DNA of 64,000 nt, from the NCBI GenBank assembly GCA_902364975.1, contig CABJFQ010000002.1, forward strand, positions 129,041 through 193,040. The letters are read 5' to 3'. Under the pieces are notes generated by a model that had not been told where the DNA came from, did no database searches, and saw only the letters and a list, made by a program, of their open reading frames with translations. The stretch comes from Coriobacteriaceae bacterium. GTDB taxonomy: Bacteria; Actinomycetota; Coriobacteriia; Coriobacteriales; Coriobacteriaceae. Position 1 is the first letter of the stretch; the number at the start of each line of letters is the position of its first letter. Shown in pieces: positions 1 through 64,000 of this stretch. The translations under genes were made by a program, and so were the position numbers.

Positions 1-1
1 A

Positions 2-1333
2 GTGAATCTGCCTGGACTTTGCTTCGAGCGTGGCGCGATTGCCCTCGTATGCGCAATCGGGATCGAGGTGCTGGCAATTAGCCTGCTTTGCGTTGCTGGA
101 AAGAGCGGCTGCGCGTGCCCGATATCCCCGATTTGTCTTGAGAGAGGTTCCTTCACTGCATCGAGAACGGCAACTCGTTCGAGCGCTTGTGCCTCAGCCG
201 TTGCATACGTAAGAACGATGGGGAAACTGCTCCTGCGTTCTCCTACCCTCGCCGTATGCGCGATTGCAATGTCGACGACGATGCTGGCCCCGGCTCTGGT
301 CGAGATGTTTCCTGACGCTGATAACGTTTCCGCTGTTCGGTATAGGGATGGGGAGCTCCGTTCAATAGATCGGTATCTAGAGCAGAACGCTGCGAATATG
401 GACGTCGAGGGCAAAGCGGCCCTGGAAGACATGCGGGATGCTCTTTCGGGTTTCGTGTACGCGCCTATGCCTGCGGAGGGGTTTCGAAGCCTTGCGACGT
501 ACGAGCGCGCTCGAGGTGAGCTGGGCGCGGCAGATGCGACTCTCCTGCAATCGATCGGAATCGAGCCGGAGACTCCTTCTCGTGCGGAGGCGCGCGCCCT
601 TCTGCTTGAGTCGATCGCGAGCTTGCCGGACCCCAAGGTTTACGAGTTAAGTACGAAGATGCCCCCATTAATCCTCCTTTCGTATCTCCAGGCAGCGCTT
701 CCCTCCTTATTTTTGCTGTTGCCCGTGGTTGTCACATCGCTCGCGTGCACCCACCTGCAGTGTCGTTCCCTTCTGGTTCTCCAGATCCCCGCAACAGCGC
801 ATGTGCGTTTTCTGACGGCTGTTGCGCTGGCTCTCCTGCTTGGCTTGGTGCTGCTTTTGGTGTCGATGGTTCCCGCTGTCGTTGTGTCCGTGATTAAGAA
901 CGGTGCGGGTGGATCGGAGTATCCCGTCGCTCTCATTCGGGCGGGAGCTTCGACAACGTCCATGGTGGGGGAGGCGGTGTTGTGCAGTATTCCGTTGCTG
1001 GTCATGGCATACGGCGTGATTTCCGTCGTCGCTGCGTTGACAGCAGCGATTAGCCGCAACCCCGTTGTCACCGGAATGGTTTGCGCGGTTCTCTTGGTGT
1101 TGGGTTCGTTGAGCGCTCATGTTGAAAGCGTGGGCATGGGCGTCGCGCTGCTGGCTCCATTCGCCTCGTTTGATCCCGCTTCCCAGGTGGGGACGATTGG
1201 GTTCCTTGGGCGAGGGACGAACGCGATGCCTTTTGGAGAGGTCGTCGGCGCATCGGGCGCTCTGCTGGTGGTCTTGGGCGCCGTATCTCCGTTGATGGTG
1301 CGCCTGAGTGTTCCAAAGATCGAAAGGGGATGA
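2..1333 (+). CDS. ABC-2-like permease subunit, 5' end possibly outside window
   Basis: Membrane subunit of an ABC exporter. The reading frame is open from base 2, so the true start may lie upstream; an internal ATG at 218 is an alternative that would put the first hydrophobic helix right at the N-terminus, as in the related fused protein at 2233-4041. A long mostly soluble segment (about residues 100-215) sits between the first helix and a C-terminal block of about five hydrophobic segments (residues 220-435). The stop overlaps the start of the ATPase gene (ATGA), so the two are translationally coupled and should form one transporter. The substrate is unknown; self-protection or peptide/antibiotic export is common for this architecture but is inference. 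The family assignment rests on topology and on the neighbouring ATPase, not on a recognised motif. Confidence 0.75.
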   Translation: MNLPGLCFERGAIALVCAIGIEVLAISLLCVAGKSGCACPISPICLERGSFTASRTATRSSACASAVAYVRTMGKLLLRSPTLAVCAIAMSTTMLAPALVEMFPDADNVSAVRYRDGELRSIDRYLEQNAANMDVEGKAALEDMRDALSGFVYAPMPAEGFRSLATYERARGELGAADATLLQSIGIEPETPSRAEARALLLESIASLPDPKVYELSTKMPPLILLSYLQAALPSLFLLLPVVVTSLACTHLQCRSLLVLQIPATAHVRFLTAVALALLLGLVLLLVSMVPAVVVSVIKNGAGGSEYPVALIRAGASTTSMVGEAVLCSIPLLVMAYGVISVVAALTAAISRNPVVTGMVCAVLLVLGSLSAHVESVGMGVALLAPFASFDPASQVGTIGFLGRGTNAMPFGEVVGASGALLVVLGAVSPLMVRLSVPKIERG

Positions 1334-2079
1334 TCTCGATGATTGACCTTCAAACGCTGACGATCTCTTATGGAAAGAAGGTGCTCGTAGATTCGGTGAA
1401 CGCTGAGTTTGCCCCGGGTACGGTCTACGGTCTCGTCGCTCCGAACGGGCATGGAAAGACGACGTTGCTGCGTGCGATGGCAGGTTTGCCGGGTCCTCGC
1501 GTGGACGGGAGCATCGTTCTGGATGAGGTGCAGGGTACGGGTGCGAGAGAGGTCCGTTCTATGATCTTCTATGCACCTGGTGAGGGGACGCTGCTGTATC
1601 CCGGATTGCGTGCGGAAGATCACCTCAAGATGGTTTGCGATATGTGGCCGCATGCTCGCGATATCGAAGAGATAGTGGAACAAACGCAGATAGGCGAGTT
1701 CGCGAAGATGAGGATCCGCACTCTGAGCCAGGGCATGAAGCAGCAGCTTACCCTGGCGATTGCGTATGCGACGGGCGCGCGGTACCTTCTATTAGATGAG
1801 CCCATGAACGCGCTCGACCCCAGCAGGGTGGACTTGCATTCCGAGATTCTCAGGAAGCTGGCCGATTCTGGTACGTGCATCATCATGTCATCCCACATCT
1901 TGGATTCGGTCGATAGGCTGTGCGATGAGATTCTGTTTTTGAAGGATGGGAGGCTCATTAGAAGCATTCCGCAAGATGATGCTGCGCCGAAGTCTCCTGG
2001 ATCCCATTTCGCAAAGCCTGCCGGACGCGCCGAGGGTGCGCTAAGCACGTATCGGCGACTCTACGAAAAGGGCGGGTAG
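1330..2079 (+). CDS. ABC transporter ATP-binding protein
   Basis: Cytoplasmic ATPase of the exporter formed with the preceding permease. Walker A is APNGHGKTTLL (about residues 36-46), the signature is LSQGMKQQ in place of the usual LSGGQ, Walker B is YLLLDEPMNALDP, and the switch histidine lies in MSSHILD. At 249 residues it is a single nucleotide-binding domain with a short C-terminal tail. The start at 1330 overlaps the upstream stop; an ATG at 1339 is also possible because the GGGG-type ribosome site at 1323-1329 is better spaced for it. It closely resembles the ATPase half of the fused protein just downstream (same APNG.GKTTLL and GMKQQ signatures), which suggests duplication. The substrate cannot be read from the sequence. 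Confidence 0.9.
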   Translation: MISMIDLQTLTISYGKKVLVDSVNAEFAPGTVYGLVAPNGHGKTTLLRAMAGLPGPRVDGSIVLDEVQGTGAREVRSMIFYAPGEGTLLYPGLRAEDHLKMVCDMWPHARDIEEIVEQTQIGEFAKMRIRTLSQGMKQQLTLAIAYATGARYLLLDEPMNALDPSRVDLHSEILRKLADSGTCIIMSSHILDSVDRLCDEILFLKDGRLIRSIPQDDAAPKSPGSHFAKPAGRAEGALSTYRRLYEKGG

Positions 2080-2232
2080 AAATGCAAGTTAAAAATCTAT
2101 GTGGTCAATATAATACCGTTGAACCAGCGTATCGATACCGCTCAGCCATTCGCCTCGCCCCCGTCGCACGTATCTTCATCCGGTCTGTTACTTTTAATCT
2201 AACGATTCTTTGAGGAACGTAGGTGCTTCCAA

Positions 2233-4041
2233 ATGTACTGTCGACTTCTTCTCAAACTGATCCTAAGAGACAAGGCCGCATGGATCTCTACGCTCGTTCT
2301 TGCCGCGGCCTTCTCCGTCCCCATTGCGTTCAATTCACCCATCTACGGGCCCTTCTTTATGAAGCAGGGCATGCAGAGCTTTGTCGACGCATTCAATACG
2401 CGCGCGCCCCAGGCCAGCGGCACAGACCTATCGCCAGAGCAGCAAGCTGACGCGGAGCTTGCAAGATACGCGAACGCCGCCCTTGCCGCTCAAACCGACG
2501 CCGCCTTTCTCGATTCTGCCGAGAGCTACTACGCGCTCATGGACGAAGGCTTCCAATCCGGGTCCATCGTGGGAGACCGAGAGACCAATGACGCGGAGCT
2601 CGCGTATTGCCGTGCCCTGAGCAGCTCCGGCATCACGGATATCCCGGCCTCCGCAAACGACCTGCCATTCCTTTCCTTCCTGCCTTACGCCATTGCCACG
2701 GCGCCGTCTTTCCTTCCCTTCATCCCCTTCCTTCTCTCGTCGATACTCGTGCTCGGCGCCACAAGGCCCGGGACCCTGGCGGCAAAGGCGCCCGCGCCCA
2801 AATTCCGGCGCCTTATCCAGATCGTGTTTTCGATAATCGTCGCGGGGACCGCGATGCTCCTCGCCGGCCTCGCACCCGGGGGCATTTACGCCTTGGTCCT
2901 AAACGGCTTCGGGCAAATTGGGTACCCGATCGCCTTCTTCCATGACGGCGCGCTTGCCACCACGACCGCGGGAAACGTCTTCACGACCCTGCTTCTCGCG
3001 CTGCTTGCGGGCGGAACCTTGATATCCGTTTGCTCCGCCGTCCTATCGACCGCAACGAGGCGCGTCTTCGCGGGCCCCCTTACCTCAGCGCTGCTTGTCG
3101 CGGCCCCGGCATTCCCGTTGCTGTCCGATTCGGCGCTGGAGCATAATGCCGTGCTCGGGCTCCTGCCGCTGGCCGTGTTCTCGCCTATCGAGGCCACGGG
3201 CTACGTAGGATGCTTCCCGACAGAATTCATTGGCTCCGGTTCAGGCAGCGCATCGATGCTTGCCGTGGCCCTGATATACGTCGCGGTCCTTTTTGCGGTC
3301 GGCGCCGTTGCGGCACGTTCGCCCAAACAGGCTGGACCCGCTAAAAAGCACCATGGGCTCGAGCTTCTAGACGCGAGCGTGGGATACGGGAGCACGACGA
3401 TACTTTCAATCGGATCGCTTTTCCTGAGCCCGGGAACGGCGGCGGGCCTCGTTGCTCCCAACGGCTCGGGGAAAACCACCCTTCTTGAAGCGCTGTCGGG
3501 CCAATTTCCCACCCGCATCCGCTCGGGAAGCCTGGTGGCAGACGGAATCTGCCAACGTCGATCAGCCGAATTTGCAGAACTCGTCTACCTGAGCTCTTCA
3601 GGCGGCACGGATCTTTACCCCACGCTATCGGCCATCGAGCACCTTGCTTTCGTTAGGGAGGCGTGGAAATCGGCCACCGACATCGACTCGCTCTGCAGCT
3701 CCCTCGGAATCTCCTCATATCTCGACAAGCCGACCCGTAAACTCTCGACAGGAATGAAGCAGCAGGTAAAGCTTGCCATGGCGATATCGACCGATTGCCC
3801 GTACCTTATCCTCGATGAACCGCTGAACGGCCTCGATCCGGGAAAGCGGAAAACCTCTTGCGACGCGATGCGCAGCGAGGTGGCGCGGGGACGAAGCGTG
3901 CTCATTTCAAGCCATCTGCTCGACGACCTGGCAGACCTCACCAACTCGTTCTACTTCATCGAAGCCGGCACGCTCGTGGAAAAGATCAAGTCGTCCTCGC
4001 AGACGCTCAAGCAGGAATACCTCGATACATACGAGAGATGA
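2233..4041 (+). CDS. Fused ABC transporter: permease N-terminus plus ATPase C-terminus
   Basis: Single-chain ABC half-transporter of 602 residues. The N-terminal half has a first helix (about residues 16-36), a soluble loop of about 110 residues and then five or six hydrophobic segments (about 145-360). The C-terminal half (about 375-602) is a nucleotide-binding domain with Walker A APNGSGKTTLLEAL, signature LSTGMKQQ, Walker B YLILDEPLNGLDP and a switch histidine in ISSHLLDD. The layout mirrors the separate permease and ATPase encoded directly upstream. It begins about 150 bp after that pair, with an AT-rich gap that could hold its own promoter. It probably works as a homodimer or pairs with the upstream subunits (inference). 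The substrate is unknown. Confidence 0.85.
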   Translation: MYCRLLLKLILRDKAAWISTLVLAAAFSVPIAFNSPIYGPFFMKQGMQSFVDAFNTRAPQASGTDLSPEQQADAELARYANAALAAQTDAAFLDSAESYYALMDEGFQSGSIVGDRETNDAELAYCRALSSSGITDIPASANDLPFLSFLPYAIATAPSFLPFIPFLLSSILVLGATRPGTLAAKAPAPKFRRLIQIVFSIIVAGTAMLLAGLAPGGIYALVLNGFGQIGYPIAFFHDGALATTTAGNVFTTLLLALLAGGTLISVCSAVLSTATRRVFAGPLTSALLVAAPAFPLLSDSALEHNAVLGLLPLAVFSPIEATGYVGCFPTEFIGSGSGSASMLAVALIYVAVLFAVGAVAARSPKQAGPAKKHHGLELLDASVGYGSTTILSIGSLFLSPGTAAGLVAPNGSGKTTLLEALSGQFPTRIRSGSLVADGICQRRSAEFAELVYLSSSGGTDLYPTLSAIEHLAFVREAWKSATDIDSLCSSLGISSYLDKPTRKLSTGMKQQVKLAMAISTDCPYLILDEPLNGLDPGKRKTSCDAMRSEVARGRSVLISSHLLDDLADLTNSFYFIEAGTLVEKIKSSSQTLKQEYLDTYER

Positions 4042-4114
4042 ATGTGGGGGAGTGTTCGGATGAAGTTGATATTTAAGGTCCAGCTCGTGTTGTGCCGAAA
4101 AGACCGTGAACCTT

Positions 4115-4143
4115 TTGTGGGACACGCGGCGCCGTGGTACCAT
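4115..4143 (+). promoter_or_regulatory. Candidate rpmE promoter
   Basis: TTGTGG and TACCAT hexamers separated by 17 bp match a sigma-A/sigma-70 type promoter. Transcription would start near 4150, just before the two leader hairpins of rpmE. Confidence 0.55.
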
Positions 4144-4156
4144 AGCCGAGTTTGTT

Positions 4157-4205
4157 GTCTTGGTCGGAAACCAAGACGCCTTATGCGCTGATCGGTAACC
4201 AGCGC
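4157..4205 (+). promoter_or_regulatory. rpmE 5' leader with two hairpins
   Basis: Two adjacent hairpins occupy the untranslated leader: a perfect 8-bp stem (GTCTTGGT/ACCAAGAC, 4157-4177) and a 6-bp stem (GCGCTG/CAGCGC, 4185-4205). Both present almost the same 10-mer, TCGGAAACCA at 4164 and TCGGTAACCA at 4192. Leaders of L31 genes in several bacterial groups are known candidates for autoregulatory protein binding, so this is a plausible L31 binding site (inference). Confidence 0.5.
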
Positions 4206-4227
4206 CTGACTAATAAGGAGTCCTACC

Positions 4228-4653
4228 ATGAAGCAGGGTATCCATCCCCAGTATGTCGAGTGCACGGTGACGTGCTCCTGCGGCAACACCTTCAAGACGC
4301 ACGCTACCGTGTCCGAGATGAAGGTCGAGCTTTGCAACGAGTGCCACCCGTTCTACACCGGCCAGCAGAAGTTCGTCGACACCGGTGGACGCGTCCAGCG
4401 CTTCGCCGACAAGTTCGGTGGCGCCGCTGCCGCCCAGCTCAAGAAGGCCGAGGAGGCCAAGGCTGCCAAGGCCGCCAAGGCTGCTGAGGCCGAGGCCGCT
4501 CGCAAGGCCGCCGCTGAGGCTAAGGCTGCCGAGAAGGCTAAGCGTGCCGCTAAGTTCGCCGAGGAGGCTGCCAAGCAGGCCGCCGAGGCTCCTGCAGAGG
4601 CTCCCGTCGAGGAGGCCGCTGCCGAGGCCGAGACCACCGAGGCTGCTGAGTAA
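4228..4653 (+). CDS. rpmE: 50S ribosomal protein bL31 with long charged tail
   Basis: Large-subunit ribosomal protein L31. The N-terminal 75 residues are typical: MKQGIHPQY start, a zinc-ribbon-like cysteine set (CTVTCSC and [10 protein letters not shown], the zinc-binding C+ form) and the conserved [16 protein letters not shown] segment. The remaining 65 or so residues are an Ala/Lys/Glu-rich low-complexity extension, making the protein 141 residues against the usual 65-80. The tail is in the same reading frame with consistent codon use, so it is not a frameshift. An AAGGAG site lies 7 nt before the ATG and a strong terminator follows. The gene is monocistronic. The role of the tail is unknown. 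Confidence 0.95.
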
Positions 4654-4690
4654 ATAGCTCGCCGCGGAATCGCTCGCATTCATGGCATGA

Positions 4691-4730
4691 GGGCCGTGCA
4701 TCCATTTGGGTGCGCGGCCCTTTTCTTTTT
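4691..4730 (+). terminator. rpmE intrinsic terminator
   Basis: A 10-bp stem (GGGCCGTGCA/TGCGCGGCCC, one G-T pair) is followed by a T-rich run. Confidence 0.9.
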
Positions 4731-4831
4731 ATTGGTGCAAGCTAACCTGTCCCCGTGGCACCAAATGGCAGAGAGACGGCGTTTGCTCAGATAAAACTTG
4801 CCAAAATAAACCTGTCCCATTGTGGCAGGTT
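4731..4831. repeat. Two REP-like CCTGTCCC palindromes
   Basis: 4731-4766 is a short inverted repeat with TTGGTGC/GCACCAA arms around AACCTGTCCCC. 4795-4831 is AACTTGCCA...TGGCAGGTT around AAATAAACCTGTCCC and matches the element at 16887-16923. Related pieces occur near 38.2, 38.7 and 46.1 kb. Confidence 0.6.
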
Positions 4832-4960
4832 GGTCATAGTTATTACGTGGCGGTCGAGGTCGACCGTATAGGCCGCGCCTTGTTTGGCTAAAGTACAATC
4901 ATCTGTGTTTAACTCGCCCGCAGCTGCACGGCGTGGGCGATGGCCAAAAAGGAAAACCAC

Positions 4961-7767
<2,807 letters not shown>

Positions 7768-7768
<1 letters not shown>

Positions 7769-8916
7769 TGGCCGAGGCTTTAGAGGTAACGCCCGCCGAG
7801 CTGGACGCGTTTGCGGACCGGCTCGGCGAGGTCGAGTCGTATCTTCATTTGGACGAGAAGCGCACGCGCGTGACCGAGCTCGAGGCAAAAAGCGTGGCCC
7901 CCGGCTTTTGGGATGACGCCGACGCCGCTCGCGCCACCATGGAGGAGATCGCTCGCGCCAAGGAAGATATCGCTGCCGTGGATACCGCGCGCGGCGAGCT
8001 ATCTGACGCCCGCGCGGCGCTGGAGCTTGCCGAGGAGATGGGCGACGACCCCGATGCCGCCGCATTGCGCGAGGAGGCTGCCGCTACGGCAGAACGCCTG
8101 GCCCGCGCTATCGACGAGCTCGAGCTTTCGAGCTGGTTTACCGGTGAGTTCGATCACGGCGACGCGATTGTGACCATCAAGCCCGGACAGGGTGGCCTGG
8201 AGGCACAGGACTGGACCTTCATGCTCTTTAAGATGTACATGAAGTACTGCCAGCGTCGCGGCTGGAAGGTCACCATTAACGACTGCCCCGCGGCTGAGGT
8301 CATCGGCATCGACCGTGCGACCTTTACCGTCGAGGGCAAGGACGCGTTTGGCATGCTGCGCGCCGAGGCCGGCGTTCACCGCCTGGTACGCATCAGCCCC
8401 ACCGATGATAAGAAGCGCCGCCAGACCACGTTTGCCGGCGTCGAGGTCATTCCCGTGTTGCCTGACGATATCGACATCGAGATCAGTCCCGACGATATCC
8501 GCGTCGACGTGTACCACGCGAGCGGTCCGGGCGGCCAGGGCGTCAACACCACCGACTCTGCCGTACGCGTGACGCATTTTCCCAGCGGCATCGTTGTCAC
8601 TTGCCAAAACGAGCGCAGCCAGATTCAAAACAAGGCCGCGTGCATGCAGATTCTCAAGGCCCGTCTGTACGAGATCGAGCTCGAGAAGCGCGCCGAGGCC
8701 CTGGATGAGATTCGCGGGCCCAAGACCACGATCGGTTTTGGCAACCAGATTCGCAGCTACGTGCTCTACCCGTATCAGATGGTCAAGGACCTGCGCACGG
8801 GCGTGGAGACCAGCAACGTCGAGGCCGTTCTCGACGATGGCGATCTGGATCCGTTTGTGATCGGCTACCATCGTTGGGCAACCGGCAACGCCGATGCGGA
8901 AGCATCGTCTGCCTAG
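7768..8916 (+). CDS. prfB: Peptide chain release factor 2
   Basis: Class I release factor that ends translation at UGA and UAA. It carries the GGQ peptidyl-hydrolase motif (residues 255-257 within GPGGQGVN) and the usual coiled N-terminal domain. It is 382 residues long. Two features differ from the textbook gene. The frame is continuous with no internal TGA, so the programmed +1 frameshift used by many bacteria is absent. The stop-codon-reading tripeptide, normally Ser-Pro-Phe, is Ser-Pro-Thr here (residues 210-212, in RISPTDDKKRR). Translation is coupled to secA by a 1-nt overlap. Identification as RF2 rather than RF1 rests on overall similarity, the absence of the RF1 PxT motif context and the secA linkage. 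Confidence 0.95.
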
Positions 8917-9005
8917 GCACATGATTGGCTCCGGGTCGATGCAAACACTTCGCAGGGGTGGTATTTGCCCGGTGAATCGGTAGAATCGAATACAGCAAGA
9001 AGTTC

Positions 9006-9034
9006 AAAGCGCACTCGTTTGGGTGCGCTTTTTT
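9006..9034 (+). terminator. Terminator-like hairpin directly before the yitT-type gene
   Basis: An 8-9 bp stem (AAAGCGCAC/GTGCGCTTT) with a run of six T ends only two bases before the GGGAGG ribosome site of the next gene. It may end the secA-prfB transcript, attenuate the next gene, or both. Confidence 0.75.
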
Positions 9035-9046
9035 GAGGGAGGCAGC

Positions 9047-9937
9047 ATGGCATATCGTCTGGACATCAAGCGCATTCTTTCGATGAACTTCTTTCATGAC
9101 TTGCCCAAGATTATGTTTGGCTGCGCCCTGGCAGCTATCGCGACAGACTTGTTTTTGATCCCCAACGGCCTTGCCGCCGGCGGCGTCACAGGCCTTGCCA
9201 CCATTATTCAGGCGGTCGGCGCCTCGCATGGCATATCGCTTCCCGTCGGTATCCAGACCATCGTGATGAATGCCTTGCTGCTGCTGGTTGTTATGCGCGA
9301 GGGTGGCATGTTCTACGTGGTGCAGACGGCGACCGGTTTTGTGCTGCTGGGTTTTTTCACCGACCTGTTCGCTCCGTTTGTGGCGCCGCTGGCACATGCC
9401 GACCTGATGCTGCCCGCTATGTGGGGCGGCATTATCACGGGCATCGGGTATGGCATGGTGTTGCGCGCCGGTGCCAACACTGGCGGCTCTGACACGATCG
9501 GCCAGATCATCTCGCGCAACACATCGCTGCCGGTTGGCTCGACCGTCATGGCGATCGATGTTGCCGTGTGCGCGCTGTCGGCCCCGGTCTTTTCGGTCGA
9601 AAACGCGCTGTATGCGGGCCTTTCGATGGTCATTAGCGGCTACGTGATCGATGCCGTGGTCGACGGTGGCAACAGGCGCCGTATGGTGCTCATCATCTCG
9701 GACAAGTTTCCCGATATCGCGGCCGACATCATGTATGGCCTGGGCCGCGGCTGCACCAAGTTTAGGGCGACCGGCATGTACTCGGGTGCCGAGAAGCCGG
9801 TGATCATGGTCATTGTGAGCCGCCGCGAGCTCAACACCCTCAAAACGATCGTGCGCGAGCGCGATCCTCACGCCATTGTGACGGTCGCCGACGTTACGGA
9901 AACCTTCGGTGAGGGATTCAAGGACATTAACGCGTAG
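9047..9937 (+). CDS. YitT family membrane protein (DUF161/DUF2179)
   Basis: Predicted inner-membrane protein of 296 residues. The N-terminal two thirds contain five or six hydrophobic segments with the Gly-rich IPNGLAAGGVTGLATI and ANTGGSDTIGQII motifs typical of YitT proteins. The last 90 or so residues form the soluble DUF2179 domain (SDKFPDIAADIMYGLGRG and TVADVTETFGEGFKDI). The molecular function of the family is not established. The ATG at 9047 is chosen because GGGAGG is 5 nt upstream; an in-frame GTG at 9023 lies inside the terminator hairpin and is unlikely. The gene stands alone between prfB and transketolase. Confidence 0.9.
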   Translation: MAYRLDIKRILSMNFFHDLPKIMFGCALAAIATDLFLIPNGLAAGGVTGLATIIQAVGASHGISLPVGIQTIVMNALLLLVVMREGGMFYVVQTATGFVLLGFFTDLFAPFVAPLAHADLMLPAMWGGIITGIGYGMVLRAGANTGGSDTIGQIISRNTSLPVGSTVMAIDVAVCALSAPVFSVENALYAGLSMVISGYVIDAVVDGGNRRRMVLIISDKFPDIAADIMYGLGRGCTKFRATGMYSGAEKPVIMVIVSRRELNTLKTIVRERDPHAIVTVADVTETFGEGFKDINA

Positions 9938-10145
9938 GGCCGACTGCGTTCCATCCAAAAGACGTTCACATTGATAAACCGTTTCATCAGCGGTTCTGCC
10001 TGCTCAATTGTTCAAATAATGATAAATACTCTGGTAAAGCTTCCAGTTTCCAGCATAATGAATGACGTACGTGCATCGCGGCTGTGTTGGGACTACCTTT
10101 CCGTGCCGTGCGCATCTTGTCTTAAGAGGATGAAAGGAAGGCACA

Positions 10146-10976
10146 ATGAGCGACGAAGAGCTCAAAAAGGTTGCCAACGAGGTAAGGAAGGGCATCGTCA
10201 CCGGCGTGCACGCTGCCAAGTCCGGCCATCCGGGCGGTTCGCTCGGCGCTGCCGACATCATGACCTATCTGTACTTTGAGGAAATGAACGTCGACCCGGC
10301 CGACCCCCGCAAGGCCGACCGCGATCGCTTCGTGCTTTCCAAGGGTCATTGCGCGCCTGGTCTGTACGCTGTGCTCGCCGAGCGCGGATTCTTCCCCAAG
10401 GAGGATCTCGAGACGCTGCGCCACATCGGCAGCCACCTGCAGGGTCACCCCAACATGAACGACACCCCGGGCGTCGATATGTCCACCGGTTCGCTCGGCC
10501 AGGGCATCTCCGCCGCCGTGGGCATGGCCGTTGCCGCCAAGCACTGGGGCGACGACTATCGCACCTACGCCCTGCTGGGCGACGGCGAGAGCGAGGAGGG
10601 CCAGGTTTGGGAGGCCGCCATGTTTGCCGGCAACCAGCAGCTTGACAACCTCTGCGTGATCGTCGACCACAACGGCCTGCAGATCGACGGCCCCGTCGAG
10701 GAGGTCAACGACCCCATGCCGCTCGCCGACAAGTTCCGCGCCTTCAAGTTCCACGTGGTGGAGCTCGCCGACGGCAACGATTTCGATCAGATCCGCGCCG
10801 CCTTTGCCGAGGCCCGCGCCACCAAGGGTCAGCCGACCGCCATCATCGCCGAGACCACCAAGGGCAAGGGCGTTTCCTTTATGGAGAACCAGGTGGGTTG
10901 GCACGGCAAGGCCCCCAACGATGAACAGTTTGAGCAGGCCATGGCAGAGCTCACGGCCGCCGGAGAGGAGCTCTAG
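10146..10976 (+). CDS. Transketolase, N-terminal (thiamine diphosphate) subunit
   Basis: First half of a split transketolase, which transfers two-carbon units between sugar phosphates in the non-oxidative pentose phosphate pathway. It shows SGHPGGSLGAADI, SKGHCAPGLYAVL and the ThDP/Mg motif GDGESEEGQVWEAAMFAGN followed by DHNGLQIDG. It is 276 residues long, as expected for the split type. The ATG is preceded by AAAGGAAGG. The C-terminal subunit begins one base after the stop, so both should be made in equal amounts and form a 2+2 complex. Confidence 0.95.
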   Translation: MSDEELKKVANEVRKGIVTGVHAAKSGHPGGSLGAADIMTYLYFEEMNVDPADPRKADRDRFVLSKGHCAPGLYAVLAERGFFPKEDLETLRHIGSHLQGHPNMNDTPGVDMSTGSLGQGISAAVGMAVAAKHWGDDYRTYALLGDGESEEGQVWEAAMFAGNQQLDNLCVIVDHNGLQIDGPVEEVNDPMPLADKFRAFKFHVVELADGNDFDQIRAAFAEARATKGQPTAIIAETTKGKGVSFMENQVGWHGKAPNDEQFEQAMAELTAAGEEL

Positions 10977-10977
10977 G

Positions 10978-11919
10978 ATGGCAGACGTCAAGAAAATCGC
11001 CACGCGCGTAAGCTACGGCGAGGCCCTCGTCGAGCTCGCCAACGAGCACGATGACTTTGTGGTCCTCGACGCCGACCTGGCCGCCGCCACGCAGACCGGC
11101 AAGTTCAAGGCAGCCTGCCCCGACCGCTTCTTCGATGTGGGCATCGCCGAGAGCAACCTGATGGGTGTTGCCGCTGGTATCGCGACCACCGGCCGCGTTG
11201 CCTTCGCGAGCAGCTTTGCCATGTTTGCCGCTGGCCGCGCCTTTGAGCAGGTCCGCAATTCCATCGGCTACCCGCACCTTAACGTTAAGATTGGTGCCAC
11301 GCACGCCGGTATCTCGGTGGGCGAGGATGGCGCCACGCACCAGTGCTGCGAGGATATCGCCCTCATGCGCGTTATCCCCGGCATGACCGTGATTGTTCCC
11401 GCCGACGACGTGGAGGCCCGCGCCGTGACGCGCGCCGCCTACGAGTGCGATGGCCCCGTGTACATGCGCTTTGCCCGTCTGGCCTCGCCGGTCATCAACG
11501 ACCCCGAGACCTACAAGTTCGAGGTGGGCAAGGGCATCGTCATGCGCGAGGGCGCCGACGTCACCATCATCGCTTGCGGTCTGATGGTCGGCGAGGCTCT
11601 CGAGGCCGCTGAGCAGCTTGCTGCCGAGGGCATCGATGCCGAGGTCATCAACATGCACACCATCAAGCCCATCGATGCCGACCTGATCGTCAAGAGCGCC
11701 ACCAAGACCGGCCACGTCGTGACCGTCGAGGAGCACTCCGTGATCGGTGGCCTGGGCAGCGCCGTTGCCGATGTTCTGTGCGAGCAGTGCCCGACGCCGC
11801 TCAAGAAGATTGGCGTCAACGACACCTTCGGCGAGTCCGGCCCGGGTGCCGAGCTCCTGCACAAGTACGGCCTGGACGCCGCCAACATCGTGGCGACCAC
11901 CAAGGAGTTCTTGGCATAG
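10978..11919 (+). CDS. Transketolase, C-terminal (pyrimidine-binding) subunit
   Basis: Second half of the split transketolase, 313 residues. It contains the pyrimidine-binding segment with DVGIAESNLMGVAAGIA and AGRAFEQVRNSI, the THAGISVGEDGATHQ segment, and the C-terminal transketolase domain with VEEHSVIGGLGSAV and NDTFGESG. It follows the N-terminal subunit with a GGAG-type ribosome site inside the upstream gene. A strong terminator lies 50 bp downstream, so the two genes form a bicistronic operon. A 1-deoxyxylulose-5-phosphate synthase C-half is a less likely reading, given the neighbour. Confidence 0.94.
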   Translation: MADVKKIATRVSYGEALVELANEHDDFVVLDADLAAATQTGKFKAACPDRFFDVGIAESNLMGVAAGIATTGRVAFASSFAMFAAGRAFEQVRNSIGYPHLNVKIGATHAGISVGEDGATHQCCEDIALMRVIPGMTVIVPADDVEARAVTRAAYECDGPVYMRFARLASPVINDPETYKFEVGKGIVMREGADVTIIACGLMVGEALEAAEQLAAEGIDAEVINMHTIKPIDADLIVKSATKTGHVVTVEEHSVIGGLGSAVADVLCEQCPTPLKKIGVNDTFGESGPGAELLHKYGLDAANIVATTKEFLA

Positions 11920-11968
11920 AGCAACCACCGCTCAAATCGGCCACAAGCCAATAGCAAATAGACGTAGA

Positions 11969-12004
11969 CAGGGACGCCCTCAAAAAGAGGACGCCCCTGT
12001 TTTT
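11969..12004 (+). terminator. Transketolase operon terminator
   Basis: A 14-bp imperfect stem (ACAGGGACGCCCTC with GAGGACGCCCCTGT) around AAAAA, followed by TTTTTAT. Confidence 0.88.
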
Positions 12005-12097
12005 ATATTTCAGCAAAATCAGTGCCGCATCAAGCAAGGCCTTCTTCGGGAAAAGGGCCCAGTACGGCAACGTGCAATTCAGCCCTCCCAACTATGT

Positions 12098-12303
12098 ATG
12101 TGCAGCACCCCAAGATCACGCGGCGACCCCATAGTAGCCGCAGGCCGCGCACAGGGTTACCTCCCAAATCTTTCCGCAGGACGGAGGCGCCCCCGCAGCG
12201 CGAAGCGCGCAGCGGGGGCGCCGACATGTCCGAGGACGATTTGGGAGGTAACCCTGTGCGCGGCCGGTGGGACCAAACCCCGCCATGCTTCTTATGTGCA
12301 GCA
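12098..12303. repeat. Structured palindromic element flanked by 11-bp direct repeats
   Basis: A 28-bp perfect inverted repeat (12143-12170 with 12238-12265; core GGGTTACCTCCC) encloses a second perfect 11-bp stem (GGCGCCCCCGC/GCGGGGGCGCC, 12186-12222). The whole block lies between two copies of TATGTGCAGCA (12098-12108 and 12293-12303), as a small non-coding insertion with target duplications would. No ORF of note is present. Confidence 0.6.
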
Positions 12304-12367
12304 AAGCTAATGCTGCTAAAATATAAAGCGCTCATGTAGTTTAAACGCACGACGATAAGGAGCACCA

Positions 12368-13588
12368 GTGGGTAACCACTTCCGTACCTCCGGTGCGGGC
12401 GATGATGCCCCCAAGACGCAGACAGGCGTCCAGGGCAGTCGTTTCGCCACTCCGGATTCAGAGGGCCAGCCTGTTGCTCAGGCTCCCGCTCAGCCGGCAG
12501 ATCAGGCACAGCCGGCATCCGATCCCTTTGCCTACAATCCCACCAGCGATGTCGCGCTTTCCGGCACGGCGGGTTTTGAGCCCGTTCAGGCTGTGACCGC
12601 TCGCGTGGAGCAGCCTCAGGCTGGCGCCGCCGCGCCGCAGCCTAGCATGGCCGGCATTCCCGACCCCATGGCTCCTGCGACACCGGCTCCTCAGCCTGCG
12701 CAGTCCGGCCTCTTTGCCGCTATTCCCGATCCCACGCAGCCTGCTGCCCCGGTGGTCGAGAGCGATCAGGCAGCCGAGGTCGCAAGCCTCGATAACGCGC
12801 TCAACAACCCCGATTTTACGTCGGTGTTTGCGCCCATCGATCCGCAGGCCAGCCGCAAGAAGATGGCCAAGCAGGCCGGTGTCGAGCCCGTCATCCTTAT
12901 GGAGCATGTCACCAAGATCTATCCGGCACAGCCCAACAAGCCTGCACTCGACGACATTAACATCGAGATCTATCCGGGCGAGTTCGTCTTTTTGGTCGGT
13001 CACTCCGGCTCGGGCAAGACCACGCTGCTGTCGACGCTCAACCGCGACGTCAAGCCCACAAGCGGTCGTATTTTGGTCGCCGGCCAGGACCTCATGAAGA
13101 TCAAGAACCGCAAGGTCCCATTCCTGCGTCGTCAGATTGGTGCCGTGTTCCAGGACTTTAAGCTTCTGCCGCAAAAGACCGCCTACGAAAACGTGGCGTT
13201 TGCCCTGCAGTGCATCGGCAAGCCCAAGGGCGTCATTCGCAGCCAGGTGCCGGAGGTGCTGCGTCTGGTCGGTCTGGCCGATCAGATGGATTCGCTGCCC
13301 GACCAGCTTTCCGGTGGCGAGCAGCAGCGCGTCGCCGTCGCCCGCGCTATGGTCAACCGTCCGCCGCTGCTGATCTGCGACGAGCCCACGGGCAACCTCG
13401 ACCCGGCGATCTCGCTGGGCATCATGAAGCTGCTCGAGCGTATTAACCGCACCGGCACCACCGTGATCGTCGCCACGCACGACCGCGAGATGGTCGATAG
13501 CATGCACCGTCGCGTGATCGCCCTCGAGGGCGGCCACGTTATCCGCGACCAGGAGAGGGGAGGTTACGGCAACTATGGCACCAACTAA
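12368..13588 (+). CDS. ftsE: Cell-division ABC ATPase FtsE with long N-terminal extension
   Basis: ATPase partner of FtsX; the complex sits at the division septum and activates cell-wall hydrolases. From about residue 178 it is a standard FtsE: Walker A GHSGSGKTTLLSTL, signature LSGGEQQRVAVARA, Walker B LLICDEPTGNLDP, switch His in VATHDREMV. The first 175 or so residues are low-complexity and rich in Pro, Ala and Gln, absent from the usual 220-230 residue protein. The start is GTG at 12368, with AAGGAG five bases upstream; the next in-frame starts would still leave most of the extension. The 3' end overlaps ftsX by 14 nt. Confidence 0.93.
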   Translation: MGNHFRTSGAGDDAPKTQTGVQGSRFATPDSEGQPVAQAPAQPADQAQPASDPFAYNPTSDVALSGTAGFEPVQAVTARVEQPQAGAAAPQPSMAGIPDPMAPATPAPQPAQSGLFAAIPDPTQPAAPVVESDQAAEVASLDNALNNPDFTSVFAPIDPQASRKKMAKQAGVEPVILMEHVTKIYPAQPNKPALDDINIEIYPGEFVFLVGHSGSGKTTLLSTLNRDVKPTSGRILVAGQDLMKIKNRKVPFLRRQIGAVFQDFKLLPQKTAYENVAFALQCIGKPKGVIRSQVPEVLRLVGLADQMDSLPDQLSGGEQQRVAVARAMVNRPPLLICDEPTGNLDPAISLGIMKLLERINRTGTTVIVATHDREMVDSMHRRVIALEGGHVIRDQERGGYGNYGTN

Positions 13589-14495
13589 CGTGGGCTACTC
13601 CTTCAAAGAGGCAATCAGTCACTTCTTCCGTAACTGGACTACCTCGCTCGGCGCCGTCATCACGATCTTCCTTTCGCTGTTTATCATCGGCCTGTTCATC
13701 ATGGGCTCCGCGATGCTGAACTCCGTGATCGGCACCGTCGAGGATCAGGTTGTCATCAACGCGTTCATTAGCGATGACGCCGATCAGGCCGATGTTCAGG
13801 CTTTTGAGGCCGAGCTTAAGACGTGGAATAACGTCAAGTCCGTGACCTATAAGGACAAGGACGACGCGCTGGCCGAGTATACGAGCAAGATGTCGGGCAA
13901 CGCCGACGCCACCATGAGCGCGCTCGATGGCCAGAACCCGCTGCCGGCTTCGTTTGCAATTGAGATGGACGATCCGTCCAAGGTCGAGAGCACGGCCCAG
14001 AAGCTCAAGAAGAACGCCGACTTCCAGAAGATCGCGGATGACGGCGACGTCAACGCGAGCGTGCTGTACGGCCAAGAGGAAGTGAGCCGCCTGTTCCAGG
14101 TGACCAACTACATCCGCATCGCCGCCGTGGTGCTCGTTGGCCTTTTGACCTTTATCGCATTCATCTTCATCAACAATACGATTCGCCTGTCCATCACGGC
14201 GCGTCGTCGTGAGATTGCGATTATGCGTCTGGTCGGCGCCAGCAACGGCTTCATTCGCGGCCCGTTTATCACCGAGGGAGTACTGCAGGCCATTTTGGGC
14301 TCGCTGCTTTCCATCGGCGTTCTGGAGCTGCTGCGCAATCTGATGATTCCGCGTTTGCAGGAGAGCATCGGCTGGATGTCGTTTGCCCTGCCGATGCAGT
14401 ACTACCTGGTGACCTATGCTGCGCTGATTCTGGTCGGTGTGATTATCGGTCTCTTTGGTTCTGCCATAGCCATGCGCCGCTACCTGCGCGTGTAG
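13575..14495 (+). CDS. ftsX: Cell-division membrane protein FtsX
   Basis: Integral membrane partner of FtsE, 306 residues. There is one helix near residues 30-52, an extracellular domain of about 120 residues (EDQVVINAFIS to YGQEEVSRLF), then three C-terminal helices with the FtsX/MacB block (SITARRREIAIMRLVGAS). The extracellular domain would contact peptidoglycan hydrolases or their activators (family knowledge). The start overlaps ftsE by 14 nt with an AGGAGAGGGGAGG-type site upstream. A terminator follows, so ftsEX is a two-gene unit. Confidence 0.95.
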   Translation: MAPTNVGYSFKEAISHFFRNWTTSLGAVITIFLSLFIIGLFIMGSAMLNSVIGTVEDQVVINAFISDDADQADVQAFEAELKTWNNVKSVTYKDKDDALAEYTSKMSGNADATMSALDGQNPLPASFAIEMDDPSKVESTAQKLKKNADFQKIADDGDVNASVLYGQEEVSRLFQVTNYIRIAAVVLVGLLTFIAFIFINNTIRLSITARRREIAIMRLVGASNGFIRGPFITEGVLQAILGSLLSIGVLELLRNLMIPRLQESIGWMSFALPMQYYLVTYAALILVGVIIGLFGSAIAMRRYLRV

Positions 14496-14520
14496 GCATG
14501 CCTGGAATTCATCCCTTCCA

Positions 14521-14553
14521 ACGGGTCGTCTCTTATGGGGCGGCCCGTTTTTT
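14521..14553 (+). terminator. ftsEX terminator
   Basis: A 10-bp stem with two G-T pairs (ACGGGTCGTC and GGCGGCCCGT) followed by TTTTTT. Confidence 0.88.
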
Positions 14554-14630
14554 GATCTCTAGGGGACGGCAGGAAAGCGAATCATTTGGGTAGACTCTTT
14601 GGAGTTCGTCATCGATAGCAAGGAGGCGCC

Positions 14631-16766
14631 ATGGGGCGCAATAACAAGCATAAGCGCGGTGCTCGCAATAAGCGTGGGCCGGTGCGCAGCGAACGCCGTC
14701 CGAGCCTGACCGGGCGCGTGCAGCTCCATGAGCATGGCGCCTATGTCATAACCGAGAGCGGCGACTACAAGGTTATGGGCCGCGGTAAGCGCGAGATCAT
14801 GGATGGCGATACCGTTGCCGTGAGCATTAAGAATAGCCCGCACGGTGAGCGGCGCGCCGTGATCGAAGGCGTGGTTGAGCGCGCAGCCATAAGCGTGGTG
14901 GGTACGTACCAGACCGCTGGTCCGCTCGGTGTGATCGAGCCGCTCGATTCGCGCCTGAAGGCCGACTTCTTCATTCTGCCCGAGGATACCTCGGCGGATC
15001 GTCTGAGCGTCCACCCGGGTGATGCCGTTGTCGCGCGCATTTTGACCTACCCGACGCGCCTGGAATCGGGCACCGTGACGATCGAACGCCGCATTGGCGG
15101 AGATGACGCGCCCGATTTGGGCGTTCAATACGTGATGGCGCGTTACGGCTATACCGATAGCTATCCCGAGGCCGCGCTGGACGAGGCCGAGGGGCTTTCG
15201 CTCGATGTGTCCGCGGCGCTTAAGGACCCGCTCCGCCGCGATCTGCGCGACCGCTTTGTCATCACGATCGACCCGGTCGACGCGCGCGACTTTGACGATG
15301 CCATTTCGCTTGAGCGCACGCCCGAGGGTGGCTATAAGCTGGGTGTGCATATCGCTGACGTTTCTCACTATGTGGCTTGGGGCGGGCATATCGATCTTGA
15401 GGCTCGCCATCGTACGACATCGGTGTATCTGGCCGATCGCGTGCTTCCCATGCTGCCCGAACGCCTGTCCTGTGACCTATGCTCGCTTCGCCCTGACGAG
15501 GACCGTCTTGCGTTTACCGTTGACATTGAGCTCGATGCGCAGGGTCGCGTGCGGCATTACGATCCGTACCCCAGCGTGATTCGCTCGCGTGTGCGTATGG
15601 ACTATGACGGCGCCGAGGCGCTGCTGGTGCGTGCCGACGCTGTTGAGTATTCGGTGCTGGAAGGCGCCGCTGAGGATGTTGCGGCTGCTGAGGCCTCGCG
15701 CGAGGAGGCGCTTGAGCGCGGTCTTGCGTGCGAGGAAACTGCTCGCGGCTATAACGTCGACCTCGGCGATTTCCTTGTCGCCGCCAACGAACTCGCCGAA
15801 CTTCGCCGTCGTATTCGTCGTGCCCGCGGCTCAGTCGATTTTGACACGGCCGAGATTCGCGCTCTATTGGATGAGGACGGAGTGCCCGTGCAGATTGTGG
15901 CGCGCGAGCGTTCGTGTGCCACGTCGCTTATCGAGGAAGCCATGCTACTCGCCAACGAGTGCGTTGCAGAGTGGCTGGCAGACCGTGATATCGAGGCCTG
16001 CTATCGCGTGCATGAGGATCCGAGCCCCGATAGCCTGCACGGTGCCGCCGTTGCGCTGGCGCAGCTAGGCATCATCGACGATCGCCGTGCTGCCGGTATC
16101 GCCCTGGGGAGTCCCGATGAGCTACAGGCTGCAGTTGATGCTGCCGCCGGTACGGCCAACGCACCGCTCGTCAACACGCTGCTTCTGCGCAGCATGCAGC
16201 GCGCACTGTACAAGCCGCGCAACGAGGGCCACTTTGCGCTCGCCGCGCCGTGCTACTGTCACTTTACGAGTCCCATCCGTCGCTACCCCGATCTGGTGGT
16301 GCACCGCGTGCTCAAACTGCAGTTGGCCTATGAGCAGCTCGGCGGCAAGGACGCCCTGGTCCGTACGCCGCGGCTGATCGGCAAGGGGCGCGAGTCGCTG
16401 CCGCGCATTCTGCCGCAGATCTGCCGCGCATGCAGCGATGCCGAGCGCGCGGCAGATGCCGCTAGCCATGCGACGCAAAAGATCAAGATTGCCCAGTACT
16501 ATGAGGACCGTCTGGGCGAGCGCTATGCCGGAACCGTCTCGTGGGTTAGCAGCATGGGCCTCTTTGTGCGCTTGGACCTGACGCAGGTCGAAGGCTTGGT
16601 TTCGATCAAGAGCCTGGGCAACGAGTGGTTCGAGTTCGACGAGGATGCGCTTACGCTGACGGGCGCCGACACGGGGACTCGCTATGAACTGGGCCAGCGC
16701 GTGATTATCGAGGTCTCGCGCGTCAATACCACGCGTGGGCACTTGGACTTTAAGCTTATCCATTAG
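14631..16766 (+). CDS. rnr: Ribonuclease R (RNB-family 3'-5' exoribonuclease)
   Basis: Processive 3'-5' exoribonuclease for structured RNA and, with SmpB/tmRNA, for faulty mRNAs. A short basic N-terminus (NKHKRGARNKRG) precedes cold-shock-like segments, the RNB catalytic core with DPVDARDFDDAISLE and HIADVSHYV, the CHFTSPIRRYPDLVVHR motif, and a C-terminal S1 domain (YAGTVSWVSSMGLFV...GLVSI). The 711-residue length is typical. The ATG at 14631 is preceded by AAGGAGG. In many relatives smpB follows directly; here smpB lies about 8 kb away behind inserted genes. Confidence 0.95.
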   Translation: MGRNNKHKRGARNKRGPVRSERRPSLTGRVQLHEHGAYVITESGDYKVMGRGKREIMDGDTVAVSIKNSPHGERRAVIEGVVERAAISVVGTYQTAGPLGVIEPLDSRLKADFFILPEDTSADRLSVHPGDAVVARILTYPTRLESGTVTIERRIGGDDAPDLGVQYVMARYGYTDSYPEAALDEAEGLSLDVSAALKDPLRRDLRDRFVITIDPVDARDFDDAISLERTPEGGYKLGVHIADVSHYVAWGGHIDLEARHRTTSVYLADRVLPMLPERLSCDLCSLRPDEDRLAFTVDIELDAQGRVRHYDPYPSVIRSRVRMDYDGAEALLVRADAVEYSVLEGAAEDVAAAEASREEALERGLACEETARGYNVDLGDFLVAANELAELRRRIRRARGSVDFDTAEIRALLDEDGVPVQIVARERSCATSLIEEAMLLANECVAEWLADRDIEACYRVHEDPSPDSLHGAAVALAQLGIIDDRRAAGIALGSPDELQAAVDAAAGTANAPLVNTLLLRSMQRALYKPRNEGHFALAAPCYCHFTSPIRRYPDLVVHRVLKLQLAYEQLGGKDALVRTPRLIGKGRESLPRILPQICRACSDAERAADAASHATQKIKIAQYYEDRLGERYAGTVSWVSSMGLFVRLDLTQVEGLVSIKSLGNEWFEFDEDALTLTGADTGTRYELGQRVIIEVSRVNTTRGHLDFKLIH

Positions 16767-16791
16767 CCAAATCTCGACTCATGGCGGGAGA

Positions 16792-16826
16792 GCGGAGGGC
16801 GGTCTTTCGGGGCCGCCCTCCGCATT
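16792..16826 (+). terminator. rnr terminator (weak tail)
   Basis: A strong GC hairpin (GCGGAGGGCGG with CCGCCCTCCGC), but the 3' tail is only ATTTGG, so termination may be incomplete. Confidence 0.6.
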
Positions 16827-16886
16827 TGGATCATGGCTACCTTGCCGTCTGCTCGGCCGCCCGCTTACCTGCTATTTGAGAGGTAA

Positions 16887-16923
16887 AACCTACCAAAATA
16901 AACCTGTCCCTTTTTGGCAGGTT
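16887..16923. repeat. REP-like CCTGTCCC palindrome
   Basis: AACCTACCAAAA and TTTTTGGCAGGTT flank AAACCTGTCCC. This is the same element as 4795-4831, and it ends just before the recombinase ribosome site. Confidence 0.6.
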
Positions 16924-16943
16924 TACAAGAAAGCGGGGATGAG

Positions 16944-17549
16944 ATGGCGACGGTGTATGGTTATGCGCGGGTGAGTTCGCGCGATCAGAATCTTAATCGG
17001 CAGCTGGATGCGCTGGGCGCCTATGGCGTGGGCTCGGCGAATATTTATGCCGACCATGCGAGCGGCAAGGACTTCGATCGACCGCGCTATCGCGAGCTGC
17101 TGCACGTCCTGGGAGACGGGGACGTGCTGGTGGTGCTTTCTATCGACCGACTTGGTCGTAATTACTCCGAGATTCTTGAGGAATGGCGTCGCATTACCAA
17201 GGAGCTCGGGGTTGCCATTGTGGTGTTGGACATGCCATTGCTTGACACGCGCGCCAGGGCAAGCGGCACGCCGGATGTGACTAATGCCCTGATTGCCGAT
17301 ATTGTGCTGCAACTGCTGAGCTACGTGGCGCAGGTGGAGCGCGAGAATATCCATCGGCGCCAAGCGGAGGGAATTGCAGCGGCGCGGGCGCGAGGGGTCC
17401 GTTTCGGTCGACCTCGCAAGCCGTGCCCTCCTCAGTTTGATCTGGTACGGGATAGCTATGAGGCGGGCGATATTACCCGCAGCCAGGCAGCAAAGTGCCT
17501 GGGCGTGTGCGTGGGGACGTTCGATCGCTGGATGCGCGAGGCGGGGTAG
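16944..17549 (+). CDS. Serine recombinase, resolvase/invertase family
   Basis: Small serine recombinase of 201 residues that would cut and rejoin DNA through a phosphoserine link. The catalytic domain has YARVSSRDQNLNRQ (nucleophile Ser in the VSS segment), the Arg-rich active-site motif IDRLGRNYSEI and the long E-helix segment (QVERENIHRRQAEGIAAARARG). A GRPRK linker leads to a C-terminal helix-turn-helix (SQAAKCLGVCVGTFDRWM). I chose the ATG at 16944, where catalytic-domain homology begins; an in-frame ATG at 16914 lies in the repeat. No transposase or phage genes adjoin, so it is an isolated recombinase. A 26-bp palindrome 40 bp downstream is a candidate target site. Confidence 0.92.
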   Translation: MATVYGYARVSSRDQNLNRQLDALGAYGVGSANIYADHASGKDFDRPRYRELLHVLGDGDVLVVLSIDRLGRNYSEILEEWRRITKELGVAIVVLDMPLLDTRARASGTPDVTNALIADIVLQLLSYVAQVERENIHRRQAEGIAAARARGVRFGRPRKPCPPQFDLVRDSYEAGDITRSQAAKCLGVCVGTFDRWMREAG

Positions 17550-17588
17550 GGGTTTGCGGCACGTCCGATTGGCGCCCACGCGAGGCGG

Positions 17589-17614
17589 TATCGGTAACAG
17601 CCCTGTTACCGATA
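17589..17614. other. Candidate recombinase crossover site (26-bp palindrome)
   Basis: TATCGGTAACAG and CTGTTACCGATA form perfect 12-bp half-sites around a 2-bp CC centre. The 12+2+12 layout is the one used by Hin/Gin/Pin-type serine recombinases. It could also be a simple hairpin, but no T-run follows directly. Confidence 0.5.
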
Positions 17615-17670
17615 ATGCGACCTTGTTGAATTATTTTGTGTCGCGCGTATTTCCGAGCGGTCGGATTTGA

Positions 17671-17700
17671 GGGGCGAGCGGTAGAACGCTCGCCCTTTGT
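17671..17700 (+). terminator. Recombinase-region terminator
   Basis: Stem GGGCGAGCG/CGCTCGCCC with loop GTAGAA, followed by TTTGT. Confidence 0.75.
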
Positions 17701-17720
17701 GCGCCACGATGCGGCACAAT

Positions 17721-17749
17721 GTACCGTAAAAGCTGTTTGTATCCGGTAC
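17721..17749. promoter_or_regulatory. Candidate operator upstream of the MurR-like regulator
   Basis: Inverted repeat GTACCG...CGGTAC with 23 bp between the two 5' ends, lying 46 bp before the regulator start. An RpiR-type dimer could bind here (inference). Confidence 0.35.
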
Positions 17750-17794
17750 GAATCATTCGTTGGTCTTTAATTCTTCTCAACGGAGGTGTTTGAG

Positions 17795-18646
17795 ATGGCA
17801 AACGGATTGCTTTTGCGGCTTCGCGAGCGTGAGCTCAGCGCGAGCCCGGCGGAACGCAATGTCATCGCATATGTAAGCGCTCATCCGCACGAGGTGGTCG
17901 GGCTGTCCGTCCGCGGTCTTGCCGATGCCACGTTCTCCTCGCCCTCGAGCATTTTGCGCTTTTGCAAGCGCTTGGGTTTTGCGGGCTACAAGGAGTTCCA
18001 GCGCGAACTGATTGCCGAGCTGGCGCTCTTGGGTGACAAGAAAGACGTTGCCCTCGAGGACATCTCCATGGATGACAGCGTCGAACGTATCGTGGGGAAG
18101 GTGATGAAAAGCAACGTGCGCACGATCGAAGCGACGGCGCGAACGCTCGATTACACCGTCTTGGAGCGATGTGCGGCCTATCTTAAGCGGGCACGTGCGG
18201 TCAATCTGTTCGGTATCGGTGCCTCTCGTTTGGTCGCGCACGATCTGGCGCAAAAGCTCATGCGTGTCGACAAGGAGTGCCATCTGTACGACGACTGGCA
18301 TGATCAGCTCTTGTGTGCCAAGAACATGCATGAGGGCGATATGGCAATCGCCTTTAGCTACTCGGGCTTGACGCAAGAGGTGCTGGACTGCACCGCCGAG
18401 GCTCAACGTCACAACTGTCCCGTTGTGGCCGTTACCAAAGTAGGTGGATCATCCAAGCTTGCCACCGTGGCCGATGCCGTGCTCGGCGTCGCCGCGAGTG
18501 AACCCTTGGTCCGCAGCGGTGCCATGGCTTCGCGTATGGCCCAGCTTATGGTTGTCGATGCCCTGTACGCTGCTTACGTTGCCAGCGACTACGAACGGGC
18601 GACGCATGTCATTAAGCAAAACTACATCGAGAAACAGGAAAGATGA
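17795..18646 (+). CDS. RpiR/MurR family transcriptional regulator
   Basis: DNA-binding sugar-phosphate sensor of 283 residues. An N-terminal HTH of RpiR type (SVRGLADATFSSPSSILRFCKRLGFAGYKEFQ is the region; recognition helix near residues 45-65) is followed by a SIS domain (NLFGIGASRLVAHD and FSYSGLTQEVLDC). It heads a cluster with murQ, a MurP-like PTS and a MupG-like enzyme, so N-acetylmuramate-6-phosphate is the likely effector, as for E. coli MurR. The ATG at 17795 is preferred to the GTG at 17786 because the CGGAGG site overlaps the latter. It is transcribed with murQ (10-nt gap). Confidence 0.9.
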   Translation: MANGLLLRLRERELSASPAERNVIAYVSAHPHEVVGLSVRGLADATFSSPSSILRFCKRLGFAGYKEFQRELIAELALLGDKKDVALEDISMDDSVERIVGKVMKSNVRTIEATARTLDYTVLERCAAYLKRARAVNLFGIGASRLVAHDLAQKLMRVDKECHLYDDWHDQLLCAKNMHEGDMAIAFSYSGLTQEVLDCTAEAQRHNCPVVAVTKVGGSSKLATVADAVLGVAASEPLVRSGAMASRMAQLMVVDALYAAYVASDYERATHVIKQNYIEKQER

Positions 18647-18656
18647 GGTGAATGAA

Positions 18657-19580
<924 letters not shown>

Positions 19581-19637
19581 GTGCGCGGCGTGAGCTGATA
19601 TGACATCCAAACGAGATACCCAATACAAGGAGGAGTT

Positions 19638-21068
19638 ATGACGAACAAAGAGCTGGCTCAAAAGCTGCTGGACCTTTTGGGCGGTAAAGACAACGTGCTC
19701 GCAAACGCGGCGTGCATGACGCGCCTGCGCGTGACCGTCAAAGACACGGGCAGCGTCGACACGGAGGGTATTAAGGCACTCGACGGCGTGATGGGCTTGG
19801 TCGAGGACGACACGATGCAGATCGTGCTGGGGCCGGGCAAGGTGAATAAGGTGCTCGAGGAGTTCTCCAAGCTCACTGGCCTTGCGAAAGGCGTTGCCGA
19901 CGAGAGCGTGGTTGACGCTGCGGCCACAAACAAGGCCGCGCAGAAGGCAAAGTACGAGTCCAAGCCGGTTCAGGCCTTCCTCAAGAAGATTTCCAATGTC
20001 TTCGTCGCCCTGCTTCCCGGCATCATTGCGGCTGGCCTCATCAACGGTATCTGCAACGTCATTAACGTCTCGACGGCAGGCGCGCTTGCAGGCGAGTGGT
20101 GGTACCAGGGCATTCGTTCCATGGGCTGGGCCCTGTTTGCCTATCTGCCCATCTTGGTGGGCTATAACGCGGCACGTGAGTTTGGCGGCTCCGCTGCGCT
20201 GGGCGGCATCGCCGGCATGATGTGTATCGCCAACAGTGCCATGCCCCTGCTTGCGCCTGGCGCGGCTGATCCTGCCACTGCCATTCTGCTGCCGCTCACC
20301 AATGCGCAGTACAACCCCGCAGCGGGCGGCATGATCGCGGCTCTTATCGCTGGCGCATTTTTTGCCTGGATGGAGCGTCAGATTCGCAAGGTTATGCCCA
20401 ACGCACTCGACACGTTTTTGTCCCCGCTGCTGGTGCTCATCATCGGTGCCTTTGCTCTGATGCTCGTCATCCAGCCGGTTGGCGCATGGCTGACGACTGC
20501 CATCTTTAGCGTTTTGACCTTTATTTTCGAGAAGCTGGGCGTCCTGGGCGGCTATATCCTGTCGGCAGGCTTCTTGCCGCTGGTTTCCGTCGGCCTGCAT
20601 CAGGCGCTCACGCCGATCCACGCTATGCTCAACGATCCCGACGGCGCTACCAAGGGTATCAATTACCTGCTTCCCATCCTTATGATGGCTGGCGGCGGCC
20701 AGGTCGGTGCCGGTTTGGCGCTGTACTTTAAGACCAAGAACGCCAAGCTCAAGAAGTACGTTGCAGAGTCCATTCCCGTTGGAATCCTGGGTGTGGGCGA
20801 GCCTCTGATGTATGCCGTTACGCTGCCGCTCGTTCGTCCGTTTGTGACGGCCTGCCTGGGTGCCGGATTTGGCGGCGCGCTCGCGGCGCTGCTTCACATC
20901 GGCACGGTTTCTCAGGGCGTTTCCGGTCTGTTTGGCCTGCTGATCGTCGTTCCTGGTCAGCAGCTCGGCTACGTTGCCGCTATGCTGCTTGCCTATGCCG
21001 CTGGCTTTGTCCTGACGTGGTTCTTTGGCGTCGACGAGCAGAAGATCAACGAGTTCTTTGGCGAATAG
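19638..21068 (+). CDS. murP: PTS EIIBC permease, MurNAc type
   Basis: Sugar-transport PTS membrane protein that imports and phosphorylates its substrate, probably N-acetylmuramic acid. An EIIB domain at residues 1-90 carries the phosphocysteine Cys26 (NAACMTRLRV), followed by a 10-helix EIIC domain (about 115-470) with GEPLMYAVTLPL. There is no EIIA domain, so a separate glucose-type EIIA must supply phosphate; E. coli MurP uses Crr, and the crr-like gene at 46391 is the obvious candidate. The gene lies 57 bp after murQ with an AAGGAGG site. The substrate is inferred from the neighbours. Confidence 0.9.
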   Translation: MTNKELAQKLLDLLGGKDNVLANAACMTRLRVTVKDTGSVDTEGIKALDGVMGLVEDDTMQIVLGPGKVNKVLEEFSKLTGLAKGVADESVVDAAATNKAAQKAKYESKPVQAFLKKISNVFVALLPGIIAAGLINGICNVINVSTAGALAGEWWYQGIRSMGWALFAYLPILVGYNAAREFGGSAALGGIAGMMCIANSAMPLLAPGAADPATAILLPLTNAQYNPAAGGMIAALIAGAFFAWMERQIRKVMPNALDTFLSPLLVLIIGAFALMLVIQPVGAWLTTAIFSVLTFIFEKLGVLGGYILSAGFLPLVSVGLHQALTPIHAMLNDPDGATKGINYLLPILMMAGGGQVGAGLALYFKTKNAKLKKYVAESIPVGILGVGEPLMYAVTLPLVRPFVTACLGAGFGGALAALLHIGTVSQGVSGLFGLLIVVPGQQLGYVAAMLLAYAAGFVLTWFFGVDEQKINEFFGE

Positions 21069-21134
21069 TTTGATATCGCGAGCCGTGTTGCTCAGGGCTC
21101 GCGGCGCGCGGCAGATTTCTTGATGCTATGGTTG

Positions 21135-21170
21135 TGCCGGCGGGGCTAACTGCTCCGCCGGCCTTTTTTA
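21135..21170 (+). terminator. Terminator or attenuator before the mupG-type gene
   Basis: An 11-bp stem (GCCGGCGGGGC with GCTCCGCCGGC) followed by TTTTTTT. The T-run merges into the AAAGGAG ribosome site of the next gene, leaving no room for a promoter between them. Confidence 0.85.
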
Positions 21171-21185
21171 AAGGAGCGTTGAAGC

Positions 21186-22238
21186 GTGAAAACGGGTATT
21201 TCGATTTATCTTTCCAGCCCTCTGCAGGATATTGAGCGGACGATTGAGCGTGGTGCCGCGGCGGGTGCGCGCTATGCGTTTACCTCACTGCATATTCCCG
21301 AGGACGGGGGAGCGGCGTATGCCGATAAGGTCCGCCAGGTGCTGTCGCTGCTTTCCGCCCGCGGCATTGCGCTCATTGCCGACGTGGGGCCGCGCACATG
21401 CGATTTGCTCGGGCTTGAGCGCATCGAGGATCTGCGTGACCTGGGGCTGGAATACCTTCGTTTGGACTATGGCTTTAGCGCCCAGCGGGTTGCGGAACTG
21501 TCCGGTGTATTTCGCATTGTGGTCAATGCATCGACGGTGAGTTCTGATGAAATCGCATCGTGGCGTGAGGCCGGTGCCGATGTGACTCGTTTTGCCGCCT
21601 GCCACAATTTTTACCCTAAGCCTTATACCGGTTTAGCTCTGGAGGACATTGCTCGGACGAATCTTCGTCTTGCGGCGCTTGGATTCGAAATCATGGCTTT
21701 TGTGCCGGGTGATGCCAACGTTCGCGGGCCGGTATTCGAGGGACTTCCGACGGTCGAGGCACATCGCGGTCGCGCGTCAAAGGTTGCCCTCAACATGCTT
21801 GAGCTCGCACATGGCGCCGATTGCGACATTGTGTTGGTCGGCGACCCCGATCTTTCCGATGCGGGCTGGGCGCAGTTTGCTCAAGTTTCCGCCGGATACG
21901 TGGACCTGCAATGCGAGCTTGAGTCCGGTTATGCCTATGTACGTGGGCAGATTCATCACGACCGGCCCGATTCGAGCGTCCTCATCTTTAGGTCTCAGGA
22001 GTCGCGCACGACGCTTAAGCCGGATTCCGTGCCGACGGATGCCGGAGCCGGCCTGCCGCGAAAGGCGGGGTCGATCGCTGTGAGTAATAGCGGCTATGGG
22101 CGCTACGAAGGCGAGCTTGAGATTGCACGGGTCGATCTTCCCGGTGACGAGCGCATGAACGTTGCGGGCCATGTCACGCCCGAGGCAATGGAGCTGCTGC
22201 CGTTCATCAAACGCGGATTCGGGGTACGGTTCGTTTAG
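21186..22238 (+). CDS. mupG: MupG-like 6-phospho-N-acetylmuramidase (DUF871)
   Basis: 350-residue protein of the DUF871/MupG family: a TIM-barrel N-terminus (MKTGISIYLSSP, FTSLHIPEDGG, RLDYGFS, CHNFYPKPYTGL) and a small C-terminal beta domain (SSVLIFRSQESR to GFGVRF). In Staphylococcus aureus MupG cleaves MurNAc-6P-GlcNAc produced by the PTS, and its gene lies with murQ, murP and murR exactly as here. The product MurNAc-6-P would then be used by MurQ. The start is GTG at 21186, with AAAGGAGCG upstream. A terminator-like hairpin sits directly before the ribosome site, so expression may be attenuated. Confidence 0.88.
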   Translation: MKTGISIYLSSPLQDIERTIERGAAAGARYAFTSLHIPEDGGAAYADKVRQVLSLLSARGIALIADVGPRTCDLLGLERIEDLRDLGLEYLRLDYGFSAQRVAELSGVFRIVVNASTVSSDEIASWREAGADVTRFAACHNFYPKPYTGLALEDIARTNLRLAALGFEIMAFVPGDANVRGPVFEGLPTVEAHRGRASKVALNMLELAHGADCDIVLVGDPDLSDAGWAQFAQVSAGYVDLQCELESGYAYVRGQIHHDRPDSSVLIFRSQESRTTLKPDSVPTDAGAGLPRKAGSIAVSNSGYGRYEGELEIARVDLPGDERMNVAGHVTPEAMELLPFIKRGFGVRFV

Positions 22239-22330
22239 CGTGTGACCCGTGGGCTACAATTGGCCCATCATACGAAGGCGCCTCGTGTGGCGTGTGCCTG
22301 CGTTGGCCGATCTATATTCGGAGGATTCCC

Positions 22331-22690
22331 ATGACCGTACTGTTTGTTGAATATCCCAAGTGCTCGACCTGCAAGAAGGCCAAGGCATGGCTGGACGAAC
22401 ACGGGGTAGAGTATATCGACCGCGATATCGTTTTGGACAATCCCACGGCTGATGAGCTTGCGACCTGGATTGCTCGTTCGGGGCTGCCGGTGCGGCGCTT
22501 CTTTAATTCGTCGGGCATGAAATATCGAGAGCTGGGCCTGAAGGCGCGTCTAGATGCGGGCATGACGGATCGGGAGTGCTACGAGCTGCTGGCGACCGAC
22601 GGCATGCTGGTCAAGCGTCCGCTGTTGGTGGGCGACGACTTTGCGATTCCCGGCTTTAGGGAATCGGCTTGGGTCGAGGCGTTGCTGTAG
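22331..22690 (+). CDS. ArsC/Spx/YffB family thioredoxin-fold protein
   Basis: Small thioredoxin-fold protein (119 residues) of the arsenate reductase/Spx family. It has the N-terminal redox CxxC motif YPKCSTCKKAKAWL, the family IVLDNPTADEL region and the C-terminal GMLVKRPLL segment. ArsC proper uses one cysteine plus a conserved Arg set, Spx uses CxxC; the CxxC here favours an Spx/YffB-like redox or regulatory role over arsenate detoxification. No ars genes adjoin. The ATG at 22331 has GGAGG upstream. It appears to be a single gene. Confidence 0.85.
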   Translation: MTVLFVEYPKCSTCKKAKAWLDEHGVEYIDRDIVLDNPTADELATWIARSGLPVRRFFNSSGMKYRELGLKARLDAGMTDRECYELLATDGMLVKRPLLVGDDFAIPGFRESAWVEALL

Positions 22691-22697
22691 CGGCTGC

Positions 22698-22805
22698 GGA
22701 AAGCGCGACCCGTTTTGAGCTTCGATTACGGGATACGGTTTCCGGTTGAGGGCTCGATGGGAAAGTGGGGACCAGTTTGAGCTTGAAATCTGGGACGCAC
22801 TTTCC
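22698..22805. repeat. Tandem pair of 46-bp hairpin repeats
   Basis: 22698-22743 and 22760-22805 are both 46 bp, both start GGAAAG and end TTTCC, both contain GTTTGAGCTT or TTTTGAGCTT in the centre, and both fold as hairpins. A 16-bp spacer separates them. They lie between convergent genes. Confidence 0.6.
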
Positions 22806-22824
22806 GCCGGCAGGCTTGCCCCAG

Positions 22825-23235
22825 TCAGTCCTCCAGCTGTGCCCATTCGTGCGGATCGTAGACCTTTACGTGCTTGTTGGGCTTGCCGCTCCAGTACTCC
22901 TCGTCCATAAAGGGCAGATATGCCTGAACGCCGGGGCAGATAAAGGGAATCCGCTGCTGTTGCAGTCGCTCGCGCTGTCGCTGCTCCAGGTGCGCCTCGG
23001 ATATGACAGTCGGCATACCGGACAGCTCGACGAGGCTTGCCTGGATTCGCTTAAGGTCGGGGAGTCCCGCGTGCCATGACATCCGCATGATCAAAAAGGA
23101 TGCACGGCGGTAGTTTGCCTGCATCACCGTGATGGCGGGGCGCAGAGTGGGATGGATTTTGTCCCGTTCGGGCCAAAGGTCAGCAGTGATCTCGAGGCCC
23201 AGGGTCTCCCATAGGTAATCAAGCTCTTCGTCCAT
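22825..23235 (-). CDS. Hypothetical protein, possible fragment of a MarR-like regulator family
   Basis: 136-residue protein of unknown function. The C-terminal half (EAHLEQRQRERLQQQRIPFICPG, shortened here, then VQAYLPFMDEEYW) resembles, from memory, the N-terminal region of a family of larger proteins that continue into a winged-helix DNA-binding domain; that domain is missing, since the frame ends at KVYDPHEWAQLED. It may therefore be a truncated relic or a short relative. A GAGG-type ribosome site precedes the ATG. It converges with the ArsC-like gene across the 46-bp hairpins. Confidence 0.55.
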   Translation of the reverse strand: MDEELDYLWETLGLEITADLWPERDKIHPTLRPAITVMQANYRRASFLIMRMSWHAGLPDLKRIQASLVELSGMPTVISEAHLEQRQRERLQQQRIPFICPGVQAYLPFMDEEYWSGKPNKHVKVYDPHEWAQLED

Positions 23236-23427
23236 GGCGCCTCGATATCCGTGTAATGATGACGGTTTGATTGTGCCATCAGCCGTGAGTGCTGCATTGT
23301 TGTAATCTACCAGCGGTAGATGTGGGATGTTTTACGGGCTTTGGCGCCGTACGTGTCGCTGGTGCTTCACAGGTCCTTCACGTGTCGGCCGTATTTGACT
23401 GAATTTCAAAAAAGTCAAAATTAGGGC

Positions 23428-23456
23428 TTGCGTCACGGCGGGACTTCCCGTATATT
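23428..23456 (+). promoter_or_regulatory. tRNA operon promoter
   Basis: TTGCGT and TATATT with exactly 17 bp between them, about 45 bp ahead of tRNA-Gln. Confidence 0.65.
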
Positions 23457-23500
23457 TCTTTCTTGCGCAAAGGCACAGCCGAGCGCAGCGATGCAGTCAT

Positions 23501-23574
23501 TGGGATGTCGTCTAATGGCAGGACAGCGGATTCTGGTTCCGTCAATGGGGGTTCGACTCCCTCCATCCCAGCCA
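23501..23574 (+). tRNA. tRNA-Gln (CTG)
   Basis: Seven-bp acceptor stem TGGGATG/CATCCCA with CCA encoded, D-arm, anticodon stem GCGGA/TCCGT with loop TTCTGGT (anticodon CTG), and T-arm GGGGGTTCGACTCCC. Confidence 0.95.
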
Positions 23575-23591
23575 TTGCATTTGCTACATAT

Positions 23592-23668
23592 GGCCCGTTC
23601 GTCTAGCGGTTTAGGACGCCGCCCTCTCAAGGCGGAGATCACCAGTTCGAATCTGGTACGGGCTACCA
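23592..23668 (+). tRNA. tRNA-Glu (CTC)
   Basis: Acceptor GGCCCGT with ACGGGCT, anticodon stem CCGCC/GGCGG with loop CTCTCAA (anticodon CTC), T-arm ACCAGTTCGAATCTGGT and encoded CCA. It lies 17 bp after tRNA-Gln, in the same transcript. Confidence 0.95.
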
Positions 23669-23677
23669 AAATTGAAC

Positions 23678-23708
23678 GCCCGGGCCTCGTAAGAGACCCG
23701 GGTTTTGT
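23678..23708 (+). terminator. tRNA operon terminator
   Basis: CCCGGGCCTC...GAGACCCGGG hairpin followed by TTTTGTG, 10 bp after tRNA-Glu. Confidence 0.8.
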
Positions 23709-23765
23709 GTATTGACCGATATTTAAGGCGCGCGTTGAGTCTGCCGCCCGGACCGAGGAGTTGTC

Positions 23766-24683
23766 ATGGACCTGCCTATCAGCTTGGAAGACATCACGTA
23801 TGCCGAGAACTATCTGGCGCAGGGCGACCTGGCTACGGCGACGCCGCTGCTTGAGCGTCTGGTGGAGCTCGCCGAGGAGTATATCGACGCTGAGTGCAAG
23901 ACGGAGGAGAAGCGCCAGTACTTTAGCTTCGACAGCAAGTTTGAGCGCCTGGCCTATCGCCGCGTGGAGAAGGATCCGCGCGAGCTGGTGCAGGTCGAGG
24001 TTCCCTTTGACCGCCTGTACTCCGACATGGCGTTTGCCTACATTCGCCAGCAGGATTATGTGAGTGCTCGGAATGCCCTGATGCAGGCCGTGCGTTGGGA
24101 TCCCATGAACTGCAACTATCGCTTGGACTTGGCCGAGCTGTTCCGCGCGCTCGAGGACAAGCAGGAGTGGGCATCGCTCTCGTTCTCGGTGCTGGAGCGC
24201 GCGAGCGACGGTAAGTGCGCCGCACGCGCCTACACCAATTTGGGTCAGTACTTCTTGGAGCCCGAGACCGAGAACATTTCGGCTGCCGTGGGCTGCGCGC
24301 GTCTGGCGCTGCGCCTGGCGCCCAATGATGCGCATACGACGCGCCTGCTCAACAAGATCCATACCACCTATCCGGATGCCGCGGACGAGAGTGACGACCA
24401 TGTGATGGGTGAGCTCGCCCTGCAGGGCGTGCCGACCTCGCCTTCGGCCGAGATTGCCATCTGCCTGATCATGTGTGCGACCGATGCTGCAAGCGACGGC
24501 GACAAGCAGGAGGCTACGCGCCTGACGGTGCGTGCTCGCGATTTGGTGGGCGAGGAGGCCTGCGCGGCGATTATCAAACTGGTGCGCGAGAGCGATGCCG
24601 AGCTTAACGCCGAGCGCAGGGCAAAGCGCGAGGCTGCGGGCTCAAACGCCGATGGCGCCAAGGAGGCCGGCGATGCCCAGTAA
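23766..24683 (+). CDS. Tetratricopeptide-like protein of unknown function
   Basis: 305-residue soluble protein with helical repeats. The N-terminus (ISLEDITYAENYLAQGDLATATPLLERL) and the segment FDRLYSDMAFAYIRQQDYVSARNALMQAVRWDP show TPR spacing and the usual small/aromatic pattern, followed by further repeats to about residue 210. The C-terminal 100 residues are helical and end in a charged Ala-rich tail. No signal peptide is seen. The 3' end overlaps smpB by 11 nt, so the two are co-expressed; a role in protein interactions is all that can be suggested. A GGAG site precedes the ATG. Confidence 0.85.
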   Translation: MDLPISLEDITYAENYLAQGDLATATPLLERLVELAEEYIDAECKTEEKRQYFSFDSKFERLAYRRVEKDPRELVQVEVPFDRLYSDMAFAYIRQQDYVSARNALMQAVRWDPMNCNYRLDLAELFRALEDKQEWASLSFSVLERASDGKCAARAYTNLGQYFLEPETENISAAVGCARLALRLAPNDAHTTRLLNKIHTTYPDAADESDDHVMGELALQGVPTSPSAEIAICLIMCATDAASDGDKQEATRLTVRARDLVGEEACAAIIKLVRESDAELNAERRAKREAAGSNADGAKEAGDAQ

Positions 24684-25143
24684 GCGCGAGCGCAAGCTCA
24701 TTTCCAAGAATCGCTCGGCACATCACGAGTACTTTATCGATGAGACGTTTGAGTGCGGTATTGAGCTGAGCGGTACCGAGGTCAAGTCGATTCGCGAGCG
24801 CGCCTGCCAGATTACCGATACCTTTGCACTGATTCGTGGCGGGGAGTGCTGGCTCGTCGGCCTGCATATCCACCCTTATAGCCATGGTGGCGTGTGGAAT
24901 CGCGATCCCGACCGTCGGCGCCGTCTGCTGCTGCATCGCAAGGAGATCGACTTTCTTGACGGCAAACTTCGCAACCGTGGTTATGCGCTGGTTCCGTTGG
25001 AGCTCTACTTTAATACCGACGGTCGCGTAAAACTGCTGCTGGGCCTGGGTCGCGGCAAGAAGCTCTACGACAAGCGCGAGGACATGGCCAAGCGTGATGT
25101 CCAACGCGAGATCGACCGCGCCCTCAAGGAACGCAACCGCTGA
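24673..25143 (+). CDS. smpB: SsrA-binding protein SmpB
   Basis: tmRNA-binding protein for rescue of stalled ribosomes, 156 residues. Family motifs: KLISKNRSAHHEYFI, CGIELSGTEVKSIRE, LVGLHIHPYSHG, DPDRRRRLLLHRKEI, and the basic C-terminal tail LGRGKKLYDKREDMAKRD. The ATG at 24673 overlaps the TPR-like gene by 11 nt, with AAGGAGG 7 nt upstream inside that gene. No tmRNA gene (ssrA) is recognisable next to it in this window. Confidence 0.96.
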   Translation: MPSKRERKLISKNRSAHHEYFIDETFECGIELSGTEVKSIRERACQITDTFALIRGGECWLVGLHIHPYSHGGVWNRDPDRRRRLLLHRKEIDFLDGKLRNRGYALVPLELYFNTDGRVKLLLGLGRGKKLYDKREDMAKRDVQREIDRALKERNR

Positions 25144-25158
25144 CCGTCCTTCATAAGT

Positions 25159-25219
25159 TGCGGTGGAATACGGACTGGTTTGCCTGTTTGAGGGGCTATT
25201 CAGTCCCTATTTCACCGCA
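25159..25219. repeat. 19-bp imperfect palindrome after smpB
   Basis: TGCGGTGGAATACGGACTG (25159-25177) pairs with CAGTCCCTATTTCACCGCA (25201-25219), with one G-T pair and one mismatch. No T-run follows. The right-arm word CTATTTCACCGC recurs near 51000. Confidence 0.55.
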
Positions 25220-25264
25220 GCTGCGGGTGTCTCATCTTTCTTACTGTTCTGACACATATGTTTC

Positions 25265-25298
25265 AAAGGCGGCGTCCGTTATGGGTGCCGCCTTTTTG
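25265..25298 (+). terminator. smpB-region terminator
   Basis: AAAGGCGGC/GCCGCCTTT stem followed by TTTTTG. Confidence 0.85.
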
Positions 25299-25348
25299 TG
25301 GGTACATACATCCATGAGGTTCCAACCCGGGTTAGGGGAGTGATCGTT

Positions 25349-25852
25349 ATGGACAAAACAGCGTTCTTTACCATGCCGAGCGGTCTGTACGTGGTGAGCG
25401 CCGCGGCAGACGGGCTGCGCGCCGGCTGCGTCATCAACACTGCGGTGCAGGTGACGTCCATGCCGCCGCGCATTTCGGTTGCCGTGAACAAGGACAACGT
25501 CACCTCGGGCGTCATCGCTTCGGCCAAAGCGTTCGCGCTGACCGTGATCGATCAGACCGCCGATATGCTCTACATCGGTAACTTTGGGTTCCGCACCAGC
25601 AGCGATTATGACAAGTTTGCCAAATACGAGACCCGCGAGACGGCTCTGGGCATGCCCTATGTGCCCGAGCACGCGGCGGCCCTGTTTAGCTGCCATTTGA
25701 TCGACACTGTGGATGTTGGCACGCATCTACTGTTTATCGGCGAGGTCGAGGATGCCGAGCGCTTGAGTGACGAGACGCCGCTCACCTACGATTACTACCA
25801 TAAGGTCCTGAAGGGCAAGACGCCTCCGAAGGCGTCCTCGTATCAAGGCTAG
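25349..25852 (+). CDS. Flavin reductase-like FMN-binding protein
   Basis: 167-residue split-barrel flavoprotein of the flavin reductase domain family. Typical features are the N-terminal PSGLYVVSAAADG, the INTAVQVTSMPPRISVAVNKDN segment and HLIDTVDVGTHLLFIGEVEDAE. It is followed 89 bp later by rubredoxin. In acetogens and clostridia, high-molecular-weight rubredoxins join just these two domains in one chain and pass electrons from NAD(P)H to rubredoxin-dependent oxygen- or NO-reducing proteins. The adjacent genes here suggest a split form (inference). The ATG at 25349 has GGGGAG upstream. Confidence 0.88.
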   Translation: MDKTAFFTMPSGLYVVSAAADGLRAGCVINTAVQVTSMPPRISVAVNKDNVTSGVIASAKAFALTVIDQTADMLYIGNFGFRTSSDYDKFAKYETRETALGMPYVPEHAAALFSCHLIDTVDVGTHLLFIGEVEDAERLSDETPLTYDYYHKVLKGKTPPKASSYQG

Positions 25853-25869
25853 AAATGTTTTAAAAATAC

Positions 25870-25897
25870 TTGCATTATATTATTGAGAATCTATACT
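25870..25897 (+). promoter_or_regulatory. Rubredoxin promoter
   Basis: TTGCAT and TATACT with 16 bp between them in an AT-rich gap, about 45 bp before the rubredoxin start. Rubredoxin can therefore be expressed without the flavoprotein. Confidence 0.5.
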
Positions 25898-25941
25898 GAT
25901 AAATGAAGTACATCACCAGTCGCGTTTGAGAGGAGAACATC

Positions 25942-26085
25942 ATGGCTGAGGAGAAGAAGACGTATAAGTTCGTGTGCGTCGTTTGCGGTTACGAGGTTGA
26001 GGTCGATACGCCCGAGCTGCCCGAGGATTATGTGTGCCCGGTGTGCGGCGTCGGTCCCGATCAGTTTGAGCTCGTCGAGGAGTAG
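25942..26085 (+). CDS. Rubredoxin
   Basis: 47-residue iron protein, one Fe held by four cysteines in two pairs: [12 protein letters not shown] near the N-terminus and [14 protein letters not shown] near the C-terminus. It is a one-electron carrier in the cytoplasm. It is slightly shorter than common rubredoxins (52-54) and has Gly-Val-Gly after the second pair. AGAGGAG precedes the ATG and a terminator follows. Its neighbour upstream is a flavin reductase-like protein, a likely electron donor. Confidence 0.95.
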
Positions 26086-26125
26086 CTCGTCGGCACGCGG
26101 CTCACGGCAACACATAGCTCTGTCC

Positions 26126-26162
26126 AAGGGCCCCGGTCGAATTCTCGGCCGGGGCCCTTTTC
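26126..26162 (+). terminator. Rubredoxin terminator
   Basis: GGGCCCCGG...CCGGGGCCC stem followed by TTTTCC. Confidence 0.9.
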
Positions 26163-26229
26163 CTCCGCCCCTAAGGGATCACGGTTGCTGTTGGCCGATC
26201 CTGTCTGTTGTGAGTCCGGCCGACCTTTT

Positions 26230-26366
26230 GTCTTAATCTGTAACGTCTAACGGTGGAAATTGGGCCCACTTGTTACATATCGAGACAAACCAAAACCGTC
26301 CGGCAGAAGATCTCAATCTGTAACATCTAGACATCGAAAGCGGGTCTAGATGTTACAGATCGAGAC
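26230..26366. repeat. 137-bp palindrome doublet (57+23+57), copy 1
   Basis: Units 26230-26286 and 26310-26366 each have 15-bp arms of type GTCTCAATCTGTAAC/GTTACAGATCGAGAC and a 27-bp variable centre. A 23-bp spacer (AAACCAAAACCGTCCGGCAG...) joins them and is nearly identical to the spacer at 28695. Confidence 0.85.
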
Positions 26367-26393
26367 GTTTGCCTGAGTAGGTGCCCCGCCCCA

Positions 26394-27650
26394 TTACATC
26401 CCTGTCAACAACACGACATCGAGAATCGTCACGATGGCACCGATCCCTACGAGCAGCGCGTTGAGTGGACGCGAATTGGCGTATTTGCCCATGACGCGGG
26501 GTGAACTGGTGAGCCGTATGAGCACAAAGACCGTAATCGGTAGCTGAAGCGACAGCAGTGCCTGACTCCAGATGAGACCTTCAAAAGGATTTGGGACGAC
26601 CAGGCACGCCGTCACTGCGCCGACGAAACAGGCCGCCACCCCGATCGAGGAATGTCGGTCGTGGATATCGTATTCCTCGTCGAACATGCCCGCAGTGATG
26701 GTCCCCGCCGCCATGCCCGCTGTCACGCTGCTCGATAGTCCCGCGAACAGCAGCGCCACGGCAAAGATGGTCGAGCTCGCCGGGCCCAAGATGGGGGAGA
26801 GCGTGGCCGCTGCGACGGCGAGGTCGTCTACGACCATGCCGTGCGCAAAGAAGGTCGTTGCGGCCAGGATGACCATGGCCGAGTTGATTGCCCAGCCCAC
26901 GCCCATCGAAAAGAGCGTGTCGAAGAGCTCGTAGTGCAGACGTTCTTCGATAACTTGCTCGCCTTGGCCTTCGAAGTGCATGGATTGGATGACCTCGGAG
27001 TGCAGAAAAAGGTTGTGTGGCATAACGACCGCACCCAGGACACTCACGATAATCGCGGCAGAGCCAGTGGGCATACTAGGCGTGATCCAGCTTGCGGTTG
27101 CTTGCGGCCAGTCGACTTTGACCAGCGCGAGCTCTGCTAAAAACGAGAGTCCCACCACACCCACGAAGGCGATGATCCAGCGTTCGGCGCGCTTGTAGGA
27201 GCTCGTCATGAGCATCGCCATCGATACTGCCGCCACGATGACGCAGCCCGCGCGCACGGGCAGCCCAAAGAGCATTTGAAGGGCAATCGCGCCACCCAGG
27301 ACTTCGGCCATGGCGGTGACGACGGTCGCGAGATAGGCACTGGCGAGTACCGTGCGTCCAACGAAGCGGGGGAGGTAACGTGTCGTGGCCTCGGCAAGGC
27401 AGGCGCCCGTGGCGATACCCAGGTGCGCCGCGTTGTGCTGCAGCACAATGAGCATAATCGTGGACAGCGTGACGATCCACAGCAGCGCGTAGCCAAACTG
27501 CGAGCCCGCGGCCATATTGGAGGCCCAGTTGCCCGGGTCGATAAAGCCGACGGTCACGAGCAGCCCGGGGCCGATATGCCGCGCAATGTCTAGGCCTCCG
27601 TGACCGCCGGTGCGCCGGGAACCAAAGTGTTGTTTGAGATGGTTGAGCAT
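26394..27650 (-). CDS. Nramp-family divalent metal (Mn2+/Fe2+) transporter
   Basis: Proton-coupled metal importer of the MntH/Nramp family, 418 residues, about 11 membrane helices. The metal-site motif of helix 1 is intact (GFIDPGNWASNMAAG, the DPGN signature), as is the helix 6 motif (VMPHNLFLHSEVIQS, with MPHN). The start at 27650 (ATGCTCAACC) is chosen because CAGGAG lies 9 nt upstream; a longer frame begins at 27686. It lies 75 bp after gpmA on the same strand, so co-transcription is possible. Which metal is carried cannot be told from sequence. Confidence 0.92.
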   Translation of the reverse strand: MLNHLKQHFGSRRTGGHGGLDIARHIGPGLLVTVGFIDPGNWASNMAAGSQFGYALLWIVTLSTIMLIVLQHNAAHLGIATGACLAEATTRYLPRFVGRTVLASAYLATVVTAMAEVLGGAIALQMLFGLPVRAGCVIVAAVSMAMLMTSSYKRAERWIIAFVGVVGLSFLAELALVKVDWPQATASWITPSMPTGSAAIIVSVLGAVVMPHNLFLHSEVIQSMHFEGQGEQVIEERLHYELFDTLFSMGVGWAINSAMVILAATTFFAHGMVVDDLAVAAATLSPILGPASSTIFAVALLFAGLSSSVTAGMAAGTITAGMFDEEYDIHDRHSSIGVAACFVGAVTACLVVPNPFEGLIWSQALLSLQLPITVFVLIRLTSSPRVMGKYANSRPLNALLVGIGAIVTILDVVLLTGM

Positions 27651-27725
27651 GGTGCGCTCCTGTGTATGGGCGGCGTGACGTCGCATCTGGGCCGTGCGGC
27701 GCCACGCGTCGGTTTTGGGTTGGGG

Positions 27726-28499
27726 CTACTTGTGTGCTTTGCCCTGATTGGCCACGGCGTCGATCTTGGCGGCGATGGTCGCCGGGTCGCCGATGTAGCG
27801 CTTGTCGAGGACGTTGAAATCGGTGTCGAAGGTGTAGACGAGCGGCACGCCGGTGGGGATGTTGACCTTGAGGATCTCCTCGGGCATGAGGTGCTCGAGC
27901 TTCATGACGAGTGAGCGCAGGGAGTTGCCGTGCGCGGCGATGAGTACGCGCTTGCCGGCGAGCATCTGGGGGCGAATCTCGTCTTCGAAATAGGGCCAGG
28001 CGCGGGCGATCGTGTCCTTGAGGCACTCGGTATAGGGTAGCTGATCGGGCGCGATGTCGCGGTATTGCTCCTGGGTGTGGGGGTCGCGCGCGTCGTCCGG
28101 CTCGAGTGCCGGCGGGCAGATATCGAAGGAGCGGCGCCAGATGAGCACCTGTTCGTCGCCGTGCTCCGCGGCGGCATCGGCCTTGTTGAGACCCTGCAAC
28201 GCACCGTAGTGGCGCTCGTTGAGCTTCCAGGATTTGATGACGGGCAGCCACTCGCGATCCATTTGGCCGAGCACGATATCGAGGGTGTGAATTGCGCGCT
28301 TGAGACGCGAGGTGTAGCAGACGTCAAAGTCGAAACCGGCTTCTTTGAGGGCGCGACCGCCTGCTGCGGCTTCTTCGCGGCCCGTGTCGGTGAGCTCGAC
28401 ATCGGTCCAGCCGGTGAACAGGTTGAGTTTGTTCCACTCGGATTCTCCGTGACGGATAAGGACAAGTTGCATTGTCTGTCGGTCTGCTCGGTGCGCCAT
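27726..28499 (-). CDS. gpmA: 2,3-bisphosphoglycerate-dependent phosphoglycerate mutase
   Basis: Glycolytic enzyme that interconverts 3- and 2-phosphoglycerate. It has the phosphohistidine motif VLIRHGESEWN, GWTDVELTDTGREEA, SRLKRAIHT, WKLNERHYGALQGLNK and the second histidine in AAHGNSLRSLV. At 257 residues it fits the dPGM family. The ATG at 28499 has AAGGAGG upstream; an internal ATG at 28472 (MQLVLIRHG) is the usual family start and is an alternative. It is followed by the Nramp transporter gene. Confidence 0.95.
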   Translation of the reverse strand: MAHRADRQTMQLVLIRHGESEWNKLNLFTGWTDVELTDTGREEAAAGGRALKEAGFDFDVCYTSRLKRAIHTLDIVLGQMDREWLPVIKSWKLNERHYGALQGLNKADAAAEHGDEQVLIWRRSFDICPPALEPDDARDPHTQEQYRDIAPDQLPYTECLKDTIARAWPYFEDEIRPQMLAGKRVLIAAHGNSLRSLVMKLEHLMPEEILKVNIPTGVPLVYTFDTDFNVLDKRYIGDPATIAAKIDAVANQGKAHK

Positions 28500-28637
28500 A
28501 GGGGCCTCCTTGATCTGGCACGGTGTGCGTGCCGTTTGCTTGACGCCGCAAAGGATACCCGTTTTAAGCTTAAAAGTTAACCAAGCCTAACAAAATTGTT
28601 CTATTTGAATGGGATGGTGAAGGGGGGCTGCCGAAAT

Positions 28638-28774
28638 GTCTCGATCTGTAACAGCTGGCCGCCAAAACCGGCCCTTCGTGTTACAGATCGAGACAAACCA
28701 AAACCGCTCCGCAGAAAATCTCAATCTGTAACATCTAGGCGCCAAAATCCGCTCTTCCTGTTACAGATTGAGAT
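28638..28774. repeat. 137-bp palindrome doublet (57+23+57), copy 2
   Basis: Units 28638-28694 and 28718-28774 with a 23-bp spacer, between the divergent gpmA and gltB genes. Same arms as copy 1, different 27-bp centres. Confidence 0.85.
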
Positions 28775-28931
28775 GTTTGAAGCGGTGAGCTTACAGGCCG
28801 AACTTGGGCGTCTTGTTGCCGCCCTTGAGGCCTGCTGTGTCGAGCCCCATCATGCAAAAGTCCGCATGGCCCTTGTTTCCAGAATGATTCAAAGGGGCCA
28901 GATGCATATGTGCCGGCTGTCCCTGCACTAA

Positions 28932-28994
28932 AACGTGTACGTCAGCCTCCAAAGATGTCAAATTTCGACATGTTTGGGGGCTGACGTACATGTT
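28932..28994. repeat. 63-bp hairpin in the gpmA-gltB divergent region
   Basis: Two 28-bp arms (28932-28959 and 28967-28994; core GTACGTCAGCC/GGCTGACGTAC) pair at 25 standard positions plus two G-T, around a 7-base loop AAATTTC. It lies 130 bp before gltB. The rest of 28500-29124 has no convincing gene. Confidence 0.65.
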
Positions 28995-29124
28995 TGATAG
29001 CAAGACGTTGATGGTCGGTGTGCGTTACGCGATTGTTTCGAAACGGGCGGGAAACACAGCGGGCCGGCGATGCTCCTAGTATGCCTAGTCAACTGACTGT
29101 CTAAATATCTAGGGGAGGATCGCG

Positions 29125-32100
29125 ATGCAGGCAGATTCCGCTCAGCAGCAGGGCCTTTATCGCCCCGAATTCGACCATGATGCATGTGGCATCGGCGCGC
29201 TTGCCGATATCAACGGTGAGCGCCATCACCAGATTCTGGACGACGCACTGTCCATTCTGGTCAACTTGGAGCACCGCGGCGGCACGGGACTCGAAAAGAA
29301 CACCGGCGACGGCGCCGGCATCCTGTTCCAGGTTCCGCATCACTTTTTCCGTAAAGAGGCTCAAAAGTGCGGCCAGATTCTGCCGGCAGAGGGCGACTAT
29401 GGCGTGGCCATGCTGTTCTTCCCGCAGGACGACAAAGGCGTAGAGGATGCCCGCCGCGTGTTTGAGGAGGGCTGCGCCGAGGCCGGCGTGCCGCTGCTCT
29501 TTTGGCGCGAGGTGCCGGTTGACCCGCACGACTTGGGCGAGACGGCGCGTGCCTGCATGCCCACCATCCTGCAGGCCTTCCTGGGCCGCCCCGACGACAC
29601 GCCCGCCGGCGATGCCTTCGAGCGTCGCCTGTACGTGTGCCGCCGCACCATCGAAAAGAAGGCCGACGCCGAGTTTGCCCTGCGCGACAAGATCTTCTAT
29701 GTGTGCTCCATGAGCTCGCGCACCATCGTGTACAAGGGCATGCTGGTCGCCACACAGATGCGCCGCTTCTTCATCGACCTCAACGACGCCGCCGTCAAGA
29801 CGGCGGTGGCGCTCGTCCACTCGCGCTACTCCACCAACACCACGCCCAGCTGGGAGCGCGCGCATCCCAACCGCTTTATCATCCACAACGGCGAGATCAA
29901 CACCCTTAAGGGCAACGTCAACTGGATTCGCGCCCGCGAACCCAACCTGTACAGCCCCGTGTTACAGCACGATCTTGAGCGCGTGATGCCCATCATCAAC
30001 CGCGAGGGTTCCGACTCGGCGATTTTGGACAACGTGCTTGAGTTTTTGGTCATGAACGGTCGCCCGCTCACGCGTGCCGCGTCCATGTTGCTGCCCGAGC
30101 CGTGGGACCACAACGACAGCCTGAGTGAGGAGCGCCGCGCCTACGACGCCTACCAGTCCATGCTCATGGAGCCGTGGGACGGCCCGGCGGCCATCGCCTT
30201 TACCGACGGTCGCACGCTGGGCGCCGCCCTCGATCGCAACGGCCTGCGCCCCGCTCGTTACTACGTGACGCGCGACGGTCGCTTTATGCTGGCAAGCGAG
30301 GTGGGCACCATCGAGGTGAGCCCCGAGAACATCCTGACGAGCGGCTGTCTGGGGCCGGGCCAGATGCTCGAGGTCGACTTTGCCCGCGGGCGCGTCATCT
30401 ACAATGACGAGCTGCGCGCCCGTTACGCCAAGGAAAAGCCCTACCGTGATTGGATTGCCGAGGAGACGCTGACCGTCGACGCGCTCGATGAGCCCGCCGC
30501 GCCCGCGTCCGCCGAGGACGCCGAGGTGCCCGCCGCCGTGCGTATGGCCAAGCTCGGCTACCACTGGGATGACGTCGACGAGGTCGTGCGTCCCATGGCC
30601 CAGCAGGGCAAGGCCCCGCTCGCCTCGATGGGCATCGACGCACCGCTGGCCTGCCTGTCCAAGAAGACGCGTTCGTTCTTTGACTACTTCTATCAGCTGT
30701 TCGCTCAGGTCACGAACCCGCCCATCGACGCCCTTCGCGAGCATATGGTCACTTCGACCACGCTCTACCTGGGCAACCACGGCAACCTGCTCGAGGACTC
30801 CCGTACGGCCTGCCAGCTGGTGCGCCTGGAGCGTCCGCTGCTCAACGAGGAGGAGTTCGACCGCATTTGCGCCATCGACCGCGTGGGCTTTAAGACCCGC
30901 CGCTTCCGTGCCGTGTACCGCCGCGATGCCGGCGAGGGCGCGCTGCAGGCTGCGCTCAAGCAGCTTGCAGAGGACGTTGAGGCTGCGGTCCGCGATGGCG
31001 TGAACATCGTGGTGTTGAGCGATCGTGCCGCTGCGGGCGAGGTGCCCGTGCCGTCGCTGCTCGCTGTGGGCTGCGTGCATAACCACCTGATCCGCGCCGG
31101 CGTGCGTACCTTTGCCGACATCGTGGTGGAGAGCGGCGACGCCGTGTCTCCGCACGACTTTGCGGCACTGGTGGGCTACTCCGCGAGCGGCATCTATCCG
31201 TACAACGCACATGCGTGCATCCGCGATCTGGCGGCACACGGCGACCTGGACGTGACGGCCGAGCAGGGCATCGCCAACTACAACAAGGCCGCGACGGCGG
31301 GCATCGTCTCCATCATGTCCAAGATGGGCATCTCCACGGTGCAGAGCTACCATTCGGCGCAGATCTTCGAAGCCGTGGGCTTTACGCCGGAGTTCGTCAA
31401 CGCGTACTTTGCCGGCACGGTGAGCCGTGTGGGCGGTATGGGTGTCGAGGACGTTGAGCGCGAGCAAAACGAGCGCTACGACGCCGCGCTCGCCATCCTT
31501 AAGAGCCCGGCTCCCGATCAGCTGCCCACGCTGGGCCTGACCAAGTGGCGCCCGATCGGCGGCGAGGATCACCTGATCGACCCTCAGACTGTCTACTTGC
31601 TGCAGACCGCCTGCCGTGAGGACAGCTTCGACACCTTTAAGGAGTACAGCGCCCGTCTGCACCGTACCGGCCGTGCCGTGCGCCTGCGCGACTTGCTCGA
31701 CTTTGATGCCAGCGGCCGCACGCCGGTTTCGCTCGACGAGGTCGAGCCCGCGCTCAACATCGTCCGCCGCTTTAACACCGGCGCCATGTCGTACGGCTCT
31801 ATCAGCAAGGAAGCACACGAGTGCATGGCCATCGCCATGAACCGCCTGCACGGCCGTTCCAACTCCGGCGAGGGCGGTGAGGATCCGCGTCGCGAGACCC
31901 CGCTGGCTAACGGTGATTCCAAGAACTCCGCGATCAAGCAGGTGGCAAGTGCGCGCTTTGGCGTGACGAGCCGCTACCTGTGCAGCGCCTTCGAGATTCA
32001 GATCAAGATGGCCCAGGGCGCCAAGCCCGGCGAGGGTGGCCACCTGCCCGGCAAGAAGGTCTACCCCTGGATTGCCGAGGTCCGTCAGTCCACGCCCGGC

Positions 32101-33834
32101 ATCGGCCTGATCTCGCCTCCGCCGCATCACGACATCTACTCCATCGAAGACCTGGCCGAGCTCATCTTTGACCTTAAGAACGCCAACCCTGGCGCACGCG
32201 TGTCGGTCAAGCTGGTCAGCGAGGCCGGCGTCGGCACCATCGCCACCGGTGTGGCCAAGGGCGCTGCCGACAAGATCTTGATCAGCGGCCACAATGGCGG
32301 CTCGGGTGCCGCTGCTCGCGATTCGATCTGGCACGCCGGTCTGCCGCTGGAGCTTGGCCTTGCCGAGGCCCAGCAGACGCTGCTGCAAAACGGCCTGCGC
32401 TCGCGCGTGGTGCTCGAGGCCGACGGCAAGCTCATGGACGGCACCGATGTTGCCGTCGCCTGCCTGCTGGGCGCCGAGGAGTTTGGCTTTGCGACCATGC
32501 CGCTCATCTCGATGGGCTGCCTCATGCAGCGCGACTGCCAGCAGGATACCTGCCCCGCCGGCATCGCCACGCAAAACTGCCGCCTGCGTCGCGGCTTCCG
32601 CGGCAAGCCCGAGCACGTCGAGCACTTTATGCTCTTTGTTGCCGGGCAACTGCGCGAGGTCATGGCGAGCCTGGGCTTCCGCACCGTCGACGAGATGGTC
32701 GGCCATCCCGAGTGCTTGCGCCAGATTGAGGTCCCGGGCAACCGTAAGGCCAACCTGCTCGATCTGTCGCCCGTGCTGGCGAGCGCGACCTGCGAGTTCG
32801 GTGCCCATATCCCGGGTGCCGACGGTCGTCACTTCCTGCCGCAGATGGCCGCGGACAGCGAGCTCGACAAGACGCTCGACTCCACGCTGTTCGTGCCCTA
32901 TACGGCCGATGCCCGTGCCCACTTGCGCCCGATTCGCTTCCGCGCCGATATCGCCAACGTCAACCGTTGCGTGGGCACCATCCTGGGTAACGCGGTGACC
33001 AAGGCACATCCCGAGGGCCTGCCCGCCGGCTCCATCACCATCGATTGCGATGGATCGGCCGGTCAGAGCTTTGGCGCCTTCCTGCCGCGCGGCATTACGC
33101 TCAACGTGTGCGGCGACGCCAACGACTACTTTGGCAAAGGCCTTTCGGGCGGCGAGGTGTCGGTGCGCCCCAACCCGCATGCGACCTATAAGTTCGACGA
33201 AAACATCATCGTGGGCAACGTTGCGTTCTTTGGCGCCACGAGCGGCCGTGGCTTCATCAACGGCCTGGCCGGCCAGCGCTTTGGCGTACGCAACTCCGGT
33301 GCCACCGTGGTGGTCGAGGGCTGCGGCAACCATGGCTGCGAGTACATGACGGGCGGTCTGGCGCTTATCCTGGGTGAGGTCGGGCAGAACTTCGCCGCCG
33401 GTATGACGGGCGGCGTGGCCTATGTCTTTGACCAGTACGGCACGCTCGATGCCCGCGTGAACCACGAGAGCGTTGAGCTTAAGGCCTCGACGGCCGGCGA
33501 GCTGGCACAGATTCGCGAGCTCATCCAAGAGCACGTGGACGCGACGCAGAGCCCGCGCGGCATCAAGCTGCTCTACAGCTTTGAGACGATGAGCAAGCAC
33601 TTCGTGAAGGTCATTCCGACCGAGTACGAGCGTGTGCTGGCGATTGTCGCCGCCGCCGAGGCCGTCGGCAAGACGTATGCGCAGGCAGAGGAGCTGGCGT
33701 TTGACATCGTGACCGGTCGCGCGAGCGCTGCGGATGTCGCTCGCTTCGATACTGCGGGCGGTGCTGCGGGCGGTGCTGCGGGCGCTGCGTCCGTGGCTGC
33801 CAGCCCTGTTGCTTCGACCAAGAAGGAGGCGTAA
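29125..33834 (+). CDS. gltB: Glutamate synthase large subunit
   Basis: Large (alpha) subunit of NADPH-type glutamate synthase, which makes two glutamates from glutamine and 2-oxoglutarate. The N-terminal amidotransferase begins near DACGIGALADI, with the nucleophilic Cys exposed after processing of a 21-residue leader. It then has the central domain, the FMN-binding synthase domain (GAMSYGSISKEAHE, KPGEGGHLPG, SGHNGGSGAA) and a 3Fe-4S cysteine set (CLMQRDCQQDTCPAG), then the C-terminal GXGXG beta-helix (SAGQSFGAFLP, VVEGCGNHGCEYMTGG). The 1569-residue length is standard. The C-terminal tail carries a short Gly-Ala repeat. gltD follows after 5 bp. Confidence 0.97.
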   Translation: MQADSAQQQGLYRPEFDHDACGIGALADINGERHHQILDDALSILVNLEHRGGTGLEKNTGDGAGILFQVPHHFFRKEAQKCGQILPAEGDYGVAMLFFPQDDKGVEDARRVFEEGCAEAGVPLLFWREVPVDPHDLGETARACMPTILQAFLGRPDDTPAGDAFERRLYVCRRTIEKKADAEFALRDKIFYVCSMSSRTIVYKGMLVATQMRRFFIDLNDAAVKTAVALVHSRYSTNTTPSWERAHPNRFIIHNGEINTLKGNVNWIRAREPNLYSPVLQHDLERVMPIINREGSDSAILDNVLEFLVMNGRPLTRAASMLLPEPWDHNDSLSEERRAYDAYQSMLMEPWDGPAAIAFTDGRTLGAALDRNGLRPARYYVTRDGRFMLASEVGTIEVSPENILTSGCLGPGQMLEVDFARGRVIYNDELRARYAKEKPYRDWIAEETLTVDALDEPAAPASAEDAEVPAAVRMAKLGYHWDDVDEVVRPMAQQGKAPLASMGIDAPLACLSKKTRSFFDYFYQLFAQVTNPPIDALREHMVTSTTLYLGNHGNLLEDSRTACQLVRLERPLLNEEEFDRICAIDRVGFKTRRFRAVYRRDAGEGALQAALKQLAEDVEAAVRDGVNIVVLSDRAAAGEVPVPSLLAVGCVHNHLIRAGVRTFADIVVESGDAVSPHDFAALVGYSASGIYPYNAHACIRDLAAHGDLDVTAEQGIANYNKAATAGIVSIMSKMGISTVQSYHSAQIFEAVGFTPEFVNAYFAGTVSRVGGMGVEDVEREQNERYDAALAILKSPAPDQLPTLGLTKWRPIGGEDHLIDPQTVYLLQTACREDSFDTFKEYSARLHRTGRAVRLRDLLDFDASGRTPVSLDEVEPALNIVRRFNTGAMSYGSISKEAHECMAIAMNRLHGRSNSGEGGEDPRRETPLANGDSKNSAIKQVASARFGVTSRYLCSAFEIQIKMAQGAKPGEGGHLPGKKVYPWIAEVRQSTPGIGLISPPPHHDIYSIEDLAELIFDLKNANPGARVSVKLVSEAGVGTIATGVAKGAADKILISGHNGGSGAAARDSIWHAGLPLELGLAEAQQTLLQNGLRSRVVLEADGKLMDGTDVAVACLLGAEEFGFATMPLISMGCLMQRDCQQDTCPAGIATQNCRLRRGFRGKPEHVEHFMLFVAGQLREVMASLGFRTVDEMVGHPECLRQIEVPGNRKANLLDLSPVLASATCEFGAHIPGADGRHFLPQMAADSELDKTLDSTLFVPYTADARAHLRPIRFRADIANVNRCVGTILGNAVTKAHPEGLPAGSITIDCDGSAGQSFGAFLPRGITLNVCGDANDYFGKGLSGGEVSVRPNPHATYKFDENIIVGNVAFFGATSGRGFINGLAGQRFGVRNSGATVVVEGCGNHGCEYMTGGLALILGEVGQNFAAGMTGGVAYVFDQYGTLDARVNHESVELKASTAGELAQIRELIQEHVDATQSPRGIKLLYSFETMSKHFVKVIPTEYERVLAIVAAAEAVGKTYAQAEELAFDIVTGRASAADVARFDTAGGAAGGAAGAASVAASPVASTKKEA

Positions 33835-33839
33835 GTGCC

Positions 33840-35321
<1,482 letters not shown>

Positions 35322-35364
35322 AGTAGTCACGGAGATACTCAACAATCGAATCGGAAAGGGCTGT

Positions 35365-35424
35365 CCCTAACTGCCGGCACAAAAGGAACGTCCCTAAGTG
35401 CCGGCAGTTAGGGACGTTCCTTTT
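35365..35424. repeat. Overlapping alternative hairpins after gltD
   Basis: Two perfect inverted repeats share bases and cannot form together. CCCTAACTGCCGGCAC (35365-35380) pairs with 35398-35413; AAAAGGAACGTCCCTAA (35381-35397) pairs with 35408-35424. The words GGAACGTCCC and AGTGCCGGC recur near 46150 and 57630. The rest of 35425-35745 shows overlapping short frames but no convincing gene. Confidence 0.65.
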
Positions 35425-35745
35425 CTGTCGGCACTCGGGGACACTCCTTGCGGATTTGCGAGCAGTTTGCTCGTTTGTCGACGTACGGATGTTCATTTGT
35501 CGACTTCTCGGGCTGTGGTCACCTGTTGTTTCTGTGGTGGCTGCGGGCATCTGGCTCAAAAGGGCGGGTTGGCCGTCTATGTCTACCTGCGGTTTTATTG
35601 CGGTGCGCATTTTCGATCAAGCTTTTCGTCAAGTGTTTGGTCAGTATCTGGTTTGCAGTCGGAGGCCTATTTTGCCCGCGCTGGTCGTGGCTGCCCACCT
35701 TCCTCGTAAGCTCAAATTGAGGTCCATCAGTTTGAGGAGGATGCC

Positions 35746-36453
35746 ATGACTGACCACGCTTTTGACCGAGCAGAGCTAGCCGAAGCCGTCGGCAACGATA
35801 TTGCCGACATGGCTCACTTTTGGATGCTGCGGAAGTTTCAATTCCTGGAGCCGGCGCGCGAACAGTTCGAGATCATTGTCGACCCGTGGCTCAGCTATTG
35901 CACTGAGCCTTCGCAAAACGAAATCATGGCCTACAACATGGCGTTTACCGATTGGCTGCTGTTTGAGCGCCCCTATCGCCATGGCAAAACGCTGCTCGAG
36001 CTGTATGTTGACGAGCCGCCGGCATCGCTTTCGCCTGCCTCGCTCAAGCGGCTCGAGCAGGTACGCGACACGCAGTATTTCTCGCGCTTTGGCATTTTGG
36101 ACAAGAATCCTGCGTCCGGCATGGTCGTGCTGAAGGACACGCGCACCGATCATCGCTTTGATGTCTACGATCCGCATATCGTGCAGAAGGAGCACTGGAG
36201 TGACGGCGCGATTGCGGTGCGCCTCGCCTGCGTCGACGATGTCTGGCTTACGGCGGGACAGCTCTACCTGTATGACATCGCGCGGCTGAGCGATACGGCG
36301 GTCGATGGGCCGGGTGCGGTGCATCCGGAGGACCTGCAGGACGGCTTTGACACCTCGTGCATCAGCTTCTTCTTGCGTCTGGTCCGCGACATCATGGGCG
36401 CCCAGGGGCGGTACGTAAAGTCGCTCAACATCTACGAGCAGGAGTGGGGGTAG
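35746..36453 (+). CDS. Conserved-looking hypothetical protein, 235 aa
   Basis: Soluble protein of unknown function. It starts MTDHAFDRAELAEAVGNDIADMAHFW with a GAGGAGG site well spaced before the ATG, and codon use fits its neighbours, so it is a real gene. It is rich in aromatic and acidic residues, has no signal peptide or membrane helix, and contains the tracts QVRDTQYFSRFGILD and MVVLKDTRTDHRFDVYD, which read as beta strands. I recognise no domain. It has no operon partner: gltD lies 425 bp upstream and a palindrome unit 41 bp downstream. Confidence 0.75.
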   Translation: MTDHAFDRAELAEAVGNDIADMAHFWMLRKFQFLEPAREQFEIIVDPWLSYCTEPSQNEIMAYNMAFTDWLLFERPYRHGKTLLELYVDEPPASLSPASLKRLEQVRDTQYFSRFGILDKNPASGMVVLKDTRTDHRFDVYDPHIVQKEHWSDGAIAVRLACVDDVWLTAGQLYLYDIARLSDTAVDGPGAVHPEDLQDGFDTSCISFFLRLVRDIMGAQGRYVKSLNIYEQEWG

Positions 36454-36493
36454 AGGATGGGCGGTTGTCGCCTGCCTTGCCTTCTGCCCTTTT

Positions 36494-36550
36494 GTCTCGA
36501 TGTGTAACGTTTAACGGCCTGGGGGCGGCCTAACTGTTACAGATTGAGAT
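36494..36550. repeat. Single 57-bp palindrome unit
   Basis: GTCTCGATGTGTAAC and GTTACAGATTGAGAT arms around a 27-bp centre. This is the only single unit of the family in the window. Confidence 0.8.
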
Positions 36551-36702
36551 GTTTCGTCAGCACGGCCGAAGTATCGCCACGCTGTCTCCGTTTGCCCTCA
36601 CATCTCTCTCGTCCCTCCGTTAACCGATATGCTCGACTTTAGGTCGCTGCATTGGGTGATAATGGACAAATGTTCAAGTTAATCGTGAGGGAGGAGCTCG
36701 AT

Positions 36703-38073
36703 ATGGCGACTGCCGATCGTTCCACGTTGTTTATCAATGCGACCATTCTGGATGGTTCGGAGCATATGGAGCCGCAACCCGATATGGCCGTGACTGTTGA
36801 GCGCGGCGTCATCACCTGGATGGGGCCGAGTGCTGTGGCGCAGGCGCCCGCGGGTGCCGAGGTTATCGACCTGGGCGGTGCGTATCTCATGCCCGGTCTC
36901 ATCAATATGCACGCGCACCTGTGCGGCTCGGGCAAGCCTGTCTCGGCCGGCGATGCGGGAGCGCTGATGAAGAAGCTCGATAATCCCGTGGGGCGTGCCA
37001 TCGTCCGCCGCATCCTCAAGGGCAGTGCCCAGCAGCAGCTGGCAAGCGGCGTGACCACGGTGCGCGGCGCGGGCGACCCGCTGTTTGCCGACATTGCCGT
37101 GCGCGACGCTATCGACGCCGGTAAGTATCAGGGTCCGCGTCTGGTAGCGCCGGGAACGGGCGTCACGGTGCCGGGCGGCCATGGTGCGGGCTTGTTCGCC
37201 CAGGTCGCCAATACGCCCGACGAGGCGGCCGAACAGGTGCGCGACTTGTACGCTCGTGGTGCCGACGTCATCAAGTTGTTCGTGACGGGTGGCGTGTTCG
37301 ACGCGACCGAAGTTGGCGAGCCGGGCGTGCTGCGCATGCCGATCGATGTTGCCGCGGCGGCGTGCAAGGCGGCGCACGAGGTGGGCCTGCCGGTTATGGC
37401 TCATGTCGAGAGCACCGAGGGCGTGAAGGCCGCGCTTGAGGCCGGGGTCGACACGATCGAGCACGGTGCCCCGATGACGCCCGAGATCCTGGAGCTGTAT
37501 CGCGGCGCCGCGGGCACACAGCTCGAGGGACGCGCGCCGAGCGTGACCTGCACGATCAGCCCGGCGCTGCCGTTTGTATTGCTCGACCCGGAAAAGACCC
37601 ATTCGACCGATACACAAAAGAAGAACGGCGACATCGTGTGCTCGGGCATCATCGAGAGCGCCCGTGCCGCGCTGGAAGCTGGCATTAAGGTGGGCCTGGG
37701 CACGGACTCAAGCTGCCCGTTCGTGACGCAGTACGACATGTGGCGTGAGGCGGCCTATTTTGCCAAGTATGTCGGTGTGAGCAACGCCTTCGCGCTGCAT
37801 ACGGCTACGCAAGTCAACGCCGAGCTGCTGGGGCTGGGCGGCGAGACCGGTACGATCGAGTGCGGCAAGGCCGCCGATATCCTGGTGACGCGCAAGAATC
37901 CGCTCGATGACCTGTGCGCTCTGCGTGAGCCGACGCATGTGATGTGTCGCGGTGATTTGGTACGCAAGCTCAAGGTGAAGCGTATTCCCGAGGTGGACGC
38001 CGAGCTCGACGCGATTATGGCCATGCCTGCCGAAGCGCTGGCTGAGGAGCTGGCCCGCGACGGTGTGGCGTAG
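36703..38073 (+). CDS. Metal-dependent amidohydrolase
   Basis: 456-residue amidohydrolase-superfamily enzyme. It has an N-terminal beta sandwich, the HxH metal motif INMHAHLCG, the segment ADVIKLFVTGG carrying the bridging Lys, HVES and DTIEHG histidines, and the catalytic Asp in LGTDSSCP. The C-terminal strand AADILVTRKNPLDDL is typical. It resembles the Xaa-Pro dipeptidase/imidazolonepropionase-like branch; the substrate cannot be assigned. The ATG at 36703 is chosen because GGGAGGAG is 8 nt upstream; an in-frame GTG at 36652 lacks this. The gene is monocistronic with its own terminator. Confidence 0.9.
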   Translation: MATADRSTLFINATILDGSEHMEPQPDMAVTVERGVITWMGPSAVAQAPAGAEVIDLGGAYLMPGLINMHAHLCGSGKPVSAGDAGALMKKLDNPVGRAIVRRILKGSAQQQLASGVTTVRGAGDPLFADIAVRDAIDAGKYQGPRLVAPGTGVTVPGGHGAGLFAQVANTPDEAAEQVRDLYARGADVIKLFVTGGVFDATEVGEPGVLRMPIDVAAAACKAAHEVGLPVMAHVESTEGVKAALEAGVDTIEHGAPMTPEILELYRGAAGTQLEGRAPSVTCTISPALPFVLLDPEKTHSTDTQKKNGDIVCSGIIESARAALEAGIKVGLGTDSSCPFVTQYDMWREAAYFAKYVGVSNAFALHTATQVNAELLGLGGETGTIECGKAADILVTRKNPLDDLCALREPTHVMCRGDLVRKLKVKRIPEVDAELDAIMAMPAEALAEELARDGVA

Positions 38074-38106
38074 ATGTGACAAAGGGGCAGCTCCGTTGCC
38101 GCATGC

Positions 38107-38147
38107 AAAAAGCTGAGGTCTCAACACGAGGCCTCGGCTTTTTTATC
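38107..38147 (+). terminator. Amidohydrolase terminator
   Basis: AAAAGCTGAGGTCTC...GAGGCCTCGGCTTTTTT, a 12-bp stem with two G-T pairs and a T-run. The A-rich left flank could let it also serve the convergent minus-strand gene. Confidence 0.9.
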
Positions 38148-38166
38148 GAACAAATACTTAAGATTT

Positions 38167-38195
38167 GGGACAAACAAACCTGATTAATTTGTCCC
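38167..38195. repeat. Short REP-like hairpin
   Basis: GGGACAAA/TTTGTCCC arms around CAAACCTGATTAA, in the gap between convergent genes. Confidence 0.5.
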
Positions 38196-38206
38196 GCGTG
38201 CGGGCG

Positions 38207-38680
38207 TTAGGAGCGGGTTTCCATCTTGGCGTGGCACTTGGGGCAGGTGACGCGGATCTTGCCTTTGCCCTTGGGGACGGAGAGCATCTGGCCGCAGTTG
38301 GGGCACTTGAGGTATGCTGTGGTCTTGCGACCCTTCCACATCTTCTTGGCCGTGCGCTTGGCACGCTCAAAGTCTTCCTTGCTGGTACCGGCCGTGCGCG
38401 AGGCGTTGGCAGCCGCGGCGCCGCTACCCAAGCTCGCGACGAACTTGCCCAGGCCGGGGACGTTAGCGGTCGCGGCGACAAAGGCCGCGTTTTCCTTGCG
38501 ACGTGCGTCGATGTTTTTGGACAGGCCGCGCAGCACGCCAATCACGATTACGGCGATGGCAATCCAGCTGAGCCACTGGATATGGGCTATCGATCCGATC
38601 ATCGCGATGACGATGCCGACAAAGCCCATAACGATGGTGAGCTCATCGGCGCCATTGCGGCCCTTCATAAAGTCATTCAT
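38207..38680 (-). CDS. Membrane protein with C-terminal zinc ribbon
   Basis: 157-residue protein with two adjacent membrane helices (about residues 14-48: TIVMGFVGIVIAMIG, then LSWIAIAVIVIGVL) and a cytoplasmic, Lys-rich linker. It ends in a zinc ribbon with two CxxC pairs: YLKCPNCGQML and VTCPKCHAKME. No enzyme motif is present. It lies downstream of csoR on the same strand, separated by a REP-like repeat, so it may or may not share the copper transcript. Function unknown; nucleic-acid or protein binding by the ribbon is a guess. Confidence 0.85.
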   Translation of the reverse strand: MNDFMKGRNGADELTIVMGFVGIVIAMIGSIAHIQWLSWIAIAVIVIGVLRGLSKNIDARRKENAAFVAATANVPGLGKFVASLGSGAAAANASRTAGTSKEDFERAKRTAKKMWKGRKTTAYLKCPNCGQMLSVPKGKGKIRVTCPKCHAKMETRS

Positions 38681-38738
38681 GCAAATTGCCTTTCATTCGA
38701 TATGCCGCACGCCTTTATACCCGATTTAGAGCAAGGGG

Positions 38739-38818
38739 GACAGGTTATTCTGCACCAATGTGGTGTAAACGTGCCTGTCCCCGATACACCAAGATGGTGC
38801 AAAGCAGTCCGTCCCCAA
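38739..38818. repeat. REP-like element, compound
   Basis: GGGGACAGG...CCTGTCCCC arms enclose a smaller TGCACCA/TGGTGTA pair, and a second CACCA...TGGTG pair with GTCCCC follows. This is the same word set as at 4731-4766 and 46060-46120. Confidence 0.55.
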
Positions 38819-38826
38819 TGCCCCAA

Positions 38827-39099
38827 TCACTTGGAGAGCTTGTCGACGACGCGTTCGATCTCGGCGAGCTTGGCGGCCTTGAGGTCTTCGTCGCCCGATT
38901 CGATTGCCGAGGTCACGCAACCCTCGATATGCGCCTTGAGCACGTCGGCGTTGATGCGCGCAATGAGCGCCTGCGTTGCCATGAGCTGCGTGGAAATATC
39001 GACGCAGTAGCGGTCCTCCTCGACCATCCGCAGGATGCCGTCGATCTGACCGCGTGCCGTCTTGAGCATGCGGGTCACCGATTTATGGTCTGCCATCAT
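38827..39099 (-). CDS. csoR: CsoR-family copper-sensing repressor
   Basis: 90-residue all-helical regulator of the CsoR/RcnR family (DUF156). The Cu(I) ligand set Cys-His-Cys is present: Cys32 (EEDRYCVDI), His57 and Cys61 (KAHIEGCV). When Cu(I) binds, such proteins leave the operator and allow expression of copper export genes. It lies at the 3' end of copA-copZ-csoR on the minus strand, 38 bp after copZ, giving negative feedback. A GAGGAC-type site precedes the ATG at 39099; the second ATG at 39096 is equally possible. A matching operator lies in the copA promoter. Confidence 0.95.
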   Translation of the reverse strand: MMADHKSVTRMLKTARGQIDGILRMVEEDRYCVDISTQLMATQALIARINADVLKAHIEGCVTSAIESGDEDLKAAKLAEIERVVDKLSK

Positions 39100-39137
39100 G
39101 GCGGGTCCTCGTTTCTGGTCGGGGTGCGCGTGGGTCG

Positions 39138-39359
39138 TTACGCGGCGGTTACGGACAGGGCGTGGAACTTCTCGCCGGCGCCCTCGACGGCGGCGGCGAG
39201 CTGCTCGGCGGTCACGGTGTCGGCGCACTCCACCTGGACGGTCTGGGTTTCGTGATCGGCGTCGGCGTCGGTCACGCCGGCCACGTTGAGCAACGCCGTC
39301 TCGACGGTGGCGTCGCAGTGGCCGCACATAAGGCCGGAAGTCTTAATTGTGAAACGCAT
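39138..39359 (-). CDS. copZ: CopZ-like copper chaperone
   Basis: 73-residue heavy-metal-associated domain. The Cu(I)-binding loop reads SGLMCGHCDATVE, with Cys12 and Cys15 and the unusual LMCGHC in place of GMTCxxC. The beta-alpha-beta-beta-alpha-beta pattern is complete (TDADADHETQTVQVE). It would carry Cu(I) in the cytoplasm to CopA or to CsoR. The start at 39359 has GAGGAA upstream; a longer in-frame extension to 39470 runs through a hairpin and is not used. It lies between copA and csoR. Confidence 0.93.
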   Translation of the reverse strand: MRFTIKTSGLMCGHCDATVETALLNVAGVTDADADHETQTVQVECADTVTAEQLAAAVEGAGEKFHALSVTAA

Positions 39360-39395
39360 GGATATTCCTCTCTGTTGTGTCGGCTTTCCTAGGCA

Positions 39396-39467
39396 CCCGA
39401 CCTTGACCTTCAAACCGTCGCTCGCGTACCAAAGTACGCGTCGCTCCTCTTTCAGGTCAATCTCGGG
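39396..39467. promoter_or_regulatory. Long hairpin between copA and copZ
   Basis: The outer stem CCCGA..TTGACCT pairs with AGGTCAA..TCGGG and the inner stem CGCGTAC with GTACGCG (loop CAAA). No T-run follows on the minus strand, so it may be a processing or stability element within the copper mRNA instead of a terminator. Confidence 0.5.
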
Positions 39468-39506
39468 CACCTGGAAAACCCGTTCTAAATGGACTTAATG
39501 GTGAGC

Positions 39507-41846
39507 CTATTTTGCCACTTTGGATCTAAAAGTTCGCAGGCGCAGGGCATTGCTTACGACGCACACGCTCGACAGGCTCATGGCCGCGGCGCCAAACATC
39601 GGCGAGAGCTGCCATCCGGTGAGCGGGAAGAACACGCCCGCCGCCAGCGGAATGCCGATGCCGTTGTAGAACAGTGCCCAGAACAGGTCCTGCTTGATGT
39701 TGCGAATCGTGGCGCGCGAAAGCTCGATGGCGCGGGCGACGTCCATGAGGTCGCTGCGCATGAGCACCACATCTGCCCCCTCCTTGGCGATGTCGGCGCC
39801 GGCTCCGATCGCAAGGCCCACGTCGGCGCGCGCTAGGGCGGGGGAGTCGTTGATGCCGTCGCCCACCATGGCGACCTTGCCGCCCGCATCCTGCAGTTCG
39901 CGCACGTGGCGCTCCTTGTCGGCGGGGAGGACGTCGGCGATAACCTGTTCGCTGGTGAGTCCCACGCGGCGGGCGATGGCCTCGGCCGTCACGCGGTTGT
40001 CGCCGGTGAGCATGCGCACGTCGACGCCGAGTGAGCGCAGCGCGGAAATGGCTGCGGCGCTCGTCTCCTTGACCTCGTCGGCCACGGCAATGGTGCCGAC
40101 AAGCTCGCCGTTCTTGGCAAAGAACAGCGGCGTCTTGCCTTCGGCGGCAAATTGCTCGGCAAGACCCGCGGGCACGGTAACGCCCAACTCGTTCATCAGG
40201 CGCACGTTACCAGCGGCAATGGCGTTTTGCCCTTCGCGCGCCGTAACGCCACGACCGGGCACGGCAGCAAAGTCCTCGACCATGCGCGCGACGATTCCGC
40301 GTGTCTCGCACTCGGCCATAATCGCCTCGGCCAGCGGGTGCTCGCTTGAGCGCTCCAGCGCGGCGGCCAGCTTGAGCAGCGCCTTTTCGCTCATGGCGGA
40401 CGAGCCGTCAGCGCGCGTGGCTACCACGATATCGGTCACGGCAGGCTTGCCGCGGGTGACCGTGCCCGTCTTATCGAGCACCACGGTGCCCACGCTGCGC
40501 AGGTTCTCCAGCGCCTCGGCGCTCTTGAACAGAATGCCCATTTCGGCGCCCTTGCCGGTGCCCACCATAATGGCGACGGGCGTGGCCAGGCCCAGTGCAC
40601 ACGGACAGCTGATCACCAGCACGGCCACGGCGGAGGTGAGCGCTTCGTTCACGCTGCCAGTCAGTGCCATCCACACCGCAAAGGTCACGGCCGAGATCAC
40701 AAACACCACGGGCACAAATACGCCAGCGACCTTATCGGCCATGCGGGCGATGGGCGCCTTGGTGGCGTTGGCGTCCTCGACGAGCTTGATGATTTTGGCG
40801 AGCGACGTGTCGGCGCCCACACGCGTGGCGCGGAAGGTAAACGAGCCCGTGCGGTTGACCGTGGCCGCGTTGACAGTGTCGCCGGCGGTCTTCTCCACGG
40901 GGATGGACTCGCCGGTGAGCGCGCTCTCGTCCACGGCCGAGCTGCCCTCGAGCACCACGCCGTCGACGGGGATGGACTCGCCGGGGCGCACACGCAGCAC
41001 CTGGCCGGGCAGAATGGCATCGACGTCGACGGTGGCCTCGGTACCGTCCTCGGCCACGACGATCGCGGTCTTGGGCGCCAGGTCAATGAGCGCCTCGATG
41101 GCGCCGCCGGTTTTGGATTTGCTGCGTGTCTCGAGGTATTTGCCCACGGTGACGAGCGACAGGATCGTGCCCGCACTCTCAAAATACAGGTTGTCCATGC
41201 CCGTCATCATGGCCTCGCGGACCTGTCCTGCGGCTAGTTGGTCGGCCATGATAAACATGGCGTAGAGCGACCAGGCGATGGATGCGGTGGCGCCAACGGC
41301 GATAAGGGCGTCCATGGTGGGCGCGCCGTGTGCGAGCGATTTAAACCCGTTGATAAAGTACGCGTCGTTGACGTAGACGATAGGGATGAGCAGGACGAGC
41401 TCGGTGAGGGCGAGCGTCATGCTGTGGGTATGATCGGTGAAGACGCCAGGCAGCGGCCAGCCGAGCATGTGCCCCATGCCTATATAGAACAACGGGACAA
41501 GAAAGACGATTGAGACGATGAGTCGTGTGCGCATGGCGGAAGCGGCGGCCTCCAACTTTTTGGAGGGCGACTCCATATGGGCGGCGCCGGTCCTGGCTTG
41601 TGCGCTGCCGCTTGGGCCGGCGTCGGTGCCCGTGCTGACGGGCGAGGCCGAGTAGCCAGCGCGATCGACAGCGGTGCAGATGTCGTCGGGGGTGACCTGC
41701 GCGGGGTCATAGTCCACCAGCATGGAGCCGGCGAGCAGATTGACCGCGACGCTCTCGACGCCGTCGAGTTTGCTTACGGCGCGGTCCACGTGCGCCTGAC
41801 AGGCGGCGCATGTCATACCACCCACATCGAATTTATCTTGAGCCAT
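39507..41846 (-). CDS. copA: Copper-exporting P1B-type ATPase CopA
   Basis: 779-residue membrane pump that expels Cu(I). It has one N-terminal metal-binding domain ([13 protein letters not shown]), a Gly/Ser/Ala-rich linker, eight predicted helices, and the P1B signature CPC ([15 protein letters not shown]). Its phosphorylation motif is DKTGTVTRG, the nucleotide site SEHPLAEAI and the hinge [18 protein letters not shown]. The ATG at 41846 has GGAGAAG upstream. It is the first gene of a copA-copZ-csoR operon, and a G-tract palindrome typical of CsoR operators sits in the promoter. Confidence 0.96.
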
Positions 41847-41893
41847 GGCTTCTCCTTTCTGTGGCTCGGTATTGGAATTGTTAACCTGCCGAT

Positions 41894-41924
41894 ACTATAC
41901 ACCCATACCCCCTGGGGGTGTCCA
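41894..41924 (-). promoter_or_regulatory. copA promoter with CsoR-type operator
   Basis: On the minus strand TGGACA and TATAGT are 19 bp apart. The spacer holds the C/G-tract palindrome ACACCCCCAGGGGGTAT (41905-41921), the known shape of CsoR operators. Confidence 0.75.
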
Positions 41925-41997
41925 GTGGGGATGAAAATGTATGACATTTCGCTACAGATGCGGGTGGCTGCTCAATCGTTGGCAGCTCATGTCAAAC

Positions 41998-42134
41998 ATC
42001 TCGATCTGTAACATCTAGCGGGGAAAATGACCTCTAACTGTTACAGATTGAGATTTTGTTTTGCGAGGTTTGAGTTTGTCTCAATCTGTAACAGTTAGAC
42101 CGGTTTTTGGGTTCTAGATGTTACAGATCGAGAC
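41998..42134. repeat. 137-bp palindrome doublet (57+23+57), copy 3
   Basis: Units 41998-42054 and 42078-42134 have the standard arms; the spacer is again 23 bp but of different sequence. It lies between divergent copA and the DEAD-box gene. Confidence 0.85.
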
Positions 42135-42406
42135 AATCGGCCCAGGCCCGCCTCGTCCGCTCCGTCATCTGTGGTTTACGTGGGGGCATGCGAAGCACGG
42201 GTATACTAACCCGCGGCGAATCTGCTCCATCGCTTAGGGCCGCTGCGTCTGGACGGCGCGTGATAGGGCTGCCAAAGCGATCGCCAGCGTGCTGAGCAAC
42301 GTCCTCTCTGTGCGCACCCGTTTTTGTATGTATTAGCGCACTACCAAGCACGCCCGCGCGGCCGCATGCCGTGCCCATTGCGCGTGCAGATAAGGAACAA
42401 CAACAT

Positions 42407-44665
<2,259 letters not shown>

Positions 44666-44698
44666 CGCACGCATCGCCCGCTAGAGCGAGGTGAACCA

Positions 44699-44734
44699 AG
44701 GGCCCCGAGCAACTACGCTCGGGGCCCTTTTTGT
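44699..44734 (+). terminator. Helicase gene terminator
   Basis: AAGGGCCCCGAGC...GCTCGGGGCCCTTTTT, a near-perfect 11-13 bp stem with a T-run. Confidence 0.93.
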
Positions 44735-44839
44735 TTGCCGTATCCGATCGCTAGTTCAAATGTGATTTCCTCGGGAATGCATCTAGAGGATGCCGTGGGC
44801 CTGTTTCCTACCATGCGGCAATGGGTCCCATGGGGTGCG

Positions 44840-45076
44840 CCGTGCATTTTTTGGAGTATTCTGCAGTTCGAGTTGTCTGCATATGATTTGACGTCGCCAA
44901 CGGTGGCCTTCGGATATCCCTAGCGAGCGTTCTGAGTCAGATTTCGTCGTTTTCCGGAGCAGGGGCGCGTCATTCTCGCCATGTCGGGACTTAAAAGGAT
45001 GCGGCGCCCTACAGTTTTGCCCATCCGCGGCGGTGCTGGCGCGGTCACGTTGCAGAATACTCCGTTTTTTGCACGG
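44840..45076. repeat. 237-bp non-coding element with 26-bp terminal inverted repeats
   Basis: CCGTGC-N7-GGAGTATTCTGCA at 44840-44865 is repeated in inverted form at 45051-45076. The outer 6 and inner 13 bases are identical and only an A/T-rich 7-mer differs. The whole gap 44735-45285 has no convincing gene. Confidence 0.55.
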
Positions 45077-45285
45077 GCCAGGATGGGGTACCTCGGGAGA
45101 ACACGGCGGTATCCCGTAAATATATACAATCTGTACCGTAATTTATACAAAACGAAGAGGCAGACAGCGTAGGGTGGGTGCATTGGGGTGCTTGGTGCAT
45201 TAAAACGGGGACCCACGTGCCGTATACTCTGGCTGGATGTGAAAACGGCTTGACGCGTTGCTGAGCGTAGGGGGAGGGTGTCTAG

Positions 45286-46047
45286 ATGAGCGTATTCGAA
45301 ATTGTGTTTAGTCCGACGGGTGGAACGCAGAAGGTGTCTGGCCTTGTGGCTGGAGCGCTGGACAAGAATACCGTTACCGTCGATCTGACCGATAGCGGGT
45401 TGGATTTCCACGAGGTCTCGATGACGAAGGACGACGTGGCTGCTATCTCCGTGCCAGCGTATGCCGGCAGAGTCCCTGCCATGGCGGTCGACCGACTGAA
45501 CATGGTGCGCGGCAACGGGGCTCGGGCTGTTTTGGTTTGTGTATACGGAAACCGCGCGTTTGAGGACACGCTCGTAGAGCTGGAGGACGTTGCGAAGCGC
45601 GCCGGATTTAGGGTGGTTGCAGCGGTTTCTGCTATTGCTGAGCATTCCGTTGCTCGTCAGTTTGCTGCTGGGCGACCGGATGCGCAGGATGCGGCGCAGC
45701 TCGCAGAGTTTGCGCAGCAAATTCAGCAAAAGCTGTTGGCTGAGGATACATCCGAGCCCTCTATTCCCGGCAATCGTCCTTACAAACAAGCCAGAGGTCA
45801 CCGCATGGCACCTGAGGCAACAGAGGATTGCGTCTCCTGCGGTGCATGCGCCGCGGCGTGCCCCGTTTGTGCTATCGACAAGGGTGCCCCCAAACGAGCA
45901 GCTGGCGAGGCGTGCATCTCCTGCATGCACTGCATTGCCGTATGCCCGCGAGGCGCTCGTAAGCTTGATCCCAACAAGCTATCCGCTGTTTCCCAGATGC
46001 TGAGCAAGGTTTGCGTCGTGCGGAAGGAATGCGAGCTCTTTGTCTAG
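45286..46047 (+). CDS. Flavodoxin-like plus 2x[4Fe-4S] ferredoxin protein (EFR1-type)
   Basis: 253-residue two-domain electron-transfer protein. The N-terminal half is a flavodoxin-like fold with the FMN phosphate loop FSPTGGTQKV and VPAYAGRVP. The C-terminal part holds two 4Fe-4S motifs: CVSCGACAAACPVCAI and CISCMHCIAVCPRGA. Proteins of this EFR1 architecture are common in anaerobes; their partners are mostly unknown. GGGGGAGGG precedes the ATG. The gene stands alone, flanked by repeat-rich gaps. Codon use is a little less GC-biased than in the neighbours. Confidence 0.9.
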   Translation: MSVFEIVFSPTGGTQKVSGLVAGALDKNTVTVDLTDSGLDFHEVSMTKDDVAAISVPAYAGRVPAMAVDRLNMVRGNGARAVLVCVYGNRAFEDTLVELEDVAKRAGFRVVAAVSAIAEHSVARQFAAGRPDAQDAAQLAEFAQQIQQKLLAEDTSEPSIPGNRPYKQARGHRMAPEATEDCVSCGACAAACPVCAIDKGAPKRAAGEACISCMHCIAVCPRGARKLDPNKLSAVSQMLSKVCVVRKECELFV

Positions 46048-46059
46048 CGCATACGAAAT

Positions 46060-46180
46060 TGGTGCAATGGGGCCAGGTTAATCTGCACCAACCTGGTGCA
46101 AACAAACCTGTCCCCAATGCATCAGAGTGAGGAGTGCCCCTGGGTGCCGGCAGAAAAGGAACGTCCCCAAGTGCTGCCTA
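46060..46180. repeat. Cluster of REP-like words
   Basis: 46060-46120 contains TTGGTGC, CTGCACCA, TGGTGCA and CCTGTCCCC. 46147-46178 contains GTGCCGGCAG, AAAAGGAACGTCCCC and AAGTGCTGCC, matching one half of the element at 35365-35424. Confidence 0.5.
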
Positions 46181-46278
46181 AATACCGTTTATCGAAGAAA
46201 AAATACCGCTCACCGGTCATAATGACTATTCTGGCTTTGGGCTTGTCTACAATAGCTCCCGTAAAAAGAAATGCGGAA

Positions 46279-46365
46279 GGTTACCGAGTCCCTCGGACGT
46301 GGGCCTAACCAAAGTCTTTGAACGGATGTGTCTCTATGGACGCATTCGCTTGATTTTGGTTGGGC
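46279..46365 (+). promoter_or_regulatory. Antitermination leader of the alpha-glucoside PTS operon
   Basis: A RAT-like hairpin (GGTTACCGAG...CCTAACC, 46279-46310) shares its 3' arm with a longer 14-bp stem (GCCTAACCAAAGTC 46303-46316 with GATTTTGGTTGGGC 46352-46365, two G-T pairs). Inside the latter is a 10-bp hairpin at 46323-46348 (CGGATGTGTC/GACGCATTCG). The exclusive structures fit LicT/BglG-type control by the antiterminator encoded downstream. Confidence 0.5.
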
Positions 46366-46390
46366 TATATTTATGAAGGGACATGCCACC

Positions 46391-46903
46391 ATGGGTTTCT
46401 TTTCTCGCCTGATGGGCGGTTCGGATGAGCAGAAGACTGCAGCTTCCGAGTTCGAAATCCTCGCTCCCGTTTCCGGCGAGCTTGTTCATCTAGAAAATAC
46501 CAATGACCCCGCTTTTAGCAGCCGTGCCGTGGGCGATGGCGTTGCCGTGGTTCCCCAAGAGGGAACGGTGTGCGCTCCTGTTTCCGGCACCGTCGCGGCG
46601 CTGTTTCCGACTGAGCACGCGCTGGGCATCATGTCCGACGACAGCTCTGCTCAGGTGATGCTGCATATCGGAATCGACACTGTTAAACTTGAGGGCAAGG
46701 GCTTCCATGCGCTTGTTGCTCAGGGTGACCATGTCGACGCGGGCCAGCCCCTCGTCGAGGTCGATTTTGACGCGGTCCGCGCCGCCGGCTTCGATCCCAC
46801 GGTCTTCGTTATTGTGTGCGAGCGTTCGGAGAACTCGACTCTTCGTGAGCACGCTTCCGGCCCTGTTACTGTTAAAGAGCCTGTCGTCTGGCTTTCCGAG
46901 TAA
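46391..46903 (+). CDS. crr: Glucose-type PTS EIIA component
   Basis: 170-residue cytoplasmic phosphocarrier of the EIIA-Glc family, which passes phosphate from HPr to an EIIB domain. It has the family opening FEILAPVSGELVHLE, the first histidine in FPTEHALGI and the active-site His92 in MLHIGIDTVKLEG, then VAQGDHVDAGQPLVEVD. It is the first gene of an operon with a LicT-type regulator, an EIICB permease and a GH4 glycosidase. Both PTS permeases in this window lack an EIIA, so it may serve both. The ATG at 46391 has GAAGGG upstream; an in-frame ATG at 46373 is less likely. Confidence 0.93.
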   Translation: MGFFSRLMGGSDEQKTAASEFEILAPVSGELVHLENTNDPAFSSRAVGDGVAVVPQEGTVCAPVSGTVAALFPTEHALGIMSDDSSAQVMLHIGIDTVKLEGKGFHALVAQGDHVDAGQPLVEVDFDAVRAAGFDPTVFVIVCERSENSTLREHASGPVTVKEPVVWLSE

Positions 46904-46909
46904 ATTCTT

Positions 46910-47776
46910 GTGGTGGGTACCGTGGTTATCAAGCGAGTTTTCAACAATAACGTCGCAATGGTCACTTCGGACGACGGCTCCGAGCTCATCGTCATCGGCC
47001 GAGGCCTCTGCTTTGGCCGTCACGCCGGCGACGCTATCGATGAAGCATCGGTCGAAAAGACCTATGCGCTGCAGGAGGGCACTTCTCAGGATTCGCGTAC
47101 GATTGACCGCTTGGCACATCTTTTGGAGTCCATCCCCACCGTCAACCTCGTGATTGCCGAGGACATTGTTCAGATGCTCCGTCGAGAGCTCAATGTTGAT
47201 ATCAACGACAAGATCCTCATTGCTCTCGCAGACCATATCGGCCTTGCTTTGGAGCGCGAGCGCAAGGGCGTCTCCTGCGAGAATCCGTTGCTGCTCGAGA
47301 TCCAGCAGTTCTATCGCAAGGAGTATGCGCTTGCGGGCCGTGCGCTGCAGATTGTCAAGGAGTATATGGGCATCCAGATGAGCGAAGAAGAGCAGGGTTT
47401 TATTACGCTGCATATCGTCAACGCCACCATGCCGCAACGCTCCGACCGTCTCATCATCTCGGTCCAGCTCGTTCGCGATGTGCTCGCGATTGTTTCCGAG
47501 CGCTATGCTACGACCCTCGATAACACCTCGCTGCCCTATGAGCGTTTCGTTCGCCATCTGCAGTTTTTCGCGCAGCGAGCGCTCGATCCCGCGGCGGGGC
47601 AGGTCAATGGCGACGCGCTGTTCCGTATCGATGAAACGGCGTATCCGAGGGCGTTCTCGTGTGCGGAGTCAATTGCCGACCACTTGGCGTCTACCTATAA
47701 CGTTGTCGTTACCGATGCCGAGAAGAGTTATCTCGCATATCACATTGTTAACCTGCTTGGAGAACCTGGTCTCTAG
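46910..47776 (+). CDS. BglG/LicT family transcriptional antiterminator
   Basis: 288-residue RNA-binding antiterminator controlled by PTS phosphorylation. An N-terminal CAT RNA-binding domain (VIKRVFNNNVAMV, IVIGRGLCFGRHAGD) is followed by two PRD domains with conserved histidines (DRLAHLLES, LALADHIGLAL; ITLHIVNA, YLAYHIVNL). It should bind a leader hairpin upstream of crr when its sugar is present. The start is ambiguous: GTG at 46910, 46913 or 46922; the last agrees best with family proteins that begin M-I-K-K-V. No strong ribosome site is seen, so translation may be coupled to crr (6-nt gap). Confidence 0.92.
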   Translation: MVGTVVIKRVFNNNVAMVTSDDGSELIVIGRGLCFGRHAGDAIDEASVEKTYALQEGTSQDSRTIDRLAHLLESIPTVNLVIAEDIVQMLRRELNVDINDKILIALADHIGLALERERKGVSCENPLLLEIQQFYRKEYALAGRALQIVKEYMGIQMSEEEQGFITLHIVNATMPQRSDRLIISVQLVRDVLAIVSERYATTLDNTSLPYERFVRHLQFFAQRALDPAAGQVNGDALFRIDETAYPRAFSCAESIADHLASTYNVVVTDAEKSYLAYHIVNLLGEPGL

Positions 47777-47875
47777 GCATAACGTGCCCACACATCGATT
47801 GATATAAGGCAAGGCTCACGGTCTTGTCCAGGGCACATCTGTCTTAATTTGCGGAAAAGGAAGGGGAGTACCGCT

Positions 47876-49492
47876 ATGACCGCAAAAAAGAAGTTCAATT
47901 TCAAAGCGCCGTTGGAGGTGTTCGCGAAGTCGATCGTTCAGCCGATGATGTATCTCTCGGTTGCCGGCATCCTGCTCATCGTGGGCATCATTCTGACCAA
48001 CAAGACCATCTGCGCCGTGGTCCCCGTGCTGGGCTCCGGCCCGTTCCAGCTTGTGGGCGCCGTTGTCTATCAGTCGCTGATGTTTATCATCAACAACCTC
48101 TCGATTCTGTTCTGCGTGGGCATCGCCGGCGCCATGGCAAAGAAGAACAAGGGCCATGCTTCGCTGATTGCCCTGATGTCGTTCTTCCTGTTCCTGCAGG
48201 CTAACAACATCGTGCTCAACGCCACCGGCTCTCTTGCCGAAGCGAGCGGCATGCTCGGTCTTACCGGAACCGGCCAGAGCACCGTTATGGGCATTCAGGT
48301 GCTCGATACCGGCGTGTTTGGCGGCATCATTCTTGGTTGCATCACCGGTGCCGTGTTCAACAAGTACTCGAACAAGCAGTTCCCCATTGCCCTTTCGATG
48401 TTCTCGGGCGTTCGCTTCCCGTTCCTGATCATGATCATCATCTCCTGGATCATGGGCGCTGGCTTCTGCATCGTTTGGCCTCCGGTTCAGGGCGCCATCT
48501 CCTCCGTTGCCGGCATCATTAAGGAGTCGGGCAACATCGGTCTGTTTATCTACGGCATGCTCAACAAGCTGCTCGTTCCCACCGGCCTGCACCACCTCAT
48601 CTACACCCCGTTCCAGTTCTCCGATGTGGGCGGCACCCTTACGCTGGGTGATCAGGTTATCGCCGGCGCCTATCCCATCCGTGTTGCCGAGATGGCGATG
48701 ACGGGCCAGCCCTTCTCCGATAGCACCTACTTCAACAGCTACACCTTCAACAACCTGTGGCCCTACATCGGTATCGGTCTCGCCTTTATCTTCACCGCTT
48801 ACAAGGGGAACAAGGATAAGACCAAGGCCGTTATCATCCCGCTGATCATCACTGCCGTGCTCTCCTGTGTCACCGAGCCCATGGACTTCCTCTTTGTCTT
48901 TGCCGCTCCCGTGCTCTTTGTCGTTCACTCGGTTCTTTCCGGCATCTTCCTGGTCCTGCTCAAGGTCCTCTCCGTGCCCGCTTCGACTGCAGGCGGCATC
49001 ATCAACATCGTGGTTTCCAACCTGGTTCTTGGTGTCGATAAGACCAACTGGCCGATGATGCTCGTGCTCGGAGTCGTCAACGCCGCTCTGTACTTCTTCC
49101 TCTTCACCTTCCTTATTAAGAAGCTCAACCTTCACACGCCTGGTCGCGAGGAGGAGTCCGAGCTCGCCGAGTCCGTTGCCGAGGGCGAGGCCGCCGCGTC
49201 TGTCGCGGTGAAGCAGGGCGCTGTTGCCGCGGCCCCCGCAGAGGGCGTCGATGCAGGTATTGCCGACCTGGTCGCAGGTCTTGGTGGCAAGGACAACATC
49301 GAGGAGCTCGAGAACTGCTTTACGCGTCTCCGCGTGAACGTTAAGAACCCGGACCTCATCAATGAGGACCTCATCAACCACGTGCCCAACAGCGGCATCA
49401 ACCGCAACGGCAATAATATCCAGATCATCTTTGGCATGAAGGTCGCCGAGATGCGCGACAAGGTCGAAAACGCAATTGAGAAGGAGCAGTAA
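47876..49492 (+). CDS. PTS EIICB permease, maltose/alpha-glucoside type
   Basis: 538-residue sugar permease. EIIC comes first (about residues 10-425, ten helices; VPTGLHHLIYTPF, TEPMDFLFVFAAP), then an Ala/Glu-rich linker, and an EIIB domain at the C-terminus with the phosphocysteine in ENCFTRLRVNVKNP. This C-B order is that of MalX/GlvC-type alpha-glucoside transporters. It has no EIIA, so it depends on the crr product of the same operon. The ATG at 47876 has AAGGAAGGGGAG upstream. The next gene is a 6-phospho-alpha-glucosidase three bases on, which supports maltose or a related alpha-glucoside as substrate. Confidence 0.92.
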   Translation: MTAKKKFNFKAPLEVFAKSIVQPMMYLSVAGILLIVGIILTNKTICAVVPVLGSGPFQLVGAVVYQSLMFIINNLSILFCVGIAGAMAKKNKGHASLIALMSFFLFLQANNIVLNATGSLAEASGMLGLTGTGQSTVMGIQVLDTGVFGGIILGCITGAVFNKYSNKQFPIALSMFSGVRFPFLIMIIISWIMGAGFCIVWPPVQGAISSVAGIIKESGNIGLFIYGMLNKLLVPTGLHHLIYTPFQFSDVGGTLTLGDQVIAGAYPIRVAEMAMTGQPFSDSTYFNSYTFNNLWPYIGIGLAFIFTAYKGNKDKTKAVIIPLIITAVLSCVTEPMDFLFVFAAPVLFVVHSVLSGIFLVLLKVLSVPASTAGGIINIVVSNLVLGVDKTNWPMMLVLGVVNAALYFFLFTFLIKKLNLHTPGREEESELAESVAEGEAAASVAVKQGAVAAAPAEGVDAGIADLVAGLGGKDNIEELENCFTRLRVNVKNPDLINEDLINHVPNSGINRNGNNIQIIFGMKVAEMRDKVENAIEKEQ

Positions 49493-49495
49493 ACA

Positions 49496-50878
49496 ATGAT
49501 CATTACTCTGTGTGGTGGCGGATCCACCTTTACCCCCGGCATCGTCAAGTCCATCGCTCTGCGCAAGGACGAGCTCGACGTTGACGAGATTCGTCTGTAC
49601 GACATCAACGAGGAGCGCCAGCGCAAGATCGGCGTGCTCGTGGACTGGATTCTGCACGAGGACCTCGGCCTTGACATCAAGCTCACGGTGACCACCGACA
49701 AAAAGACGGCTTTTACCGACGCGAGCTTCGTGTTTGCCCAGATGCGCGTGGGCGGCTACGCCATGCGCGAGCAGGACGAGAAGATTCCGCTGCGCCATGG
49801 CTGCGTGGGCCAGGAGACCTGCGGTTGCGGCGGCCTTGCCTACGGCATGCGCACCATCTTCCCCATGGTCGAGCTGATCGATGACGTTGAGAAGTACGCC
49901 AAGAAGGACTACTGGATTCTCAACTACTCCAACCCTGCTGCCATCGTCTCCGAGGGCTGCCGTGTGCTGCGTCCCAACGCTCGCATCATCAACATCTGCG
50001 ACATGCCGATCGCGATCATCGACGTGGTTTGCGCCGCACTCGATATCGACAAGAAGGATGTCGAGTACGATTACTTTGGCCTCAACCACTTTGGCTGGTT
50101 CACCTCGATCCGCCACAAGGGCGAGGAGGTGCTCCCGCAGCTGCGCGAGTACATCAAGGAGCATGAGATTCTGCTGCCCGATTCGTACCTCAAGGGCATG
50201 GGCTCGCTGATGTCTAAGAAGCCCGAGGAGACCACCGACGAGCACCCCGAGCAGAACCGCCACACCAAGGGCAGCTGGTACTACGTCTGGAAGGGCGAGT
50301 ACGAGATCATGGAGTGCTTCCCGGAGTACCTGCCCAACACGTATCTGAACTACTACCTGCAGCAGAAGGAGTTCGTTGAGCATTCCAACCCCGAGCGCAC
50401 CCGTGCTAACGAGGTTGAGGAGACGCGTGAGAAGAACCTCTTCGACGGCATCGACCACTACGAGAAGACGGGCGAGATCGACGAGAGCACGTTCTATGCG
50501 GGCAGCCACGGCGACTGGATTGCCGATCTGGCTATCGCTCTGAAGAACGACACCAAGCAGCGCTTCCTGGTCATTTGCGAGAACAAGGGCGCTATCCCCA
50601 ACATGCCCTACGACGCTATGGTCGAGCTGCCTGCCTACATTGGCAAGAATGGCCCCGAGGTCATCAGCCGCGACAACATTCCTCTGTTCCAGCAGGGCCT
50701 CATGATGCAGCAGCTGAACTCCGAGAAGCTCGTGGTCGAGGCTACGATCGAGGGTTCTTACGAGAAGGCGCTCAAGGCCTTTACGCTGAACAAGACCGTG
50801 CCTTCGATGAAGGTCGCCAAGGAGGTTCTCGACGACATGATCGAGGCCAACAAGGACTTCTGGCCCGAGCTTAAGTAA
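49496..50878 (+). CDS. 6-phospho-alpha-glucosidase, GH4 family
   Basis: 460-residue cytoplasmic NAD- and metal-dependent glycosidase that splits phosphorylated alpha-glucosides such as maltose-6'-phosphate into glucose and glucose-6-phosphate. Near the N-terminus is the NAD loop CGGGSTFTPGIVKS. The metal/substrate motif is CDMP (residues 168-171), the form found in alpha-specific members such as GlvA/MalH; beta-specific members have CN(V/I)P. NYSNPAAI and GLNHFGWF are also present. It is the last gene of the operon crr-licT-EIICB-GH4 and starts 3 bp after the permease with AAGGAG. A terminator follows. Confidence 0.95.
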   Translation: MIITLCGGGSTFTPGIVKSIALRKDELDVDEIRLYDINEERQRKIGVLVDWILHEDLGLDIKLTVTTDKKTAFTDASFVFAQMRVGGYAMREQDEKIPLRHGCVGQETCGCGGLAYGMRTIFPMVELIDDVEKYAKKDYWILNYSNPAAIVSEGCRVLRPNARIINICDMPIAIIDVVCAALDIDKKDVEYDYFGLNHFGWFTSIRHKGEEVLPQLREYIKEHEILLPDSYLKGMGSLMSKKPEETTDEHPEQNRHTKGSWYYVWKGEYEIMECFPEYLPNTYLNYYLQQKEFVEHSNPERTRANEVEETREKNLFDGIDHYEKTGEIDESTFYAGSHGDWIADLAIALKNDTKQRFLVICENKGAIPNMPYDAMVELPAYIGKNGPEVISRDNIPLFQQGLMMQQLNSEKLVVEATIEGSYEKALKAFTLNKTVPSMKVAKEVLDDMIEANKDFWPELK

Positions 50879-50911
50879 AGGCAACAGGGTCGCTGGCCGC
50901 ATACCTAGAGC

Positions 50912-50946
50912 AATGCCCCGTCCACGTGATTGCGTGGACGGGGCAT
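50912..50946 (+). terminator. Alpha-glucoside operon terminator
   Basis: A 15-bp perfect stem (AATGCCCCGTCCACG with its complement) and loop TGATTG. The tail GTCATTTGG is T-poor. Confidence 0.75.
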
Positions 50947-51134
50947 TGTCATTTGGTAATGCGTTTTATCAAATATGGCATTTATCTGCGGTAATGTTCT
51001 ATTTCACCGCCGAGGGTGACATTTCATACCGCCTGCCGAACTGCGTGGAGACCTAACAACTTTTTAGGTCAGTGTTGTGCGTGTAGCAACTTCGCCCGGC
51101 CTCGCCTCCGGGCTGCCATGTGAGAGGGGATCTT

Positions 51135-52967
51135 ATGGCTCGACTGCACGTAATGGAACGCAGCCACGCTCAGGCCGTCATGGACGACCTGCACGATGCG
51201 CTCGGACGTCGTCTGGCGGTGAGTTCGCTCGCCCCGTGCCCCGTTGAGTTTACGGCAGCGCTCGTCAATCTGTGCTCCACCCAGAGCTGCGGCAAGTGCA
51301 CGCCCTGCCGCGTGGGCCTGAGCGCGCTGAGCGACCTGCTCGCCGATGTGCTCGAGGGCCGCGCCGACGAGTCCACGCTCAACTTGATTGAGCGCACCGC
51401 CCGCACCATCTACCTTTCGAGCGACTGCGCCATCGGCTACGAAGCTGGCGCCATGGCACTCACGGCCATTCGCGGCTTCCGCGACGATTTTGAGCACCAC
51501 ATTCGCGAGCACTCCTGCGGCTTTGACCGCGAGGCCCGCGTCCCGTGCGTTTCGGGCTGCCCGGCGCACGTCGACATTCCCGGGTACATTTCGCTGGTCG
51601 AGGCCGGCCGCTATGCCGACGCCGTCAAGGTCATCCGCAAGAACAATCCGCTGCCGCTCGTCTGCGGCCTGGTGTGCGAGCATCCCTGCGAGATGCACTG
51701 CCGCCGTGGCATGGTCGACGACCCCATGAACATCCTCGCCCTCAAGCGTTTTGCCGTTGAGCATAGCGACCTCAACGACCACAAGCCGCACGTGGTGGAC
51801 AACACCGGGAAGCGCGTCGCCGTGATCGGCGGCGGCCCGGCCGGTCTTTCTTGCGCTTACTACCTGGCCGTGATGGGCCACAAGGTGACCATCTTGGAGC
51901 AGCGCCACCACCTGGGCGGCATGCTGCGCTACGGCATCCCCAGCTATCGTCTGCCGCGCGAGCGCCTGCAGGCCGAGATCGACTGGATCTTGAGCGCCGG
52001 CATCGACGTGGAGCTCGACCACTCCGTCAACGGCGAGGAGCTTGCCCGTCTGCGCGACGAGTTCGATGCCGTCTACCTGGCCATCGGTGCCCACAACGAC
52101 AAGAAGCTCGGCCTTCCGGGCGAAGAGGCACCCGGCGTTGAGTCGGCCGTCAAGATGCTGCGCGCCATCGGCGACGACGAGCTGCCCGACCTGAGCGGTC
52201 AGCGCGTGTGCGTCATCGGTGGCGGCAACGTTGCCATGGACGTGGCCCGCTCTGCCGTGCGCTGCGGTGCCGAGAAGGTGAGCATCGTCTACCGCCGCCG
52301 CATCTGCGACATGACGGCCCAGGACGCCGAGATCGCCGGCGCCCAGGCCGAGGGCTGCGAGGTGCTGGAGCTGACGGCCCCGCTCGCCATCGAGACCGGC
52401 GAGGACGGTCGCGTGTGCGGCCTGCGCGTGCAGCCACAGATTATCGGCGAGCCCCGCCGCGGTCGCCCGGCCCCGCGTGCCGCCGCTACGCCAGAGCGCG
52501 TCATCCCCTGCGAGCGCGTGTTCGTGGCCATTGGCCAGGACATCGATTCCAGGCCGTTTGAGGAGATGGGCATTGCCTGCAAGTGGGGCTGCGTCGTCAC
52601 CGATTCGGACGGCGCCGTGCCCAACTTCGATGGTCTCTTTAGCGGCGGCGACTGCCAGACCGGCCCCGCCACCGTTATCCGCGCTATCAACGCCGGCCGC
52701 GTGGCCTCGGCAAACATCGACCGCTACCTGGGCTTTGATCACAAGATCAAACTCGAGGTCGAACTGCCGACCGTCCAGTTTAAGGGTAAGCACGAGTGCG
52801 GCCGCTGCGAGCTGGGCGAGCGCGAGGCCGGCGAGCGCATCCACGATTGGAATCTGGTCGAGCAGGGCCTTACCGAGGAGGAGGCACGCCAGGAGGCAAG
52901 CCGCTGCCTGCGTTGCGACCACTTTGGCTTTGGCGCGTTCCGCGGAGGGAGGAACCTGGAATGGTAG
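51135..52967 (+). CDS. FAD oxidoreductase: NuoF-like Fe-S domain fused to a GltD-like module
   Basis: 610-residue flavoprotein. The N-terminal domain carries the NuoF/HydB 4Fe-4S motif SCGKCTPCR (Cys52, 55, 58, with Cys98). It is followed by a GltD-type Fe-S region (Cys138, 142, 177, 181, 185, 189), an FAD motif VIGGGPAGLSCAYYL with HLGGMLRYGIPSYRLP, an NAD(P)H motif VIGGGNVAMDVARSA, and further cysteines near the C-terminus (CGRCELG, RCLRCDHFG). It should pass electrons between NAD(P)H and the hydrogenase encoded next, whose start overlaps it by 7 nt. [FeFe] hydrogenases of group A2 are known as glutamate-synthase-linked for this gene pairing. The ATG at 51135 has GAGGGGA upstream. Confidence 0.9.
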   Translation: MARLHVMERSHAQAVMDDLHDALGRRLAVSSLAPCPVEFTAALVNLCSTQSCGKCTPCRVGLSALSDLLADVLEGRADESTLNLIERTARTIYLSSDCAIGYEAGAMALTAIRGFRDDFEHHIREHSCGFDREARVPCVSGCPAHVDIPGYISLVEAGRYADAVKVIRKNNPLPLVCGLVCEHPCEMHCRRGMVDDPMNILALKRFAVEHSDLNDHKPHVVDNTGKRVAVIGGGPAGLSCAYYLAVMGHKVTILEQRHHLGGMLRYGIPSYRLPRERLQAEIDWILSAGIDVELDHSVNGEELARLRDEFDAVYLAIGAHNDKKLGLPGEEAPGVESAVKMLRAIGDDELPDLSGQRVCVIGGGNVAMDVARSAVRCGAEKVSIVYRRRICDMTAQDAEIAGAQAEGCEVLELTAPLAIETGEDGRVCGLRVQPQIIGEPRRGRPAPRAAATPERVIPCERVFVAIGQDIDSRPFEEMGIACKWGCVVTDSDGAVPNFDGLFSGGDCQTGPATVIRAINAGRVASANIDRYLGFDHKIKLEVELPTVQFKGKHECGRCELGEREAGERIHDWNLVEQGLTEEEARQEASRCLRCDHFGFGAFRGGRNLEW

Positions 52968-54772
52968 AGCCTAACAAAACCACCGTCAGCGACAACACCG
53001 AGAACGGAGCGCACAACATGGTCAGGCTCATTATCGATAGCCGTGAAGTCGTGGTGCCCGAGCGCACCACGATCCTAGATGCGGCCAAGTCCGTCGGCAT
53101 CCAGATTCCCACCCTGTGCTATCTGCGCGATCTAAACGAGATCGGCGGCTGCCGCGTGTGCGTGGTCGAGGTTGAGGGCTGCGACCAGCTGGTTGCCGCC
53201 TGCAACAACTACGTGCTCGACGGCATGGTGGTCCACACCAACAGCCCCAAGGCGCGCGAGGCCCGTCGCACCAACGTGCAGCTGCTGCTGTCCCAGCACG
53301 ACTCGCGCTGTACGAGCTGCGTGCGCAGTGGTAACTGCAACCTGCAGACCATCGCCAACGACCTGGGTATCTTCTATCTGCCGTACGAGCAGCACCTGGC
53401 GCGCGAGGGCTGGGACTTCGATTTCCCCATCATCCGCGACAACGACAAGTGCATCAAATGTATGCGCTGCATCAAGGTGTGCGAGAGCGTGCAGGGCTTA
53501 GGGATTTGGGACCTGACCAACCGCGCCACGCATACCGCCGTGGGCACCCGCGGGCGTGCGCCGATCGGCAAGACCGATTGCGTCGCGTGCGGTCAATGCA
53601 TCACGCATTGCCCGACAGGCGCGCTGCGCGAGCGCGATGACACCGAGGCCGTGTTCGACGCTCTCGCTGATCCCGACAAGATCGTGCTGGTGCAGATCGC
53701 GCCGGCCGTGCGTAGCGCTTGGGGCGAGGAGCTCGGCATTCCGCGCGAGGAGGCTACCGTCGAGCGCCTGGCTTGTGCGCTGCGCCGCGTGGGCTTTGAG
53801 TACGTGTTCGACACCGACTTCTCGGCCGATCTCACCATTATGGAGGAGGGCTCCGAGCTGCTCGAGCGCCTGGGTAAGGCCGCCAAGGGCGAGGGCGACA
53901 GCCGCAGCTGGCCCATGTTCACGAGCTGCTGCCCGGGCTGGGTACGCTTTGTGAAGGCGCGCTACCCGGAGTTTGTCGACAGCCTGTCCACGTCAAAGTC
54001 GCCGCAGCAGATGTTTGGCGCCATCGCCAAGACCTACTACGCCAAGGTGCTGGGCGTGGAGCCCGAGCGCCTGTTTGTGGTGTCCGTGATGCCGTGCACG
54101 GCCAAGAAGGCCGAGTGTGCGCTGCCGAGCATGGTGGGCGAGGGCGGCGTGCCCGATGTGGACGTTGCGCTGACGGTGCGCGAGATGGTACGCATGATTC
54201 GCGCGAGCCACGTGAGCGTCGACACGCTTACCGAGGAGCCGCTCGATACGCCGCTGGGCTTTGGCACGGGCGCGGGTGTGATCTTTGGCGCCACGGGCGG
54301 CGTGATGGAGGCCGCCGTGCGCTCGGCATATTACCTGGTGACGGGCAAGAATCCCGACGCCGACTTCTTTACTGATGTGCGCGGCCTGGACGGCTGGAAA
54401 GAAGCCGTGGCCGATATCGATGGCACCAAGGTGCGCGTCGCCGTGGCACACGGGCTGGGCAACGCCGCGCGTCTGCTCGACGCGATTCGCGACGGCCGTG
54501 TGAGCTATGACTTCGTTGAGGTCATGGCATGCCCGGGCGGCTGCGTCGGCGGCGGCGGTCAGCCCATCCACGACGGCTGTGAACTGGCGGCCGAGCGTGG
54601 CCAGGTGCTCTGGGGGCTGGATGCCGCTGCGGACATTCGCTTCTCGCACGAGAACCCCGATGTTCAGGCGTGCTACCGCGAGTTTTTGGGCGCGCCGCTC
54701 TCGCCGCTGGCCGAGGAGTTGCTGCATACCGACCATCACGCCTGGTCGATGCCTAACGAGGGGAAGTGCTAA
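52961..54772 (+). CDS. [FeFe] hydrogenase catalytic subunit
   Basis: 603-residue H2-activating enzyme with the full N-terminal cluster set. There is a plant-type 2Fe-2S domain (Cys53, 64, 67, 81), a His-Cys3 4Fe-4S site (His113, Cys117, 120, 126), and two ferredoxin motifs (CIKCMRCIKVC 164-174, CVACGQCITHC 207-217). The H-cluster motifs are L1 TSCCPGW (321-327), L2 MPCTAKKAE (377-385) and L3 MACPGGCVGGGGQP. All H-cluster cysteines are present, including the proton-transfer Cys, so activity is expected. No maturation genes (hydE, F, G) are in the window. The ATG at 52961 has GGGAGGA upstream; an internal ATG at 53018 is also possible. Confidence 0.95.
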   Translation: MVEPNKTTVSDNTENGAHNMVRLIIDSREVVVPERTTILDAAKSVGIQIPTLCYLRDLNEIGGCRVCVVEVEGCDQLVAACNNYVLDGMVVHTNSPKAREARRTNVQLLLSQHDSRCTSCVRSGNCNLQTIANDLGIFYLPYEQHLAREGWDFDFPIIRDNDKCIKCMRCIKVCESVQGLGIWDLTNRATHTAVGTRGRAPIGKTDCVACGQCITHCPTGALRERDDTEAVFDALADPDKIVLVQIAPAVRSAWGEELGIPREEATVERLACALRRVGFEYVFDTDFSADLTIMEEGSELLERLGKAAKGEGDSRSWPMFTSCCPGWVRFVKARYPEFVDSLSTSKSPQQMFGAIAKTYYAKVLGVEPERLFVVSVMPCTAKKAECALPSMVGEGGVPDVDVALTVREMVRMIRASHVSVDTLTEEPLDTPLGFGTGAGVIFGATGGVMEAAVRSAYYLVTGKNPDADFFTDVRGLDGWKEAVADIDGTKVRVAVAHGLGNAARLLDAIRDGRVSYDFVEVMACPGGCVGGGGQPIHDGCELAAERGQVLWGLDAAADIRFSHENPDVQACYREFLGAPLSPLAEELLHTDHHAWSMPNEGKC

Positions 54773-54774
54773 CG

Positions 54775-55830
54775 ATGCGCGCGTTTGAATTTGAGCTTTC
54801 GCGCCGAGGGTTTGCCTCGGCGCTTGCCGCGGGCGCGCTGTCGCTTGCGTTGGCCGGCTGCAGCGGCGGGGCTGCCGGTGCCGGGTCCGCCGCGGGCTCG
54901 GCTGCCGCGGACGGCGCCGGTGCTGCTGCAGAGTCGGTCGAGGTGCACGTCGCCTCGCTCAAGGGACCGACCTCGATTGGCCTGGTGCAGTTTATGGACC
55001 AGGCGGCCGACGGTGCCACGGATAACGAGTTCAACTTTGCGATCAGCGCCGCGGCCGACGAGATCGTGCCCAAGATGATTCAGGGCGATGTCGACATTGC
55101 TCTGGTGCCCGCCAACGTGGCGAGCGTGCTCTACAACAAGACCGAGGGCGCGGTGCAGGTCATCGACATCAACACGCTGGGCGTGCTGAACGTGGTGACG
55201 GGTAACGCGGACGTTACTTCGTTTGGTGATCTGGCGGGTCGTACCGTCTACATGACGGGCAAAGGCACCACGCCGGAGTACGTCATGAACTACCTGCTGG
55301 AGCGCGCGGGCCTGACCAGACAGGTGACGCTCGAGTTTAAGAGCGAGCCCACCGAAGTGCTGTCGGCGCTGCTTGCCGATCCGTCTGCCGTGGGCGTGCT
55401 GCCCGAGCCGTTCAAGACCGCTGCCATTGCAAAGAGCGAAGGCAAGCTGTCGGCGCCGGTGAGTCTGACCGATGTGTGGGATGAGCTGGCGGGCGACACG
55501 GGTTCGCGCCTGCTGACGGGCGTGACCGTGGTGCGCCGCGCGTTTGCCGAGGAACATCCCGAGGCCGTTGCGGAGTTCTTGAGCTGCCATGCGGCGAGCG
55601 TTAAGGCTGTCAATGCGGCGCCGACAGATTGGGCGCAGGCCGTGGTCGATGCCGGCATCGTGGACAACGCCAAGATCGCCGAGAAGGCGATTCCCGGGTG
55701 CATGCTTGTCTGCCAGACGGGGAAAGATATGAAGGCGGCGCTCGGTGGGTACCTGCAGGTGCTGGCCGATGCGGATGCGAGCGCCGTGGGCGGCAAGCTC
55801 CCGGCTGACGATTTCTACTACATGGAGTAG
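54775..55830 (+). CDS. ABC transporter substrate-binding lipoprotein, Tat-type signal
   Basis: 351-residue NMT1/TauA/SsuA-like binding protein. The N-terminus has a twin-arginine motif (SRRGF, residues 9-13), a hydrophobic stretch and a lipobox LAGC (Cys29), then a Gly/Ala/Ser linker, indicating a lipoprotein possibly exported folded through Tat. Periplasmic-binding-fold strands follow (VEVHVASLKGPTSIGLVQ, MIQGDVDIALVPANVASVLYN, GVLPEPFKTAAI). It starts 2 bp after the hydrogenase stop and 3 bp before the transporter gene, so all four genes are one unit. The ligand is unknown. Confidence 0.9.
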   Translation: MRAFEFELSRRGFASALAAGALSLALAGCSGGAAGAGSAAGSAAADGAGAAAESVEVHVASLKGPTSIGLVQFMDQAADGATDNEFNFAISAAADEIVPKMIQGDVDIALVPANVASVLYNKTEGAVQVIDINTLGVLNVVTGNADVTSFGDLAGRTVYMTGKGTTPEYVMNYLLERAGLTRQVTLEFKSEPTEVLSALLADPSAVGVLPEPFKTAAIAKSEGKLSAPVSLTDVWDELAGDTGSRLLTGVTVVRRAFAEEHPEAVAEFLSCHAASVKAVNAAPTDWAQAVVDAGIVDNAKIAEKAIPGCMLVCQTGKDMKAALGGYLQVLADADASAVGGKLPADDFYYME

Positions 55831-55833
55831 CCC

Positions 55834-57204
55834 GTGCGCGCGTTTGCTCGACAAATGACAGAGCGTATGAAGGCGGCGGCAGGTGCCGTCGCCGCCTTTT
55901 GGCTTGCCGCGTGGATGCTGGTGGCGGCGCTGGTGGCGCAGCCGCTGATCTTGCCGGGGCCGGGTGCTGTTGCCTTGGCGCTGCTGCGCCTGGTGTGCGA
56001 TGGCGGTGCCTGGGCGATTTTGGTGGGCTCGGGCGCGCGGATACTGGGCGGGCTGGCGCTTGCCGCGGTGTGTGGTGGCGTGCTTGCCGGGATTTCGTCA
56101 CGCTCGCGGGCGTTTGCACGCCTGGTGGCTCCGGCGCTGTCGTTTGTAAAGGCGACGCCGGTTGCCTGCGTGGTGGTCCTGCTGCTTATCTGGCTGGGAT
56201 CGGCGCGCGTGAGCATCGCGGCAGTCTTTTTGATGGCGCTGCCGGGCGTATATTTCTCGCTGGTCGAGGGCTTGGCACAGGCGAATAAACCGCTGGAGCA
56301 GATGTTTCGCCTGCATGGCGTGCGGGGATGGCGACTGTTTTGCGCTCATACCTGGCGCGAAGTCCTGCCGTTTGTGCTTTCGTGTGCCCGGTCCGTGATC
56401 GGCATGAGCTGGAAGGCCGGCGTGGCAGCCGAGCTGATCGGCATGGCGGTGGGCACCGTGGGTGAGCGCATCTATCAGGCAAAGCTTTTGATTGAGACGG
56501 CTGATCTGCTGGCGTGGACCGTGCTGGTCGTTGCCGCCTCGTGGGCGTGTGAGCGCGTGCTGGTGTGGCTGCTGCGGGTTTCGGGACCCGTGGCGTGGGG
56601 CGCGGCCGTGCGGGCGCATGGGCGTGGTAGTCGCGGGCGTGCGGGGGCTGCGGGCGATGGCGCTGCGGCGGAGCTTGCGCTCGTCGTGGGCGATCGCGCG
56701 CCCTGGGCGCCGGCGCTCGCCGGACTGGTGCTCAACGTGCCCGCGTCTGGGCGTATCTGTGTGATGGGCGCCTCGGGTGCGGGCAAGTCTACGCTCCTTG
56801 CCCTTGCGGCGGGGGAGTGCGCGCCGTGCTCCATGGTGTTTCAGGATGCACACTTGGTCGAGTCCGCCGCGGCGCTGGATAACGTGCTAGTGTGCGCCGA
56901 TGCACGCGTGGACGCCTCGAGTGCTGCGGCCCTGTTGCGCCTGCTGGTGCCGGGGGTCGATGTACATACTCGCGTGGCCGAGCTTTCGGGCGGGCAGCGC
57001 CGTCGCGTCGAGATCGCTCGAGCCCTGCTGTGCCCGGGCGGCGCGGTGATTCTTGACGAGCCCTTTACCGGTTTAGATACCGCTGCGCGCGACGCATGCG
57101 CCGAGGTCGTGCTCGACTTGCTCGACGGCCGTATGCTGCTGCTTGCATCGCACGATGTCGCCGACGCTCAGGCCCTCGATATCTCGGACATCATCACGCT
57201 CTAA
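55834..57204 (+). CDS. Fused ABC permease-ATPase, TauC/SsuC-like
   Basis: 456-residue protein joining a TauC/SsuC-type permease (about residues 1-250, five or six helices, with the EAA-like loop GVRGWRLFCAHTWREVLPF) to a short ATPase (about 280-456). The ATPase has Walker A GASGAGKSTLL, signature LSGGQRRRVEIARA, Walker B AVILDEPFTGLD and switch His in LASHDVAD. The ATPase is shortened (about 175 residues) between Walker A and the signature. Import of the ligand bound by the preceding lipoprotein is the likely role. Codons are extremely GC-rich. The start is GTG at 55834, directly after the lipoprotein gene. Confidence 0.88.
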   Translation: MRAFARQMTERMKAAAGAVAAFWLAAWMLVAALVAQPLILPGPGAVALALLRLVCDGGAWAILVGSGARILGGLALAAVCGGVLAGISSRSRAFARLVAPALSFVKATPVACVVVLLLIWLGSARVSIAAVFLMALPGVYFSLVEGLAQANKPLEQMFRLHGVRGWRLFCAHTWREVLPFVLSCARSVIGMSWKAGVAAELIGMAVGTVGERIYQAKLLIETADLLAWTVLVVAASWACERVLVWLLRVSGPVAWGAAVRAHGRGSRGRAGAAGDGAAAELALVVGDRAPWAPALAGLVLNVPASGRICVMGASGAGKSTLLALAAGECAPCSMVFQDAHLVESAAALDNVLVCADARVDASSAAALLRLLVPGVDVHTRVAELSGGQRRRVEIARALLCPGGAVILDEPFTGLDTAARDACAEVVLDLLDGRMLLLASHDVADAQALDISDIITL

Positions 57205-57259
57205 ATACCTACTCAGCAACAAAATGATTCGTTTTCCTCCGCCCCCATTGGGTCGGGTG

Positions 57260-57305
57260 TGCTATTCTATCTGCGGGGTAATACTTAGGAATACCAAGTA
57301 ATACC
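57260..57305 (+). promoter_or_regulatory. Promoter and inverted repeat upstream of DinJ-like gene
   Basis: An extended -10 type sequence TGCTATTCT (57260-57268) is followed by GGTAATACTT...AAGTAATACC (57277-57305, 9 of 10 matched). A ribbon-helix-helix protein such as the one encoded downstream could bind here. Confidence 0.4.
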
Positions 57306-57419
57306 AACGCCGTAGAAACAAACTCCGGATGCGGGCCAATCGGGTTGCCTTCACAGCCCGTCGCCCAGCCGCGTGGCCCGCATCTATCCGCACCACCGTC
57401 GTTTCAAAAAGGAAGCGCC

Positions 57420-57623
57420 ATGGCAGATCACATGACCCCGGTTGTCGCGAAGGTCTTGCCCGAGGAAAAGGCGGCCTTCGCGGCGGCAACCCAGCTCGTG
57501 GGCACCACGCCGTCCAACGCCATCCGCATGTTTATCGCCGCGTTCAATCGCTGCGGCACCTTCCCGTTCGACATCTCGCCGAGCGGGGCTTTTGGCACTG
57601 CGCCCGATTCTCATCAACAATGA
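57420..57623 (+). CDS. DinJ/RelB-like ribbon-helix-helix antitoxin, orphan
   Basis: 67-residue protein resembling DinJ/RelB antitoxins: a beta strand (TPVVAKVLPEEK), then two helices (AAFAAATQLVGTTPSNAIRMF is the region, residues 18-38) and the C-terminal PFD segment typical of the family. Such proteins repress their own operon and neutralise a RelE/YafQ-type RNase. No toxin frame follows: 35 bp later an unrelated CPBP protease begins. It is thus an orphan antitoxin or a stand-alone regulator. AAAGGAAG precedes the ATG. Confidence 0.8.
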   Translation: MADHMTPVVAKVLPEEKAAFAAATQLVGTTPSNAIRMFIAAFNRCGTFPFDISPSGAFGTAPDSHQQ

Positions 57624-57657
57624 CTGTCCCCAAGTGCCGGGTTTTGAGGAGGTTGGC

Positions 57658-58569
57658 ATGCTCAATGCGATAGCGTGGGCGCTTGCCTGTTTTGGCGTTG
57701 TCGCGGCAGATATTGCCCTGAGCGTGGTTCTGTTTTCTGTTCTCGATGCCGTGTCGGTGCTGACGGGCTATCCGATCGACAACCTCGATGTCCAATGGTT
57801 CCAGGCTGCCGCTCAGACGGCGTCGTTTTTGATGGCGCTGCTGTGGTGGCGCTATCTGTGGCCCCGCTCCTTCATGGCGCGCCGGCAAGGTGAACGCCCG
57901 CTCGGCGGGGGAGCAAATGCTGCATGGAAGCGCGTCGCATGCGTTGTCGTGATCGGCCTATCCATGCAGGTGGTCATTAGCTACCTATGCGACGGCGTGC
58001 TGTCGCTGCTGCCCGAGGTTGCGGCGGACTATAGCGAGCTCGTCGAGGAAACAGGCTTGGGCGATACCAACCTTCTTGCCGTCCTGACCACGGTGCTCGG
58101 CGCTCCGTTTTGCGAGGAGTTGCTGGTGCGCGGCATTGTTTTTGAGTTTTCGCTACGAGCGTTTAATCCGCAGTGCCGCCCGCTTTGGAAGCGCAGGCGT
58201 CGTGCGAGCGCGCAGGACGGCGCCATGGTGCCCTGGGCGGCACCAAGCACGTGGGGTATCGCCGCGGCGATTGTGCTGCAGGCGGCAATCTTCGGTTTTA
58301 TGCACATGAACTGGGTACAGGGCTGCTATGCGGGTGCCGCCGGCCTCATCTTTGGCTGGGTGCTCGTGACCACCGGAAAGCTCCGCTACACGATCCTGCT
58401 GCACTTTGCCTTTAACGCCGGGTCGTACCTGATGGGTCTGTTGTGGTTTGTGAACACACCGCTCGACGTGGTAATCACGGTCGCTATCGCCGGCGTCATC
58501 CTCGTTGAGGCTATGCGCTCGCTGCGCCACGCGTGTGGGATGGGCGCAGCGAGCGCGCCGCTGCCCTAG
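57658..58569 (+). CDS. CPBP-family intramembrane metalloprotease
   Basis: 303-residue membrane protein with about eight helices and the Abi/CAAX (CPBP) motifs: EELLVRGIVFE (Glu-Glu pair), HMNW and the final HFAFNAGSYLM. Members process prenylated proteins or bacteriocin-related peptides; the substrate here is unknown. The ATG at 57658 has GAGGAGG upstream. Just before it, CTGTCCCCAAGTGCCGGG matches the repeat words seen at 35.4 and 46.1 kb. Its stop codon overlaps the stop of the convergent YgiQ gene in a shared CTAG. Confidence 0.88.
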   Translation: MLNAIAWALACFGVVAADIALSVVLFSVLDAVSVLTGYPIDNLDVQWFQAAAQTASFLMALLWWRYLWPRSFMARRQGERPLGGGANAAWKRVACVVVIGLSMQVVISYLCDGVLSLLPEVAADYSELVEETGLGDTNLLAVLTTVLGAPFCEELLVRGIVFEFSLRAFNPQCRPLWKRRRRASAQDGAMVPWAAPSTWGIAAAIVLQAAIFGFMHMNWVQGCYAGAAGLIFGWVLVTTGKLRYTILLHFAFNAGSYLMGLLWFVNTPLDVVITVAIAGVILVEAMRSLRHACGMGAASAPLP

Positions 58570-60701
58570 TTGCGACGCCCGCCTCCGTTGGCGCCCTGAC
58601 GCCCCTGAGCTGCACGGTTGCGCCCGGCAGTGTTCTGTGCACGCGACATGCCGCCGTGCCCCTTGCTGCCTTTGGGTCCCTTGCCGCCAGCGCCACCGTG
58701 CGGCTTGCCGCCTTTCTTGCCGGTGCCATGCCCACCGCCAGCAGACGTCTCACCCGGGCGCGGCGGCACGGGGCGGATTAGACAGTGTTTGGTGTAGCCG
58801 ATCAGGTCACGACGCCCGGCCTTTTCTAGTGCCTCGCGTACGAGCTTGTAGTTCTCGGGCTTGCGGTATTGGATGAGCGCACGCTGCATGGCCTTCTCGT
58901 GCGGGTCGCGTGCCACGTAGATCGGCTGCATGGTGCGTGGGTCCACGCCGGTGTAGTACATGCAGGTCGACATGGTGGACGGGGTGGGGTAGAAGTCCTG
59001 CACCTGCTCGGGCATGTAGCCCATGTCGCGCACGGCCTCGGCAAGGTCCACAGCTTCCTTCATGGTCGAGCCGGGGTGGCTCGAGATTAGGTATGGCACT
59101 ACGTACTGCTTGAGTCCGTATTCGCGGTTCAAGCGTTCAAATTTACGGCAGAACGCGTCGTAGACGGCGCGGCTCGGCTTGCCCATTACGGAGAGCACCG
59201 CGTCGCTCACATGCTCGGGCGCTACGCGCAGCTGGCCCGAGACATGGTGTTCCAGCAGCTCGCGCAAAAACTCGTCCGAGGCATCTGCCATGGTGTAGTC
59301 AAAACGGATGCCGCTGCGGACGAAGACCTTTTTGACGCCCGGCAGCTGGCGCAGGTCGCGCAGCAGCTGCGTGTAGCCGCTCTCGTCGACCACCATGTTC
59401 TTGCACACGCTCGGCCACAGGCAGCGCTTGTTCTTGCATACGCCGTGCTTGAGCTGCTTGTCGCAGGCAGGGCGGCTAAAGTTTGCCGTTGGGCCGCCCA
59501 CGTCGTTGATGTAGCCCTTAAACTCCGGGTCGCGTGTGAGCAGCTCGGCCTCGCGCATGATTGAGTCGTGGCCGCGCATCTGCAGCACGCGGCCCTGGTG
59601 GAAGGTGAGCGCGCAAAACGAGCACTCGCCAAAGCACCCGCGGTTGGAGCTAATGGAAAACTTGATCTCGGCAAAGGCCGGCACGCCGCCCGCCGCGTCG
59701 TAATCGGGATGCCAATCGCGTGCGTAGGGGAGCTCTGCCACCTCGTCCATTTCATCGGTAGTGAGCGTCGCCGACGGCGGGTTTTGCACCACATAGACGC
59801 TGTTGGGGTAGGGCTCTACCAGGCGATGACCGGTGATGGGGTCCATATTCTGCTGCTGCACATTAAAGCTGCGCGCGTAGTTGAGCTTGTCGGCGGTAAG
59901 GTCGTCCCAGCTGGGCAGCAGATCGTAGTCGTAGACCTCGTCGAGCGAGCCTGTGCGGTAGACGGTGCCGTTGATATAGGTGATCTGATCGACGGGCAGC
60001 CCCGCGTCGAGCGCGTCGGCGATCTCGACAATCGCGTGCTCGCCCATGCCGTAGATGAGGATGTCGGCGCCCGAGTCGAGTAGTACCGAACGCTTGAGCT
60101 TGTCCTGCCAGTAGTCGTAGTGGGCCAGGCGGCGCAGGCTCGCCTCGATGCCGCCGATGATGATAGGAGCGTCCTTGAACGTCTGGCGGATGAGGTTGCC
60201 GTAGACCGTGACGGCTCGGTTGGGACGGCGCCCCTCCTCGCCGCCGGGGGTATAGGCGTCGGTGTGGCGGCGGTGCTTGGTCACCGAATAGTGGTTGACC
60301 ATGGAGTCCATGTTGCCGGCGCTGACGAGAAAGCCCAGGCGCGGCTCGCCGAGCACGCTGATGCTGGCGGGGTCGGTCCAGTCGGGCTGGCAGATGATAC
60401 CCACCTTGTAACCGTGCGCGTCGAGTACGCGGCTGATGATGGCCATACCAAAGCTGGGGTGGTCCACGTAGGCGTCGCCGCAGATGTAGACAAAGTCGCA
60501 CTGGTCCCAACCGCGCGCATCCATGTCGGCGCGGTTGACGGGGAGGAACTTATCGCGGCCCGGACGCCAGGGACGGACAGGTGCTGTCGAGGCATGAGTG
60601 GTGTGGCCGCTCTGGGCCTTGCCGCCGCGCTTTTGCTGCTGGCCCTGTTTGCCCTGCTGACTGCGCTGGTTGTTCTGAGCGTGCTGAGGCTTTTTTGCCA
60701 C
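58566..60701 (-). CDS. YgiQ-family radical SAM protein
   Basis: 711-residue member of the YgiQ family (UPF0313). The radical-SAM cysteine motif is CFGECSFCAL (CxxxCxxC), preceded by a B12-binding-like N-terminal domain (DFVYICGDAYVDHPSFG, IIIGGIEASLRRLAHYDYW). A later cysteine block is ACDKQLKHGVCKNKRCLWP, and the C-terminal tail is basic and Gly-rich. The reaction is unknown for this family. The start is GTG at 60701, with CCGGGAGGG upstream, in place of the longer open frame to 60872. It converges with the CPBP gene and shares four bases with it. Confidence 0.92.
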   Translation of the reverse strand: MAKKPQHAQNNQRSQQGKQGQQQKRGGKAQSGHTTHASTAPVRPWRPGRDKFLPVNRADMDARGWDQCDFVYICGDAYVDHPSFGMAIISRVLDAHGYKVGIICQPDWTDPASISVLGEPRLGFLVSAGNMDSMVNHYSVTKHRRHTDAYTPGGEEGRRPNRAVTVYGNLIRQTFKDAPIIIGGIEASLRRLAHYDYWQDKLKRSVLLDSGADILIYGMGEHAIVEIADALDAGLPVDQITYINGTVYRTGSLDEVYDYDLLPSWDDLTADKLNYARSFNVQQQNMDPITGHRLVEPYPNSVYVVQNPPSATLTTDEMDEVAELPYARDWHPDYDAAGGVPAFAEIKFSISSNRGCFGECSFCALTFHQGRVLQMRGHDSIMREAELLTRDPEFKGYINDVGGPTANFSRPACDKQLKHGVCKNKRCLWPSVCKNMVVDESGYTQLLRDLRQLPGVKKVFVRSGIRFDYTMADASDEFLRELLEHHVSGQLRVAPEHVSDAVLSVMGKPSRAVYDAFCRKFERLNREYGLKQYVVPYLISSHPGSTMKEAVDLAEAVRDMGYMPEQVQDFYPTPSTMSTCMYYTGVDPRTMQPIYVARDPHEKAMQRALIQYRKPENYKLVREALEKAGRRDLIGYTKHCLIRPVPPRPGETSAGGGHGTGKKGGKPHGGAGGKGPKGSKGHGGMSRAQNTAGRNRAAQGRQGANGGGRRN

Positions 60702-60954
60702 GATCCCTCCCGGTGTTTGTATGCTGCACGTAATTGTAACCAGTCTTTTTGGGACGGGGCTAAAAAGACTGGTGGAGTACATGGGCTGGCGGATCGGCGT
60801 GTCGATGCGGGTGCCGTTTGTTTCCAGACTGTGTATCCCCGTGTCGAAGGGGCCGTCTCGCGCGCACGCCATGTTGTCAATGGGTTACAGTATGAACGGC
60901 GGCTATATGTCCGCCAACGCACGAGAGAGTCGTCAACAAGGAGGATGCACGACG

Positions 60955-61674
60955 ATGCAGCGTGCCAAACAGATATCGGAGTCTATTGAGCTGGGCATCA
61001 TCTTGGCGCTCGCCGGTGGCTTTATGGATGTGTATTCGTACATTGGGCGCGATCATGTTTTCGCCAACGCGCAGACGGGCAACATCCTGCTCGTGGGCGT
61101 GAGCATCTCGGAGGGCAATTGGGCACTTGCGGGGCGCTACTTCTTCCCTGTGGTGTCGTTTGCTGTGGGTATTATGCTTGCCGACCTGGTACACGAGCGG
61201 TTTGGCAGCGTGATTCACTGGCGCCAAGTGACGGTGTTCTTTGAAGCCGTCATCTTACTGGGCGTGAGCTTTATCCCCGGTGGCGGTTACAACCTGCTCG
61301 CCAACTGCCTCACCTCGTTTGCCTGCGGCATGCAGGTCGAGAGCTTCCGCAAGATACATGGTCACGGCATCGCCACGACCATGTGCATCGGTAACCTGCG
61401 CAACGCGCTGCAAAACGTGGACGACTACATCATCACCCACAAGCGCGGCTTTTTGGAAAACGGCGTGCTGTACTTTGGCGTGATCTTTACCTTTGTGTTT
61501 GGCGCCGTGCTGGGCAACTGGTGCATCGAGCGCATGGGCCTGCACGCCATTGCGGTGGCGAGCGTGCTGCTGTTTATCGCGTTTACCATCATGTTTATCG
61601 ACCGCGAGCGTGACCTGCACAGGAAATGGGCCCGCATCATAGCTGACTGGCAGACCGCGAGTCTTAAGCGCTAA
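60955..61674 (+). CDS. DUF1275 (YoaK) family membrane protein
   Basis: 239-residue membrane protein with six predicted helices. Family motifs: LALAGGFMDVYSYI, HVFANAQTGNILLVGV and CGMQVESFRKIHGHGIATTMCIGNL (shortened: QVESFRKIHG, ATTMCIGNLRNA). Function not established; the family is often described as putative transporters. AAGGAGG lies 11 nt before the ATG. It diverges from the YgiQ gene, and a perfect 22-bp inverted repeat lies 8 bp after the stop. Confidence 0.88.
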   Translation: MQRAKQISESIELGIILALAGGFMDVYSYIGRDHVFANAQTGNILLVGVSISEGNWALAGRYFFPVVSFAVGIMLADLVHERFGSVIHWRQVTVFFEAVILLGVSFIPGGGYNLLANCLTSFACGMQVESFRKIHGHGIATTMCIGNLRNALQNVDDYIITHKRGFLENGVLYFGVIFTFVFGAVLGNWCIERMGLHAIAVASVLLFIAFTIMFIDRERDLHRKWARIIADWQTASLKR

Positions 61675-61681
61675 GGTGCAT

Positions 61682-61740
61682 GTTTGTAACAACATTCAGG
61701 AGCCAGAAAAACTATCTAGCTCCTGAATGTTGTTACAAAC
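61682..61740. terminator. Perfect 22-bp inverted repeat between convergent genes
   Basis: GTTTGTAACAACATTCAGGAGC (written in two parts: GTTTGTAACAAC, ATTCAGGAGC) pairs perfectly with 61719-61740, around a 15-base loop. A CTTTTTG tract follows on the plus side. It is probably a bidirectional terminator, but it is unusually long and AT-rich. Confidence 0.6.
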
Positions 61741-61753
61741 TGCTTTTTGCGAT

Positions 61754-62293
61754 TTATTCGAGATGCTCTTCAATCCGAGCCCTAAGAAGGGCAATGGCTG
61801 TAGGTATTCCAATTGCGGCGGCTAATTCGGCTTTATCCAAAACCTGTATGCTAAAGCACGATTGTTTATCACATTGAAGGACGATAACTGAAGATAGTTT
61901 CACTTCCCGTTGGCTGAATATATCGTAATCTCCAAATAGGAAGTTACCTTTTATTGTGTAATTCGGTATGTTCGTTACGCACTTCATCTCAAGTCTGTTT
62001 AGGCCATAATCAAACACCGCAACTTCCTCGTGTTCGATGATGAGCGCAACCCTGGGCATGTTGCTAAAACCACCGTCGACGACAGTGAAGAGTTTTTCAT
62101 TTGCATCGTCATAAACGGTATATTTAAGACTCAATAGCTGTCCTAGTGGACCCGTGAACCCATGTTTTTTGATGTTGAGGTTGTCTCCCGCTGGGTTGAT
62201 GAGAGCCAGAGTATGCGGATAAGGGTTACCTTCAATTGAGATTTGATATTCGTTTGTAGCTGTCTTGCTCGATTTAGGACCACTAGCCACCAT
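61754..62293 (-). CDS. LURP-one/YxjI-like protein (tentative)
   Basis: 179-residue protein with repeated beta-hairpin segments (YTVYDDANEKLFTVVDG, EVAVFDYGLNRLEMKCVT, NYTIKGNFLFGDYDIFSQ, VIVLQCDKQSCFSIQVLD) and a C-terminal helix (AAAIGIPTAIALLRAR). The pattern of paired Y.V.D../...I.. strands ending in a hydrophobic helix resembles LURP-one-related (YxjI, tubby C-terminal-like) proteins; this is pattern recognition, not a motif match. Base composition is clearly more AT-rich than the neighbours, which suggests recent acquisition. No signal peptide. It sits alone. Confidence 0.6.
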   Translation of the reverse strand: MVASGPKSSKTATNEYQISIEGNPYPHTLALINPAGDNLNIKKHGFTGPLGQLLSLKYTVYDDANEKLFTVVDGGFSNMPRVALIIEHEEVAVFDYGLNRLEMKCVTNIPNYTIKGNFLFGDYDIFSQREVKLSSVIVLQCDKQSCFSIQVLDKAELAAAIGIPTAIALLRARIEEHLE

Positions 62294-62634
62294 GTGTCAT
62301 CGCCTCGATCGAATTGGAACCGTCTTCTGCTTCGTGCGGAGAATTACGCTGTACGTTGCAGTAGATGCAGCTGCAATAACCGCATGGGCAATTTCTAACA
62401 AAATGAATGACGTTATTTGCTGTATGCATGTTATTCATTACAAAGTATCTTTTTATAAACGTATTGTCAAACATATATTGCTAAAACAGAAACAATTTAT
62501 AGACTGAGTCGGTTGTATTCTTTGGGCGATTGCTCCTAGAATCTAGCCTTCGCTGCTGTCGGGAGGGAAGGGCTAAGGCCCCGTTAGTATGTTGAAGCGC
62601 TTTAAACTATTTGACGTTCTCACGTGTTTTTTGT
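62294..62634. other. AT-rich gap without genes
   Basis: No convincing ORF, RNA gene or terminator is seen. Composition is AT-rich like the adjacent minus-strand gene, so both probably arrived together. An AAGCGCTT palindrome lies at 62595-62602. Confidence 0.5.
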
Positions 62635-62663
62635 TTCAAAAGCGTTAGGATGGGACTTATAGT
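62635..62663 (+). promoter_or_regulatory. Alcohol dehydrogenase promoter
   Basis: TTCAAA and TATAGT with exactly 17 bp between them, 42 bp before the start codon. Confidence 0.6.
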
Positions 62664-62705
62664 GCGGGGCGTAACGGGTGCCCCGCGCACGATAGGAGGC
62701 TATCA

Positions 62706-63872
62706 ATGGCTAATCGTTTCGTTCTCAACACCATTTCTTACCATGGTTCCGGCGCCATCAAGGAGATCCCCGGCGAGCTCCAGCGTCGTGGCTACAAGAA
62801 GATCTTCGTCTGCTCCGACCCCGATCTGGTCAAGTTTGGCGTTACCGCTAAGGTGACCGACGAGCTCGACGCCGCCGGCATCGCTTGGAGCCTCTACTCC
62901 GAGATTAAGCCCAACCCCACCATCCAGAACGTCAAGGACGGCGTCGAGGCCTTCAAGGCCGCCGAGGCTGACGCTATCGTGACCATTGGTGGTGGCTCCT
63001 CCATGGACACCGCCAAGGCTATCGGCATCATCATCAACAACCCTGAGTTCGCCGATGTCCGCAGCCTCGAGGGCGTTGCTCCCACTAAGAACCACGCCGT
63101 GTTCACCATCGCTGTGCCGACGACCGCCGGTACCGCTGCCGAGGTGACCATCAACTACGTCATCACCGACCCCGAGAAGGTCCGCAAGTTCGTGTGCGTC
63201 GACACTAACGACGCCCCCGAGGTCGCCGTCGTCGACCCCGACATGATGGCTTCCATGCCCGCCGGCCTGACCGCTTCCACTGGCATGGACGCTCTGACCC
63301 ACGCCATCGAGGGCTACACCACCAAGGGCGCTTGGGAGCTCTCCGACATGTTCCACTTTGAGGCTATTAAGCTGATCAGCGAGAACCTGCGCGACTCCGT
63401 TGCCGAGGCCAAGTCCGGCCAGCCCGGCTCTGGCCGCGAGGGCATGGCTCTTGGCCAGTATGTCGCCGGCATGGGCTTCTCCAATGTCGGCCTGGGCATC
63501 GACCACGCCATGGCTCACACCCTGTCCGCTCACTACGATACCCCGCACGGTGTCGCCTGCGCCATGCTGCTGCCGATCGCCATGGAGTTCAACAAGCCGG
63601 TTTGCACCGAGCGCCTGGCCAAGGTCGCCGTCGCCATGGGCGTTGACACCACGGGCATGAGCACCGACGAGGCCGCCGATGCCGCCATCGCCGCCGTCAA
63701 GCAGCTCTCTGCCGACGTGAACATCCCGCACGTCTGCGAGGCCATGAAGGCTGACGAGATCGAGGTTCTGGCCAAGGACGCTATGGCCGACGCCTGCTTC
63801 CCGGGTAACCCGCGCGAGGCGACGCTCGACGATGTCATCGAGCTCTTCAAGAAGATCTGCCCGGCTGAGTAA
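62706..63872 (+). CDS. Iron-containing alcohol dehydrogenase, FucO-like
   Basis: 388-residue group III (iron-dependent) alcohol dehydrogenase, most like lactaldehyde:propanediol oxidoreductase. The NAD site is TIGGGSSMDTAKAIG and PTTAGTAAEVT. The metal ligands are in MDALTHAIEGY (Asp and His) and in GIDHAMAHTLSAHYDTPHG (two His). It would reduce an aldehyde to an alcohol during fermentation to regenerate NAD+; the substrate could be L-lactaldehyde or another short aldehyde. AGGAGG precedes the ATG. The codon bias is very strong, a sign of high expression, and the gene is flanked by a good promoter and terminator. Confidence 0.93.
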   Translation: MANRFVLNTISYHGSGAIKEIPGELQRRGYKKIFVCSDPDLVKFGVTAKVTDELDAAGIAWSLYSEIKPNPTIQNVKDGVEAFKAAEADAIVTIGGGSSMDTAKAIGIIINNPEFADVRSLEGVAPTKNHAVFTIAVPTTAGTAAEVTINYVITDPEKVRKFVCVDTNDAPEVAVVDPDMMASMPAGLTASTGMDALTHAIEGYTTKGAWELSDMFHFEAIKLISENLRDSVAEAKSGQPGSGREGMALGQYVAGMGFSNVGLGIDHAMAHTLSAHYDTPHGVACAMLLPIAMEFNKPVCTERLAKVAVAMGVDTTGMSTDEAADAAIAAVKQLSADVNIPHVCEAMKADEIEVLAKDAMADACFPGNPREATLDDVIELFKKICPAE

Positions 63873-63924
63873 ATTACTCCCGTCGGCGGTCCCGGGCTTC
63901 CCTCCGGGCGCGTCCTCGGACATG

Positions 63925-63967
63925 TAAAAGGCCCCGCTGCGCGCGTTGCGCGGCGGGGCCTTTTACG
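63925..63967 (+). terminator. Alcohol dehydrogenase terminator
   Basis: TAAAAGGCCCCGC...GCGGGGCCTTTTA, a very stable stem with flanking A and T runs that could work in both directions. Confidence 0.92.
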
Positions 63968-64000
63968 TCCTGACGCTCCTATTTGGCAAGGTGTTTTTTA

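Follow-up and report, generated by a model that had tools for sequence, protein, structure and literature searches.

Seven palindromes of identical length lie in a window of 64,000 nucleotides (the whole stretch of DNA that was analysed), each with two conserved arms around a centre that differs from copy to copy. They raise the question of what keeps the length of such a repeat so strictly while part of its sequence varies. An earlier note on this DNA had described seven 57-bp units at four loci, three of them doublets, and had suggested a protein-measured site, an RNA-measured site, or a REP doublet moved by a transposase. Its positions are exact: each of the seven units consists of 15+27+15 bp, and all three doublets in the window have 23-bp spacers. 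The window contains 14 matches to the arms, whereas 100 shuffles give 1.69 on average and never as many as 14. The units and spacers are the following:

26230..26286, no strand assigned: unit 1a, 57-bp dyad, first member of array 1
26287..26309, no strand assigned: spacer of array 1, 23 bp
26310..26366, no strand assigned: unit 1b, palindrome continued by its centre
28638..28694, no strand assigned: unit 2a, first member of array 2
28695..28717, no strand assigned: spacer of array 2, 23 bp
28718..28774, no strand assigned: unit 2b, second member of array 2
36494..36550, no strand assigned: unit 3, single unit
41998..42054, no strand assigned: unit 4a, first member of array 4
42055..42077, no strand assigned: spacer of array 4, 23 bp
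42078..42134, no strand assigned: unit 4b, second member of array 4

The spacers starting at 26287 and 28695 are nearly identical (19 of 23 positions agree), as had been noticed before, and the arrays at 26230 and 28638 as a whole are 77% alike over 143 nt. The claim that the palindrome continues into the centre at 26325 is borne out for unit 1b. According to gene calls from a simple caller made for this analysis, array 1 lies in the convergent gap between a rubredoxin-like gene and mntH, array 2 in the divergent gap between gpmA and a glutamate synthase gene, unit 3 in a tandem context, and array 4 in the divergent gap between genes for a copper P-type ATPase and a DEAD-box helicase. The earlier case against a plain terminator role stands, given these mixed gene contexts. 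The window also contains an inverted repeat at 12138-12270 with 33-nt arms that are 94% complementary and separated by 67 nt.

Geometry of the units and conservation of their length

The genome nearest to the window is G001, with which it has 42% of sampled 31-mers in common. In stretches around arrays, 56 units in 20 arrays were found in G001, 42 units in 17 arrays in G002, and 44 units in 18 arrays in G003. After two spurious arm pairings had been dropped, one of them judged by eye, the centre measures 27 bp in 140 of the 142 units, namely in 55 of 56 in G001 (one of 26 bp), in all 42 in G002, and in 43 of 44 in G003 (one of 28 bp). The 87 spacers of these genomes are similarly restricted, with 54 of 23 bp, 32 of 24 bp, and one of 22 bp. 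In a wider, redundant set in which centres of up to 59 bp were allowed, 337 of 343 centres measure 27 bp, and 212 of 214 spacers fall within 22-24 bp. The genome-wide search for scattered unit and spacer lengths, which had been proposed as a check, thus returned tight distributions; since both lengths are nearly constant across the genome, the fixed geometry is not due to chance. The doublets reported for the window are real, with one refinement: they are the two-unit case of arrays that comprise one to eight units with a period of 80/81 bp.

Length and sequence of the centre are conserved to different degrees. In 110 orthologous array pairs, some of them partly overlapping fetches of one genome, substitution rates are 0.027 for arms, 0.067 for centres, 0.073 for spacers, and 0.082 and 0.054 for the flanks, and in the same pairs the number of gaps per substitution is 0.006 for centres, 0.028 for spacers, and 0.110 and 0.064 for the flanks. 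The arms are thus constrained in sequence, a pattern that homogenisation among copies could imitate. In a test with 29 disjoint pairs from 18 loci, in which centres and flanks have equal substitution rates (0.079 and 0.078), indels were found in 2 of 76 centres compared to 20 of 116 flank windows, each 27 columns wide (p=0.002). The unit finder of these orthologue tests takes centres of 26-28 bp only; an open search for centres of up to 59 bp gave one other length only, at a non-Collinsella locus. The length of the centre is therefore kept while its sequence drifts at the rate of the flanks. Spacer length is kept more loosely than centre length, inside 22-24 bp, and is not clearly kept in the orthologue test, where 6 of 47 spacers of the disjoint pairs have indels.

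Sequence pattern and the proposed reading as a measured DNA site

The full pattern of a unit extends over about 63 bp and reads WWY-RTCTCRATCTGTAACA-NN-YTRG, followed by 15 bp and the mirror image. When distinct centres are grouped into 44 clusters, variation in the arms is nearly restricted to positions 1, 5, and 6 and the positions that mirror them; A/T occupies -2 and 60 in the flanks, and TAG and CTA are recurrent in the centre. The symmetric ends (WWY-RTCTC) are found in these clusters as well as in the 88 units that were aligned. A/T makes up more than 90% at the dyad, where no base is fixed, G/C follows at about five bp on either side, and base composition along the unit has a broad spectral peak near 11 bp. 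This alternation of A/T and G/C suggests that the centre is bent and not read base by base. From centre to centre, the arms are separated by 42 bp, which corresponds to four turns of B-DNA and places both on one face of the helix. Among 796 half-sites of at least 12 bits in 1.10 Mb of loci, 789 lie inside units and 7 outside. Throughout G003, partial matches represent fragments of units; an insertion into one unit accounts for two of these, one for each half. As half-sites almost never stand outside units, the site seems to need both arms.

The two halves of a unit do not behave like the strands of a stem. In the 88 distinct units, with rows oriented according to how A-rich the centre is (a choice that reduces pairing near the dyad and leaves positions 17 and 41 unaffected), 77.0% of the cells pair, compared to a shuffle mean of 79.7%, and 500 of 500 shuffles equal or exceed the observed value. 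The covariation score also lies under that of every shuffle, and there is no compensatory change across the dyad. In a set of 68 less closely related units, there is a tendency to complementarity at the pair 6-52 (z=2.15) and an avoidance of it at the pair 17-41 (z=-3.13). In bacteria, long perfect palindromes lack stability, and this instability may be the cause of the avoided complementarity. With pairing below all 500 shuffles, the suggestion of an RNA-measured site is not supported, and an RNA hairpin or cruciform was set aside because pairing counts are below the shuffles and the halves do not covary. Integron attC sites, protelomerase sites, and an overlapping promoter (TGTAAC with CTA) were dropped as candidates on the basis of the pairing test only.

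Of the suggestions of the earlier note, a protein-measured site is the one that gains support, as length is kept despite sequence drift, half-sites are rarely alone, and base composition is in helical phase. The favoured reading, to which a little better than an even chance is given, is that the units are double-stranded DNA dyads that a putative protein holds and bends, in cooperative arrays with a probably architectural or insulating function. A sequence-specific putative protein, probably a dimer or a dimer of dimers, would grip both arms together and would bend the 27-bp centre, with its A/T at the dyad and G/C beside it. The repeat of 80/81 bp would let neighbouring complexes touch and form cooperative blocks. 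Dispersed bacterial palindromes are usually taken for hairpins or transposon debris. In the present units, the constraint on length is separable from that on sequence and can be quantified for each copy, and a DNA-measuring protein is thereby suggested.

Gene context, distribution, and turnover of the arrays

The 42 kinds of flanking-gene pair at array loci comprise 16 convergent, 9 divergent, and 17 tandem arrangements, compared to 15%, 18%, and 67%, respectively, among 364 array-free gaps. Convergent gaps are thus enriched for arrays (p=0.0002), and divergent gaps are not (p=0.55). Sites for promoter-bound regulators were rejected, because such sites would lie upstream of genes and 16 of 42 locus kinds are convergent, against 15% of gaps. 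The neighbouring genes are diverse and include regulators, one integrase, and transposase pieces. A search with 10 window proteins and 20 of 59 neighbour families, the remaining families being judged by eye from their letters, gave no recurrent DNA-binding neighbour gene and no binding protein.

The arrays lie mainly at the borders of transcription units, and a local architectural or insulating role is the most likely one for them. A more far-reaching version of this reading, advanced tentatively and as distinctly the less probable one, is a clade-specific marking of the chromosome, in which a dedicated putative protein would wrap about 50 dyads in about 20 arrays and thereby insulate transcription units. 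In this tentative version, the protein would measure 27 bp within and 80/81 bp between units and build multi-unit nucleoprotein blocks. If true, such arrays would represent a bacterial counterpart of insulators in one branch of a genus. When array clusters of G003 are merged and partial units left out, two gaps of about 610-620 kb remain (p=0.017), one of which surrounds the point opposite dnaA. The array gaps of G002 resemble those of G003, but the two genomes are not independent, and the gaps give a hint only of origin or terminus marking.

The units occur chiefly in one clade, to which the arrays are restricted. A sequence-only search model of 63 positions, built on 88 units aligned gap-free, matches 25 of 41 Collinsella genomes, of which 21 are rich in arrays and 4 have traces, while 16 genomes have none. 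Array-rich genomes have from 78 to at least 130 matches each and trace genomes 2-4, with each unit counting on both strands. Across the class, under stricter filters by which weak matches are lost, 23 of 296 genomes and 1 of 125 genera (Collinsella only) were matched. In the 20 array-rich genomes with the prfC locus, the protein encoded there is 99-100% identical to the query, and the nearest genome without units has 92%; the array-rich group is therefore a tight clade. Named relatives with units, among the matches listed, are C. aerofaciens and Collinsella sp., and in a scan of public contigs, the matches listed for other organisms never have a 27-bp centre. Two genomes (G016 and G036) have one unit each before a clpB-like gene, so named from its letters, which also has an array in the array-rich clade. 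In another, otherwise unit-less genome (G035), a lone unit (L135, 1503-1559) lies near a tRNA-Met gene; a tRNA-Met gene also adjoins the insertion-split unit of locus L259 in G003. Phage records contain no matches to the unit. Plasmid carriage was rejected for the one match concerned, in a C. aerofaciens record of 899,693 bp that has the same length as a G007 contig and was taken as chromosomal. Viral contigs gave 17 matches, one of which has a 27-bp centre and is a piece of a Collinsella prophage. The other 16 (L203, L204, L206-L219) have centres of 25 (12) or 28 bp (4); none has 26, 27, or 29 bp, which is odd for chance.

Within the clade, individual arrays come and go. Of 21 array loci in G001-G003, 10 are occupied in all three genomes, 4 in two, and 7 in one. 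At prfC, the 20 clade genomes are divided into 10 with an array and 10 that are empty, and an individual array can therefore be dispensed with; the empty alleles closely resemble one another, and in them some flank on both sides is missing together with the array. At thiD, 11 of 21 genomes have an array, and the other ten sites, judged by eye, comprise six with a single terminator-like hairpin, three with different sequence, and one with an insertion.

Such differences between close strains (prfC 10/20, thiD 11/21) would be expected of a MITE-like or REP-like family, in which the arms would serve as ends for a transposase, arrays would spread blockwise with lengths inherited from a founder, and some copies may later have been put to use. 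This explanation, the main rival of the favoured reading, is considered unlikely; in its favour are the inverted ends, the roughly 20 dispersed loci, the 77% likeness of arrays 1 and 2, and the occurrence of Y1_Tnp transposase genes. The latter, to which the transposase survey was confined, are present in 35 of 41 Collinsella genomes, including 21/21 array-rich, 4/4 trace, and 10/16 unit-less ones, and some link between arrays and Y1_Tnp may exist in view of the first and last of these numbers. However, none of the eight Y1_Tnp genes in G001-G003 lies beside a unit, as every copy is separated from the nearest unit by more than 100 kb or sits on a unit-free contig; in G007, one Y1_Tnp copy adjoins a half-unit remnant of array 1. 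As the units are also symmetric and longer than REPs, the transposase-moved REP doublet is not supported as first proposed, and a RAYT-moved REP is not supported by structure and by Y1_Tnp placement in three genomes. No clear target duplication was seen at prfC or thiD, the two loci at which empty sites were compared. No autonomous element with unit ends was found in the whole of G003, where extra matches are pieces of units, and a role as transposon ends was rejected because lone ends are remnants only (in G003 and as the 7 of 796 half-sites outside units). Centres have diverged among copies whereas their length and the arms have not, and even a mobile origin would leave the constraint on present copies in need of a cause. 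A second palindromic family with GTCCC and TGCCGGCA blocks, at 35349-35456 and 46130-46174 of the window, might be the REP of the Collinsella Y1_Tnp genes.

Less probable still is the explanation of the arrays as recombination sites or cassette borders, at which accessory segments are swapped or lost in an integron-like manner or by homologous exchange, and whose structure serves this exchange. The arrays at 26230 and 28638 have three units each in G001 and two in the window. At the locus of unit 3, G001 contains two arrays, of three and four units, separated by about 1.1 kb, and at the locus of array 4 its two arrays have four and two units and are separated by 3.4 kb, so that these two window arrays can be regarded as leftovers of paired arrays. 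About 27 kb between two arrays occupy the latter place in G003 (~1,050,950-1,078,000; L187-L189), and this segment encodes, as judged from the letters, a kinase-like protein, Hsp70-like proteins, and a P-loop protein. Array 1 is reduced to a half-unit remnant in G003 and G007, and gpmA, which lies between arrays 1 and 2, is absent from both. These contractions indicate unit-to-unit recombination of the arrays, by which intervening DNA can be lost. Ordinary homologous recombination between repeats yields the same products without a special enzyme, though, and several rearrangements of the same block lie away from arrays. An integrase-bearing element inside a unit arm, which would also fit recombination sites, was seen once, in G001: the element of about 4.3 kb (L270, ~2816-7211) encodes a phage-type tyrosine integrase and lies in the left arm, and its junctions have only CTG in common. 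A relative of this integrase is found in a prophage record (L205, 907-2289) that starts at the thiD-side array locus; it ends 118 bp from a two-unit array, and the junction is apparently the thiD end. A search for relatives gave only the same record and one unit-less fragment. In G003, an insertion of about 1.3 kb (L259, ~2655-4076) splits the centre of a unit and is flanked, as judged by eye, by the 8-bp direct repeat GCAGCTAG. The arrays mark sites of accessory-gene turnover and of one integrase-element entry in a common gut genus.

It is highly improbable that the units form RNA hairpins in untranslated regions with a function in transcript termination or in the protection of mRNA ends: the inverted arms of 15-16 bp, the enrichment in convergent gaps, and 20 of 49 array-facing gene ends without a prior terminator-like hairpin (13 of which leave at most 51 nt) would agree with such a role, but pairing is under all 500 shuffles without compensation, a terminator-like hairpin already precedes the array at 29 of the 49 gene ends (compared to 25 of 64 control ends), the thiD array lies, by eye, between two such hairpins, and the 14 weak Rfam matches at 24000-44000 of the window include none at gathering score.

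Comparison with known repeat systems

No published description of the Collinsella repeat was found in searches of the open-access literature, and excerpts of PMC3733652 and PMC12306157 do not mention Collinsella. In a broad sense, the units belong among interspersed palindromic repeats. Like REPs, BIMEs, and REPINs as portrayed in excerpts of PMC3733652, PMC2817692, and PMC3116915, they are short, dispersed, intergenic, species-specific palindromes that often occur in pairs or regular series; BIMEs are said in the same excerpts to bind proteins and have been proposed to serve chromosome organisation. REPs, however, measure 20-40 bp with a stem of 5-13 bp and a loop of 2-20 bp (excerpt of PMC3733652), whereas the Collinsella unit spans 57-63 bp, in which arms of 15 bp enclose a centre of 27 bp. 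Its ends are symmetric and lack a GTAG or CGTC tag, and its halves lack compensatory change, so that it fails the tests of a REP in length, tag, and compensation. The fixed 27-bp centre, the period of 80/81 bp, and the lack of an adjoining Y1_Tnp gene in three genomes are further differences.

MITEs have inverted ends and a short core, and occur at many loci with presence or absence at the strain level. The Collinsella units resemble them in their ends, number of loci, and strain-level variation, but the core differs among copies and yet keeps its length, and neither an autonomous partner in G003 nor a clear target duplication was found. In CRISPR arrays, conserved and variable blocks alternate, each of fixed length, and the same can be said of the present arrays. 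A CRISPR-like reading with a 53-bp repeat and a 27-bp spacer was nevertheless rejected, as the variable 27-mers have a common dyad pattern and are kept between orthologues, and the arrays are many and short.

Arrays of protein-binding dyads serve, for instance, as chromosome-organising or regulator sites. The Collinsella arrays have in common with them the dyad half-sites, the fixed spacing, and an A/T centre beside G/C as in bent operators. They differ from such arrays in that the site is unusually long, is repeated in tandem at 80/81 bp, and also occurs in convergent gaps.
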